Below, piece by piece: positions 1 through 64,000 of a stretch of 64,000 nucleotides of DNA. Source of the DNA: Isoetes taiwanensis (taxonomy: Eukaryota > Streptophyta > Lycopodiopsida > Isoetales > Isoetaceae); contig JAJEKV010000054.1 in NCBI GenBank assembly GCA_021234155.1, positions 5,813,962 to 5,877,961 on the forward strand, in the 5' to 3' direction. How positions within the stretch are numbered: position 1 is the first letter of the stretch; every line of letters begins with the position of its first letter. A program made the translations under genes and the position numbers. The notes below the pieces were generated by a model. It saw nothing but the letters and a program-made list of their open reading frames with translations. It searched no databases and was not told the origin of the DNA.

Positions 1-2536
1 TGAGGAGGAGCATATGCCTTCACAATGCTACTAATGGTACCATCATCTTCGTCAGCACCAGCTAATGTTTTCCACTTACTTTTAGGGAACCACCCTTCTT
101 TCAGCTCTTCTGAGGATGTGTCTACCTCATCCAACAAGTTGATCACCTTCTTCCAATAATCTATCAATGCACGATTAGTCTCATCTGAATTAGTTTGCCA
201 ATGCTTGATGTAGTCATTGATGCCATCCTTATTCAATCCCAATTGCTTGACTTCTTCAGTTGGTTTTAGAGCTTTTGGTTGACCAGGAGATATCATAGGC
301 TTGCCATTTGCATCCCTGCACCAAATTTCTGCCCCAATCCACTTCTCCTCTGAAGGTCTCATTTTCCATTGCATGATTGGAATCCCTTCTCTCACCCAAA
401 AAGTGAATTGAAGAGGTCTAGAATGACCTTCCATGTCGAGAGCATAACCATCCACAAAACTCTTCCAATCAGGCACTTCTTCTATGAGAGATCCTATAGG
501 AGATGGATTTGTACATCCATGAAATATTTCCAATAGCCTGGAAAAGTTGGTAACTGTCTGTTGTCTCAATACATGACTATATTTTCCATCCTCATGAGTA
601 TGTCCGGGCATTAGGAACCCCAAATTGACTCTTTCAAAAATACCCACAGCTGTTAAGTAGGATAGGAAAGAAAACATCCACCTGTTCTTAATTATCTAGT
701 TGCAAGAGGAGCTTTCTGGGCAGATCTCGAGGTTTAGCACGAGATGTTGAAGCTCCAACATGTTCATTAGGTCCATTCCTCCTAAATCTTGCCTTGCTAA
801 ACTTTTCAATACTATTAGGGGTTCCATCCAACAATGCACTATGTAGTGCCTGGCTAGCTGTAGGATCCTGTAGGTGACCATTGTAACCCTTCTCATAGTT
901 TCTTAAACACCTCATGATACTCCCAATGTGAAAATATGGACCATCACTCCACAACTCTAAACTGAAATGGTCATAATAGGTCTGAGACTGCCCATGCAAT
1001 ATTGCCCCAGTCATTGAAATCTGCAAAGGGTATGATCTTCCACATGACTTAGGAATGTACTTGAATTGTGGAAGACAAGTCTTCTGTTGGTCCATTTTAT
1101 CATGTATAATACATAGATAGTTATTAGGTTCCATTGCAGATAAGGTCCTCCACATCCAATAAGTTGATCTACATGATAGTTGATCTGTCATATGGTCCTT
1201 CATATGTTCCCTTATTGGTTGCACAGTCTTATCTAGTGTCTCCTTCAGCTTAGCACATAAATTGCACTTGGCAAAGTTGTTTGAAGTTGCTATGGTCACA
1301 TGCTTGAAATGCTTATTCCATAGCCTACTAAAACTGGTTGGGATATAGAGGCCACCCAAGTTCCCAAGCAATGCATTTATTTCCTCTAATATGCTCTTCT
1401 AGCATTACAATGGGATGGCAATCTCTTTTCAACAATAACTCTACCCCTGTTCATCCTTCTTACTCTTATGTAGCATGTTTTTCGCATTGAAATCCACATA
1501 TCTTTCAAATATTTCCTTTGCTTCGGCTATAGTTCTTGAGGTAGGCCTTACTGGGCCGGTGTTCCCATGCAATGCAATTTTACTACCATTTTCATGTCTC
1601 TTTTGCCGGTTTGTGCCAAGAAGAGGTTGGAATTCCATGTATAGCCATCCATGCTTTTGAACATATCCACTTTCCATTCAATGGGAATCTTTTTCTTCTT
1701 TGATCTTTCATCCTGAATTGCATAGCCAAATATGGTGTACATGAAATTCCTCCTCGCTATCACACTTATGTTTTTGGAACGATATGTAGCTCTTGCTTTC
1801 CCATTAAAACTAGTACAAAAAAAAGTTCTCCTCTATTTGTGAACATTAGGTACTTTTTGGTCAACACAAGCTTTTACCCCAACAACATTCACTGAACATT
1901 CTAACTAACCTTCATCATCTAACCTTCATCATAGAGAACAATCATATCTTTTGGTGGGATAATGTTTGAAAGTTGGAAGTGGCCTCTTGCTACTTTGTGG
2001 TGAACATTATTGACAATGGTTCTACATCTATAGGAAACGTGTAGTTCCCCTCTTGGTTGAATACTGTCCCTAGGCCATGCAACAATAGTTGGAACCTCTA
2101 GTTGCTTCACACAAGCTAGGCATTCTTGTTTGCCTGAACCCTTTTCCTTCCAATTGTCATATAATTTTGAGATTGCCACACCTAACCTGTCCTCCCCTAA
2201 TCTTTCATCATTCACTGCATTGATAGGATCGGCTAGAACAATAATCCCTTCTTCTACTGCCTCTCTGTTGCATGCATGCAGGATCTTGACCTTTTTGTTT
2301 TTCCAATCGACCCGAGTATAAAGTACAATTTCCTTTCCTTTGGCACCATCCTTTTCATTTGGGGTCTTTTCCTTTTCTTTGCCATCATCAACATCATTTG
2401 AAGTCTTTTCCTTTCCTTTGCCATCATCAACATCATTTGAGGTATTTTCCTTTCCTTGGACATCATGTTCATTAGTTGGGGATTTCTCCTTGCCTTGATC
2501 AGCATCATTGGGGGCTTTTTTTTTAGCATTTTGCAT
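1..2536 (-). CDS. Gene X: DUF8039-like plus DUF7869 protein (copy 1, 3' end cut)
   Basis: Reverse-strand gene read as consecutive ORFs. From the start at 2536, a Lys/Asp/Glu-rich tract with repeats of the type DVDDGKGKEKT is followed by a stretch ending VAWPRDSI that resembles DUF8039. ORFs at 1763-1441 and 1371-688 carry a short Cys-pair region (CNLCAKL) and the DKMDQQKT-LPQF type signature that precedes DUF7869. The rest, from about 687 to base 1, holds the GHTHED signature. DUF7869 proteins are widespread in seedless-plant and animal repeats and are usually regarded as transposon-type; no enzymatic role is established here. The C-terminus lies outside the window. Frame breaks between ORFs may be introns or sequence errors. 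The gene diverges from the plus-strand leader at 3041. Confidence 0.7.
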
Positions 2537-2556
2537 GCCATTGACCTAGAATGCAT

Positions 2557-3040
2557 AAAAACATATAGTAAGTTAGCATATCCAAATAACCTCTAACATG
2601 TTCATAAATGAAAGCCTCATATGTCTTATTCTATTTGATCATTCTATTTATCCTCTACTTATAACCTTCAAACTTGTATCCTATAATAACCTTAGAAACA
2701 ACTTTTAAGGTTATTATAGGTTTGCAGTTTTAAGGTTAAGAAGTTTATTATAGGTTAGAAAATTTAAGGTTGGAAAGTTATTGTAGGTTAAAAGTTTTAA
2801 GGTTAGAAGTCTAATTCATGAACTTTTAAACTTATAACTTAACTATTAACTTAAAACTATTTTATAAACTTATAACTCATAACTTTTAAACTTTTAAACT
2901 TAATAACCCTTAAAACAATTGTCCTTAAAACAATTAACCATTAAAAAAATTGTCCTTAAAACAATTAACCCTTGTAATAAATTTTCGCGGAAGTTATAAT
3001 GGCGCGGTACGAAATTTTAAAAGCAGTTATTATTTCAAGT
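2557..3040. repeat. AT-rich imperfect repeats upstream of X
   Basis: No coding signal. The stretch is dominated by short degenerate repeats such as TTATAGGTTAGAAG, AACTTATAACTTAA and CCTTAAAACAATTAA, in both orientations. It separates the divergent X gene from the plus-strand leader and recurs at 37558-38040 and, diverged, at 33480-33860. It is not a telomere repeat. Confidence 0.6.
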
Positions 3041-3630
3041 TAGCATTCCTTTTCAAACTTTTCTCTCACACTTTCGAACATTAGCGCTTCTGCTTCCAAT
3101 TTCGGCATTCCAGGCGCTTCTTCTTCCAATTTCGGCTTGATCTTTCTCGGCTTTCTCGGCTTCTATCTGCTTCTCGGCATCATCAATCTACCTTCAATCT
3201 ATCTTCTCGGCTTTCTGGGCTTCTATCTGCTTCTCGGCATCAATCTATCTGCTGCATGACCTAAGGAATCGTCAATCTATCTTTCTCGGCTTCAATCTGC
3301 TTCCGAGCTTTTATCTGTTTTCGAGCTTTCGAGCTTTTATCTGTTTTTAAGCGCTTTCGAGCTTTTATCTGTTTTTATCTGTTTCTGCTTTTGGGTTTTC
3401 GGCTCGAAGGTTTCTACAAAGCATTCGGCTAAAGGTTTTAGCTCTCTACAATCTCTCTGGTTTTTTTGCTTCGGCTTGGAATAACAAAGTTTTCTGGTTT
3501 TTTGGTTTTGTGTTAAAGGTTCTCGGTTCTCGGCTCAAAGCATCTGCTATTCTCGGCTCGACTTTTGTTTTCGAATTTTGGTTTCGGCTCAAAGGCAAAG
3601 GCTCAAATCTCGGGTACAGAACACAAATAG
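3041..3630 (+). promoter_or_regulatory. Probable promoter and leader exon of cassette A
   Basis: C/T-rich tract with many TCTCGGCTT and ATCTGCTTC words. It ends in a block conserved before both cassettes (GGTACAGAACACAAATAG) immediately followed by GTTAGT, a good splice donor at 3631. The same block and donor precede cassette B at 13555 and 48530. An untranslated leader exon spliced to the acceptor before S1 is inferred from these signals. No transcript data are available. Confidence 0.5.
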
Positions 3631-3745
3631 GTTAGTATTTCCCGTTCTTTACAGGGTTAATCAAGGGGAGTGCTTTCTGTCTTAGACTTTTACATGCATC
3701 AGTCCTAAACTGCCCAGGACCTTCATATACAGATCTATTGCTTAT

Positions 3746-3960
3746 AAACATGTTCTATTGTTTATATGATCTTGCTCTATGATCTTCCTCTATGATCTTG
3801 CCTATATGATCTTGCTCTATGATCTATCTGCTCTATGATCTTGCTCTATGATCTATTGTTTATATGATCTTGCTCTATGATCTTCCTCTATGATCTTGCC
3901 TATATGATCTTGCTCTATGATCTATCTGCTCTATGATCTTGCTTATATGATTTTGTCAGA
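3746..3960. repeat. TATGATCTTGCTC tandem repeat
   Basis: Degenerate tandem array of 13-21 bp units built from CTATGATCTTGC, with interspersed TTCCTC and TTGCCTAT variants. Equivalent arrays sit in the leader introns of the other cassettes at 13780-13970, 38755-38950 and 48775-48960. Confidence 0.8.
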
Positions 3961-4320
3961 TTCCGCTCTTATTCTATTTCACTATCTCTTTTTCTATCTG
4001 CTCTAAATAATTAACTAAAACAATGAACTAAATAATGAACTAAACAAGGAGTATTATTATTATATATCTGCTCTATCTGCCTTCATTCTATTCTATTCTA
4101 TTCTACTGCCTTCATATTCACTGGCTTCATATTTTGAATTCTGCATTGCAATATGTAGCATAATAACAGGGGGTTACTTTTAGATTTTTATACGCTTTTT
4201 CATATGGTTTTTCTATGATTTCGTTGTTGTATTCGTTGAGGTGTACTAAATAGTATTTCTAGAGTGCACCCTTTATGGGCCGTTGATTTTCGTTGGTTGG
4301 AAAAATCCGAGGGTTGTTGT

Positions 4321-4480
4321 CTTTCTCTGCATGTGTTTGTGCATGAACACTGTGCAAGTGTGTGCATGTGCATGTGCACATGCATGTGCATGTGTGTGCA
4401 TGTGCATGTTCATATGCATGTGCATGTGTATTGTGCATGTGCAAGTGCAAGTGCATGTGCATGCGTGTGTGCATGTGTAC
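4321..4480. repeat. GTGCAT/GTGTGCAT microsatellite
   Basis: About 150 bp of alternating purine-pyrimidine sequence made of TGTGCATG units. The His/Met- and Cys-rich ORFs on both strands across it are by-products of the repeat. The near-identical copy is at 39316-39475. Confidence 0.9.
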
Positions 4481-5248
4481 TTGCCCTCTTGGATTCTTAT
4501 TGCCGGAGTGGATTTTACTACCATGAGATCGATTTTTTGCTCACACTTACAAAGGTATTTGTTTTTTAATGTTTCTTCAGTTAGCATAATATTTTTTTAC
4601 AAGGTATTGGTTTCCTGATTCTACAATGTAGTGTTTGCAAAAACCCCTTTTGTTTCCTTCCTATGATTTGTCGCAGATTCAAGTTTAGGCCCTCTGTTTG
4701 CTTTTCAACTCTTGGATATTTTCGCTTCGGATTGTTCATAGCGACCAGACCTTTAGCTTCAATCAACAAACGGATTCTTATGCACACAACAAAGCGGATT
4801 ATTCCACCCTTTTCCATGTCACGCAGATCACCAAATAGTGGCCACAAGAATACATTTATATTGTAGGTTTGGAACTTTAATCGAACCGTAAGGTGAATCA
4901 TGCATTACCTTTAAGCTAGAGATGGAGCATCCAAAATCATATGGATTGATAAACAATGGTGTCATTGTGAAAGAGAAATAGTTGTAGCGGAAGTAACAAT
5001 ATGTAGCATAATAACAGAGGGTTTTCTTTATGTTGTAAACTTTATGACTTTTCGTAATAATGGGATCAATCTGCTTCTATCTTTATGGTAACTTTTACTT
5101 ATGTTCTATTTGTTTTATTGTGATCAAATTCAAAAGCTACTGGTGTGATGAAAGCCTCAAATGAATTCTAGTTTTTTTTGTTTGAATTCTAAAATTTTTG
5201 TCACACAGGGGACGTCCTAAGGCCCGAAAGGCCAAAACTTTTTTTTTT

Positions 5249-5837
5249 GCAACACAAACCATTAACATCCAACATATAAAAATTAAATCCCCAACACATA
5301 ACAACCATTGACATTAACAACTAACACATAACTACTATTGACATTAATTAACATAACCATTGGGTCCAACACATTTAAATTAAAATCCCCTTAAACCCCT
5401 TTGGTTTGGGTGCATATTCACACGGGGGTGGCGTGAAGGCAAAGAGAGCCCTCATAATTGTATTTTGCACGCATTTAAATCAACACCATATAGTATTCCG
5501 CTTGAAATCTTATAGTATTTTTGCTAATCTTATTATACAAAGATAGCAAATTTTGTACTTGCATACCCCACAAACGAGGAACTTTACGTACGGTATAGAT
5601 TAAGGAATAAGGGGTGAATATGCCTATCCAACAGCTCTCGTTGCCCGGAGTCACCCCCGGTGTGAATATGCACCCAAACCAAAGGGGGTTTAAGGGGGAT
5701 TTTAATTTAAATGTGTTGGACCCAATGGTTATGTTAATTAATGTCAATGGTAGTTATGTGTTAGTTGTTAATGTCAATGGTTGTTATGTGTTGGGGGATT
5801 TAATTTTTATATGTTGGATGTTAATGGTTTGTGTTGC
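5249..5837. mobile_element. MITE/foldback element with ~185-bp inverted termini
   Basis: Left arm 5249-5430 is the reverse complement of right arm 5652-5837; both ends read GCAACACAAACCATTAACA from outside in. Each arm carries sub-repeats around CATTGACATTAA. The loop of about 220 bp has no transposase. Length and long TIRs suggest a non-autonomous Mutator-like or foldback element. No convincing target-site duplication is visible. It is present in cassette A of both units and absent from cassette B. Confidence 0.8.
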
Positions 5838-6109
5838 ATTATGCATTCTGGTAGAATAATATGTTAGAATGGCGATTTTGGGTTCCGATTTTCCACTAGG
5901 TTAATCGAAGCGCGCCAGGCGCGTTTTTAGTTTGGCTTTTCTATTTCATACGGTTCTATACAAATCGCGCCAGGCGCGTGTGAAATAGATCTGTGAAAAA
6001 AACAAAGCAAATGCGCCTGGCCCGTTTTGAATTATGTATGTTCAGAATCGTTTTATGGGGAGAGTAATATATCATTTGCTAATTACTTAATTTCTCTCGT
6101 TCTAGTGCC

Positions 6110-6530
6110 ATGGATTTTCCTTATGCAAATACACTGGTTGCTCCTAATTCAAATACACTGGCTGGTTCTAGTTCAAATACACTTCCCCTGGACGACCATC
6201 AACGCCGGATACCGCACAAGATATTACTTGATTGTGCCGTTTCAAAACGCTCAAAGAGAGTTGGAGAATCCATTAGGATACCAGTATCGGGGGCCATGGG
6301 AACACTTCCATCGCATCTCTGGACATATGCGGCTCCTCATGCTCTTAGTAAGGCTCATGCCAACAAATAAGTACGAGGATTTGATTTATAGTATCAAGGA
6401 TCGATACAACCTTCTAGTTTGGAGACTCGACATTCGCAGGGAAGATGAGGATCCCTGTCATATCGAGTGGTTCGTGTGGGACTTTTGGTGGTATTGGGCT
6501 GATGAAGTGGGCCTATGTGACATATTGTAG
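6110..6530 (+). CDS. S1, small hypothetical gene (cassette A, copy 1)
   Basis: Not recognised. ATG follows the acceptor at 6105 by four bases. The protein begins with Asn/Ser-rich repeats, then the conserved LPLDDHQR segment. A second frame carries LMPTNKYEDLIYSIKDRY and a Trp-rich C-terminus ending ADEVGLCDIL before the stop at 6530. Joining the two requires one frame change near 6240-6330. The same C-terminus occurs in all four cassettes, which argues that it is real protein. Expected length is about 125-140 aa. The break could be sequence error, a small intron or decay. Confidence 0.45.
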
Positions 6531-6719
6531 AGATAGAAAGAATTCGCTACCGCAAGATTTTTGCGTAAGAAGAAATGTACATATACTTTTTTTGAATATG
6601 AATACAAACTCATACCGGGCAATTTTGCACTATACTTTTATGTCATTAGTTTATTATGTTTTTTATATGCAATGTCGAAAACATTGAATCCTTTTGATGC
6701 CCTCCAATTAAGAGGACTG

Positions 6720-6768
6720 AACCCCAAGAAACTACATATTTTCATTAATGTGTAGTTTCATGGGGTTG
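6720..6768. terminator. Hairpin between convergent S1 and DUF8039 fragment
   Basis: Imperfect inverted repeat: AACCCCAAGAAACTACATATT pairs with AATGTGTAGTTTCATGGGGTT across a short loop. It lies between the 3' ends of S1 (+) and the reverse-strand DUF8039 fragment and recurs in every cassette. A role in transcript end formation is a guess from position. Confidence 0.55.
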
Positions 6769-6869
6769 ATATGACTGGCTAAAGAACATCAAAGAATCCA
6801 AAATTCACAACATCACGCAGATGTTATGATATATTCATTTTTTTTTAATATCCAAATATACATACCTTT

Positions 6870-7105
6870 TTCAGACGTTCTTTTGGCCATGCTACAAATG
6901 TGCCCACGCTTTCACCAATCAGATCGCACCGGGATGTCTTCTTGAAGAGCCTCATCTTCATAATTGCAGGTTTATAATGGAAATCTTACGTAAACTGCTT
7001 TTCCAAGAGGAACACCATGACACATAGAACTTGATTCAGATCTTCGATTTTACACAATCCTACTCTACAAGCTTCAAGTTTGTTGTTAAAAGATAGCATT
7101 CTTCT
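6870..7105 (-). pseudogene. DUF8039 fragment (cassette A, copy 1)
   Basis: Reverse-strand remnant alignable with the better copy at 50136-50564: the GLCKIEDL, PLG and FVAWPKER segments are present, but in different frames. DUF8039 is common in plant En/Spm (CACTA)-associated proteins. The remaining domains of such a protein are not found nearby. Confidence 0.5.
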
Positions 7106-7439
7106 CCCATTAATCGATAAAGAACCGTAATGCATTGGAAAAAATAGAGGGACTAAAAAATAGAGAACAAGAGAATGCATTCGGAATGGAATCACACTCA
7201 CCATAGTTCAGCAGACATCGAATGGGATTGAAGGCGGCTCGATCGAATGGGATTGAAGGCCTTCTAGACGGATCTTGGGCGCCGATAGTCGATTGTTCTT
7301 GGGCCTCGATAGTAGGAATGATCTTGGCGCCCGATAGTAGGTGGTCGATTAGGTGGTAGTAGATTGCCACATATCGCGCTTCTTGAAATTAATAATTAAT
7401 TGTTATCTTGAAATTGCACTAAAAAGAAAAACACAATTT

Positions 7440-7601
7440 AAATTTGCAAATGAGCGGGACGGGCGGTTAATTAAGGCGGTATAAATTAAAAAGGACGCGA
7501 ATTTGACTTTACGGTTGTAAATCTGACGGCCTAGATTATGAACGCATACATATAAGTTTAAACCAAAACCCCAGTCTCATAGTATCCGCACTTGCAGTTC
7601 T
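7440..7601 (+). promoter_or_regulatory. Core promoter of PMF-A (copy 1)
   Basis: TATAAG at 7551 lies 51 bp before the ATG. Upstream is a block with GAGCGGGAC, GGGCGGTTAA and AAGGCGGTATAAA, resembling E2F-type GCGGGA sites. The tract from ATCTGACGG to the TATA box is conserved before PMF-B (50900-50940), which supports a true promoter. Confidence 0.55.
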
Positions 7602-10600
7602 ATGGCGTCTAGAGGATCTGGCAGCCGCGGCCGAGGCGCAGGTAGAGGTGGGCGATAGCCCAAAGCACAAATCCCAAGCCGGAGGTCGGCCGAACAAGGT
7701 AAAGCACAAATCCAACAAGCCCGTGTAATTGATCCGCTTTTTTGTTCTCAGAATTGATTTATGTGCCCCTTTTTTTGTTAGGTTTTTAGGGTGTTTTTCT
7801 GTAATAATAGAGTAATTCTCTGATAAGAAGCATGTGTCCTCTAATATTAGAGTTCATATGTCCCAAAAATGTATGCAAATAAATGCTTAATGTGTGGCTA
7901 AACAGTATTCAGTAGGTACTTGTGTTTTTTATAGTTAGTTCTGTCCTCTGATGAAGATTCAACTCTTTAAGTTGTGGTGTTTATAGTTATTTGTGTCAAA
8001 GCCGCAGTTGAATAAGGCATTACATTAGTTTCTATATTTTGAGATGAAGATTCGACAATTTAAGTTGTACTTTTTATAGTTAGTTATGTCCTGAACATTT
8101 TAAGTAAATGAACCTGCTCTGTATTCTTTTCAAATCGCGCCAAGCGCGTTTTTTTTAGCTCCAATTAAGTAAATGAACTTGCTCTTTATTCTTTTCAAGT
8201 CGCGCCAAGCGCGTTTTTGTTGCATATGTTTCGACTTAGCATATATTTTAGCATTAAAAGATTAACCCATGTGCTGTAATTTCACAGGATCACAAAAGAC
8301 AAGCAAAAGAGGGAGGAACAAGCAAGGCGAGACCTCTACAGCCCAGAAAAATCAAAGGACAGATGAAGATGTTAACAAGTATGCACTGCAAAGATGTATT
8401 GACGTTAGAAGATACATCCGAATAATAAAGGCTCGTGGAACCTCCATGTCCGTAAGAAGATCTTATAGAGGGGTCGAATGGTATGTGGAGATATTCAAAA
8501 CGGTGGGAAGACAGACCTCATATTCATGTCAAGGGTAAGAGAGATCGATCAAAAAGAAGAAGTGGAATTCTTATTACATGCTAAGCAATGTGACGATTCT
8601 TTTTCGTTTATGTGCTAGTTGAAGTGGGCCAAAAACATAAGAAAAGCCTAAAGAAGATCAATCGATGCAGTGCTAGCTCTTTTAAAGAGACTACATTAAG
8701 ATCATACGACATGGCCGATAACCTCTTCAAATTTGGCTGGACAGTTGGCGAGCCATTGACTCCTAAAAGAATATGCGAGGGGCTTACAGCTGTTCGACGA
8801 GCCATTAGCACGAGGCCCTCGGGCAGTGTCTACTTACAGGCAGTGAAGGATAAGGAAGAAGAAAGCTCTAAATGCAGGGAAACTACAGAAGCGACAGCAT
8901 GCCTTACAAGTGACGATGACAAGGCCAGGCAGTTGGAGACGATGAGCAAGCTCAAAAAATATGCTGACAAGTATCCACTGGGCCTGAGCTTCACCCATCC
9001 AGTCCACGTGGATAGGCTTTTCAGGTCCACTAAAGCCATTTATATCAGCAGAAGGTATGACAAGCAGCATGATCGAAAATCCAGGGCAAGTGCCAATGCC
9101 TGCAGATGTAGTGCCGGCCGTACGATTCCAGAACGAGGAAGGTAATCATGTGGAGCAAGCTGGAGGACTTCATCGAGAATCCTGACATACATTTTATGAT
9201 AATAGATGGCCAGCATTCAATTGAGGCCCAGAAGGTTCTGATCAGGAAGGCACAGCATACTGGGCATCAGTTGTTCTATAACCTTTATTCTATCGTAAAC
9301 TGCCGGTTCGAAATGCTCAACAACACCGCCGAAAGTCAAATAAATAAGTGCACTCCTGAATGACATGGGAAAACATTCTTATACAAAAAGGTAATTCTCT
9401 TCCCTTATGTTTCATTTTCAGATTAATTATTCGCGCCAGCGCCGATTTCATATTAGAAACAAATTGCGCCAGCGCGCGATTTGCCCACTATAAAGCAAAG
9501 GCTTCACGGAATGGTAGCCGTCTCTCCTCAAACAAGCAAATCGCGCCTCGCGCGATTTCATATCAGAATGCTAAACGCCCCACGCGGGATTTGCCTGCCC
9601 TCAGGAGAAAAGGCTATCCGTCTAATGGCCAAGTCTCCTCAGGCTAGGCAATTCTCGCGTGACGCGATTTGCATTCTAATATGAAATCGCGTCGGGCGCG
9701 ATTTACTTGTTTGACGAGAAACGGCTACCAATCCAGGAAGCGTTTTCTCTTTAGAGTAGGCAAATCGCGCCAGGCGCGATTTTAAACTAGAAGGATTTAT
9801 TTTATTCACGATTATGAAGCTAACAAGGTTACTCCTTGCAGTCCCTATATAGAGCAACTTTGGCATGCTCGGAACCAGTGGATTGAATATGGGAAGCCAA
9901 TGCCAACAAGACAGGGCCAGTCCAAAAGCGCTGAATTCAAGTTGCTGGAGAGGACACTTAGTCAGACGATAATACAGGACAAAACCAAGAGCACCAGATC
10001 AAAGAAAAAAAAAGGAGATGAAAAGGGTGATGCTTCCGAGGAACCAACTGTGCCCAAGGATGCCTGCAAGATAGTATTTGCTTCAGATCCAGTATGGGAG
10101 AAATGGAATGAATTCTGGGATGCCTACATCGAGAAGAAGTTGCCAGATTCACAAGGAAGATTTCCTCCCCGCTGACACATCAATTTTGATATACATATAA
10201 CGTAGATGAGGAAGGCCCTGTGGATTGGACGATCAAGAACTCATCTCGCCCGATAGGTTAATCGAAAGGAAATCCTTTACAAGAAAACCTCAAAGAACAA
10301 AGGCTATGGAATCCTTTGAAGATGCATGCGAGGAGCTGAAAAAAATATTAGAGTGCTCAAGAAGGCGCTTGGTGAGGAATTACAAAGGCTTACGTGGAGA
10401 ATGGTCGCTGTCGGAGTTAGGACTCATGCAAAATATAACGCTCCAACCATCACTGAAGAAGTATGTCTTTTGGTCCAAGGACTTTGTCAAGCAGCCAGGT
10501 TGAAGAACGCTGCAAAAGATCGATGGGATTCACACTAAAGTTGCATCCGACTTGAAACGAAAAGTCGCGATGGTGAAGCGCACTCGTGAGACTAATCCAC

Positions 10601-12606
10601 TTTTTTATCAAGTGTCCACCGGTTTCAAGTGTGCCTTGCCGTGGCGGGTGCAGTCCCCATGATATCACACTCTTCGCCCTTGATAGCCGACACCGATGGT
10701 CGCTGATGACTATAATACGCTCTTCAACATATGCAATGGTTTCACCACGGGAGATGAACTACACAATTGTCACTATATGTCCCTCCGACATGTCCTATGC
10801 ATATGTCTAATCGCTGCAAATGACTTAGAATGCGTGAAAGTCATCCGACAAAGCGATCCTCATAGATGAAACCAGGGGACATTGACTTCAAAGACAACAA
10901 GTAAAATTTTCATGTGCTTATAATTATGATAGCCATGATGGACTATAAGGAATATGAAAGGCTCAAGGGGAAAACCAGATGGAGACAAACTAGCATGGCG
11001 CTGCTATCGGTTAGATGAACGATATCGCTAAAACGCCTTCTATCCGAGCAAGAAGACAAGGGGAAGGACAAGGTCGTGGAAGAGTTAGAGGAAGAAGAGG
11101 ATGAAAACGAGGACGACCCAATTCTTGTGGGCCACATTAAGTATGAGCTCCTAACTTCACATAAGGGTAAGCTAAACAAGAACGGGTTCTCTATGGACCT
11201 TTCCTATCTCATTGAAGCATTTTGTCCATTGGGAACAACTTGTCGGGAACTTCACGCTGGAGGTTACATCGGTAGAGAAGCTTTGAAGTTAGCAAGGAAA
11301 TGTCGAGGCGCCGCCTCGATGATCGAGCCAAAATTTCTTGGACCTCTTCTTTGAGAAAGTACTAGAGGAAGCATCTAGGGGACCAATCGGCAGTGCAAAA
11401 AACAAAGCTTCTAGCTCTAAGGCCGAAATACCTGCAGATTTGCTTAAGGAACGGGAGAATATGGAAAGCTATTCGTTGGCCACAACATCATGGATGAAAC
11501 CAAGAGCAAAGAAGATCACCAAGTACCTATCGACATCCCCGTGGAACATCCTTGGCCCTGAAAAATATAGAACGTGATGAAGATAACAAGGATGATGATA
11601 ATAACAATAATGATGATGAAGAAGACTCCAAATCTGAAAACACTAGCCAGGTTAGCGTAAAGAGTAATGAACTATCAAGCATAGTTCACACCGCATTTAT
11701 ATCAACCGATGTGGTTGGTGCTTCTATCGGACCGAGACAACTCGAATAAGGATGCAACTAAGAAGACAACACGGGGAATGAAGAAGAAAGGTATCAGAAC
11801 AATGTTCCTTTTTTGATATCCATGCATTTTACAAACTACAAGCATGCGATTTAGTGTTTCCTAGAGATCATATTTTTAAATTATGTTGACATGCATCATT
11901 CATGAAATCGCTACCTGGCGTTTGCTTTTTTCCATTTCTTTTTATCTCATACGCTGATGTTCTCCTTACGTAAACGATTTAGCTTCCCCAAAAGTAATCG
12001 GGTCTTTGATTTGAATGGTGCACTATGTAGAACGCTACCTAAAGCAACGCTCGAAAAGTCATGGTATGCGCGAACAACCATTTGAAACACGCACCAAATA
12101 TGTTTACCCGCCCTTTATCCCAAGGAGATGTTGGACCAGGCCTTCACGCGTTTTGTTGTGCAATTTGGTCATCTATGGAGCATAGAAATATACGAGGATG
12201 TTCTCAAAGTAGTGCCCGAGCTAAATAGAGAATGGGGCCCATCGGGATCAAAGCAAATGTGCTTCATTCACAAACCCTAAAGAACCCATTGTGTAAAAAA
12301 GATATTTGTGAAATGCTTGCGCAACATGATGGATGCCCTAGGTGTTGAGGATAAGGAAGGCATGATCATTGTGGATGATGACGCTTTAAAATGTTGCTTC
12401 AATCAGTCACAGTCATTGAATCCGCCGCCCTATCATCCTCAAGATTTTGACAAAGATGACTTCCTGCTTCGTTTTGTTAGTGTCTTGCATGAAATAGCTT
12501 CATGAAAAACGGTCAAGAGATACAAACACTATACCCGAACTTGATCTGGACAGGGGAAATTGACAGGGACCTTGAGAAAATCGTTCTAGAAAGAGAACTT
12601 TTTTGA
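7602..12606 (+). pseudogene. PMF-A (copy 1): ParB-like / methyltransferase-like / FCP1-like fusion
   Basis: ATG at 7602 starts an Arg/Gly-rich exon (RGSGSRGRGAGRGGR). An exon from 8288 to 9390 carries a basic segment and then the ParB-like region (FTHPVHVDRLFRS, ISRRYDKQHD, FMIIDGQHSIEAQKVL), ending at donor GTAATT. The exon from 9842 holds the helical linker (VWEKWNEFWDAY), the methyltransferase-like core (LIEAFCPLGTTC, GGYIGREALKLARKC) and an Asp/Asn-rich linker. The last exon has DLNGALCR and VDDDALKCCFNQSQS before the stop at 12606. Many one-base shifts interrupt the frame; most fall in blocks where copy 2 reads better or differently, so error is as likely as decay. Unlike PMF-B there is no LTR element or LINE inside. 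Confidence 0.6.
9428..9780. repeat. Giant imperfect palindrome in PMF-A intron
   Basis: The intron between 9391 and 9841 is almost entirely one inverted repeat, with arms of about 150 bp centred near 9620. For example GGTAGCCGTCTCTCCTCAAA near 9513 pairs with TTTGACGAGAAACGGCTACC near 9710. Smaller GC palindromes of the CGCGCCAGGCGCG family are spaced along both arms. The RNA would fold into a long hairpin. Confidence 0.8.
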
Positions 12607-12866
12607 TATATATGTATACGGGAAATACACTTTCCAAAAAGCTTTGAATATGAAATATACTTTACATGAAAGGTTTTGAATATATATTGTGTTCTTATAT
12701 CAGCATTATTGGTTACAGGTAATGATTTTTTTTTATATTATGTGTATGAGTTGCTATACTTGCAATAATTTGTATGTATATACCGCCAATAATTTAGGTG
12801 TGTATAAATAGGTATGCATGAAATTGGCAAAACCATCGGCTTCGGTCTCCATATACGCTTGTTATT

Positions 12867-13066
12867 ATGGCACATTCTATTACCCGCACGATGAACCATG
12901 CGGACCTCTGCGCAGGTGCCGCGAAAGCTAGAAATAGAACTTCGGGACTGGCTTGATGTCGCTATATGAATCCCGGCCCCGCTTCTATCCCCGATCCCTT
13001 TGATGTTGTAATCCATCTTATATGGAATCCGAGTACGCAAATACCGACGACGATGAATCGGATTAG
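12867..13066 (+). CDS. S2, small TATA-driven gene (cassette A, copy 1)
   Basis: Not recognised. ATG at 12867 is 57 bp after TATAAATA (12803). The product should read MAHSIT..., then NPxRFYP(D)PFDVVIHLIWN and DDDESD at the stop, as in the clean copy at 47868. Here small indels shift the middle of the frame. It lies about 260 bp after the PMF stop with its own TATA box, so it is treated as a separate gene. Confidence 0.5.
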
Positions 13067-13176
13067 TTTTTAAGTTTATGTTCTATTATAATCGTTATTT
13101 ATGCCAAGCAAATCGCTACCACGCCGCCGATTTGAACCACTTAAAATCTCTGTTTTGTAGCAACTTGCTTGTCGCA

Positions 13177-13503
13177 TTATTTATTCGTGAAAAGCATTAC
13201 AATTTCAATGTTTAGATTTGATTTGTCGCCCATGAATGTGTGAATTAATAAGCAATTTCCTGCTTTTTCTATTGCCAACATCCTGTCATAATATGGGTCA
13301 TTTGCATCGAATATTTGAATGCCTTTGCATTTCAACATAAAATGCATCTTCCTAGCCCGAAAATGAACACAGTGCAAAAGTGTGGTTAATTCAATATGAT
13401 GGTCAATAAAATGCTTATACGGCGCGATTTTGGAATAGACATAATCCCAATTTAATTGAATGATGGTTTCAACTTTTGTTTTCGATTTTTGGTTTCGGCT
13501 CAA
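13177..13503 (-). CDS. ORF Z, antisense hypothetical (cassette A, copy 1)
   Basis: Open frame of 108 aa, identical over most of its length to 48202-48492. Distinctive segments are NWDYVYSKIAPYKHFIDHHIE and FRARKMHFMLKCKGIQIFD. The same protein can be traced, with one base lost and internal stops, after cassette B. Protein-level conservation across A and B suggests that it was coding. No family is recognised. It ends against the leader block of cassette B, so it marks the cassette junction. Confidence 0.45.
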   Translation of the reverse strand: MSRNQKSKTKVETIIQLNWDYVYSKIAPYKHFIDHHIELTTLLHCVHFRARKMHFMLKCKGIQIFDANDPYYDRMLAIEKAGNCLLIHTFMGDKSNLNIEIVMLFTNK

Positions 13504-14435
13504 AGGCAGAGGCTCAAATCTCGGGTACAGAAAACAAAGAGGTTAGTATTTCATGTTCTTTACTTAAAGTCTGTTATCTTATTCTTGTTTTTATTCTAGT
13601 ATTTGAAAGTTCTGTTCTATCTGCTTTATCTGTTCTTTATCTGTTATATGAGCTTCAGGGTTAATCAAGGGGAGTGCTTACTGGCTTAGACTTTTAGATG
13701 CATCAATCCTATACTGCCCTAGCACCTTCATATATAGATCTATTATTTATAAACACCCTCTATTGCTTATAAACATGTTCTATTGCTTATATGATCTTGC
13801 TCTATGATCTTGCTCTATGATCTTGCTCTATCTATTGCTTATAAACATGTTCTATTGCTTGTATGATCTTGCACTATGATCTTGCTCTATCTGCTCTAAA
13901 TAATGAACCAAAACAATGAACTAAGTAATGAACTATGATCTTGCTCTATGATCTTGCTCTATCTGCTCTAAATAATGAACCAAAACAATGAACTAAATAA
14001 TGAACTAAACAAGGAGTATTATTATTATACACCTGAGCTATTTGTTCTTATTCTATCTGCTCTATTTGCTCTATGAGTTCTTATTCTCGCTTCTATCCGC
14101 CTTTAGATTTGCTCTATCTATTCCCTCGGCTTCAGATTCTATTTTTTAAGCATTTGTTTTTCTATAGAATGATATGTCGTATCGGCTTAAATCGCTTTGG
14201 CGCATTTCTAGTTTGGCTTCTAATTTCCCACTAGGTTAATCAAATCGCTGTGCGCGTTTCTAGTTTGGCCTTTCTATTTCATACGGCTTTATACAAATCG
14301 CGGCCAGTGCGTGTGAAGTAGATATGTGAAAAAACAATATAGCAAAACGCTACCGGGCGCGCTTTTGGATTTTTGTATATTTAGAATCGCCGGGGAGAGG
14401 AATATCATTTGCTAATTAGTTAATTTCTCTCGTTC
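13490..14435 (+). promoter_or_regulatory. Leader exon and leader intron of cassette B (copy 1)
   Basis: The leader block (GGTTTCGGCTCAAAGGCA to AAACAAAGAG) is followed by donor GTTAGT near 13541 and acceptor TCTCGTTCTAG near 14438. Inside are TATGATCTTGCTC repeats (about 13780-13970), an AATGAACTAAA repeat and corrupted GC palindromes near 14200-14370. No coding sequence is seen. Confidence 0.5.
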
Positions 14436-14448
14436 TAGTGCATTACAC

Positions 14449-14819
14449 ATGGCCTTTTAGTTCAAATGTACTTCCCACGGACGACCATCAACGCTGACCC
14501 GTCGCAAGATACTACTTAATCATTTTTCAAAACATTCACACAGAGTTGGACAAGCCATATGACCCGATCTCATCGGGGGCCATGGGAATGCTACCATCGC
14601 ATCACTTGGACATATGCGGCTCCTCATGCTCTTAGTAAGGCTCATGCCAACAAATAAATAATGAGGATTTGATTAGGAGTATCAAGGATCGACGGACACT
14701 CCGATTTGAAGACTCGACATTCGCAGGGAATGGGAGGATCCCTGTCATATCGAGTGGTACAGTGTGGGACTTTACTCGGGTATTGGGCCGATGAAGTGGG
14801 CCTATGTGACATTTTGTAG
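14449..14819 (+). pseudogene. S1 (cassette B, copy 1)
   Basis: Degraded counterpart of 49439-49812: start ATGGCC, the DDHQR segment and C-terminal GLCDIL codons are present. Frame shifts and a TGA at a codon that is TGG (Trp) in cassette A interrupt it. Confidence 0.45.
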
Positions 14820-15035
14820 AGATATGTACCCCAGCTATGTTAGTTTAGAAAGAACTCGCACCGGGCGATTTTCACGAAGGAAAAATGTACATATATTTCT
14901 TTTTGAATATAAATACAAACTCAAGGCCCCAAGCAATTTTGCGCCTTAAACTTTTATGTCACACTTATTTTATTATGTTTTTTTATATGCAATGTCGAAA
15001 ACATTGAATCCTTTGATGCCCTCCAGCCAAGAGGA

Positions 15036-15092
15036 CTAACTCCCAAGAAACTACACATTCTCATTAATGTGTAGTTTCATGGGGTTGATATG
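15036..15092. terminator. Hairpin after S1 (cassette B, copy 1)
   Basis: Inverted repeat around AAGAAACTACACATT/AATGTGTAGTTTC, the counterpart of 50021-50090. Confidence 0.5.
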
Positions 15093-15214
15093 ATCAAGCT
15101 AAAGAACATCAAAGAATTCAAAATTTCAACATAACATCACGAAATGTTATGATATATTTTTTTTTTTTACTATCCTCATTATACATACCTTTTGATAATT
15201 TAAGATCTATAAAA

Positions 15215-15500
15215 TTATAGCTTCTTTGTATCGTGAAGGTGCGTCCAGACATACCTTTTTAGACGTTCTTTTGGCCACGCCCACAAATGTGCCCCACTTC
15301 TCCTCGACAGTGTCGCCACCTGATGATGTCTTCTTGGAAGAGCTTCATCCTCATAGTTGCAATTTATAATGCTAACTTTACGTAAACTGTTTCCAAGAGG
15401 GACACCATGGCACTTAGATTCGTGGTCCGTGTCTTCGATTTTACATAATCCAAGTCGACGCTTCAAGTTTGTCGTTAATAGATAGCATTCTTTCTCCGAC
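15215..15500 (-). pseudogene. DUF8039 fragment (cassette B, copy 1)
   Basis: Reverse-strand ORF containing RRLGLCKIED, CHGVPLGNS, NCNYEDEALPRRH and AWPKERLKR, with one local frame shift relative to 50136-50564. Confidence 0.6.
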
Positions 15501-15839
15501 CGATAATTGAAAATATTAAAAGAATGATTTCACATGAACAGGTCTTCAAGAATATATTATGTTTCAAGAACAAGTCTTCAAATCCCATCGATAGCACTCA
15601 TCATAGTTCGCCGACATGATAGCGTGTCGATCGATCGAGGAGGCGATCGCTAAGTCGAGGCTGGTCGATCGGTACCGAGAGGCGAGTTGATCAGCGAGGA
15701 GGCTCAATCGAAGAAGTCGGCGCGAGTTGATGCGGTTTCTTGAAAAATTCGGTGGCGAATGAATAATTCGGCGTGCCACATAGGCGTTTCTTGAAAATAA
15801 TAAAAATAAATATTCGTGGATGTGCTTTAATACGAAAAT

Positions 15840-15995
15840 TAAGTTTTTAATTTGAAATGAGCGGGATAAGCGGTTAATATAGGCGGGATAAATTGTAATT
15901 TAAAATCGGATAGCAATCTGACGGTTCAGATAATGCACCCATACGTATAAATTTGAATCGCGTCCCATAACATTGCATTCGAACATTGCAGCGAT
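15840..15995 (+). promoter_or_regulatory. Core promoter of PMF-B (copy 1)
   Basis: GAGCGGGATAAGCGG and AGGCGGGATAAA lie upstream, with GTATAAATTT about 50 bp before the ATG at 15996. The block is essentially identical to 50822-50979. Confidence 0.55.
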
Positions 15996-16383
15996 ATGGC
16001 GTCCGGGGCGCAACGAGAGGTAGAGGCGGAGGGAGAGGCGCAGGGAGAGCTGGGCGACGGTCCAACACTCAGGAAGTTCCTGAACAGGTCGACAGCACTC
16101 AGGAAGCAGGTATTTACTATTTCTTCTCGATTTCTACAGTTTCTGTGTTATTTTTAAGTTTTGTCTACTGTCTGTGTTGTTTTTTATCATTTTTCTACTG
16201 TCTCTGTGTATTTTCTACCTTTTATATTGTTTCTATGTCATTTCTACTGCTTTTACTACCTTGTTTTGTGTGTTTTTTGTTATAATCTTCTCCTGTACTC
16301 TGTGTTTTTTGTTTTGTATTCTACAGTCCGTATAATGTAGACCGTTTAATTATAGTTTCTTGCACTTGTTTGTTTATAGTTTT

Positions 16384-16490
16384 TTTTTTTTTTTTTTGAA
16401 GAACTGTGTCATCAATATATTAAAAGAATGGTAATGTTACAAAGCAAGTGAGGAGGAAGGATCGCCCCAAAGAGAGGCCGATACCTCTAA
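16384..16490 (-). mobile_element. Short LINE 3' end in first PMF-B intron (copy 1)
   Basis: Poly-T followed by GAAGAACTGTGTCATCAATATA and about 70 further bases, flanked by direct repeats TGTTTGTTTATAGTTTT (16367 and 16491). Reverse-orientation LINE remnant, counterpart of 51371-51483. Confidence 0.75.
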
Positions 16491-18074
16491 TGTTTGTTTA
16501 TAGTTTTGTTCTCAGATTCTCCAGGTTCTTTGGAAAAGTCTTTTTGTAGCCTAGTATGTCTCTTATAATATAGAGTTGGTCAGAGGGCCTCTCGCGCGAC
16601 GAGTAGCGATTTATAATGTAGAGCGTCACTGATATGATTGTTTTTGGCTGTCTCTGATACTTTTCTTGTGTACCATTTATGTTTTCCGTAGTAAGGCGTC
16701 TATCAAAACGCGCTCGGCGCGATTTCATTACTCACCACATGATTGTAACTTTCAGGATCTTCTAAAAATGTTAAAAGAAAATCAAAGCCTGGGCAGGGTC
16801 ACGGGACATCGGCACCGAAAAAACCAAGAACGGAGGAAGATGTATCAGTTGCAGATTTGGCACACGTTGTGACCATGGACGATACGACTGGAATAATAAA
16901 GGCTCAGGTAGAGCCTCCATGTCCAGAAGAAGATCTACCAGAGGGCTCTGAATGGTATGTGGAGATCTTCAAGACTAGCGGAAAGACAGATCTTATTTTC
17001 ATGTCTAGAGTTAAGGAGAAACAAGGTATTCTGATCACATGCGAAGAACAGGACGATTCATACTGTTCCGTATTACTTGAAGCGGGTCAGAAAAATATTG
17101 AAGAAGTTAAACCATCGCAAAGGCTCTGTTCCTTTAAAGAGACTGACCCTAAGAACGGATGAGGTCGCAGATAACCTCTTCAAATTTGATCGGGTCGTGG
17201 TGAACCATTGACACCAAAAACAATATGTGAAGGTCTCTCAGCTGTGAGAAGAGCAATCAGTACAAGGCCGTCAGGTAGTGTGTACCTACGAGGTTTAAAA
17301 GAGAAGGAAGATGCAAGTTCTAGAGGTAGGAAAACAGCAGACGCTCTACCCATTACTGGATTTGACTAGTGATGACGATAAAGGCGAGGCGGTTTAGAGG
17401 CCATGAGCAAACTCAAGAAGTATGTCGACAAGTATCCATCGGGCCTTAACTTCACGCATCCAAAGAAATGTCGACATGCTTTTTCAGTCCACGAAGGCTA
17501 TGTTTGTCGCCAGAAGATACGACAAAGCAAAGACGCAATGGAAATAGTCAACATCATGATTGAAAACCCGTGTAGTGCCAATGCCGCAGATGTGGTGCCT
17601 TTGATATGTAGACGAAGAAGGTGTTGATGGAATAAACTTGAAGATTTCATTGGCAACTGGATATTCACTTCATGATAATAGATGGCCAAGATTGGTGGAG
17701 GCCTTGAAGGTTTTGATCGGTCAAGCACAAAAAGCGGAAATCGCTTATTCTATAGACTATATTTCGGTCCGAAATTGCGGTTCCTCGCTGGCTCAACAAC
17801 GTTTAATTAGCCGAAATTAGTGCGCCATGAATGACATGGGAAAGACATTCCTATACAAAAAGGTATTTCATTTTCCCACATAGCTAGTCCGAACTTCCAA
17901 AGCTGCGCCCCAAAGCGTTTTCATTATGTCATATATAGCTTTCCAAATCGCGCCAGGCGCGTTTTCGTCAATCACGGATTTACAAGAAACGCTACCGGGC
18001 GCTTATTTCTTCTTTAAATCGCGCCAGCGCTTTAAAATCAACGGGAGTTTAGCAAGAAACGCCGCCTGGCGCGA

Positions 18075-21000
18075 TAGGGAAAAGCTTAAAGACGTAACTA
18101 CTTTGATCAACAATTGTATAGGCAAAACAAAGGAAGAACAATCTGTTGACAAGAACAATAGCTTTGGTTTCCACAACCAATGGATTTGGGCATCCAGTTT
18201 CCACCCAACTGGATCCAGAACAAGAACTAAGGCAATTTCCAGGGAAAAAGAATGAAAGGAATTGATCAAGGCCTATTCTCCCTTCAAAGGGATCAAACCA
18301 ATCTACAACAGCTTATGGGCTCAATCCACAATCACCAAGGATTAGAACTTCGATTCAATCTGGGGCTTATCGAAAAAGCCGCAGCGAAATCAACAGCCTA
18401 GAAGCTCCGCCTACAAGATCATCAGCAGAATCGGGAGTTTGATAAGCAGGTTTGAGAAGAATCAATCAGTATCCGGGTTGCAGATGCCGGAACCAAGAAC
18501 AGGTATTTCAGAGAGTCTGATCGCTTGGCGGAAACAAGTCTGCGGATGCCGCTGTCCTCATCAGACTAGCCGTTCTCCTCTCTTATAACCCAAATCGGGC
18601 CTTCTTGTTGACGAAAAGGTCGTTGCCATGCTATTTCAATCATCCTCCCGCTCCATGCCTTTTTGGTACTAAAAATAGTTGCTTCAAATCCTATTTCGAT
18701 ATTTGCCCCTTTAAGATATTTTCCCTTTCTTTAACAATATCTCCCTTTCCTTTAATGGTTGATTAAATTATCTTGCCCCTTGTAACCATTGGTTTTTCCA
18801 AATGCCCCATTGCCTTAGTTCATTTCTTCTCTGGACCACTCCCCCTAGCATGCCCCATATCAATCCATCCCTTCTTAAAGAAGATCGTCCGCGATCTTCC
18901 AAAGACGCTCCAGAGGAACTCCATCCCTTCGTAAGGTGATTGCCCCATACATCCGAAGGTTTCGCAATTCAAGAAATAGTTTTGGATATGCGCGTACTTC
19001 CACAATCACGATATATCCTTGTACCTCCCGTGGCACATTGCTATCGTTTGTACCTCCGCCGGTACTTATTTGATAGTATCTCCACGATGCTAAACTATTG
19101 TATCTCGCGTCGTTAGTATTTTTCATTACCTCCGCGGTACTACTTAATTGTATCTCATGGATCTCGATGTAATTTTGTTAGGCCTATTGTGCTATAACAA
19201 CAATTACCACCTTTCAAAATTACATCTAATGCACCATGCTTTTTTAATAATTTAATTTTTATTCCACATAAAAAATCAAATCTTACAAAACCAAATCAAA
19301 TCAAATCTTACAAATCTTGTCCTAAAGAGATGTAAATCTTTTTCTACTTTTACCCCATAGTTCCAATTTGAGCCACCTCCGTATCTATAGCATCCACCTT
19401 TTGGTTCCTTAATTTCCTTCCATGAGTCTAATTTGACTTCCTCCTCACGCTTCCTTCGTAACCATTACCATTGCCATTATTTCTCTTCCTCTTAGAGTTC
19501 TTAGAGGATTCCTTCCTCAATTTTTCTCTTTGCTACTTTTTTTTTGTCCTCTTGATCTCGAAGTTTCTTCATCCCAAATATCAAACTTCCTAGACTTTGG
19601 ATCTAGTTTCGGCTCCATCTGGGATGCTAGTTTTATGGCTTCATTTAAATCTTTTGGGAAAAATATTTCCATTTCATAAATATCATCCCTACATCCACGA
19701 CATATTTTCTTAAAGCTCTTTTCCATCCGCATTCCTTATTAATGCCGCTAAATGAGTGAATTTGAAGTATAGGACCGAATACTCTCGGTTCCCCCCTGTT
19801 TCGGGGCGATCCCATTCCCTGCGTAAACTCATCGTGATAGTTTGAGGGTAAATAATGTGCTTCAAATGCCCGTTTTGAAACTTTCCCAATTATTAATCCA
19901 CGGGATCACATTCACCGTGCGCCTTGCCACCATGCTTGGCTCGATCTTTCAAATCGGTGTCCATGGCTTGCGATCTTTTCCACATCATTTGTTCGCGACT
20001 CGTTCAAAGAACTTTTCCCATTGGTCGATGAAACTAACAACCTTGGCCGGGCTTTGTCTTTCCCCCTTTGAAAGGCGGCATATCCGCTTTCTCTAACCAT
20101 TTTCTCAGCTTAGGTGGCGGTGGAGGAGTTACTGGAGGAGGACCATTAGGCAAAGGAGGTTGCGAAGGTTGCTGATAAATATCTGGAAGGAAGCGGACGG
20201 AATAGCCAACAATTCCACTTGCCGGCCATACTCTTGCCGGTGCTAAGTGAGGCAATCGACCGAGATGCAATATAACCAGGTTAGACAAGGCTTGGCGATA
20301 TTAAGCGCCAAGAACATTGAAGCATTGGGCCATTGATCAGATCTGAGGATCGGTAGGCTCTGATACCACTTGATATGCTTTAAGGAAAAGCTTAAAGATG
20401 TAACTACTTTGATCAACAATTGTATAGGCAAAACAAAGGAAGAACAACCGTTGACAAGAACAATAGCTTTGGTTTCCACAACCAATGGATTTGGGCATCC
20501 GGTTTCCACCCAACCGGATCCGAACAAGAACCAAGGCAATTTCGGAAAAAAGAATGAAAGGAATTGATCAAGGCCTATTCTCCCCAAACACGGGATCAAA
20601 CCAATCTACAACGGAGTTATGGGCTCAATCACAATCACCAAGGATTAGAACTCGATTCAATCTCGAGGCTTATCACAAAAGCTCGCAGTGTATCAGCAGG
20701 CCTAGCAAACGCCCACAAGATCATCGCCGAACCCGGAGTTTGATAAGCGGAGTTTGAGAAGAATCACCAAGATCCGGCTGCGATGTTCTAACCTTAGGAA
20801 CCAAAGCAGTATTTCGTAGAGTTCTGGATCTGTTGTGACCCAAAACAAGTCTGTGATGCCGCCCTCATCGGATAGCCCGTTCTCTCTCTTATAATCAAAT
20901 CGGGCCTTCTTGTTGTAAAAGGTCGTTGCCATGCTATTTCAATCATCCTCCCACTCCATGCCTTTTGGTACTAAAAATAGTTGCTTCAAATCCTATTTCG

Positions 21001-21113
21001 ATATTTGCCCCTTTAAGATAGGACGTTTCCCTTTTCTTATACGCCAAATGGTTGCTTAGATAATATCTTGCCCCTTTTTTTCCCATAATATCTTATAGCC
21101 AAATGCCCATTGC
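18075..21113 (-). mobile_element. Gag-only LTR retrotransposon (copy 1)
   Basis: Reverse-oriented. 3' LTR 18075-19202, gag remnant 19320-20333, primer-binding site at 20357-20368 (GCTCTGATACCA on the plus strand, complementary to the initiator-Met tRNA end), 5' LTR 20371-21113. No pol is present between the LTRs. Same insertion as at 52995-56050, so it preceded the 35-kb duplication. Confidence 0.85.
19320..20333 (-). pseudogene. gag of LTR element (copy 1), frameshifted
   Basis: Segments recognisable from the intact copy at 54243-55259 include PPPVTPPPPPKLRKWLEKAD, QAWWQG, FPKDLNEAIKLAS and KSRKFDIWDEETS. Indels break the frame at several points. Confidence 0.75.
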
Positions 21114-22675
21114 GAGAGGCGTTTTTTGTAAATCCGTGATTGACGAAAAGAAATGGCCAGCGTGATTTCTTAATAAATCCATGATTGATCGGTGCGTACC
21201 GGGCGCTGGCGTTTTGTATTGTTATTGTTTTGACACTGTCTATTTTATTTATCTAACGCCCATATTTTGTAACCAGATATGGAGGCGCTTTGGCACGCCA
21301 TAACCAATGGATCGAATATGGAAACCAATGCCCAACCCGGAACAAAGGGCAATCTAAGAGTGACGAATTCAAATTACTAGAAAGGACACTATGCCAAACC
21401 ATAATATAGGACAAGAGTAAGGGCACCGGATCAAAGAAGAAAAGGGGATGCAATAAGGCTGGCTCGGAAGATCAAGCGGTGCCAAAGGATGCCCGCGAAG
21501 ATTGTTTTTCTTGACCCCGTATGGAAAAAAGTGGAACGAATTTTGGGACGCCTATCTAAAAAAAAGAAGTTGCCGATCCGATGGCGGTTTCCTCAAGAAT
21601 CACGCCTATTTTTATATATGTATCACGAGATGAGAAAGGCACAAGGATTGGATGATGCGTAATTAATCTCTGTCTTAGAGAGGTGCATCGAAAGGAAGTT
21701 GTCTACAAGAAAACGTCTGCGAAGAAAGCACTTGACATCTTCGAAGATGCATCGCGATCGCTAAAAAATATGAAAGTCCTGAAAAAGAAGCATAAGAACC
21801 GCAAAGGCTACGGGGAGACTTCATGTTATCGAGATAGGCTTAATGCAAAAGTACAACATTATCTAATGATGACATTAAGAAATATGTGTTTTGGTCAAAA
21901 GATTTTTGTGAGGCGACAAAGGCGAAGAATGTGGCAACTCTAAAGGGGATTCACACGAAAGTGGCGTCGACCTAAAAAGAAAAAAGTTGCTTTGGTGAAA
22001 CAGATGCGAGGAAAGAGGAGTCTCCTTTTTTTATAAAGGCGTCCACTTGGTTATAAGTGTGCCATACCAGGGCGATGGGTGATGGGCCAACCAGACATCA
22101 CTCTATTTGTTCTTGATAGCCCGGGCACGAGATGGACACAAGATGATTGACACCTTCTTCAACACATGCGGTGGTTTTACGGTGAGATGCATTATACTAT
22201 CGTGACAGTTTGCCATTCCGACATGTCCTACGCATATGCACTATCTGTCCCAAATGATCTTGAATGCATTAAAGTGATGAGGCAAGCAAGAATGATAGAT
22301 GAAAACAAAGATAGTGAGTTCAGTACCGAACGTAAGATCTTCACATAATGCTAGTCCTTATGATAGCCATTATGGATGATAAAGAATATGAAAGACTCAG
22401 GGGGCAACGGAAGGTGAGAAGATTGCTTGGCGCTACTTTCCGGCTAGATGAACCCCCTCTACGAAGAATGTTTTTATGTCGAATCAATGTCAAGACAAAG
22501 GGGAGCGCGGGATTGCGATGTGGATCACGGACCTTATAGGGGCCTAAGAGGAAGAGGAAGAAGAAAAATGGGTCGATACGCCCTTAATTCACCAATCAAG
22601 CATGAGCGACCACAAGACATAAGGGGGGCCAATAAATGCGATGTTTTCTTTGGCCCTTCGAAGTTTTCGATTACT

Positions 22676-24595
22676 TCCTTTTTTTTTTTTTTTGAGAGAA
22701 TGGGGTTTTTCATTAATTATAGAAAAAGGTACATTGATGTGAGTGAGCCATAAAGTAGGCTAATTAAAAATTGAACTTGCAAGCAAAAGTAACATGAACA
22801 AAAGTAACATAAGTAAATCTTCGTGCTATATGTGTAGCGTAAATATTTATTGTTATGAACTAGTTAATGCGCCTTGTGAGAGAAAAACTGTGATCTTTGC
22901 AACCAAATTGAACGAAAGCAGAAAGTCTTGAGATTAATGCGGTGATAGGTAAATGTTGGCAAAGAACATGTAGACAAAAACCCGTCGATCCGTAGTGCTT
23001 TCGATTGGACTTAAGGGTGGATGAAAGGGAAGATGAAATCAGTTAGAAATGATAGGATGTGAGGAAGTCAAGGTTTGGCGTGGAAGTCTGGCTGCAGAAT
23101 AAGAATATTTACCATTTCCCGGTTTAGCCTTTGGATCAACTATGATAGTTGTGGACATCAAGATGATGAGTGTGCCATAAGCATCTGCTAGCCATCTATG
23201 GTGATAGTAGCATTATGCATATCAAATTGTTGATCTGCCATCCGCCTACCGTTGCTTTCCATGAACCACCATAAGCTGTACCATTAAGTGAGTGCCTCAC
23301 CAGAACTCTATGACCAATCAATTTCATCGCCGGAATATCCGGGATATCAATAATGTGGATGCCCCCGCGACTTAGGCCTGGGTCCATAATCCATCATCAC
23401 ATGAACCTAATGTCATGAACTAGTCTCCCACCGGGGAAAAGTCGTACTGGCGGCTCCAGCGATGTGTTGAAATCTGCTAAGGCTCATCATGTAATCTAGC
23501 GGAAAAAGGCAGGTCATTGTCGATAAAGTGTGACAATTGCAATTTAATTTAAACAACAAGTGAGAACCAATGAAATTACCAATACCATACCATTTATTGT
23601 CCTGAGAATCATATCTACATGCATTTGACTAGTTGCAGTCATTTCAATGTCATAAATAACTTGTGTTTTATCGATTATGTAGATGATCACATTTGCCTCC
23701 ATAATGACATCTGTTTCTATGTTTCCATACATTCCATAGATGCGTTGGAAACAAAAAGAGTTTCTAAAAGCTTCATCATTCATCATAAACCATTTAATTT
23801 TGAAAGTATCCTCAAACCATAACATGACACGCAGAAGATCAAGGGGAAAGTGCCATACAATGTGTCGAAAGTGACTTTGTTTTTTTGACCCATTTTTATC
23901 ACGTGAGAGGTAGGGGGTTTTTGCCACTACTTTCTAAAATTTGCCTTTCAAAATGCATTATCTGTGGGGGTGTTTTTGTGCACGCTACATTACCCCCTTA
24001 CTATTAGGGGCGAAGATGTGTTCTAAAGTTTCTACATTACCAAAGCCCGGGGCGGTTTGGATTAATGGGATGAGTGTTACGGTTTTGAATGCCTAGAAAT
24101 CATTTCAGATTTGATAGACTTTTGTTTTGCAACAAGCCAAACAAAGTATGAGATTTTGGGGGTAAATAGGAATTCCAAATGTTTTTTGAAACAATCGGTT
24201 TTGGTTTCATCGAGAATCCCATTACAATTTAGCTTTTGAAGGCTTATTTGACTTGTTTAGACATGTCGTAGACTTTGGAAAACTTTGTAAATAGGCTTGT
24301 CGGATAAAGTCCAATCAATACAAATGGGATTATCCATTGGAGTTGATATTGCAAACCTATGCATGATGTATCTAAAGAAGGATACGTCACAGAAAGAACT
24401 ACCTCTTATTTTGTGCTTCAAAAGTAGTCCAAGACATCCATCGTTTTGATCCCCAAAGATCACCAAGAGTCCGAGGATATTAAAAGTCTTTCCATTTTTA
24501 TAAAGCTTTTTATGCCCGATAGCTAAAGGAGTAGAGTCAGTCCCTTGAGAAATTAGAGTTCCAAAATATGCTCGTGTTAATATGACATTTTTTCG
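22676..24595 (-). mobile_element. 5'-truncated LINE (copy 1)
   Basis: Poly-T at 22680-22693 marks the 3' tail of a reverse-strand L1-type element. The far end abuts GCCCTTTAGAGTCAAC at 24595, where the PMF reading resumes. ORF remnants match the zf-RVT region of 58437-59225 but are frameshifted. Confidence 0.8.
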
Positions 24596-26067
24596 CCCTT
24601 TAGAGTCAACATGTTGGGAGTTTCATCTTTGGAGGTTATATCGGTCGGGAAGCTCACGAAGCTAGCTAGGAAATGCCAAAGTGTGGTCTCGATGGTCAAA
24701 TAAGGACTTCCTTGATATTTTTTTTTTTGAAAAGTGCTAGAGGTGGCACCTAGGGTCCGATAGGTAGTGCAAAAAATAAAGCTTCTACCTCTAAGGCCGA
24801 ATTACCTCAGATCAGCTAAAGAGCGGAGGACATGAAAGCGGATGGATCGAGATAAAGATGAATTTGACAATGGCCCAGGCTAACTATCGGTAGAGATCCG
24901 GCCGGAAGGGATGTAGAGAATCCAAACTAAGAAGACAAAATCAAGATGATCTGATGGAATCGAAAGCTCTAGTCGGGAGTTAGCATAAAGTAATGAAGTA
25001 TCAACCATAGTTCAAACACTAAGTGATGTGGTTGACACTTGGCGGGAACAGAGACAATAGAGGTAAAGCTCATCATTGCGAAGTTGAGCAGGGAACGAAG
25101 AAAGGTATGTTCTTCAAACGAAATGACAATCGGCGCGGTAGCGATTTCAATTTCTTTTCCTTGTCTCACAAGTGTGTGCTTTCTTATTCTGACCTAAACC
25201 GGCTTCCTCCAAAATTACGGTGTTCGATTTGAATGGAGTGCTCACGCAAAAGCGTTACCTAAAGCACAATTCGACCTATCATGGTATGCCACGTAAACCA
25301 TTTGAGGTATATGTCCGTCATTATCACGAAAGGAGATGTTAGACCAAGCTTTCACTTTATTTTTCAGCAATTTGGTGCGTCGATGGAGAATAAAATATCT
25401 GAGGAAGTTTTGAGAGTAGTTCTGAATTACATAGAGATTGGGCATCCGTTTGGGATCGAGCAAATGTAAGTCATTTAAAACCGAAGGGGATCCAGGGTAA
25501 AAATATATTTGTGAATGCTTGGCGACATGATGGATGACTTGGGCGTTCGAGGAGAAGGAAGACATCATTATAGTTGATGATGGCGCTTTGAAGTGTTGCT
25601 TCAATCGGTCCACGATCACTAAATCCACCATCCTATCATCACGGTATGGATTTACCACCGGATGATTTTTACGCTAAGCTTCATTGGTGTCATGCAAGAA
25701 ATAGCCGGGGAAAAGCGATAGAAGAATACAAACACTATACCCATAACTTGATGGACGGAAATTGCGGGGACCTTGAGAAAATCGTTATAGAAGGGAACTC
25801 TTTTGATATATATATGTATCTGGAAAATACACTTTCCATAAATGTTTTGAATATGAAATATACTTTACGAAAAGGTTTTGAATATATATTATGTTCTTGT
25901 AGCGGCATTATTGGTACTATATGCGTATTGTATTATTAGATTATGTGTATGGTTTTGCTATACTTGCAATAATTTGTATGTATATCACGAGTCAATAATT
26001 GGTGTGTATAAATAGATATGCATGAAATTGCCAAGCGATAAACCCGGCCTCTGCACTTCTTGTTATT

Positions 26068-26281
26068 ATGGCACATTCTATTACGCAAGATGACCCATGA
26101 GGACCTCTGCGGTGCCGCCCGACTAGAAATAGAACTTGAGGGGCGGTTGTTTGTCGTTGCAATGAATCCGTCAGATTCTATCCACGATCCCTTTGATGTT
26201 GTAATCCATCTTCAATGGAATCGAGCATGCTTTGTTCATGATGGAGAGGATCTGGGGGCTTGTCGATGATGAATGGGTTAG
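26068..26281 (+). CDS. S2 (cassette B, copy 1)
   Basis: ATG follows TATAAATA (26007) by about 60 bp. DLCG-AARLEIELEG, FDVVIHLQWN and the terminal DDE segments are visible. Small indels interrupt it relative to 60868-61089. Confidence 0.45.
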
Positions 26282-26481
26282 TTTTTTAGTTTATATTCTA
26301 TTATAATGCTATATTTATGCCAGCGAAATGTCAGCCGCCTTGCGTTTTAGTTTCCACGAAAATCTAAGTTTTTGTAGCAACTTGCTTGCCCGTTATTTAT
26401 AAGTAAAGCACTAAAATTTCAATCCTATAGATTTCATTGCCGTACGTGATGAGTGCGAAATAATAAGCAATTTCCTACTTT

Positions 26482-26706
26482 CTATATTGCCAACATTACG
26501 TCATAATATGGGTGATTTCGTCCGAATATTTGAATGCCTTTCCATTTCAACACAAAATGCATCTTCCTAGCCGAAAATAAACTCGATTGCAAAAGTGTGG
26601 TTAATTCAATATAATGGTCAATAAAAGGCTTATCTGGTTGCGATTTTGGAATAGACATAATCCCAATTAATTGAATGATGGTTACTACCAATTGTGGCGA
26701 GCACAA
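26482..26706 (-). pseudogene. ORF Z (cassette B, copy 1), degraded
   Basis: Reverse-strand remnant of the ORF at 13177-13503. SKSQPDKPFIDHYIELTTLL and SARKMHFVLKWKGIQIF are readable. A base missing after the CAATTAA segment shifts the N-terminal part. Confidence 0.4.
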
Positions 26707-29199
26707 GAGTTGACCCTTCTAATAACTTCGGGATCTTGTCGAACTTAAGGTTAGATCTAAATTGCTCTAAAGAACTTTGCAAAAGTTACTAGTGAAGAAT
26801 TTAATCTTCCATTTAGCAATTATGGAATGATCCATTCTTATCCATCAAGGATATAACAATCCAAAGATTTACTATCCATAATATTCTCAATATGTAGATT
26901 ACAACAATTGATCAAATCAGGGCCAGGGGAGCTTCTAGCTCTGGAACTCAACCTTTGATCCCGGCTACATTGTTGCTATCAATTTGTGCTTGACTTGCAA
27001 ATTAAGCGCATATGCACTCAATGGGGTTAGTCCTTGTGACTAAGTAGGGATCCCTAGGCTGCCCACTTGCGCATTGAACATCTTAGAAATCTTGGATAAC
27101 AAGAACATAAAGACAAGCAAAGACATTAGATCCTATGTGAGGATAGTGCTAGAGAAGGATAACATAATCAAATGAAATACAACAATACAACAATAAGCAT
27201 TAAAAGCAAAAAAGAACATAGCCAAAATACCAAAACATGGAACCATAGCTCAGGGACAATGGGAAGCTCGGCCGACCCTATATCACGGAGGCCACATTGC
27301 TTGAAACATGCCCAATTCACATTAGGTGGGGTGGTGGGGTGAAAAGTATCTTGCGGATACACTTCCCATATGTCATTTGGAGGGCCTCTTACCATGGAGT
27401 CCACGAGGTGGGTATTAGCATCCCTACCGAGGAGACTTCGCCCGGTGTCCCCAGGCACAAGTATACAAAAAAGAAACACAAATGAACATGAGCATCTTGG
27501 GAGGAGTAGCTAAACAAGTGATGAAGATCTAATGACCCAAATAAATCGATGTATCATTCTTAGAACCACTACTACGATATAGATGTAGGCTAACTCCACA
27601 TTGTTATTTAAATAAGATCCTTAGCTATGGTTTTATTTCTTTTAATATAAAAGCCACTTCCTTAGCTTCTAATAAACATTATGCAACTAATATGAGTATT
27701 CAAAACCCGATTCAGGACTTTATTATCCTTGATCTTAGAACAACTAACTATACGGTATTTATGCTTGCTAATTTGTTCTCTAGCATATGCCCCATATCCC
27801 TGAAAAAGAAATATATCTTATCACAATCCTTAATATTGTTCACATGAATTACAAATTTCCATAGTTAGACAATTATTCAAACAATGTGTATTCTTACAAT
27901 TTGACGAATTGCGATTCTTCATGCCCAATATCCTCTTCTTGGCTAAACTCGGATGCAACCCATTTCTATCCAGTTACTTTGCACTTACGTTTTGACATGA
28001 CAATAAATATGACTAAAAGCAACAACTTAGCAAATCAAAGAAAAACAAGACAACAAAAAAAGATAATGGACATACCAAACATGGCATTGGAATTCGTGCC
28101 GACGGCACAAAAGCCATACTTATGGTCATCGATTTGGACTCATTTTGAGCATGAATTCATCAAATTAGATCCGGCTTTACGTTCCAACAAATCCCGGGCG
28201 ACTTGGCGGAGGATTCAAAGGTCCATATTGGCATGTTGAAAGTTCGATATCTACCTTCTCGGTTTACTTCAATTCTACTCAAAAAGCCTCTTCTGGGCTA
28301 AACGACTTTTTTATTTACATCCTAATTTTGGCCTATTTAGGGCTTAACCTATGGTTTTCAAGTAGTTATCATAATCCATCTTTGTTGGCGTTCCTCCGCA
28401 TTTGCAAAGAGATCTTTGCTGATTCATGCCCAAAGCGTAATCTTATGATAACTTCTAATCCAAACTTATCCTCGATAGTCAATTGGGCTTGACATCTTTG
28501 GTCATATTGAGCACATAATTAGCAACTTCGGACCCACAACTAGTCCATCCATTTCTTATAGTATTGTTGGTAACCAACATATCCTATATAGACCAATGTT
28601 ACTCCATGTAGCGATTCCTCGACTACCTAAGCTTTCCCTCTTGACACAAGCCTTGCCTTCATTAGCCTCATATTGCTCAATGAGCTTAATGCCTTTGCTT
28701 CATTATTAGGCCCAATTTATCCAAACAGTCACTTCTGCGTTCATTATGAGTTGTCTGCCGAGCAAATGTTAGCACCTAATTCTTTTGTGCTACTAGACTG
28801 CAGCATCCAATTCTGCCGCCATCGCTCCTATGAAATAGAATAGCTTAACTATACTTACACATCCGATTAGGGCCGGTAATAAGATCCACAAATTGGTCCT
28901 ATGTGGAAGGCGGTAGTATATATCATCAGGGATGTGGTTATCACGGACACGGTTATCGACCATTGTGGTTAATCCAGGGACTGGCGGTTTGAAGCCCAAA
29001 AACTAGCTGTTTTTTGCTCTTTTTGATCGATTACGCTCTATTTTAGCCTTAAATCTCTTTCTCTCTTCATCAATCTAACATAAAGGGGCATACAAAGCGA
29101 TTGGCATGCTTTTAAAAGCGGATCAAACCGCTTACGGGCGACAAAAGTGATCGATCAAAATTTACGCTTGCAGCCGCCGCGGTCTACGCTTGGTTTTGT
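26707..29199. other. Unit tail, no gene recognised
   Basis: The stretch is shared with about 61500-63970. It contains short ORFs on both strands that do not persist between the two copies, which argues against coding. A possible reverse-strand exon (FMLK, DDHKYGFVLVGTNSNAML with a GTATGTCC donor) is readable near 62866-63046 and near 28070-28240, but it carries a stop or shift in each copy. Overall it resembles decayed repeat or intergenic sequence. Confidence 0.4.
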
Positions 29200-29350
29200 C
29201 AGGATTAACCACTTTTTGTCGGGATTAACCATTTCGGCTGATATCGGATGTCGGGATTAACCACCTTGGCTGTGCGGGGATGTGGGATCCCGATCTGGGA
29301 TGTCGGGATTAACCACTCTGTTTTGTCGGGGATTAACCATCCGGATGATA
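29200..29350. repeat. GTCGGGATTAACCA short array
   Basis: Five or six imperfect direct copies of TGTCGGGATTAACCA in about 140 bp, at irregular spacing and with variable spacer text (CTTGGCTG, TCTGTTTT). The window end at 63985 enters the same array. Confidence 0.75.
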
Positions 29351-32318
29351 AATCACGGAGTTCCGTCCTATGCAATCTTTGAAACACCAAAACAAATTGA
29401 AGAATTCTAAAAATTGTTAGCGAAGTAGCATGAAGAAGGCATCAGATTCTTTGCCGGACTTATCGGGGAAAAAGTTGCGGGCTTAGAACGAGGAGGCATA
29501 ACTTTGGTAAAACTCAAATGAACCTTTGTAATGCATAGGGAGCTCATGGATTCATCAAGAACCTCTAAATGCTTGGGATTTCTTGGGAAAAGCTGCGGAT
29601 CTTTGACCTTATTCGACTTTGCCCAAGGGTTTCTCGTCTTAGTCGAGGTTACCCCCTAGAAGAATTAGTAGGTGCCCAAAGGTTTTGTCGTGATAAATGC
29701 GCTATCGACAAAAGCTCCAACTTGTAATTTCGTTCGAGAATGCTAACAAAAGCTCCACCATCGATTTTGGTTTGAAAATGCTAATTATGCTTGGCTCCTG
29801 TCACATTATCTAAAAGATTCGTTGGTCCCTAATAATTTAAGCTTCAATGAACTACAAGATAATAATAAGATAATGCAACCTACAACTTTTCCTCTCTATT
29901 CTTATTAATGTTTGCCCAATTCATTTGGTATTTGGGGAGGGTATTCTGGCAATGGTGGGGATTAAGATTCTGGTATTGTATTGTATTCAAAATGGTATGT
30001 TTGTGTATGTGAGAGCTGCTTATTTGTTGCGGGGGTCAAGTTTCTATTTGGGTGATCGCGTTTGTGCTATTTTTTTTAAGTGTGGGCAATGGTTTGAACG
30101 GAAATATTGGTAGGTTTTGGAATTCTTTGTGTCGACATAGCGATGGCCTAGGAGGCTATTGTGAAGGATGGTGTCGGCGATTGAGCAGAGCCACGAGCAT
30201 TGGTGGCGCTTCCATGCGACGGTTTTAGGCGGGACATCTCCGCAGGAGCTTCGGTTTTAATGTGGGCGTGTCTGCGAGCGAGTGTCGGTTTTTTTAGTCA
30301 CAGGCGAGTCAGGATCGCCATGGCTATATGGTCGTGCCGATGGTACATAACTTTCATTAAGCATCCGAAAATTCCTTAAACATTCCGGACACTAAATATG
30401 GCGGTGGCGTTTGTATTGTTGCAAAAGGAAACATTGGCGCAAGTCGACAAATCCTACCTTTGCAAAGAGTTCTCAAAGTTGGTGAAGCGGTACATTACCA
30501 AATCAGAGCAATCTATCGGGGAGGGATGCAAGAAATTTGAGGGTGAAGGTTAAAATTGAGGGGGTGTGTAGAATTTGGCAAGGATAGAGAAGGCAGTGAA
30601 ATGAATGGAGGCAGGCACAAATAGAATTTTGATGCCGTCACGCTTTGTTTGTAGCATTCATGCATTTATGCGGGTAGATGGCATTGGAAGGGTTCTGGGT
30701 GGCCGAGATGGCGGGGAGGTTCGAATCCTCCAGATACGGTTGGGATTAATTGGGGATTAATTAGGGGATTACGTGCCCCTCTTTGCTTCTCACGCTTGGA
30801 ACTTTTTTGGTGCAGTGGGTTCAAATCCCACATGTCTTCCCGACAACAAAAATGGAGGGCGTTTGTTGTCGTGAGGGGATCGATAGATGGATTCCTCTTT
30901 CCTTCAACCATATGGCGGTATCTTGCGGATTACAGTCTTGTGATGCGGGGCGATGGCCCCGGGTAGATACGGGCCTATTTTTAAATTTTAAGGCCATGGC
31001 GCTACCAATGGTTATACATTCGATGTGCACCTTTGAAATTTGTATGGGTCCTCTTGATCAAAAAGCAGGGAGGCCCTTGATGTGGCATTAAAGGGAGTAG
31101 AATATTCCTCCCATCAACGGCTCAAATGGAAATTGAAAACATCCATAATATATGAATTGATAAACTCCTAATCGGTTCACAACTCACGAAAAACCCCTAT
31201 TTTTTAATAAACCCCCACCCCAAAAAAAAAACTTGTAAAACTATTTGCAAACATAATCACTTATTTTCTAGACCAAAGCCATTTGAAAAAACCAAAATTT
31301 GGCAAAAGTTAATTTTCCTAGTAAAATGCACACGCTCATCATTGCATTTGCAAAAATTGGTCATTTCTTGTTTTGGGCTTTTTCAAGGTCCAAAATCGCA
31401 TTCCCTCTCTAGAAAAGAAAACAAGAAAAAGAAGGGAGAAAAATCCATAGTGAAAAAATAACACATTAAAATGCATCGTTGAAATTAACACAATCGAAAA
31501 TGCACACAATTAAAAAATAACACAATAAAAATACACGCTTAATCTAAAATAACACAATCGAAAACTTTTCTTATATGAGTCTTTGGGATATACATTCAAA
31601 ATTTTTTTGTTAAAACTAGCCCTAAAATAGTCAGAGCCAAGAAACCGAATTTTACTAGAGCACCCGGATCCAAAGGGGTTCACATAGTTTTAGCCGTACA
31701 ATGGTGAGTAACCCTTGCACTCACACGTCAGGGTACCCCTATGTGATAGGTGCACCCATCCGACTGGACCTCCAGCCCCAATTTGCAGTTGCCTTGTACA
31801 TAGCAATAAACGTTAGAAACTAAGAAATCCACTTATAAATCATGCAATGCAAAACAAGGTCTTTGCGCCACGAGGGTTGCCTTTGATGGCTCGAGGTTGT
31901 GGTTTCATGGGTTACGATTTTAAGTTCTTGTGCTTTCGAATGAGCCTTGAGAACAGATGTTTTTATTAGTAAAGTTGCTATTCATTTGGGATGGTTGTAT
32001 GTGTTGTTTTCTATCATGTAGTGATTGTTATGGGTTTTATTAACACAAATTAGTGAGTTCATGTGATTGTATTGGTTCTCTAGAGTTGTAACATTTTGTT
32101 CGACATGTATGCGAGTCTCATTCAGATTCTGTGAGGTCTGAGAATATCACCGACCATCTCGTAATAAAAATGTAGTCTCATATTGGCATTCTATTCCTAT
32201 TCTCTTGTCAAATATTTACATTAGGAGGTTGGAACATAAAACACTTTCTACGCGCTAATCACAGGCTCAACTCTCGAGGGCGATTTTTTTTATTTTGCAT
32301 TAAGATGGGTTTTAGCCA
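29351..32318. other. Spacer between units, no gene recognised
   Basis: Apart from two tRNA-like T-arms near 30715-30831 nothing coding or repeated is recognised. ORFs are short, lack motifs and have no second copy in the window for comparison. 31200-31620 is A-rich with several AACACAATcGAAAA-type short repeats. Confidence 0.4.
30700..30831 (+). other. tRNA-like A/B-box sequences, possible SINE remnant
   Basis: TGGCCGAGATGG (30700-30711) resembles a Pol III A box. GGAGG-TTCGAAT-CCTCC (30715-30731) is a perfect T-arm with a good B box. A second perfect T-arm, GTGGG-TTCAAAT-CCCAC, lies at 30815-30831. A and B boxes are too close for a functional tRNA and no full cloverleaf with acceptor pairing was found. 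A tRNA-derived SINE or tRNA pseudogene fits best. Confidence 0.35.
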
Positions 32319-33462
32319 TTAAAATGAATCATGCTTGAAATGCTTATTCCATAGCCTACAAAACTGGGTTGGGATATAGAGGCTTTCACCCAAGTTCCCT
32401 GCTTCAATCTCTCTTTTCAATGGGATGGCAATCTCTTTCAACAATAACTCTAACTGCTCATCCTTCTTACTCTTATAAGCATGTTTTCTCAGATTGAAAT
32501 CCATACATATTTTCAAATATTTCCTTTGCAAATGGTAGCCTGGAGGTATTCTACTGTGCCGTTGTTCCCGCAGTAATGCAATTTACTACCATTTTCATGT
32601 CTCTTTTGCTGGGCCAGCTAAGAAGAGGTTGGAATTCCATGTATATTTCATCCATGCTTTTATAACATATCCACTTTCCATTCAATGGGAATCTTTTCTT
32701 CTTTGATCTTTCATCCCTAATTGCATAGCCAAATATGGTGTACATGAAATTCCTCCCGCTATTACACTTATGTTCGATATACCACCATCTCCTCTATTGT
32801 GAACATTCTAATACTGAGGCCCAACAACATTCACTTCCTCTAACCATCGAGGGCTTCGTGGAGAACAATCATAATCGACTTGCATCTTTTGGTGGGATAA
32901 TGTTTGAAAGTTGGAAGTGGCCTCTTGCTACATCGTGTGAACATTATTGACAATGGTTCTACATCTATAGGAAACATGTAGTTCCCCTCCAGTTGAATAC
33001 TGTCCCTAGGCCATGCAACAATAGTTGGAACCTCTAGTTGCTTCCACACAAGCAAGGCATTCTTGTTTGCCTGAACCCTTTTCCTTCCAATTGTTATATA
33101 ATTTTGAGATTGCCACACCTAACTTTGTCCTCCCCTAATCTTTCATCATTCACTTTGCATTGATAGGATGCGCTAGAACAATAATCCCTTCTCCTTTGCC
33201 TCTTGTTGCATGCATGCGGGGATCTTGACCTTTTGTTTTTCAATGGGCCAGTATAAAAGTACAATTTTTTTTCCTTTGGCATCATCCTTTTCATTTCTGG
33301 TCTTTTCCTTTCCTTTGCCATCATCTTTGTCATCTTCATTAGTTGCGGATTTTTCCTTGCCTTGATCAGCATCATTGGGGGCCTTGGGGGGTTTAGCATT
33401 TTGCATGCCATTGACCTAAAATGCATAAAAACATATAGTAAATTAGCATATCCAATTAACAT
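32319..33462 (-). pseudogene. Truncated third copy of gene X
   Basis: Reverse-strand sequence homologous to the N-terminal part of X. The Lys/Asp-rich tract, LKNKRSRSPHACN, the IVAWPRDSIQ block, MYTIFGYAI, ERSKKK and SKKDEQLELLLKEIAIPLK can all be read. It stops near 32325 at LWNKHFKH, before any DUF7869 sequence. Several frame shifts are present, and it differs from the other two X copies more than they differ from each other. Confidence 0.7.
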
Positions 33463-34632
33463 CTCCCTAGCATGAGTTAACCTATAATATATTAACCTAT
33501 AATAACCTTAAATGTTGTAACCTTAGAAACAACTTTTTAAGGTTATTATAGGATTAGCGCTTTTAGGTTAGAAGTTAATTATAATTATAGGTTATTATAG
33601 GTTAGAAGTTTTAAGGTAGGTTATTATAGGTTAAAAGTTAAGGTTAGAAGAAGTAAGTTTACAACTTTTAAGGTTAGAAGTTCTAAGGTTAAAACTTCTA
33701 ACCTTAAATAAATATAACCTTTAAACTTCTAAAACTTAAAACTTCTAAATTCTAATTCATAAACTATTAAACTTAAAACCTTAACTATTAACTTATAACC
33801 TTAAAATATTACCTTAAAATTTCTTATAACTTATAACCTTAACCCTTGTAATAAATTTTTGAGTTATTATGGCTGATGCAATTTTTAAAGTAGTTATTAC
33901 ATTCGGTTTACCTCCCTTTCCAAATTTTACGTCTCTCTTTGAGCTAGCTGGTGCGATTTGAACTTCATACTAGTGTGCCCACAATCTGCCGGCCGGTCGT
34001 TTACAATAACAGTGCGCTACAATCTATTTGGTGTGCTTACAATCGGTGCTTTTCGAATAATCCGGCGCTTTTTATTTGGTGCACTTCGAGCTTCTCGGCT
34101 TCGGTAAAACTTTTATTCAAAAGCTTTTCTAGTTTTTAACCGGCTTCCGGTTTTTCGGCCGGCTTTTCGATTTTTCGGCTTTTTTCTCTGCGTGGCTTTT
34201 CGGCTTCTACAATCTTACGCTTTTTGGTTTTACGCTCCAAAGGTTTCACCGGCCCGGGGTTTTGATTTCTACAAAGCCTTCGGCTCAAAGGTTTCTCGGC
34301 TTCTTCTCGGCTTCTATTGGCTCAAATCATCTGCTATTGGCTTCTTCTCGGCTCAAATCAAAACCGGGATTATGTCTTAATTTTGGGATAAATTTTATAT
34401 TGCATTTTTTTAGTAACTTTGTTAAATTCACTTTTTTAGTAACTTTGTTGCCCTTAGACTAGAATAGACGTTAACATATAATCACACACGGGAATATAAA
34501 TTCACACCTTAACTTCAAATTATAAAATCATATATCATGAAACTCAAGTAGTACACAACTTTTATTAACTGTGGTTGATACATAGTAACTGTTTTTCATT
34601 TTTCCACCAGCATCCCCAAGGATATGAGAACC
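33463..34632. other. Diverged leader/spacer upstream of truncated X
   Basis: 33480-33860 repeats the AT-rich TTATAGGTTAGAAG-type sequence. 33900-34380 resembles the leader C/T-rich tract (TTCTCGGCTTC words). It ends where intact X begins, so this is a partial leader left when another unit copy was truncated. 34380-34632 shows nothing recognisable. Confidence 0.5.
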
Positions 34633-37557
34633 TTATTCCTTACATCCTGAGGTATTGTAACTCATTTGTTTTACTTGGAATAGTTTTGGAGTCCACAAGT
34701 ACAATACGGTTTCAATAGATAGCCAAAGATCAGGATCACTAGGATTTCTCCTCCACCTCTTTGTCCAACAATCTGAATATCTTTCTTTATTGGTGACATT
34801 ACTCAACTGATGTACTGGACACCACCATTCCACGCGCACCTTATTGAAGTTAACATCACCTTCTTCTTTGCAAATATCGAGATAGTGTATCCCAACCACC
34901 TTTGGATAGGTCTCTAGATCTGCTGGTTTTACTACTACAAATTGGTGGCACTCCACGTCGTTAGAAGGTTCATAACAATCCATGCCTAGATATTTTGGCC
35001 TATCCTTCTTAGGACCAACATAGTGTTTATCCGATTGAGGAGGAGCATATGCCTTCACAATGCTACTAATGGTACCATCATCTTAAATTCAACACCCGAC
35101 TAATGTTTTCCACTTACTTTTAGGGAACCACCCTTCTTTCAGCTCTTCTGAGGATGTGTCTACCTCATCCAACAAGTTGATCACCTTCTTCCAATAATCT
35201 ATCAATGCACGATTAGTCTCATCCGAATTAGTTTGCCAATGCTTGATGTAGTCATTGATGCCATCCTTATTCAATCCCAATTGCTTGACTTCTTGATTGG
35301 TTTTAGAGCTTTTGGTTGACGGGGAGATATCATAGGCTTGCCATTTGCATCCCTGGCCAATTTCTGCCCCAATCCACTTCTCCTCTGAAGGTCTCATTTT
35401 CCATTGCATGATTGGAATCCCTTCTCTCACCCAAAAAGTGAATTGAAGAAGTCTAGAACAACCTTCCATGTCGAGAGCATAACCATCCATAAAACTCTTC
35501 CAATCAGGCACTTCTTCTATGAGAGATCCTATAGGAGATGGATTTGTACATCCATGAAATATTTCCAATAGCCTGGAAAAGTTGGTAACTGTCTGTTGTC
35601 TCAATACATGACTATATTTTCCATCCTCATGAGTATGTCCGGGCATTAGGAACCCCAAATTGACTCTTTCAAAAAATACCCACGGTTTGTTAAGTAGGAT
35701 AGGAAAGAAAACATCCACTGTTCTTAATTATCTAGTTGCAAGAGGAGCTTTTTGGGCAGATCTCGAGGGTTTAGCACGAGATGTTGAAGCTCAACATGTT
35801 CATTAGGTCCATTCCTCCTAAATCTTGCCTTGCTAAACTTTTCAATACTATTAGGGGTTCCATCCAACAATGCACTATGTAGTGCACGGCTAGTTTGTAG
35901 GATCCTGTGAGGTGACCATTGTAACCCTTCTCATAGTTTCTTAAACACCTCATGATACTCCCAATGTGAAAATATGGACCATCACTCCACAACTCTAAAC
36001 TGAAATGGTCATAATAGGTCTGAGACTGCCCATGCAATATTGCCCCAGTCATTGAAATCGCAAGGGTATGATCTTCCACATGACTTAGGAATGTACTTGA
36101 ATTGTGGAAGACAAGTCTTTGTTGGTCCATTTTATCATGTATAATACATAGATAGTTATTAGGTTCCATTGCGGATAAGGTCCTCCACATCCAATAAGTT
36201 GATCTACATGATAGTTGATCTCGTCATATGGTCCTTCATATGTTCCCTTATTGGTTGCCTGCAGTCTTATCTAGTGTCTCCTTGACTTAGCACATAAATT
36301 GCACTTGGCAAAGTTGTTTGAAGTTGCTATGGTCACATGCTTGAAATGCTTATTCCATAGCCTACTAAAAGCGGGCTGGGATATAGAGGCCACTCCAAGT
36401 TCGAAGCAATGCATTTATTTCCTCTAATATGCTCTTACTGCGTACAATGGGATGGCAATCTCTTTTCAACAATAACTCTACCTGTTCATCCTTCTTACTC
36501 TTATGTAGCATGTTTTCTGCATTGAAATCCACATATCTTTCAAATATTTCCTTTGCAGCTATAGTTCTTGAGGTAGGCCTTACCGGGCCGGTGTTCCATG
36601 CAATGCAATTTTACTACCATTTTCATGTCTCTTTTTGCGGTTATTGCCAAGAAGAGGTTGGAATTCCATGTATAGCCATCCATGCTTTTGAACATATCCA
36701 CTTTCCATTCAATGGGAATCTTTTCTTCTTTGATCTTTCATCCTTTTCATTAAAAACTAGTACAAAAGTTCAAAAAATTGCATAGCCAAATATGGTGTAC
36801 ATGAAATTCCTCCTGCTATCACACTTAAAACGATATGTAGCTCTTGCTCCCACCAACTCCTCTATTGTGAACATTCTAACACAAAGAAGCCCAACAACAT
36901 TCACCTCCTCTAACCTTCATCATAGCTTAGCAGGGAGAACAATCATATCTTTTGGTGGGATAATGTTTGAAAGTTGGAAGTGGCCTCTTGCTACTTTGTG
37001 TGAACATTATTGACAATGGTTCTACATCTATAGGAAGCGTGTAGTTCCCCTCAGGTTGAATCTTGTCCCTAGGCCATGCAACAATAGTTGGAACCTCTAG
37101 TTGCTTCACACAAGCTAGGCATTCTTGTTTGCACGAACCCTTTTCCTTCCAATTGTCATATAATTTTGAGATTGCCACACCTAACCTGTCCTCCCCTAAT
37201 CTTTCATCATTCACTGCATTGATAGGATCTGCTAGAACAATAATCCCTTCTTCTACTGCCTCTCTGTTGCATGCATGCAGGATCTTGACCTTTTTGTTTT
37301 TCCAATCGACCAGGGGTATAAAGTACAATTTCCTTTCCTTTGGCATCATCCTTTTCATTTGGGGTCTTTTCCTTTTCTTTGCCATCATCAACATCATTTG
37401 GAGTCTTTTCCTTTCCTTTGCCATCATCAACATCATTTGAGGTATTTTCCTTTCCTTGGACATCATGTTCATTAGTTGGGGATTTCTCCTTGCCTTGATC
37501 AGCATCATTGGGGCTTTTTTTTTTTAGCATTTTGCATGCCATTGACCTAGAATGCAT
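34633..37557 (-). CDS. Gene X: DUF8039-like plus DUF7869 protein (copy 2)
   Basis: Includes the C-terminus missing from copy 1. From the start side: Lys/Asp-rich repeats and VAWPRD block (37557-36927), MFTIEELVGARATYRFKCDS with MYTIFGYAI (about 36860-36700), the DKMDQQ region (36190-35771), then the 209-aa ORF 35718-35089. That ORF has NLGFLMPGHTHEDGKYSHVL, EEVPDWKSFMDGY and MRPSEEKWIG, the expected order of DUF7869. The ORF 35058-34633 gives the C-terminal 140 aa (VVVKPADLETYPKVVGIHYL, WLSIETVLYLW). ORFs are in different frames, so introns or errors separate them. Function is unknown; transposon-type context. Confidence 0.75.
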
Positions 37558-38628
37558 AAAAACATATAGTAAGTTAGCATATCCAAATAACCTCTAACAT
37601 GTTCATAAATGAAAGCCTCATATGTCTTATTCTATTTGATCATTCTATTTATCCTCTACTTATAACCTTCAAACTTGTATCCTATAATAACCTTAGAAAC
37701 AACTTTTAAAGGTTATTATAGGTTTTGATTTTAAGGTTAAGAAGTTTATTATAGGTTAGAAAATTTAAGGTTGGTAAGTTATTGTAGGTTAAAAGTTTTA
37801 AGGTTAGAAGTCTAATTCATGAACTTTTAAACTTATAACTTAACTATTAACTTAAAACTATTTTATAAACTTATAACTCATAACTTTTAAACTTTTAAAC
37901 TTAATAACCCTTAAAACAATTGTCCTTAAAACAATTAACCATTAAAACAATTGTCCTTAAAACAATTAACCCTTGTAATAAATTTTCGCGGAAGTTATAA
38001 TGGCGCGGTACGAAATTTTAAAAGCAGTTATTATTTCAAGTTAGCATTCCTTTTCAAACTTTTCTCTCACACTTTCGAACATTAGGCTTACGCTTCCAAT
38101 TTGACATTCAGTGGCTTCTTCTTCCAATTTCGGCTTGATCTTTTCGGCTTTCTCGGCTTTCGGCTTCTATCGCTCGGCATCATCAATCTACCTTCAATCT
38201 ATCTTTCGGCTTTCGGGCTTCTATCGCTTCTTTCGGCATCAATCTATCTGTTTGCATGACCTAAGGAATCGTCAATCTATCTTTCTCGGCTTCAATCGCT
38301 TCCGAGCTTTTATCGTTTTCGAGCTTTCGAGCTTTTATCTGTTTTTAAAGCGGCTTCGAGCTTTTTTATACATTTTTATCTGTTTTACGCTTTTGGGTTT
38401 TAAATTTTCGAAGGTTTCTACAAAGCATTGACTAAATGTTTTAGCTCTCTACAATCTCTGGTTTTTTGCTTGACTTGGAATAACAAAGTTTTTACGGTTT
38501 TTGGTTTTGTGTTAAAGGTTCTCGGTTCTCGGCTCAAAGCATCTGCTATTCTCGGCTCGACTTTTGTTTTCGAATTTGGTTTCGGCTCAAAGGCAAAGGC
38601 TCAAATCTCGGGTACAGAACACAAATAG
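37558..38628 (+). promoter_or_regulatory. AT-rich spacer and leader of cassette A (copy 2)
   Basis: Counterpart of 2557-3630. The AT repeats run to about 38040, the leader follows, and the donor GTTAGT is at 38629. The leader portion has many CTG-to-ACG or CTG-deletion differences from copy 1. Confidence 0.5.
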
Positions 38629-39315
38629 GTTAGTATTTCCCGTTCTTTACAGGGTTAATCAAGGGGAGTGCTTTCTGTCTTAGACTTTTACATGCATCAG
38701 TCCTAAACTGCCCAGCACCTTCATATACAGATCTATTGCTTATAAACATGTTCTATTGTTTATATGATCTTGCTCTATGATCTTCCTCTATGATCTTGCC
38801 TATATGATCTTGCTCTATGATCTATCTGCTCTATGATCTTGCTCTATGATCTATTGTTTATATGATCTTGCTCTATGATCTTCCTCTATGATCTTGCCTA
38901 TATGATCTTGCTCTATGATCTATCTGCTCTATGATCTTGCTTATATGATTTTGCTGTATCTGCTCTTATTCTATTTCACTATCTCTTTTTCTATCTGCTC
39001 TAAATAATTAACTAAAACAATGAACTAAATAATGAACTAAACAAGGAGTATTATTATTATATATCTGCTCTATCTGCCTTCATTCTATTCTATTCTATTC
39101 TACTGCCTTCATATTTCGGCTTCATATTTTGAATTACGCATTGCAATATGTAGCATAATATGAGGGGTTACTTTTAGATTTTTATACAGCTTTTTCATAT
39201 GGTTTTCTATGATTTCGTTGTTGTATTCGTTGAGGTGTACTAAATAGTATTTCTAGAGTGCACCCTTTATGGGCCGTTGATTTTCGTTGGTTGGAAAAAT
39301 CCGAGGGTTGTTGTC

Positions 39316-39475
39316 TTTCTCTGCATGTGTTTGTGCATGAACACTGTGCAAGTGTGTGCATGTGCATGTGCACATGCATGTGCATGTGTGTGCATGTGCA
39401 TGTTCATATGCATGTGCATGTGTATTGTGCATGTGCAAGTGCAAGTGCATGTGCATGCGTGTGTGCATGTGTACT
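39316..39475. repeat. GTGCAT microsatellite (copy 2)
   Basis: Nearly base-for-base the array at 4321-4480, with no change in unit number. That is unusual for an independently evolving microsatellite and points to a very recent or artefactual duplication. Confidence 0.9.
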
Positions 39476-40233
39476 TGCCCTCTTGGATTCTTATTGCGGT
39501 GGATTTTACTACCATGAGATCGATTTTTTGCTCACACTTACAAAGGTATTTGTTTTTAATGTTTCTTGAGTTAGCATAATGTTTTTTTTTTTTACAAGGT
39601 ATTGGTTTTCACGATTCTACAATGTAGTGCTGCAAACCCCCTTTTGTTTCCTTCCTATGATTTCTTTTAGATTCAAGTTTAGGCCCTCTGTTTGCTTTCA
39701 ACTCTTGGATATTTACGGCTTGGGATTGTTCATAGCAAGCCGACCTTTAGCTTCAATCAACAAAGCGGTTCTTATGCACACAATGGCGGATTATTCCGCG
39801 CCCTTTTTCCATGTCCACCTTGAGATCAGTCAAATAGTGGCCACAAGAATACATTTATATTGTAGGTTTGGAACTTTAATCGAACCGTAAGGTGAATCAT
39901 GCATTACCTTTAAGCTAGAGATGGAGCATCCAAAATCATATGGATTGATAAACAATGGTGTCATTGTGAAAGAGAAATAGTTGTAGCGGAAGTAACAATA
40001 TGTAGCATAATAACGAGAGGGTTTTCTTTATGTTGTAAACTTTATGACTTTTCGGAATAATGGGATCAATCTGCTCTATCTTTATGGTAACTTTTACTTA
40101 TGTTCTATTTGTTTTATTGTGATCAAATTCAAAAGCTACGGTGATGAAAGCCTCAAATGAATTCTAGTTTTTTTTGTTTGAATTCTAAAATTTTTTTTGT
40201 CACACCGGGGGCGTCCCTAAGGCCAAGAAAAAA

Positions 40234-40815
40234 CAACACAAACCATTAACATCCAACATATAAAATTAAATCCCCAACACATAACAACCATTGACATTAA
40301 CAACTAACACATAACTACCATTGACATTAATTAACATAACCATTGGGTCCAACACATTTAAATTAAAATCCCCTTAAACCCCCTTTGGTTTGGGTGCATA
40401 TTCACCGGGGGTGGCGTAGGGGCGTGAGAGCCCTCATAATTGTATTTTGCACGCGTCTGAAATCAACACCATATAGTATTAAAGCTTGAAATCTTATAGT
40501 ATTTTGCGAATCTTATTATCTGATATAGCAAATTTTGTACTTGCATACCCCACAAGCGAGGAACTTTACGTGCGGTATAGATTAAGGAATAAGGGGTGAA
40601 TATGCCTATCCAAGCGGCTCTCGTTGCGGAGTCACCCGGTGTGAATATGCACCCAAACCAAAGGGGTTTTAAGGGGATTTTAATTTAAATGTGTTGGACC
40701 CAATGGTTATGTTAATTAATGTCAATGGTAGTTATGTGTTAGTTGTTAATAATCAATGGTTGTTATGTGTTGGGGATTTAATTTTTATATGTTGGATGTT
40801 AATGGTTTGTGTTGC
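40234..40815. mobile_element. MITE/foldback element (copy 2)
   Basis: Inverted termini of about 180 bp, as at 5249-5837. The left flank differs: the poly-T run is replaced by AAGAAAAAA. Confidence 0.8.
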
Positions 40816-41084
40816 ATTATGCATTCTGGTAGAATAATATGTTAGAATGGCGATTTTGGGTTCCGATTTTCCACTAGGTTAATCGGCGCCCGGTAGCGTT
40901 TTTAGTTTGGCTTTTCTATTTCATACGGTTCTATACAAATCGCGCCAGGCGCGTGTGAAATAGATCTGTGAAAAAAACAAAGCAAATGCGCCTGGCCCGT
41001 TTTGAATTATGTATGTTCAGAATCGTTTTATGGGGAGAGTAATATATCATTTGCTAATTACTTAATTTCTCTCGTTCTAGTGCC

Positions 41085-41507
41085 ATGGATTTTCCTTATG
41101 CAAATACCTTTGGTTGCTCCTAATTCAAATACTTTGGCTGGTTCTAGTTCAAATACACTTCCACGGGCGACCATCAACATTTGGACCACGTACAAGATAT
41201 TACTTGATTGTCTTTGTTCAAAGCGTTCAAAGAGAGTTGGAGAATCCATTACATGATGCGTATCGGGGCCATGGGAACACTTCCATCGCATCTACGGACA
41301 TATCGCGGCTCCTCATGCTCTTAGTAAGGCTCATGCCAACAAATAGTCACGAGGATTTGATTTATAGTATCAGGATCGATACAACCTTCTAGTTTGGAGA
41401 CTCGACATTCGCGAGGGAAGATGAGGATCTGTCATATCGGAAAGTGGTTCAGGTGGGACTTTTGGTGGTATTGGGGTGATGAAGTGGGCCTATGTGACAT
41501 ATTGTAG
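41085..41507 (+). pseudogene. S1 (cassette A, copy 2)
   Basis: Starts MDFPYANT and ends GLCDIL as in 6110-6530, but with extra indels in the middle. These are probably sequence noise rather than separate mutations. Confidence 0.4.
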
Positions 41508-41847
41508 AGATAGAAAGAATTGGCGCTGGCGCATTTTTTTGAAGAAGAAATGTACATATACTTTTTGGAATATGAATACAAACTTGCTTTGGCGCAATTT
41601 GCACTATACTTTTATGTCATTAGTTTATTATGTTTTTTTATATGCAATGTCGAAAACATTGAATCCTTTGATGCCCTCCGGCCCGATTATGACCAACCCC
41701 AAGAAACTACATATTTTCATTAATGTGTAGTTTCATGGGGTTGATATATTTGAGCTAAAGAACATCAAAGAATCCAAAATTCACAACATCACTTGAGATG
41801 TTATGATATATTCATTTTTTTTAATATCCAAATATACATACCTTTTT

Positions 41848-42085
41848 TGGGGCGTTCTTTTGGCCATGCTACAAATGTGCCCACGCTTTCACCAAGCGTA
41901 TCATGGCAGGGATGTCTTCTTGGAAGAGCCTCATCTTCATAATTGCGGTTTATAATGGAAATCTTCTGGCTTGTTTCCAAGAGGAACACCATGACACATA
42001 GAACTTGGATTAGGATCTTGATTTTACACAATCCTACTCGGCGCTTCAAGTTTCTTTGTTAAAAGATAGCATTCTTCTCCCAAAC
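41848..42085 (-). pseudogene. DUF8039 fragment (cassette A, copy 2)
   Basis: Reverse-strand NRNYEDEALPRRH, ESVGTFVAWPKERPKK and GLCKIKIL segments in alternating frames; counterpart of 6870-7105. Confidence 0.5.
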
Positions 42086-44374
42086 GATAAAGAACGAGAA
42101 TGCATTGGAAAAATAGAGGGCGAAAAATAGAGAACAAGAGAATGCATTGAATGGAATCACACTCACCATAGTTCGGCAGACATCGAATGGGATTGAAGGC
42201 GGCTCGATCGAATGGGATTGAAGGCCTTCTAGGCGGATCTTAGGGCTCGATAGTCGATTGTTCTTGGGCTCGATAGTAGGAATGATCTTGGGCGCTCGAT
42301 AGTAGGTGGCGATTAGGTGGTAGTAGATTGCCACATATCGTTTCTTGAAATTAATAATTAATTGTTATCTTGAAATTGCACTAAAAAAAAAACACAATTT
42401 AAATTTGCAAATGGCCGACGAGGCGGTTAATTAAGGCGGTATAAATTAAAAAAGGGCGAATTTGACTTTACGATTTTGTAAATCGGCGGCCCTAGATTAT
42501 GAGCGCATACATATAAGTTTAAACCAAAACCCGATCTCATAGTATCCGCACTTGCGGTTCTATGGCGTCTAGAGGATCTGGCGGCCGCGGCCGAGGCCTT
42601 GAGTAGAGGTGGGCGATAGCCCAAAGCACAAATCCAAGCACGGAGGCTGGCTTGAACAAGCGAAAGCACAAATCCAACAAGCGCCTCGGGTAATTGATCT
42701 TTTTTTGTTACGTAATTGATTTATGTGCCCTTTTTTTGTTAGGTTTTAGGGTGTTTTTACGTAATAATAGAGTAATTTCTCGATAAGAAGCATGTGTCCT
42801 CTAATATTAGAGTTCATATGTCCCAAAATGTATGCAAATAAATGCTTAATGTGTGGCTAAACAGCGATTATTGATAGGTACTTGTGTTTTTATAGTTAGT
42901 TACGTCCTCGATGAAGATTCAACTCTTTAAGTTGTGGTGTTTATAGTTATTTGTGTCAAAGCCTTGAGTTGAATAAGGCATTACATTAGTTTCTATATTT
43001 TGAGATGAAGATTCGACAATTTAAGTTGTACTTTTTATAGTTAGTTATGTCACGAACATTTTAAGTAAATGAACACTGCTCTGTATTCTTTTCAAATCGC
43101 GCCAAAAGCGTTTTTTAGCTCAATTAAGTAAATGAACTTGCTCTTTATTCTTTTCAAGTCGGCGCCAAAGCGTTTTGTTGCATATGTTTAGACTTAGCAT
43201 ATATTTTAGCATTAAAAGATTAACCCATGTCTTTGTAATTTCACGGGATCACAAAAGACAAGCAAAGAGGGAGGAACAAGCAAAGGCGAGACCTCTGACC
43301 CGAGAAAAATCAAAGGACGGAGATGAAGATATTTATTATTCTGAGACTGCGGCATGTATTGGCGTTAGAAGATACATCGGAATAATAAAGGCTCGGGTGG
43401 AACCTCCATGTCGAAGAAGATCTTATAGAGAATTGAGAATGGTATGTGGAGATATTCAAAGCGGTGGGAAGGCAGACCTCATATTCATGTCAAGGGTAAG
43501 AGAGGCCCGATCAAATGAAGAAGCGGGGAATTCTTATTACATGCGGCACGGGACGATTCTTTACGTTATGTGCTAGTTGAAGTGGGCCAAAACATAAGAA
43601 AAGCCTAAAGAAGATCAATCGATGCAGTGCTAGCTCTTTTAAAGAGACTACATTAAGATCATACGACATGGCCGATAACCTCTTCAAATTTGGCTGGACA
43701 GTTGGCGAGCCATTGACTCCTAAAAGAATATGCGAGGGGCTTTACGGTGTTCGACGAGCCATTACCGCGAGGCCCTCGAGGCGAGTGTCTACTTACAGGC
43801 AGTGAAGGATAAGGAAGAAGAAAGCTCTAAATGCAGGGAAACTACAGAAGCGACAGCATGCCTTACAAGTGACGATGACAAGGCCAGGCAGTTGGAGACG
43901 ATGAGCAAGCTCAAAAATATCGCGACAAGTATCCGCGGGCTGAGCTTCACCCATCAGTCCACGTGGATAGGCTTTTCAGTCCACTAAAGCCATTTATATC
44001 AGCGAAGGTATGACAAAACAGCATGATCGAAAATCGGGGGCAAGTGCCAATGCTGCAGATGTAGTAGTGCCGTCACGATTCGAGCGAGGAAGGTAATCAT
44101 GTGGAGCAAAAGCTGGAGGACTTCATCGAGAATCGACATACATTTTTTATGATAATAGATGGCCAGCATTCAATTGAGGCCCGAAGGTTACGATCGGGAA
44201 GGCCACGACATCTTTTGGGCATCGGTTGTTCTATAACCTTTATTCTATCGAAGCGCGGTTCTGGCGGCTCAACAACACCTAGAAAGCTAGCGAAATAAGT
44301 GCACTCCTGAATGACATGGGAAAAACATTCTTATACAAAAGGTAATTCTCTTCCCTTATGTTTCATTTTCGTAT

Positions 44375-44760
44375 TTACCAAATCGGCGCCGGTAGCGATT
44401 TCATATTAAAAGCAAATTGCGCCCGGTAGGCCGATTTGCCCACTATAAAAACAAAAGGCTTCTGGAATGGTAGCCGTCTCTCCTCAAACAAGCAAATGCG
44501 CCTCGTAGCGATTTCATATCGAATGCTTCGCGCCCCGCGGGGTTGCACGCCCTCGGGGAGAAAAGGCTATCCGTCTAATGGCCAAGTCTCCTCAGGCTAG
44601 GCAATTCTCGCGTGACGCGATTTGCATTCTAATATGAAATCGCGTCGGTATGATTTACTGTTTGGCGAAACGGCTACCAATCCGAAGCGTTCTCTTTAGA
44701 GTAGGCAAATCGCGCCCGGTAGCGTTGATGAAAATATGAAATCGCGCCGGATTTTAAACT
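44375..44760. repeat. Giant imperfect palindrome in PMF-A intron (copy 2)
   Basis: Counterpart of 9428-9780. It retains an extra right-arm segment (GATGAAAATATGAAATCGCG, about 44726-44746) that pairs with the left-arm GATTTCATATT. The original palindrome was therefore longer than copy 1 shows. Confidence 0.7.
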
Positions 44761-46972
44761 AGAAGGATTTATTTTATTCACGATTATGAAGCTAACAAGG
44801 TTACTCCTTGCGGTCCCTATATAGAGCAACTTTGGCATGCTTTAACGGAACCGTGGATTGAATATGGGAAGCCAATGCCAACAAAGGCAGGGGGCCAGTC
44901 AAAAGCGCCGAATTCAAGTTCTTTGGAGAGGACACTTAGTGGGGCGATAATACGAGGACAAAACCAAGAGCACCGGATCAAAGAAAAAAAGGAGATGAAA
45001 AGGGTGATGCTTCAGAGGAACCAAGCGTGCCCAAGGATGCACGCAAGATAGTATTTGCTTCAGATCGGTATGGGAGAAATGGAATGAATTGCGGGATGCC
45101 TACATCGAGAAGAAGTTGCCCGATTCACAAGGAAGATTTCCTCCTCTGTTGACACATCAATTTTTTGATATACATATAGCGAGAGATGAGGAAGGCCGGG
45201 GATTGGACGATCAAGAACTCATCTCGATTCACGGATAGGTTAATCGAAGGAAATCCTTTACAAGAAAACCTCAAACAACAAAGGCTATGGAATCCTTTGA
45301 AGATGCATGCGAGGAGCTGAAAAATATTAGAGTGCTCAAGAAGGCGGGTTGGTGAGGAATTACAAAGGCTTCAGGAGAATGGTGGTTGTCGGAGTTAGGA
45401 CTCATGCAAAAATATAACGTCTCCAACGGCGACACGAAGAAGTATGTCTTTTGGTCCAAGGACTTTGTCAAGCGGCCAGTTGAAGAAGCGTTGCAAAGAT
45501 CGATTGGGATTCACACTAAAGTTGCATCCGACTTGAAAGCGAAAAGTCGCGATGGTGAAGCGGACTTCGGAGGCGGAATCCACTTTTTTTTTTATCAAGT
45601 GTCCACTTTGGTTTCAAGTGTGCCTTTGCCGAAGTGGGTGCAGGTCCCCATGATATCACACTCTTAGGTCCTTGATAGCCGACACGGATGGTCGCTTGAT
45701 GACTATAATCGTTCTTCAACATATGCAATGGTTTCACCCACGGAGATGAACTACACAATTGTCACTATATGTCCCTCCAGACATGTCCTATGCATATGTC
45801 TAACGGCTGCAAATGACTTAGAATGCGTGAAAGTCATCCGACAGGCGATCCTCATAGATGAAACCAGGGACATTGACTTCAGCACAACAAGTAAAATTTC
45901 TCATGTGCTTATAATTATGATAGCCATGATGGACGATAAGGAATATGAAAGGCTCAAGGGAAAACCGGATGGAGACAAACTAGCATGGCGGTGCTATCGG
46001 TTAGATGAGCATAATGCGAAAGCGTCTTCTATCGGAGCAAGAACAACAAGGGGAAGGACAAGGTGGTGGAAGAGTTAGAGGAAGAAGAGGAAGAAGAGGA
46101 TGAAAATGAGGACGACCCAATTCTTGTGGGCCACATTAAGTATGAGCTCCTAACTTCACATAAGGGTAAGCTAAACAAGAACGGGTTCTCTATGGACCTT
46201 TCCCAGTATCTCATTGAAGCATTTTGTCCATTGGGAACAACTTCTTTGGGAACTTCCGTTGGAGGTTACATCGGTAGAGAAGCTTTGAAGTTAGCAAGGA
46301 AATGTCGGGCGTCGTCTCAGATGATCGAGCCAAAATTTCTTGGACCTCTTCTTTGAGAAAGTACTAGAGGAAGCATCTAGGGGACCAATCGGTGATTACA
46401 AAAACAAAGCTTCTAGCTCTAAGGCGAAATACTGCGCAGATTTGCTTAAGGAACGGGAGAATATGGAAAGCTATTCGTTGGCCACAACATCATGGATGAA
46501 ACCGAAGAGCAGCAAGATCACCAAGTACCTATCGACATCCCTGTGAACATCCTTGGCCCTGAAAATATAGAACAGGATGAAGATAACAAGGATGATGATA
46601 ATAACAATAATGATGATGAAGAAGACTCCAAATCTGAAAACACTAGCCGGGTTAAGCGTAAAAAGTAATGAACTATCAAGCATAGTTCACTGTCTGGAAT
46701 ATCCCGATGTGGTTGGTGCTTCTATCAGACCGGAGACAACTCAGAATAAGGATGCAACGGAAGAAGACAACACGGGGAATGAAGAAGAAAGGTATCGTAA
46801 CAATGTTCCTTTTTTTGATATCCATGCATTTTACAAACTACAAGCATGCGATTTAGTGTTTCCTAGAGATCATATTTTTAAATTATGTTGACATGCATCA
46901 TTCATGAAATCGCGCCTGGCGCGTTTTCGTTTTCCATTTCTTTTATCTCATACGTTGATGTTCTCCTTACAG

Positions 46973-47606
46973 AAACGATTTAGCTTCCCCAAAAGTACTG
47001 GTCTTTGATTTGAATGGTGCACTATGTAGAACGTTACCTAAAGCAACGTTCGAAAAGTCATGGTATGCGCAACAACCATTTGAAACACGTACCAAATATG
47101 TTTACCCGCGCCCTTATCTGAAGGAGATGTTGGACCAGGCCTTCAGTCTGTTTTGTTGTGCAATTTGGTCATCTATGGAGCATAGAAATATACAGGATGT
47201 TCTGAAAGTAGTGCCTGAGCTAAATAGAGAATGGGCGTCCATCTGGGATCAAAGCAAATGTGCTTCATTCACAAACCCTAAAGAACCGACAGGTAAAAAG
47301 ATATTTGTGAAATGCTTGCGCAACATGATGGATGCCCTAGGTGTTGAGGATAAGGAAGGCATGATCATTGTGGATGATGACGCTTTAAAATGTTGCTTCA
47401 ATCAGTCACAGTCATTGAATCCGCCGCCCTATCATCCTCAAGATTTTGACAAAGATGACTTCCTGCTTCGTTTTGTTAGTGTCTTGCATGAAATAGCTTC
47501 AGGAAAAACGGTCGAAGAGATACAAACACTATACCCGCAACTTGATCGGACAGGGGAAATTGACAGGGACCTTGAGAAAATCGTTCTAGAAAGAGAACTT
47601 TTTTGA
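46973..47606 (+). CDS. Last exon of PMF-A: FCP1/NIF-like HAD domain
   Basis: An intact exon following acceptor CTCCTTACAG (ends 46972). HAD motif I reads VFDLNGALC: the nucleophile Asp is kept, but the second Asp of DxD is Asn. CAIWSS fits motif II, KKIFVKCLRNMMD supplies a motif-III Lys candidate, and IVDDDALKCC is motif IV. PRPYLKEMLDQAF fits the RPG-type cap-side helix of FCP1/SCP phosphatases. The domain is followed by QLDRTGEIDRDLEKIV to the stop. RNA polymerase CTD-type phosphatases belong to this family; the Asn suggests weak or no phosphatase activity. In all four copies this is the best-conserved part of PMF. Confidence 0.8.
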
Positions 47607-47867
47607 TATATATGTATACGGGAAATACACTTTCCAAAAAGCTTTGAATATGAAATATACTTTACATGAAAGGTTTTGAATATATATTGTGTTCTTATAT
47701 CAGCATTATTGGTTCTGTGTACGTATTTTTTTTTTATATTATGTGTATGAGTTGCTATACTTGCAATAATTTGTATGTATATACCGTCAATAATTTAGGT
47801 GTGTATAAATAGGTATGCATGAAATTGGCAAACCATCGGCTTCGGTCTCCGCCTTCTGCTTGTTATT

Positions 47868-48062
47868 ATGGCACATTCTATTACCTGCACGATGAACCAT
47901 GCGGACCTCTGCAGGTGCCGCGAGCTAGAAATAGAACTTCAGGACTGGCTTGATGTCGTTGCTATGAATCCCGTCCGCTTCTATCCTGATCCCTTTGATG
48001 TTGTAATCCATCTTATATGGAATCCAGAGCATGCAGCGCCTGACGACGATGAATCGGATTAG
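47868..48062 (+). CDS. S2, small TATA-driven gene (cassette A, copy 2)
   Basis: Intact 64-aa ORF, not recognised. Segments: MAHSITCTMNHADLCRCREL, NPVRFYPDPFDVVIHLIWNP and an acidic end DDDESD. TATAAATA at 47804 lies 57 bp upstream of the ATG. Conserved in four cassettes, with an in-frame insertion of nine codons near the C-terminus in cassette B. No signal peptide or membrane segment. Confidence 0.6.
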   Translation: MAHSITCTMNHADLCRCRELEIELQDWLDVVAMNPVRFYPDPFDVVIHLIWNPEHAAPDDDESD

Positions 48063-48201
48063 TTTTTTAAGTTTATGTTCTATTATAATGCGTTATTTAT
48101 GCCAAGCAAATCGCGCCACGCGCGATTTGAACCACGAAAATCTCTGTTTTGTAGCAACTTGCTTGCTGTTATTTATTCGTAAAGCATTACAATTTCAATG
48201 T

Positions 48202-48492
48202 TTAGATTTCGTTGTCGTCCATGAATGTGTGAATTAATAAGCAATTTCCTGCTTTTTCTATTGCCAACATCCTGTCATAATATGGGTCATTTGCATCGAA
48301 TATTTGAATGCCTTTGCATTTCAACATAAAATGCATCTTCCTAGCCCGAAAATGAACACAGTGCAAAAGTGTGGTTAATTCAATATGATGGTCAATAAAA
48401 TGCTTATACGGCGCGATTTTGGAATAGACATAATCCCAATTTAATTGAATGATGGTTTCAACTTTTGTTTTCGATTTTTGGTTTCGGCTCAA
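48202..48492 (-). CDS. ORF Z, antisense hypothetical (cassette A, copy 2)
   Basis: 96-aa ORF differing from 13177-13503 only at its C-terminal end (HTFMDDNEI against HTFMGDKSN). Unrecognised; it overlaps the leader block of cassette B on the opposite strand. Confidence 0.45.
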   Translation of the reverse strand: MSRNQKSKTKVETIIQLNWDYVYSKIAPYKHFIDHHIELTTLLHCVHFRARKMHFMLKCKGIQIFDANDPYYDRMLAIEKAGNCLLIHTFMDDNEI

Positions 48493-49428
48493 AGGCAGAG
48501 GCTCAAATCTCGGGTACAGAAAACAAAGAGGTTAGTATTTCATGTTCTTTACTTAAAGTCTGTTATCTTATTCTTGTTTTTATTCTAGTATTTGAAAGTT
48601 CTGTTCTATCTGCTTTATCTGTTCTTTATCTGTTATATGAGCTTCAGGGTTAATCAAGGGGAGTGCTTACTGGCTTAGACTTTTAGATGCATCAATCCTA
48701 TACTGCCCTAGCACCTTCATATATAGATCTATTATTTATAAACACCCTCTATTGCTTATAAACATGTTCTATTGCTTATATGATCTTGCTCTATGATCTT
48801 GCTCTATGATCTTGCTCTATCTATTGCTTATAAACATGTTCTATTGCTTGTATGATCTTGCACTATGATCTTGCTCTATCTGCTCTAAATAATGAACCAA
48901 AACAATGAACTAAGTAATGAACTATGATCTTGCTCTATGATCTTGCTCTATCTGCTCTAAATAATGAACCAAAACAATGAACTAAATAATGAACTAAACA
49001 AGGAGTATTATTATTATACACCTGAGCTATTTGTTCTTATTCTATCTGCTCTATTTGCTCTATGAGTTCTTATTCTGCTCTATCTGCTCTTAGATTTGCT
49101 CTATCTATTCCCCTGGCTTCGTATTCTATTTTTCTGCATTTTTTTTTCTATAGAATGATATGTCAGAATGGGCGAAATCGCGCTTGGCGCATTTCTAGTT
49201 TGGCTTCTAATTTCCCACTAGGTTAATCAAATCGCGCCAGGCACGTTTCTAGTTTGGCCTTTCTATTTCATACGGCTTTATACAAATCGCGCCAGGCACG
49301 TGTGAAGTAGATATGTGAAAAAAACAATATAGCAGCTGGCGCTGGCGTTTTTGGATTTTTGTATATTTAGAATCATTTTCTGGGGAGAGGAATATCATTT
49401 GCTAATTAGTTAATTTCTCTCGTTCTAG
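48465..49428 (+). promoter_or_regulatory. Leader exon and leader intron of cassette B (copy 2)
   Basis: Leader block to 48530, donor GTTAGT at 48531, acceptor TCTCGTTCTAG ending 49428 (intron 898 nt). It contains TATGATCTTGCTC repeats (48775-48960) and GC palindromes near 49185, 49230 and 49288 of the form CGCGCCAGGCACG. Confidence 0.5.
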
Positions 49429-49438
49429 TGCATTACAC

Positions 49439-49812
49439 ATGGCCGCTTTTAGTTCAAATGTACTTCCCCTGGACGACCATCAACGCTGGACCCTGTACAA
49501 GATACTACTTAATTCTGCTGTTCAAAACATTCACACAGAGTTGGACAAGCCATATGACCCGATCAGTATCGGGGGCCATGGGAATGCTACCATCGCATCA
49601 CTGGACATATGCGGCTCCTCATGCTCTTAGTAAGGCTCATGCCAACAAATAAATACGAGGATTTGATTAGGAGTATCAAGGATCGACGGGACACTCTGAT
49701 TTGAAGACTCGACATTCGCAGGGAATGGGAGGATCCTGTCATATCAGAGTGGTACAGGTGGGACTTTACTCGGTATTGGGCTGATGAAGTGGGCCTATGT
49801 GACATTTTGTAG
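49439..49812 (+). pseudogene. S1 (cassette B, copy 2)
   Basis: Cleanest S1 sequence. MAAFSSNVLPLDDHQRWTLY, ILLNSAVQNIHTELDKP and GGHGNATIASLDICGS are in one frame, which then meets a TAG overlapping GTAAGG (49629). The C-terminal segment (LMPTNKYEDLIRSIKDRRD, ADEVGLCDIL) is in another frame and has a TGA where cassette A has Trp. Either GTAAGG is a splice donor or the gene is frameshifted. Function unknown. Confidence 0.45.
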
Positions 49813-50020
49813 AGATATGTACAGCCAGCTATGTTAGTTTAGAAAGAACTCGCGTCTGGCGCATTTTCACAGAAGGAAAAATGTACATATATTTCTTTTG
49901 AATATAAATACAAACTCGCGTCTGGCGCAATTTTGCAGCTTAAACTTTTATGTCACACTTATTTTATTATGTTTTTTTATATGCAATGTCGAAAACATTG
50001 AATCCTTTGATGCCCTCCAG

Positions 50021-50090
50021 CCAGTATGACCAACCCCAAGAAACTACACATTCTCATTAATGTGTAGTTTCATGGGGTTGATATGACTGG
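50021..50090. terminator. Hairpin after S1 (cassette B, copy 2)
   Basis: About 32-bp arms, 50021-50052 with 50059-50090, both reading CCAGTxATxxCAACCCCA then AAACTACACATT inward; loop of six bases. This is the best preserved of the four hairpins. Confidence 0.6.
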
Positions 50091-50135
50091 CTAAAGAACA
50101 TCAAAGAATTCAAAATTCGCAACATCACGCAAATG

Positions 50136-50564
50136 TTATGATATATTCATTTTTTTTTTACTATCCTCATTATACATACCTTTTGATAATTTAAGATCTA
50201 TAAAATTATAGCTTCTTTGTATCAGAAGGTCTGTACATACCTTTTTTAGACGTTCTTTTGGCCACGCCACAAATGTGCCCACGCTCTCCCCGATTGTGTC
50301 GCCACCAGGATGTCTTCTTGGAAGAGCTTCATCCTCATAGTTGCAATTTATAATGCTAACTTTACAGAAACTGTTTCCAAGAGGGACACCATGGCACTTA
50401 GATTCAGGGTCCAGGTCTTCGATTTTACATAATCCAAGTCGACGCTTCAAGTTTGCTGTTAATAGATAGCATTCTTCTCCGACGCTGATAATTGAAAATA
50501 TTAAAAGAATGATTTCACATGAACAGTCTTCAAGAATATAATATGTTTCAAGAACAGTCTTCAA
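50136..50564 (-). CDS. DUF8039 fragment (cassette B, copy 2)
   Basis: 142-aa ORF and the best copy of this module. Residues about 40-115 give the DUF8039 pattern: LLTANLKRRLGLCKIEDLD, CHGVPLGNS, VSIINCNYEDEALPRRHPGG, IGESVGTFVAWPKERLKK. In plant genomes this domain sits in En/Spm-associated proteins. Only the domain and short tails remain. It is convergent with S1 and divergent from PMF. Confidence 0.65.
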   Translation of the reverse strand: MKTVLETYYILEDCSCEIILLIFSIISVGEECYLLTANLKRRLGLCKIEDLDPESKCHGVPLGNSFCKVSIINCNYEDEALPRRHPGGDTIGESVGTFVAWPKERLKKVCTDLLIQRSYNFIDLKLSKGMYNEDSKKKMNIS

Positions 50565-50821
50565 ATCCTACTGATAGCACTCACTATAGTTCGGCCGACA
50601 TGATAGCGTGTCGATCAGTCGAGGAGGCGATCGCTAAGTCGAGGCGGTCGATCAGTCGAGGAGGCGAGTTGATCAGGCGAGGAGGCGGTCGACCGGAAGA
50701 AGTCGGCGAGTTGATGCGGTTTCTTGAAAAATTCGGTGGCGAATGAATAATTCGGCGTGCCACATAGGCGTTTCTTGAAAATAATAAAAATAAATATTCG
50801 TGGATGTGCTTTAATAAGAAA

Positions 50822-50979
50822 ATTAAGTTTTTAATTTGAAATGAGCGGGATAAGCGGTTAATATAGGCGGGATAAATTGTAATTTAAAATCGGATAGCAA
50901 TCTGACGGTTCAGATAATGCACCCATACGTATAAATTTGAATCGCGTCCCATAACATTGCATTCGAACATTGCAGCGAT
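50822..50979 (+). promoter_or_regulatory. Core promoter of PMF-B (copy 2)
   Basis: TATAAATTT at 50930, 50 bp before the ATG. GAGCGGGATAAGCGG and AGGCGGGATAAA at 50843-50875 resemble E2F sites (GCGGGA core). Conserved with the PMF-A promoter despite divergence of flanking DNA. Confidence 0.55.
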
Positions 50980-51370
50980 ATGGCGTCCGGGGCGCAACGA
51001 GAGGTAGAGGCGGAGGGAGAGGCGCAGGGAGAGCTGGGCGACGGTCCAACACTCGGGGAAGTTCCGAGCAGTCGACAACACTTTCGGGGAAGCGGTGTAT
51101 TTACTATTTCTTCTCGATTTCTACAGTTTCTGTGTTATTTTTAAGTTTTGTCTAATGTCTGTGTTGTTTTTTATCATTTTTCTACTGTCTCTGTGTATTT
51201 TCTACCTTTTATATTGTTTCTATGTCATTTCTACTGCTTTTACTACCTTGTTTTGTGTGTTTTTTGTTATAATCTTCTCCTGTACTCTGTGTTTTTTGTT
51301 TTGTATTCTACAGTCCGTATAATGTAGACCGTTTAATTATAGTTTCTTGCACTTGTTTGTTTATAGTTTT

Positions 51371-51483
51371 TTTTTTTTTTTTTTTTTGAAGAACTGTGTC
51401 ATCAATATATTAAAAGAATGGTAATGTTACAAAGCAAGTGAGGAGGAAGGAGAACTGCCCCAAAGAGACAGCGATACCTCGAA
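51371..51483 (-). mobile_element. Short LINE 3' end (copy 2)
   Basis: 113 bp including poly-T, flanked by 17-bp direct repeats TGTTTGTTTATAGTTTT at 51354-51370 and 51484-51500. The text next to the poly-T (GTGTCATCAATATATTAAAAG) is the reverse complement of a typical plant L1 3' end. Severely 5'-truncated retroposition in a PMF-B intron. Confidence 0.8.
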
Positions 51484-51754
51484 TGTTTGTTTATAGTTTT
51501 GTTCTGTATTCTCCAGTTCTTTGGAAAAGTCTTTTTTGTAGCCTAGTATGTCTCTTATAATATAGAGCTGGTCTGTAGGGCCTCTCTTAAAAATGCGATC
51601 GGCGCGATTTATAATGTAGAGCGTCACTGATATGATTGTTTTTGGCTGTCTCTGATACTTTTCTTGTGTACCATTTATGTTTTCCGTAGTAAGGCGTCTA
51701 TCAAAACGCGCTCGGCGCGATTTTATTACTCACCACATGATTGTAACTTTCAAG

Positions 51755-52854
51755 ATCTTCTAAAAATGTTAAAAGAAAATCAAAGCCTGGGCAGGGTCAC
51801 GGGACATCAGCACCGAAAAAACTAAGAATGGAGGAAGATAGATTTGGCACATGTTGTGACCATGGACGATACGACCGGAATAATAAAGGCTCAGGTAGAG
51901 CCTCCATGTCCAGAAGAAGATCTACCAGAGGGCTCTGAATGGTATGTGGAGATCTTCAAGACTAGCGGAAAGACAGATCTTATTTTCATGTCTAGAGTTA
52001 AGGAGAAACAAGGTATTCTGATCACATGCGAAGAACAGGACGATTCATACTGTTCCGTATTACTTGAAGCGGGTCAGAAAAATATTGAAGAAGTTAAATT
52101 ACTGCAGTGCCTGTTCCTTTAAAGAGACAGCCCTAAGAACGGATGAGGCTGCAGATAACCTCTTCAAATTTGACTGGTCAGGTGGTGAACCATTGACACC
52201 AAAAACAATATGTGAAGGTCTCTCAGCTGTGAGAAGAGCAATCAGTACAAGGCCGTCAGGTAGTGTGTACCTACGAGGTTTAAAAGAGAAGGAAGATGCA
52301 AGTTCTAGAGGTAGGAAAACAGCAGACGCTCTACCCATTACAGATTTGACTAGTGATGACGATAAGGCGAGACAGTTAGAGGCCATGAGCAAACTCAAGA
52401 AGTATGCTGACAAGTATCCACTGGGCCTTAACTTCACGCATCCAGTAAATGTCGACAGGCTTTTCAGGTCCACGAAGGCTATGTTTGTCAGCAGAAGATA
52501 CGACAAGCAGCACGCAATGGAAATAGTCAACATCATGATTGAAAACCCAGGGCAGGTGCCAATGCCGGCAGATGTGGTGCCTTTTGATATGTAGACGAAG
52601 AAGGTGTTGATCTGGAATAAACTTGAAGATTTCATTGGCAACCTGGATATTCACTTCATGATAATAGATGGCCAGCATTCAGTGGAGGCGCAGAAGGTTT
52701 TGATCAGTCAAGCACAAAAAACTGGAAATCAGTTATTCTATAGACTATACTCAGTCAGAAATTGCCGGTTCCTCAGTGGCTCAACAACAGCAGCAGAATT
52801 AGCCGAAATTAGTGCGCTACTGAATGACATGGGAAAGACATTCCTATACAAAAG
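51755..52854 (+). CDS. PMF-B exon: basic segment and ParB/DGQHR-like domain
   Basis: Begins after acceptor TTTCAAG with KNVKRKSKPGQG, a likely nuclear localisation segment. It then reads WYVEIFKTSGKTDLIFMSRV, NLFKFDWSGGEPLTP, LSAVRRAISTRPSGSVYL, and a ParB/Srx-like core: GLNFTHPVNVDRLFRS, MFVSRRYDKQHAMEIVNIMI, PADVVPFD, LEDFI, then HFMIIDGQHSVEAQKVLISQ. DGQHS-EA matches the G-[EQ]-[HR]-R-x-x-A type signature of ParB N-terminal and DGQHR domains, with Ser in place of the usual Arg. Such domains bind or cut DNA or hydrolyse nucleotide in bacteria. An in-frame TAG (52592) stands 16 codons before the IIDGQH motif. Ends at donor GTATTT. Confidence 0.65.
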
Positions 52855-52994
52855 GTATTTCATTTTCCCACATAGCTAGTCTGGAACTTCCAAACTGCGC
52901 CAGGCGCGTTTTCGTATGTCATATATAGCTTTCCAAATCGCGCCAGGCGCGTTTTCGTCAATCACGGATTTACAAGAAACGCGCCTGGCGCGAT

Positions 52995-54124
52995 AGGGAA
53001 AAGCTTAAAGACGTAACTACTTTGATCAACAATTGTATAGGCAAAACAAAGGAAGAACAATCTGTTGACAAGAACAATAGCTTTGGTTTCCACAACCAAT
53101 GGATTTGGGCATCCAGTTTCCACCCAACTGGATCCAGAACAAGAACTAAGGCAATTTCCCAGGGAAAAAGAATGAAAGGAATTGATCAAGGCCTATTCTC
53201 CCTTCAGCACAGGATCAAACCAATCTACAACAGTTATGGGCTCAATCACAATCACCAAGGATTAGAACTCGATTCAATCTCAGGCTTATCAGAAAAGCCT
53301 GCAGGCAGAACAGGCCTAGAAGCTCCGCCTACAAGATCATCAGCAGAATCGGGAGTTTGATAAGCAGGTTTGAGAAGAATCAATCAGTATCCGGGTTGCA
53401 GATGCCGGAACCAAGAACAGGTATTTCAGAGAGTCGGATCTGTTGGCAGAAGCCGGAAACAAGTCTGTGATGCCGCTGTCCTCATCAGACTAGCCGTTCT
53501 CCTCTCTTATAACCCAAATCGGGCCTTCTTGTTGACGAAAAGGTCGTTGCCATGCTATTTCAATCATCCTCCCGCTCCATGCCTTTTTGGTACTAAAAAT
53601 AGTTGCTTCAAATCCTATTTCGATATTTGCCCCTTTAAGATATTTTCCCTTTCTTTAACAATATCTCCCTTTCCTTTAATGGTTGATTAAATTATCTTGC
53701 CCCTTGTAACCATTGGTTTTTCCAAATGCCCCATTGCCTTAGTTCATTTCTTCTCTGGACCACTCCCCCTAGCATGCCCCATATCAATCCATCCCTTCTT
53801 AAAGAAGATCGTCCGCGATCTTCCAAAGACGCTCCAGAGGAACTCCATCCCTTCGTAAGGTGATTGCCCCATACATCTGAAGGTTCTGCAATTCAAGAAA
53901 TAGTTTTGGATATGCGCGTACTTCCACAATACGATATATCCTTGTACCTCCGTGGCACATTGCTATCGTTTGTACCTCCGCGGTACTTATTTGATAGTAT
54001 CTCCACGATACTAAACTATTGTATCTCGCGATACGTTAGTATTTTTCGTACCTCCGCGGTACTACTTAATTGTATCTCCGTGATACTGATGTAATTTTGT
54101 TAGGCCTATTGTGCTATAACAACA
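52995..54124 (-). repeat. 3' LTR
   Basis: About 1,130 bp. Shares GGGAAAAGCTTAAAGAYGTA, a region around GGCAAAACAAAGGAAGAAC and CTATTTCGATATTTGCCCC with the other LTR. Its 5' (U3) end carries six GTAC/GTATC palindromes. The terminal TGATATGCTTTA of the complete LTR end is missing on this side. Confidence 0.85.
53944..54086. promoter_or_regulatory. Six phased palindromes in LTR U3
   Basis: Near-palindromes of consensus GTAYCTCCGYGRTAC start at 53944, 53972, 53997, 54021, 54048 and 54072, a spacing of 24-28 bp. They lie 40-180 bp inside the start of the LTR, where enhancers sit. Some contain GTAC cores at both ends. Confidence 0.75.
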
Positions 54125-54242
54125 ATTACCACCTTTCAAAAATTACATCTAATGCACCATGCTTTTTTAATAATTTAATTTTTATTCCACATAAAAATCA
54201 AATCTTACAAACCAAATCAAATCAAATCTTACAAATCTTGTC

Positions 54243-55259
54243 CTAAAGAGATGTAAATCTTTTTCTACTTTTACCCCATAGTTCCAATTTGGAGCCACCT
54301 CCGTATCTATAGCATCCACCTTTTGGTTCCTTAATTTCCTTCCGCAGTCTAATTTGACTTCCCTCCTCACGCTTCCTTTCAGAACCATTACCATTGCCAT
54401 TATTTCTCTTCCTCTTAGAGTTCTTAGAGGATTCCTTACTTCCGTTTTTCTCTTTGCTACTCTTTTTGTCCTCTTGATCTGAAGTTTCTTCATCCCAAAT
54501 ATCAAACTTCCTAGACTTTGGATCTAGTTTCCGCTCCACTGCGGATGCTAGTTTTATGGCTTCATTTAAATCTTTTGGGAAAAATATTTCCATTTCCGCA
54601 TAAATATCATCCCTACATCCACTGACATATTTTCTTAGAAGCTCTTTTCCATCCAGATTCCTTATTAATGCCGCTAAATGAGTGAATTTGGAAGTATAGG
54701 ACTGAATACTCTCAGTTTCCCCCTGTTTCAGACGATCCCATTCCCTGCGTAACTCACTGTGATAGTTTGAGGGTAAATAATGTGCTTCAAATGCCGTTTT
54801 GAAACTTTCCCAATTATTAATCCTGGGATCACATTCTCGTCTGCCTTGCCACCATGCTTGGGCTCGATCTTTCAAATCAGTGTCCATGGCTTGCAGTCTT
54901 TCCACATCTGTTGCCTGCACTCGTTCAAAGAACTTTTCCCATTGGCTGATGAAACTAACAACCTTGACAGGCTTTGTCTTTCCCCCTTTGAAAGACGGCA
55001 TATCCGCTTTCTCTAACCATTTTCTCAGCTTAGGTGGCGGTGGAGGAGTTACTGGAGGAGGACCATTAGGCAAAGGAGGTTGCGAAGGTTGCTGATAAAT
55101 ATCTGGAAGGAAGCGGTACAGAATAGCCAACAATTCCACTTGCCGGTCATACTCTTGCTGGCTGCTAGGCGTAGGCAATGCTGACTGAGATGCAATATAA
55201 CCAGCGTTAGACAAGGCTTGCTGATATTGCGCTTCAGTAACATTGAAGCATTGGGCCAT
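54243..55259 (-). CDS. Retrotransposon Gag (Ty3/gypsy-type)
   Basis: Intact 338-aa ORF; the ATG at 55259 is 24 bp from the primer-binding site. N-terminal Gln-rich part, Pro-rich linker (PPPVTPPPPP), then a retrotrans_gag domain at about residues 85-240: SFKGGKTK, VVSFISQWEKFFERV, DRAQAWWQGR, WESFKTAFEAHYLP, REWDRLKQGETESIQSYTSK, YVSGCRDDIY. A Lys/Glu/Ser-rich basic tail follows. The zinc knuckle is degenerate: only CYRYGGGSKLELWG remains where CX2CX4HX4C is expected. Gag forms the particle packaging element RNA. This ORF has stayed open although the host gene has decayed. Confidence 0.85.
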   Translation of the reverse strand: MAQCFNVTEAQYQQALSNAGYIASQSALPTPSSQQEYDRQVELLAILYRFLPDIYQQPSQPPLPNGPPPVTPPPPPKLRKWLEKADMPSFKGGKTKPVKVVSFISQWEKFFERVQATDVERLQAMDTDLKDRAQAWWQGRRECDPRINNWESFKTAFEAHYLPSNYHSELRREWDRLKQGETESIQSYTSKFTHLAALIRNLDGKELLRKYVSGCRDDIYAEMEIFFPKDLNEAIKLASAVERKLDPKSRKFDIWDEETSDQEDKKSSKEKNGSKESSKNSKRKRNNGNGNGSERKREEGSQIRLRKEIKEPKGGCYRYGGGSKLELWGKSRKRFTSL

Positions 55260-55282
55260 TGATCAGATCTGAGGATCGGTAG

Positions 55283-55294
55283 GCTCTGATACCA
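55283..55294 (-). other. tRNA-iMet primer-binding site
   Basis: Reverse-strand TGGTATCAGAGC, the standard plant initiator-Met tRNA primer site, two bases inside the LTR end. The same site occurs at 20357-20368. Confidence 0.92.
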
Positions 55295-55296
55295 CT

Positions 55297-56050
55297 TGAT
55301 ATGCTTTAAGGGAAAAGCTTAAAGATGTAACTACTTTGATCAACAATTGTATAGGCAAAACAAAGGAAGAACAATCTGTTGACAAGAACAATAGCTTTGG
55401 TTTCCACAACCAATGGATTTGGGCATCCAGTTTCCACCCAACCGGATCCAGAACAAGAACTAAGGCAATTTCCCGGGAAAAAGAATGAAAGGAATTGATC
55501 AAGGCCTATTCTCCCTTCAGCACAGGATCAAACCAATCTACAACAGTTATGGGCTCAATCACAATCACCAAGGATTAGAACTCGATTCAATCTCAGGCTT
55601 ATCACAAAAGCCTGCAGGCAGAACAGGCCTAGCAGCTCCGCCTACAAGATCATCAGCAGAATCGGGAGTTTGATAAGCAGGTTTGAGAAGAATCAATCAG
55701 TATCCGGGTTGCAGATGCCGGAACCAAGAACAGGTATTTCAGAGAGTCGGATCTGTTGGCAGAAGCCGGAAACAAGTCTGTGATGCCGCTGTCCTCATCA
55801 GACTAGCCGTTCTCCTCTCTTATAATCCAAATCGGGCCTTCTTGTTGACGAAAAGGTCGTTGCCATGCTATTTCAATCATCCTCCCACTCCATGCCTTTT
55901 TGGTACTAAAAATAGTTGCTTCAAATCCTATTTCGATATTTGCCCCTTTAAGATAGGACGTTTCCCTTTTCTTATACGCCAAATGGTTGCTTAGATAATA
56001 TCTTGCCCCTTTTTTTTCCCATAATATCTTATAGCCAAATGCCCATTGCC
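55297..56050 (-). repeat. 5' LTR, outer end truncated
   Basis: About 754 bp aligned to 52995-53740. It lacks the U3 region with the six palindromes, so this LTR probably could not start transcription. It ends at GCCCATTGCC, directly against AGGCGCG palindrome sequence. Confidence 0.8.
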
Positions 56051-56207
56051 AGGCGCGTTTCTTGTAAATCCGTGATTGACGAAAGAAATCGCGCCAGGCG
56101 CATTTCTTGTAAATCCATGATTGACGAAAACGCGCCTGGCGCGTTTTGTATTGTTATTGTTTTGACGGCCTGTCTATTTTATTTATCTAACGGCCCATAT
56201 TTTGCAG

Positions 56208-57630
56208 TCCGTATATGGAGCAGTTGCGGCACGCTCATAACCAATGGATCGAATATGGAAAACCAATGCCGACCAGACAAGGGCAATCTAAGAGTGACGA
56301 ATTCAAATTACTAGAAAGGACACTATGCCAAACCATAATATAGGACAAGAGTAAGGGCACCAGATCAAAGAAGAAAAAAGGGGATGCACAAGCTGGCTCA
56401 GAAGATCAAACGGTGCCAAAGGATGCCTGCAAGATTGTTTTTTCTTCTGACCAGGTATGGGAAAAGTGGAACGAATTTTGGGACGCCTATACGGAAAAGA
56501 AGTTGCCAGATTCGTATGGCAGGTTTCCTCCGCAAGATACGTCTATTTTTTATATATGTATCACAGAGATGAGAAAGGCACAAGGATTGGATGATGCAGA
56601 ATTAATCTCTGTCTTAGAGAGGTGCATCAGAAAGGAAGTTGTCTACAAGAAAACGTCTGCAGCAAAGCACTTGACATCTTTCGAAGATGCATGCGAATCG
56701 CTAAAAAATATGAAAGTCCTGAAAAAGGCTGTTGGCGAAGAACTGCAAAGGCTTACAGGAGACTTCATGTTATCAGAGATAGGCTTAATGCAAAAGTACA
56801 ACGTATCTAATGATGACATTAAGAAATATGTGTTTTGGTCAAAAGATTTTGTGAAGCAGCAAAAGGCGAAGAATGTGGCAACTCTAAAGGGGATTCACAC
56901 GAAAGTGGCGTCTGACCTAAAAAGAAAAGTTGCTTTGGTGAAACAGATGCCAGAAGAGGAGTCTCCTTTTTTCTATAAGGTGTCCACTGGTTATAAGTGT
57001 GCCATACCAGACGTGGGTGATGGGCCAACCGACATCACTCTATTTGTTCTTGATAGCCGTGGCACGAGATGGACACAAGATGATTACAGCACCTTCTTCA
57101 ACACATGCAGTGGTTTTACGACTGAGATGCATTATACTATCGTGACAGTTTGCCATTCCGACATGTCCTACGCATATGCACTATCTGCTGCAAATGATCT
57201 TGAATGCATTAAAGTGATGAGGCAAGCAGTAATGATAGATGAAAACAAAGATAGTGAGTTCAGTACCGAACGTAAGATCTCACATGTGCTAGTCCTTATG
57301 ATAGCCATTATGGATGATAAAGAATATGAAAGACTCAAGGGGCAACCAGAAGGTGAGAAGATTGCTTGGCAGTGCTATCGGCTAGATGAACCCCTACTGA
57401 AGAATGTTTTTTATGTCGAATCCAATGCTGAAGACAAAGGGAAAGGGATTGCAGATGTGGATGCGGACCTTATAGAGGACGAAGAGGAAGAGGAAGAAGA
57501 AAAATGGGTCGACCCTGTCCTTAATTCACCAATCAAGTATGAGCTACTGACGGCGCATAAGGGGAGGCTGAATAAGTACGTGTTTTCTTTGGCCCTTTCG
57601 AGTTTTCTGATTGAAGCCTTCTGCCCCTTT
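56208..57630 (+). CDS. PMF-B exon: linker and first part of methyltransferase-like domain
   Basis: Opens after acceptor TTTTGCAG with YMEQLRHAHNQWIEYGKPMP and a Lys-rich stretch; TAG at 56341 is followed in frame by a 420-codon open frame. Helical linker: WEKWNEFWDAYTEKKLPDS, LSEIGLMQKYNVSNDDIKKY, GIHTKVASDLKRKV. Then GPTDITLFVLDSRGTRWTQDD, HYTIVTVCHSDMSYAYAL, HVLVLMIAIMDDKEYERL, an acidic run (EDEEEEEEEKW), and FSLALSSFLIEAFCP at the LINE junction. LFVLDSRG occupies the place of the DPPY motif of a beta-class amino-methyltransferase. The DPP residues are absent, so catalysis is unlikely. Confidence 0.6.
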
Positions 57631-59375
57631 TTTTTTTTTTTTTTTTTTTTGAGAGAATGGGGTTTTTTTCATTAATTATAGAAAAAGGTACATTGATGTG
57701 AGTGAGCCATAAAGTAGGCTACTCAAAATTGAACTTGCAAGCAAAAGTAACATGAACAAAAGTAACATAAGTAAATGCTGTGCTATATGTGTAGCAGAAA
57801 TATTTATTGTTATGAACTAGTTGTCTGCCTTGTGAGAGAAACTGTGATGCTGCAACCAAATTGAACGAGTAGAAAGTCTTGAGATTGTGCAGCTGATAGG
57901 TAAATGTTGGCAGCAACATGTAGACAAAAACCTGTCGATTCGTAAGTGCTCAGATTGGACTTAAGGGTGGATGAAAGGGGAAGATGAAATCAGATTAGAA
58001 ATGATAGGATGTGAGGAAGTCAAGGTTTGGCTGGAAGTCTGGCTGCAGAATAAGAATGTTACCATTTCCCCAGTTTAGCTCTTGGATCAACCTGTCTGCA
58101 TTAGTTGTGGACATCAAGATGATGAGTGTGCCATAAGCATCTGCTAGCCATCTATGGTGATAGTAGCATTGTCTGTAATACTGAAATTGTTGATCTGTCA
58201 TCCGTCTACTGTTGCTTTCCATGAACCACCATAACTGTACCATTAAGTGAGTGCCTCTGCAGAACTCTATGACCCAATCAATTTCATCGTCTGGAATATC
58301 TGGGATATCAATGTCTGTGATGCCCCTGACTAGGCCTGTCCATAATCCATCATCTGTAAACTGAATGTCATGAACTAGTCTCTGACCAGGGAAAAGTCTG
58401 TACTCTGCTGGCTCCACTGATGTGTTGAAATCTCTGCTAAGGCTCATCATGTAATCTAGCAGAAAGACAGTCATTGTCAGTAAGTGTGATATTGCAATTT
58501 AATTTAAACAACAAGTGAGAACCAATGAAATTACCAATACCATACCATTTATTGTCCACAGAATCCTTATCTACATGCATTTGACTAGTTGCAGTCATTT
58601 CAATGTCATAAATAACTTGTGTTTTTATCCAGTATGTAGATGATCTGTTGCCTCCATAATGACATCTGTTTCTATGTTTCCATACATTCCATAGTGCAGT
58701 GAAACACAAAGAGTTTCTAAAAGCTTCATCATTCATCATAAACCATTTAATTTTGAAAGTATCCTCAAACCATAACCAAAAGGAAGTGAGCTTGACACAC
58801 CCGAAGATGTGTTCTAAAGTTTCTACATTACCAAAGCCCAGAGGGCAGTTTGGATTAATGGGATGAGTGTTCTGGTTTGAATGCCTAGAAATCATTTCCA
58901 GATTTGATAGACTTTTGTTTGCAACAAGCCAAACAAAGTATGAGATTTTTGGGGGTAAATAGGAATTCCAAATGTTTTTGAACAATCTGGTTTCAGTTTC
59001 ATCTGAGAATCCCCAGTACAATTTAGCTTTTGAAGGCGTATTTGACTTGTTTAGACATCTGTAGACTTTGGAAACACTGTAAATAGGCTTGTCAGATAAA
59101 GTCCAATCAATACAAATGGGATTATCCATTGGATTGATATTGCAAACCTTCTGCATGATGTATCTAAAGAAGGATCTGTCTGAAGAACTACCTCTTATTT
59201 TGTGCTTCAAAGTAGTCCAAGACATCCATCTGTTTTGATCCCAAAGATCACCAAGAGTCAGGATATTAAAGTCTTTCCATTTTTTATAAAGCTTTTTATG
59301 CCTGATAGCTAAAGGAGTAGAGCTGTCCCTTGAGAAATTAGAGTTCCAAAATATGCTCGTGTTAATATGACATTT
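57631..59375 (-). mobile_element. 5'-truncated L1-type LINE (copy 2)
   Basis: Inserted in reverse orientation within a PMF exon. Poly-T tract at 57628-57650 is the element's 3' tail. Flanking repeats TTCTGCCCCTTT (57619-57630) and TTCTGCCCTTT (59376-59386) are the target-site duplication. Removing the element rejoins EAFCP with LEST and the downstream methyltransferase-like frame. About 1.75 kb remains, from late reverse transcriptase to the 3' end. Confidence 0.88.
57995..59373 (-). pseudogene. LINE ORF2 C-terminal part (RT end, zf-RVT, C-terminal region)
   Basis: Upstream of 59225 the frame reads STPLAIRHKKLYKKW and ILTLGDLWDQNRW, the usual end of an L1 reverse transcriptase. ORF 59225-58437 holds the zf-RVT pattern: PPKISYFVWLVANKSLSNLE, NCPLGFGNVETLEHIFGCVK, FWLWFEDTF. 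ORF 58474-57995 (RLVHDIQFTDDGLW, CYYHHRWLADAYGTL, TTNADRLIQELNWG) overlaps it in another frame and may be a diverged RNase H-like tail. No intact ORF1 or RT core is present, so the copy is dead. Confidence 0.78.
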
Positions 59376-59386
59376 TTCTGCCCTTT

Positions 59387-59895
59387 AGAGTCAACATGTT
59401 GGGAGTTTCATGCTGGAGGTTATATCGGTCGGGAAGCTCTGAAGCTAGCTAGGAAATGCCAAAGTGTGGTCTCTGATGGTCAAGCCAAGGACTTCCTTGA
59501 TATTTTTTTCGAGAAAGTGCTAGAGGTGGCACCTAGGGGTCCGATAGGTAGTGCAAGAAATAAAGCTTCTACCTCTAAGGCCGAATTACCTCCAGATCTG
59601 GCTAAAGAGCGGGAGGACATGAGAAAGCAGATGGATCAGATAAAGATGAATTTCGACAATGAGCCGGCTAACTATGCGGCCGAGATCCGACGGAAGGGGA
59701 TGTAGAGAACGCAAACTAAGAAGACAAAATCCAAGATGATACAGTGGAATCGGAAAGCTCTAGTCAGGTTAGCATAAAGAGTAATGAAGTATCAACCATA
59801 GTTCAAACACTAAGTGATGTGGTTGACACTTCTGGCAGACCGAAGACAACCGAGAGTAAGCTCATCATTGCGGAAGTTGAACAGGAACCAGAAAG
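59387..59895 (+). CDS. PMF-B exon remainder: AdoMet-binding-like end of methyltransferase-like domain
   Basis: Continues from the LINE junction with STCWEFHAGGYIGREALKLA, RKCQSVVSDG, DFLDIFFEKVLEVAPRG. In beta-class methyltransferases this place reads LDPFxGSGT-G-AA-klgR and then an acidic residue and A-x-x-R. Here GGYIGREALKLARKC keeps the Gly-rich loop and following helix; DPF is replaced. A Ser/Lys linker and a coiled-coil-like EREDMRKQMDQIKMN follow. TAG at 59703 and a frame change precede SSSQVSIKSNEVSTIVQTL. Ends at donor GTATGT (59896). Confidence 0.6.
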
Positions 59896-59986
59896 GTATG
59901 TTCTTCAAACAGAAATGACAATCGCGCCAGGCGCGATTTCAATTTTCTTTTTCCTTGTCTCACAAGTGTGTGCTTTCTTATTACAG
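59896..59986 (+). other. 91-nt PMF-B intron with GC palindrome
   Basis: Donor AAAG/GTATGT, acceptor TTATTACAG. The centre is a perfect palindrome, AATCGCGCCAGGCGCGATT with 9-bp arms. The matching PMF-A intron (46792-46972) has the same motif, inverted at its middle base, at 46911. Confidence 0.75.
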
Positions 59987-60605
59987 ACCTAAACCGGCTT
60001 CCTCCAAAATTCTGGTGTTCGATTTGAATGGAGTGCTCTGCAAAACGTTACCTAAAGCACAATTCGACCTATCATGGTATGCACAGAAACCATTTGAGGT
60101 ATATCCGCGGCCGTATCTGAAGGAGATGTTAGACCAAGCTTTCACTTTATTTCGTTGTGCAATTTGGTCGTCGATGGAGAATAGAAATATACAGGAAGTT
60201 TTGAGAGTAGTTCCTGAATTACATAGAGATTGGGCATCTGTTTGGGATCAGAGCAAATGTAAGTCATTTAAAAACCCGAAGGATCCATCAGGTAAAAATA
60301 TATTTGTGAAATGCTTGAGCGACATGATGGATGACTTGGGCGTTCAGGAGAAGGAAGACATCATTATAGTTGATGATGACGCTTTGAAATGTTGCTTCAA
60401 TCAGTCACAGTCACTAAATCCACCATCCTATCATCCTGGTATGGTTACCACAGATGATTTTCTGCTAAGCTTCATTGGTGTCATGCAAGAAATAGCTTCA
60501 GGGAAAACGATAGAAGAGATACAAACACTATACCCGCAACTTGATCGGACAGGGGAAATTGACAGGGACCTTGAGAAAATCGTTATAGAAAGGGAACTCT
60601 TTTGA
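59987..60605 (+). CDS. Last exon of PMF-B: FCP1/NIF-like HAD domain
   Basis: An open exon. KILVFDLNGVLCKTL (motif I with Asn for the second Asp), WYAQKPFEVYPRPYLKEMLD, CAIWSSMENRNIQEVLRVVP, WDQSKC, IFVKCLSDMMDDLGV and IIIVDDDALKCCFNQSQS (motif IV). Splicing gives PER-PKPASSKI across the junction. About 75-80% of residues match PMF-A. That this part stays open while upstream exons decay could mean independent use, but it may be chance. Confidence 0.78.
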
Positions 60606-60867
60606 TATATATGTCTACCGAAAATACACTTTCCATAAATGTTTTGAATATGAAATATACTTTACACGAAAGGTTTTGAATATATATTATGTTCTTGTAG
60701 CAGCATTATTGGTACTATGTACGTATTGTATTATTAGATTATGTGTATGGTTTGCTATACTTGCAATAATTTGTATGTATATACCGTCAATAATTCAGGT
60801 GTGTATAAATAGATATGCATGAAATTGCCAAACGATCGGCTTCGGCCTCTGCCTGCTTCTTGTTATT

Positions 60868-61089
60868 ATGGCACATTCTATTACCTGCAAGATGACCCAT
60901 GAGGACCTCTGCAGGTGCCGCCAGCTAGAAATAGAACTTGAGGACTGGTTGACTGTCGTTGCAATGAATCCCGTCCGATTCTATCCTGATCCCTTTGATG
61001 TTGTAATCCATCTTCAATGGAATCCAGAGCATGCTTTGTTCATGATGGAGAGGATCTCAGGAGCGCCTGTCGATGATGAATCGGATTAG
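60868..61089 (+). CDS. S2, small TATA-driven gene (cassette B, copy 2)
   Basis: Intact 73-aa ORF: MAHSITCKMTHEDLCRCRQL, EIELEDWLTVVAMNPVRFYP, DPFDVVIHLQWNPEHA, then LFMMERISGAPVDDESD. TATAAATA at 60804 lies 57 bp before the ATG. The nine-codon stretch around FMMERISGA is absent from cassette A. Its open frame beside a broken PMF-B supports independent function. Confidence 0.6.
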   Translation: MAHSITCKMTHEDLCRCRQLEIELEDWLTVVAMNPVRFYPDPFDVVIHLQWNPEHALFMMERISGAPVDDESD

Positions 61090-61269
61090 TTTTTTTAGTT
61101 TATATTCTATTATAATGCTATATTTATGCCAACGAAATCGCGCCACGCGCGGTTTGAACCACGAAAATCTAAGTTTTGTAGCAACTTGCTTGCCGTTATT
61201 TATTCGTAAAGCACTAAAATTTCAATCTATAGATTTCATTGTCGTCTGTGATGGTACGAAATAATAAGC

Positions 61270-61490
61270 AATTTCCTACTTTCTATATTGCCAACATTCT
61301 GTCATAATATGGGTGATTTGCGTCGAATATTTGAATGCCTTTCCATTTCAACACAAAATGCATCTTCCTAGCCCGAAAATAATCTCAGTGCAAAAGTGTG
61401 GTTAATTCAATATAATGGTCAATAAAAGGCTTATACGGCGCGATTTTGGAATAGACATAATCCCAATTAATTGAATGATGGTTACTACCA
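61270..61490 (-). pseudogene. ORF Z (cassette B, copy 2), degraded
   Basis: Reverse-strand homology to 48202-48492: FIDHYIELTTLLH, FRARKMHFVLKWKGIQIFDA and YYDRMLAI are readable. One base missing near the start, plus TGA and TAG codons, interrupt it. Confidence 0.45.
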
Positions 61491-61499
61491 ATTGTGACG

Positions 61500-64000
61500 A
61501 GCCTGCCGAGTTGACCCTTCTAATAACTCGGGATCTTGTCGAACTTAAGGTTAGATCTAAATTGCTCTAAAGAACTTTGCAAAAGTTACTAGTGAAGAAT
61601 TTAATCTTCCATTTAGCAATTATGGAATGATCCATTCTTATCCATCAAGGATATAACAATCCAAAGATTTACTATCCATAATATTCTCAATATGTAGATT
61701 ACAACAATTGATCAAATCAGACAGGAGCTTCTAGCTCTGGAACTCAACCCTGATCCCCGGCTACATTGTTGCTATCAATTTGGCCACTGACTTGCAAATT
61801 AACTGCATATGCACTCAATGGGGTTAGTCCTTGTGACTAAGTAGGGATCCCTAGCTGCCACTGCACGCATTGAACATCTTAGAAATCTTGGATAACAAGA
61901 ACATAAAGACAAGCAAAGACATTAGATCCTATGTGAGGATAGTGCTAGAGAAGGATAACATAATCAAATGAAATACAACAATACAACAATAAGCATTAAA
62001 AGCAAAGAACATAGCCAAAATACCAAAACATCAGAACCATAGCTCCGGGACAATGGGAAGCTCAGCCAGCCTATATGCAGGCCCTGTTAACAGAAACATG
62101 CCCAACCAACTCACATTCCGTGGGAGTGGTGGGGTGAAGCTCGTATGCGGATACACTTCCCTGTCCCATGTCTGGCGCTGGAGGGCCTCTTACCATGGAG
62201 TCACAGAGGTGACGTAGCATCCCTGCCAGGAGACTTACGCCCGGTGTCACAGAGCACAAGTATACAAAAAAGAAACACAAATGAACATGAGCATGCCGGA
62301 GGAGTAGCTAAACAAGTGATGAAGATCTAATGACCCAAATAAATCGATGTATCATTCTTAGAACCACTACTCTGATATAGATGTAGGCTAACTACACATT
62401 GTTATTTAAATAAGATCACTTAGCTATGGTTTTATTTCTTTAATATAAAAGCCACTTCCTTAGCTTCTAATAAACATTATGCAACTAATATGAGTATTCA
62501 AAACCCGATTCCGGACTTTATTATCCTTGATGCCGAGCAACTAACTATGTACAGTATTTATGCTTGCTAGACTGTTCTCTAGCATATGCCCCATATCCCT
62601 GAGCCAAGAAATATATCTTATCACAATCCTTAATATTGTTCACATGAATTACAAATTTCCATAGTTAGACAATTATTCAAACAATGTGTATTCTTACAAT
62701 TTACGAGAATTCTGCCCAGTTCTTCATGCCCAATATCCTCTTGCTGGCTAAACTCAGATGCAACCCATTTCTATCCAGCACTTACGTTTTGACATGACAA
62801 TAAATATGACTAAAAGCAACAACTTAGCAAATCAAAGAAAACAAGACAACAAAAGATAATGGACATACCATCAGCATGGCATTGGAATTCGTGCCGACCA
62901 GCACAAAGCCATACTTATGGTCATCGATTTGGACTCATTTGAGCATGAATTCATCCAAATTAGATCCTGGCTTTCTGTTCCAACAAATCCCAGACGACTT
63001 CGGAGGATTCAAAGGTCCATATTGGCATGTTGAAAGTTCGTATCTACCTTCTCAGTTTACTTCAATTCTACTCAAAAGCCTCTTACCGTGCCAAAACGAC
63101 CTGTTACATCCTAATTTTGGCCTATTTCAGGCTTAACCTATGGTTTTCAAGTAGTTATCATAATCCATCTTTGTTGGCGTTCCTCCGGCCGCTGCAAGAG
63201 ATGCTGCCTGATTCATGCCCAAGCGTAATCTTATGATAACTTCTAATCCAAACTTATCCTCTGATAGTCAATTGAGCTTGACATACTGGTCATATTGAGC
63301 ACATAATTAGCAGCTTCAGACCCACAACTAGTCCATCCATTTCTTATAGTATTGTTGGTAACCAACATATCCTATATAGACCAATGTTACTCCATGTAAC
63401 AGATTCCTCAGCTACCTCGCTTTCCCTCTTGACACAAGCCTTGCCTTCATTAGCCTCATATTGCTCAATGAGCTTAATGCCTTTGCTCGTATTAGGCCCA
63501 ATTTATCCAACACAGTCACTTCTCTGTTCATTATGAGAGTTGTCTGCAGAGCAAATATTTAGCACCTAATTCTTTTGTGCTACTAGACTGCAGCATCCAA
63601 TTCTGCCGCCATCGCTCCTATGAAATAGAATAGCTTAACTATACTTACACATCCGATTAGGGCCAGTAATAAGATCCACAAATTGGTCCTATGTGGAAGA
63701 CCGTATATATCATCCGGGATGTGGTTAATGCGGACACCCGTTATCAGCCATTGTGGTTAATCCGGACCTGCGCAGTTTGAAGCCCAAAAACTAACTGTTT
63801 TTGCTCTTTTTTTGATCGATTCTGCTCTATTTCGCCTTAAATCTCTTTCTCTCTTCATCAATCTAACATAAAAGGGGCATACAAAGCGATTGGCATGCTT
63901 TTTAAAGCGGATCAAACCGCCCACGGAGCAGCAAGAGTGATCTGATCAAAATTTCTGCCCCCGCCGCACAGTTCTACGCTTGGTTTTTTGTCCGGATTAA
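61500..64000. other. Unit tail (copy 2), no gene recognised
   Basis: Same sequence as 26707-29210 with scattered differences. No ORF survives in both copies. The last bases enter the GTCGGGATTAACCA array. Confidence 0.4.

Follow-up and report, generated by a model that had tools for sequence, protein, structure and literature searches.

Anti-silencing proteins of the VANC type, which are known from VANDAL transposons of Arabidopsis, bind non-coding motifs that are specific to each transposon family, and hypomethylation results (PMC5735166; PMC10398659). These motifs are described as arrayed and in a single orientation (PMC5735166). Fusions of ParB with N6/N4 methyltransferases are known in phages (PMC12704722). 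We analysed a window of 64,000 nucleotides (all coordinates are positions within this whole stretch), for which a preliminary description had proposed a plant gene that joins ParB-like, methyltransferase-like and FCP1-like regions. Almost certainly, this exon series is no host gene but the accessory gene of a DNA transposon that moves by cut-and-paste, and we read it as encoding a sequence-specific factor that would act like the VANC anti-silencing proteins, while itself being no VANC.

The window contains two transposon elements, alpha nested inside beta, and the pair is rendered twice by a duplication described as 35-kb, in which positions 1-29.2k equal 35.0-64k in near-identical, noisy sequence (Table 1). 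The exon series reported earlier as occurring four times is indeed collinear and forms one gene, but the four occurrences are two elements seen twice. The 5' terminal repeat of alpha-B is damaged in this assembly and its 3' repeat is perfect. Because an LTR element, a LINE-like fragment and an in-frame TAG in exon 2 (52592-52594) interrupt it, the series at 50980-60605 is a broken beta copy. Elsewhere, copy c7 retains, of the known parts, the NIF exon and the 3' end alone.

Table 1. Features of the window.
Feature	Position	Strand	Remarks
alpha-B transposon copy, inserted into beta-B	34362-48457	+	Limits set by aligning copies c2 and c3
TCAA target-site duplication of alpha-B	left 34358-34361, right 48458-48461		Uninterrupted site read in c2
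alpha-B 3' terminal inverted repeat, 31 bp	48427-48457	+	GACATAATCCCAATTTAATTGAATGATGGTT, perfect
alpha-B transposase-like gene (DUF7869)	34636-37523	-	Frames broken; PF25273 E 4e-11 on 35089-35727, above cut-off
alpha-B accessory gene	42562-47606	+	Exon 1 at 42562; exons 2-3 noisy
alpha-B exons	exon 2 43245-44339; exon 3 44846-46789; NIF exon 46971-47606	+	
Small ORF downstream in alpha-B	47868-48062	+	Begins MAHSITCTMNHADLCRCRELEI
beta-B transposon copy, 3' part	48458-61483	+	5' part ~32330-34361; 3' terminal repeat (61454-61483) one base short
beta-B exon 1 region	50980-51095	+	RG-rich frame out of register with ATG
beta-B exon 2 with DGQH motif	51753-52854	+	Start approximate; ParB-like by motif alone
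Ty3-type LTR retroelement in intron 2 of beta-B	52995-55955	-	LTRs 52995-53642 and 55309-55955, identity 98.9%; Ty3-type gag on 54243-55262 (PF03732 4.6e-17, PF19259 1.9e-12)
beta-B exon 3, part 1 (methyltransferase-like region)	56208-57626	+	
LINE-like fragment (zf-RVT) in beta-B exon 3	~57627-59378	-	PF13966 1.4e-8 on 58437-59384
beta-B exon 3, part 2	59379-59895	+	
beta-B exon 4: NIF/FCP1 HAD domain	59987-60605	+	DLNG replacing DxDx; PF03031 2.6e-16
Small ORF downstream in beta-B	60868-61089	+	
CGCGCCWGGCGCG in beta-B, n=14	49179-61151		At most 3 mismatches
beta-B palindromes, first 7	49179, 49233, 49288, 49851, 49917, 51707, 52896		
beta-B palindromes, last 7	52939, 52980, 56045, 56090, 56131, 59923, 61139		
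Pair rendered second time	alpha-A 1-13468, beta-A 13469-26683	+	Noisy; alpha-A truncated by window start

The element measures approximately 12.4 kb (12464 in copy c2) and is bounded by 31-bp terminal inverted repeats, which are perfect in copies c2 and c3. Genome-wide, the end pattern has 3,150 matches with at most two mismatches (1578 + 1572), and the reversed control has 0. A 4-bp target duplication is present in all 13 insertions with both ends read, namely c2, c3, the window alpha and 10 facing pairs; these pairs (10/10 read, from 15 facing pairs among 100 ends listed) were chosen for having inverted repeats at both ends. With at least 151 genomic matches, dozens of them at 95-98% identity, the NIF exon cannot belong to a single plant gene. 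What had been called a plant gene is, by its terminal repeats, target duplications and copy number, a transposon gene instead, and the host-gene reading was rejected on copy number and terminal repeats. The element also carries a minus-strand gene of the DUF7869 family (PF25273), a Pfam entry without function. In copy c3 this gene contains HDKMDQ, LQLDNCA and GHTHEDVD, each in a different frame, and candidate D, D and E/D motifs were picked by eye. Family, position and these DDE-like motifs suggest that the DUF7869 transposase-like protein would mobilise the element.

In the cleaner genomic copy c2, GT-AG joins of exons 2-4 yield one frame of 1,223 codons, which begins downstream of an exon-2 stop (codon 20); another stop lies in exon 1. 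Among ten copies examined, none was shown with every exon free of stops and frameshifts. The motifs named in the preliminary description were all located: IIDGQHSVEAQ at 52661-52693, LIEAFCP at 57607-57627, GGYIGREALKLARKC from 59415, and DLNGVLC and IVDDDALKCC inside 59987-60605. Its RG-rich N-terminus is real for the alpha copies (MASRGSGSRGRGAGRGGR), but in the window beta copy the RG frame is shifted relative to the ATG. The small downstream ORF resembles an ORF near the gene of a sister family (0 of 1000 shuffles as good).

Comparison of two subfamilies shows that the accessory protein is kept by purifying selection, with synonymous sites near saturation, a conserved protein and dN/dS of 0.05-0.15. 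Between c2 and the window beta, dN and dS are 0.105 and 2.06 for exon 2 and 0.102 and 0.681 for the NIF exon, and exon 3 gives a dN of 0.136 with dS past saturation. Counting against this, several 3' pieces of exon 3 within the alpha family have dN/dS values of about 1 or above 1.

The FCP1-type HAD domain at the end of the gene, as first described, is certain: PF03031 (NIF) is matched in two copies at 2.6e-16 and 5.5e-17, both past the cut-off, and the alignment at E 5.5e-17 covers nearly the whole domain. NIF/FCP1 phosphatases carry the catalytic motif DxDx(T/V). In 14 of the 16 matched NIF stretches this motif reads DLNG, in which Asn replaces the second catalytic Asp, and the remaining two stretches start past it; phosphatase activity is therefore doubtful. 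A comparison of the NIF exon with solved structures gave no match at 1e-3.

Judged by its sequence, most of the length of the accessory protein is without confident likeness to any described family, and no DNA-binding domain was recognised. For the methyltransferase part, profile searches with the window's own copy gave no significant match and shuffle tests of the likeness were negative; a marginal likeness emerges solely through L065, a member of the sister family in the same genome, whose matches are concordant: a PHROG DNA methyltransferase at 5.5e-4, RsrI at 0.054, and Pfam N6_N4_Mtase at 0.063 (89-aa piece) or 0.24 (whole ORF). Other weak matches of the sister family (NUP210 0.0042, T7 virion assembly 0.0096, an unknown PHROG 0.02, SAKURA 0.09 and more) are taken as chance, and in the whole-ORF search T7 virion assembly ranks above N6_N4_Mtase. 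The DPPY motif is not kept: its position reads LDSRG in aligned alpha and beta copies and DFRY, DLRY or DFRN in the sister family. The ParB assignment found no backing in hhalign and HMM tests against 26 ParB-methyltransferases (hhalign probability below 1%; HMM score no better than shuffles), and the DGxH/R motif itself is DGQH in alpha and beta and NGNH in the sister family.

The earlier statement that no described plant family is known to have this order agrees with our searches of a large protein database, in which the spliced protein found no relative at E 1e-3 (a word-based search that distant relatives may escape) and an exon-2 profile found none at E 1. The proposed prokaryotic or viral capture is unsupported: no such relative emerged from the protein searches, from phage records queried with exon 2 alone, or from viral contigs, for which the queries were the NIF exon and the alignment of exon 2. 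AlphaFold models from shallow alignments of 6 and 9 rows reached pLDDT values of 33.8 and 34.2, and Foldseek on these low-pLDDT models returned nothing at E 0.001.

A CpG-rich palindrome, CGCGCCWGGCGCG, recurs in non-coding parts of the element. Copy c2 holds 15 occurrences with at most 3 mismatches, compared with 0-2 in 20 base shuffles; the transposase module and every exon of the accessory gene are free of them, 9 are intronic and 6 are intergenic or downstream. They span 4824 to 12119 of 12464, leaving the first 4.8 kb empty, and 11.6 kb of flank contains none at up to 2 mismatches. When intron 2 of alpha and beta is compared, the best alignment lies only at the palindrome (score 44; shuffle maximum 25), which thus persists although the rest of the intron is no longer alignable.

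The sister family has its own palindrome, with 19 copies in the element at c4, and the c4 and c2 palindromes are mutually exclusive, neither motif occurring in the other element. The N-terminus of its protein reproduces the histone H3 tail, ARTKQTAR, exactly. The first 12 residues (MARTKQTARVPG) are identical at 12/12 positions between c4rel and L064 at a synonymous difference of 0.92, and the stretch that follows is identical at 19/46; on these alignments, the sister protein with the H3 tail is likewise under selection. The ends of the sister element were not found in 1.4 kb of extra sequence at three places.

Our preferred reading combines a transposon accessory gene, recognition of the element's own palindrome and anti-silencing, and as a whole we give it a probability of about 0.5. 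The protein, composed of an RG-rich tail, a DGQH region, a methyltransferase-like region without DPPY and an FCP1-like HAD domain whose catalytic site is altered, most likely recognises its own family's CpG-rich palindrome where this lies in introns or between genes of the element, and the altered methyltransferase-like and HAD domains may serve as binding or scaffold modules. Once on the palindromes, it would counteract chromatin silencing of the element in a VANC-like manner, a step whose chances we place slightly short of even. Weighing against this reading, the palindromes are dispersed where VANC motifs are arrayed, the protein revealed no recognisable DNA-binding domain, and the structure models had low confidence. 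The sister family may do the same job via H3-tail binders, using its own palindrome and the exact H3 tail. A more tentative proposal is a superfamily of chromatin decoys, in which a family-specific reader of the dispersed CpG palindrome tethers an H3-tail mimic in the sister family, or an RG-rich tail plus inactive methyltransferase-like and FCP1-like domains in the family described here, to the DNA of the element. Host H3-tail writers, readers or polymerase-associated factors would be diverted and the element would stay expressed, in effect a histone mimic encoded by a transposon and paired with a DNA address that co-evolves with it.

Binding of the transposase, or a role at the RNA level, could also account for the palindromes. 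TnpA of En/Spm is a model for a second transposition subunit that binds repeated sites, and the accessory protein may be such a subunit, binding the palindromes and compacting and pairing the element for the transposase. Two genes in the element, repeated palindromes and strong purifying selection all fit this possibility, but the lack of c2 sites in the first 4.8 kb means that the palindromes fail to mark both ends, and we consider it rather doubtful. If the palindromes instead worked through the structure of the DNA or RNA, as hairpins or insulators or in splicing, unbound by the accessory protein, their intronic and intergenic placement in c2 would be accommodated; this is unlikely, in that the entire motif differs between the two families, and a co-evolving binder therefore fits better than a structural role.

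Less probable again is an active methyltransferase that places N6- or N4-methylation on the palindromes or the element, hiding it from the host or signalling to it. The marginal likeness of the sister family to N6/N4 DNA methyltransferases and the precedent of retroelements with active cytosine methyltransferases (PMC5890265) speak for such an enzyme, against which stands the absence of DPPY in both families. That a captured prokaryotic or viral ParB-methyltransferase was fused to a nuclear HAD domain in a host gene is very improbable; the FCP1-like domain is real, but terminal repeats, target duplications, thousands of ends, the negative ParB profile tests and the failure of the searches made to find any relative among prokaryotes or viruses all argue against it.

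If the anti-silencing reading is true, plant transposons distant from those of Arabidopsis acquired sequence-specific accessory systems whose motifs co-evolve with them, built from unrelated proteins, one branch employing the exact H3 tail. Such systems would offer a testable model for silencing escape by mobile elements in a probably seed-free plant and a source for new sequence-specific DNA binders. The locus also cautions that fused 'genes' in plant sequence may belong to transposons.

Among known systems, phage and bacterial ParB-N6/N4 methyltransferases share with the element's protein the order of a DGxH region followed by a methyltransferase-like region, but it has neither significant profile similarity to them nor DPPY. 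NIF/FCP1 HAD phosphatases share the PF03031 domain, from which the element's version differs in DLNG and in its fusion to other parts. DUF7869 proteins resemble the minus-strand gene, whose transposase role is probable. A 4-bp target duplication is common to other transposon superfamilies too. Sola2, compared by description, likewise duplicates 4 bp of its target, ends in terminal inverted repeats and can carry a passenger gene (Fanzor1, for example, in Sola2), but has repeats of 12-21 bp and AT-rich duplications where the element has 31 bp and mixed ones (PMC3627910). Retrotransposons of Symbiodinium and charophytes likewise are mobile elements with a DNA-modification gene, but they are retroelements whose cytosine methyltransferases are reported as active (PMC5890265). 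Relative to VANC, the element's motifs are dispersed palindromes and not arrays, it has 31-bp repeats, a 4-bp duplication and HAD and methyltransferase-like parts, and DUF1985/VANC similarity is absent among the Pfam matches. With VANDAL/VANC it shares an extra gene in a DNA transposon and a short, family-specific non-coding motif, and in both systems motif and protein change together between families (PMC5735166).

The element that carries the accessory gene, a plus-strand gene whose four exons encode RG-rich, DGQH, methyltransferase-like and NIF/FCP1 parts, is a transposon. Its NIF exon alone matches no fewer than 151 places in the genome searched (1,658.26 Mb, 1,110 contigs), a lower bound with 150 of 6,285 candidates scored, and dozens of these lie on different contigs at 95-98% identity. 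Reading ten of the better copies out into their flanks showed a match to the shared 3' end GACATAATCCCAATTTAATTGAATGATGGTT downstream of the NIF exon in all ten, perfect in nine and one base off in copy c6; beyond it, the sequence is different in each copy. Extra sequence precedes this end in c3 (~0.6 kb) and c8 (~2.5 kb), and because of the length in c8 that end may be part of another element. In c3 and in c2, the latter a cleaner copy, the two ends are exact inverted repeats of 31 bp.

Genome-wide, the end pattern occurs 1,578 + 1,572 times at up to two mismatches, and not once in a reversed control. By our own count, 15 facing pairs (30 ends) spaced 12-14 kb apart are present among the 100 ends listed, and each of the ten pairs read from these delimits an element of 12.3-12.5 kb bordered by an exact 4-bp duplication. 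In the window, one copy (alpha) lies within another (beta) and has TCAA on both sides. Adding c2, c3 and this alpha brings the insertions with both ends read to 13, and 4-bp duplications border all 13.

The motifs quoted in the preliminary description are present in the window, but the exon series said there to occur four times really makes two appearances, as ~29 kb of the window recur 35 kb further along. The repeat is 90-96% identical, and because gap openings almost equal mismatches in number, the duplicate looks like unpolished long-read sequence. The published Isoetes taiwanensis assembly (1,658.30 Mb, 204 scaffolds and 909 contigs) is reported to have used nanopore reads and long-read gap filling (PMC8566536). 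Further features of the window are collected in the table.

Additional features observed in the window
Positions	Feature	Remarks
1-29208 and 35036-64000	Near-identical ~35-kb duplication	Patches of frameshifted sequence; each copy has both insertions in beta; probably misassembly or a recent duplication left unpolished
5248-5449 and 5634-5838	~205-bp inverted repeat, 95% identical	Within alpha; perhaps a nested small transposon
47868-48062 and 60868-61089	Small conserved ORF	3' of the accessory gene; similar ORF near the sister gene
52995-55955	LTR retroelement with Ty3-type gag	In beta intron 2; LTRs 98.9% identical, hence a fairly young insertion
57627-59378	LINE-like fragment with zinc-binding reverse-transcriptase tail	Inserted in beta coding exon 3

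Close to the 5' end, on the minus strand, the element has a DUF7869 gene (4e-11, over the cut-off). We read this gene as a DDE-type transposase from the motifs HDKMDQ, LQLDNCA and GHTHEDVD in c3, where the gene is broken and the motifs fall in three frames. On the plus strand, exons 2, 3 and 4 of the c2 accessory gene join at GT-AG sites into a single 1,223-codon frame preceded by a stop at exon 2 codon 20; the part of this exon that aligns in c4 and c5 is free of stops. Exon 1 encodes MASRGSGSRGRGAGRGGR, followed directly in c2 by a stop that is absent from c3, c4, c5, c6 and c8, and in c4 the join between exons 1 and 2, read by hand, is in frame. A small third ORF lies downstream. Among the ten copies read, none was demonstrated to be without stops and frameshifts in every exon, and since these copies were chosen by NIF match, their intact NIF exons prove nothing.

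Exons 2 and 3 and the NIF exon were all maintained as protein while the alpha and beta families diverged, because dN between c2 and window beta (Nei-Gojobori with Jukes-Cantor) is low relative to a saturated or high dS. For exons 2 and 3, dN is 0.10-0.17 with dS ~2 or beyond computing (saturated or nearly so), and for the NIF exon the values are 0.102 and 0.681. This lower dS suggests that the 3' part was exchanged between subfamilies. Within the alpha family dN/dS ranges from 0.15 upward and approaches or exceeds 1 in several pieces from the 3' side of exon 3 (maximum 4.96, over 88 codons), as expected for dead copies or a loose acidic linker.

The non-coding parts of the element carry a repeated palindrome, CGCGCCWGGCGCG, with 15 sites in c2 at up to three mismatches (0-2 in 20 base shuffles), four of them extended to AAATCGCGCCWGGCGCGATTT, and 14 in beta. 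None of the c2 sites is inside the four exons or the transposase module, and none was found at up to two mismatches in 11.6 kb of flank. When alpha and beta are compared, intron 2 aligns best solely at the palindrome (score 44, maximum 25 in 50 shuffles), and in intron 3 ~70 bp align with the palindrome included (44 versus 21 in shuffles). Intron 1 barely exceeds chance (29, shuffle maximum 28), and the piece aligned there is not a palindrome. That a CpG-rich site persists where most of the intron can no longer be aligned suggests that the motif is under selection.

Adjoining c4 is a divergent relative of the accessory gene (27.6% identity over part of exon 2), and a genome search with it gave at least 93 matches, several being fragments of a single copy, with 83 of 5,042 candidates scored. 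The protein of this sister family has the same order of parts, and an ORF lying downstream is similar to the small third one, with a score that none of 1000 shuffles reaches in any of three comparisons. Its own palindrome, AAATTGGGCGNNCGCCCAATTT, occurs 19 times in the c4 relative at up to four mismatches and 4-15 times in the nine loci scanned out of 14 (shuffle maximum 0-1, 20 shuffles each); in motif scans, each family's palindrome is absent from the other's element. The ends of the sister element were looked for and not found, and for this reason we only infer that it is a transposon of the same kind. No NIF exon was found in the part of it that was read.

The sister protein begins with MARTKQTAR, which contains the exact histone H3 tail. 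Ten of the 14 loci read align from residue 1, eight with exact MARTKQTAR and one each with MARTKKTAR and MARIKKTAR; the other four do not align from there. The c4 relative and locus L064 are identical over the first 12 residues at a synonymous difference of 0.92, versus 19/46 in the next stretch, and for the more distant L065 the values are 9/12 and 22/46. Across the sister loci (L016 and L052-L065, L052 being the c4 relative itself), the ARTKQTAR start is conserved despite saturated synonymous change, and the palindrome measures 22 bp.

The preliminary description had proposed a fusion of ParB-like, methyltransferase-like and FCP1-like domains, and the last of these is confirmed by Pfam NIF matches at 2.6e-16 and 5.5e-17. 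FCP1 enzymes have DxDx where the HAD domain here has DLNG (14 of 16 matched stretches; the remaining two start beyond the motif). Pfam and PHROGs give nothing significant for window exons 2 and 3, the best match being RFC1 at 0.054. Sister locus L065 gives marginal, concordant matches: a DNA methyltransferase of PHROGs (5.5e-4), RsrI (0.054, the best among solved structures), NCBIfam RsmD (0.035) and Pfam N6_N4_Mtase, the last at 0.063 with an 89-aa piece and at 0.24 with the whole ORF, where it ranks below a T7 protein at 0.0096. All the methyltransferase-type matches cover the VLDFFSGG segment, and the methyltransferase-like label is probably correct. Methyltransferase activity is doubtful because DPPY is replaced by LDSRG in the window family and by DFRY, DLRY or DFRN in the sister family.

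Neither the ParB-like nor the methyltransferase-like parts could be matched by profile comparison to a set of 26 ParB-methyltransferases, made up of the WOVitA1 phage methylase and 25 of 120 listed matches. In the HMM tests, shuffled sequences scored at least as high as the real ones in 92-279 of 500 cases for ParB-like parts, in 112-209 of 500 for the four scoring methyltransferase-like parts and in 145 of 1000 for the L065 piece. A single profile alignment (E 0.04, probability 1.3%) landed on the correct methyltransferase motif. ParB stays at the level of a resemblance in motif. Close copies (88-95%) of a Wolbachia phage ParB-methyltransferase occur in spider and insect entries P0004-P0009, except P0007, through either transfer or contamination.

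Within the limits of word-based searching, no relatives of the accessory protein were found in the protein database, including nr and UniRef entries. Among the top-ranked titles and abstracts from a literature collection with few subscription papers, none describes such an element or a transposon-encoded H3 tail. In term searches, a review from 2026 on how plant transposons capture genes never mentions lycophyte, Sola, phosphatase, methyltransferase or ParB (PMC13317346), and a 2025 ParB-fold survey never mentions "plant", "transpos" or "phosphatase" (PMC12704722).

We propose by analogy that the accessory protein would bind the palindrome of its element and counteract silencing, with the altered enzyme domains taking a part in this process. 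Because the sister family has an H3 tail, chromatin is the likely target. In Arabidopsis, VANC proteins of VANDAL transposons are described as binding short motifs in non-coding parts, which are specific to and vary between families, and as removing silent marks (PMC5735166; PMC10398659). The plan of the present element is similar to that of VANDAL and VANC, and the component parts are unrelated.
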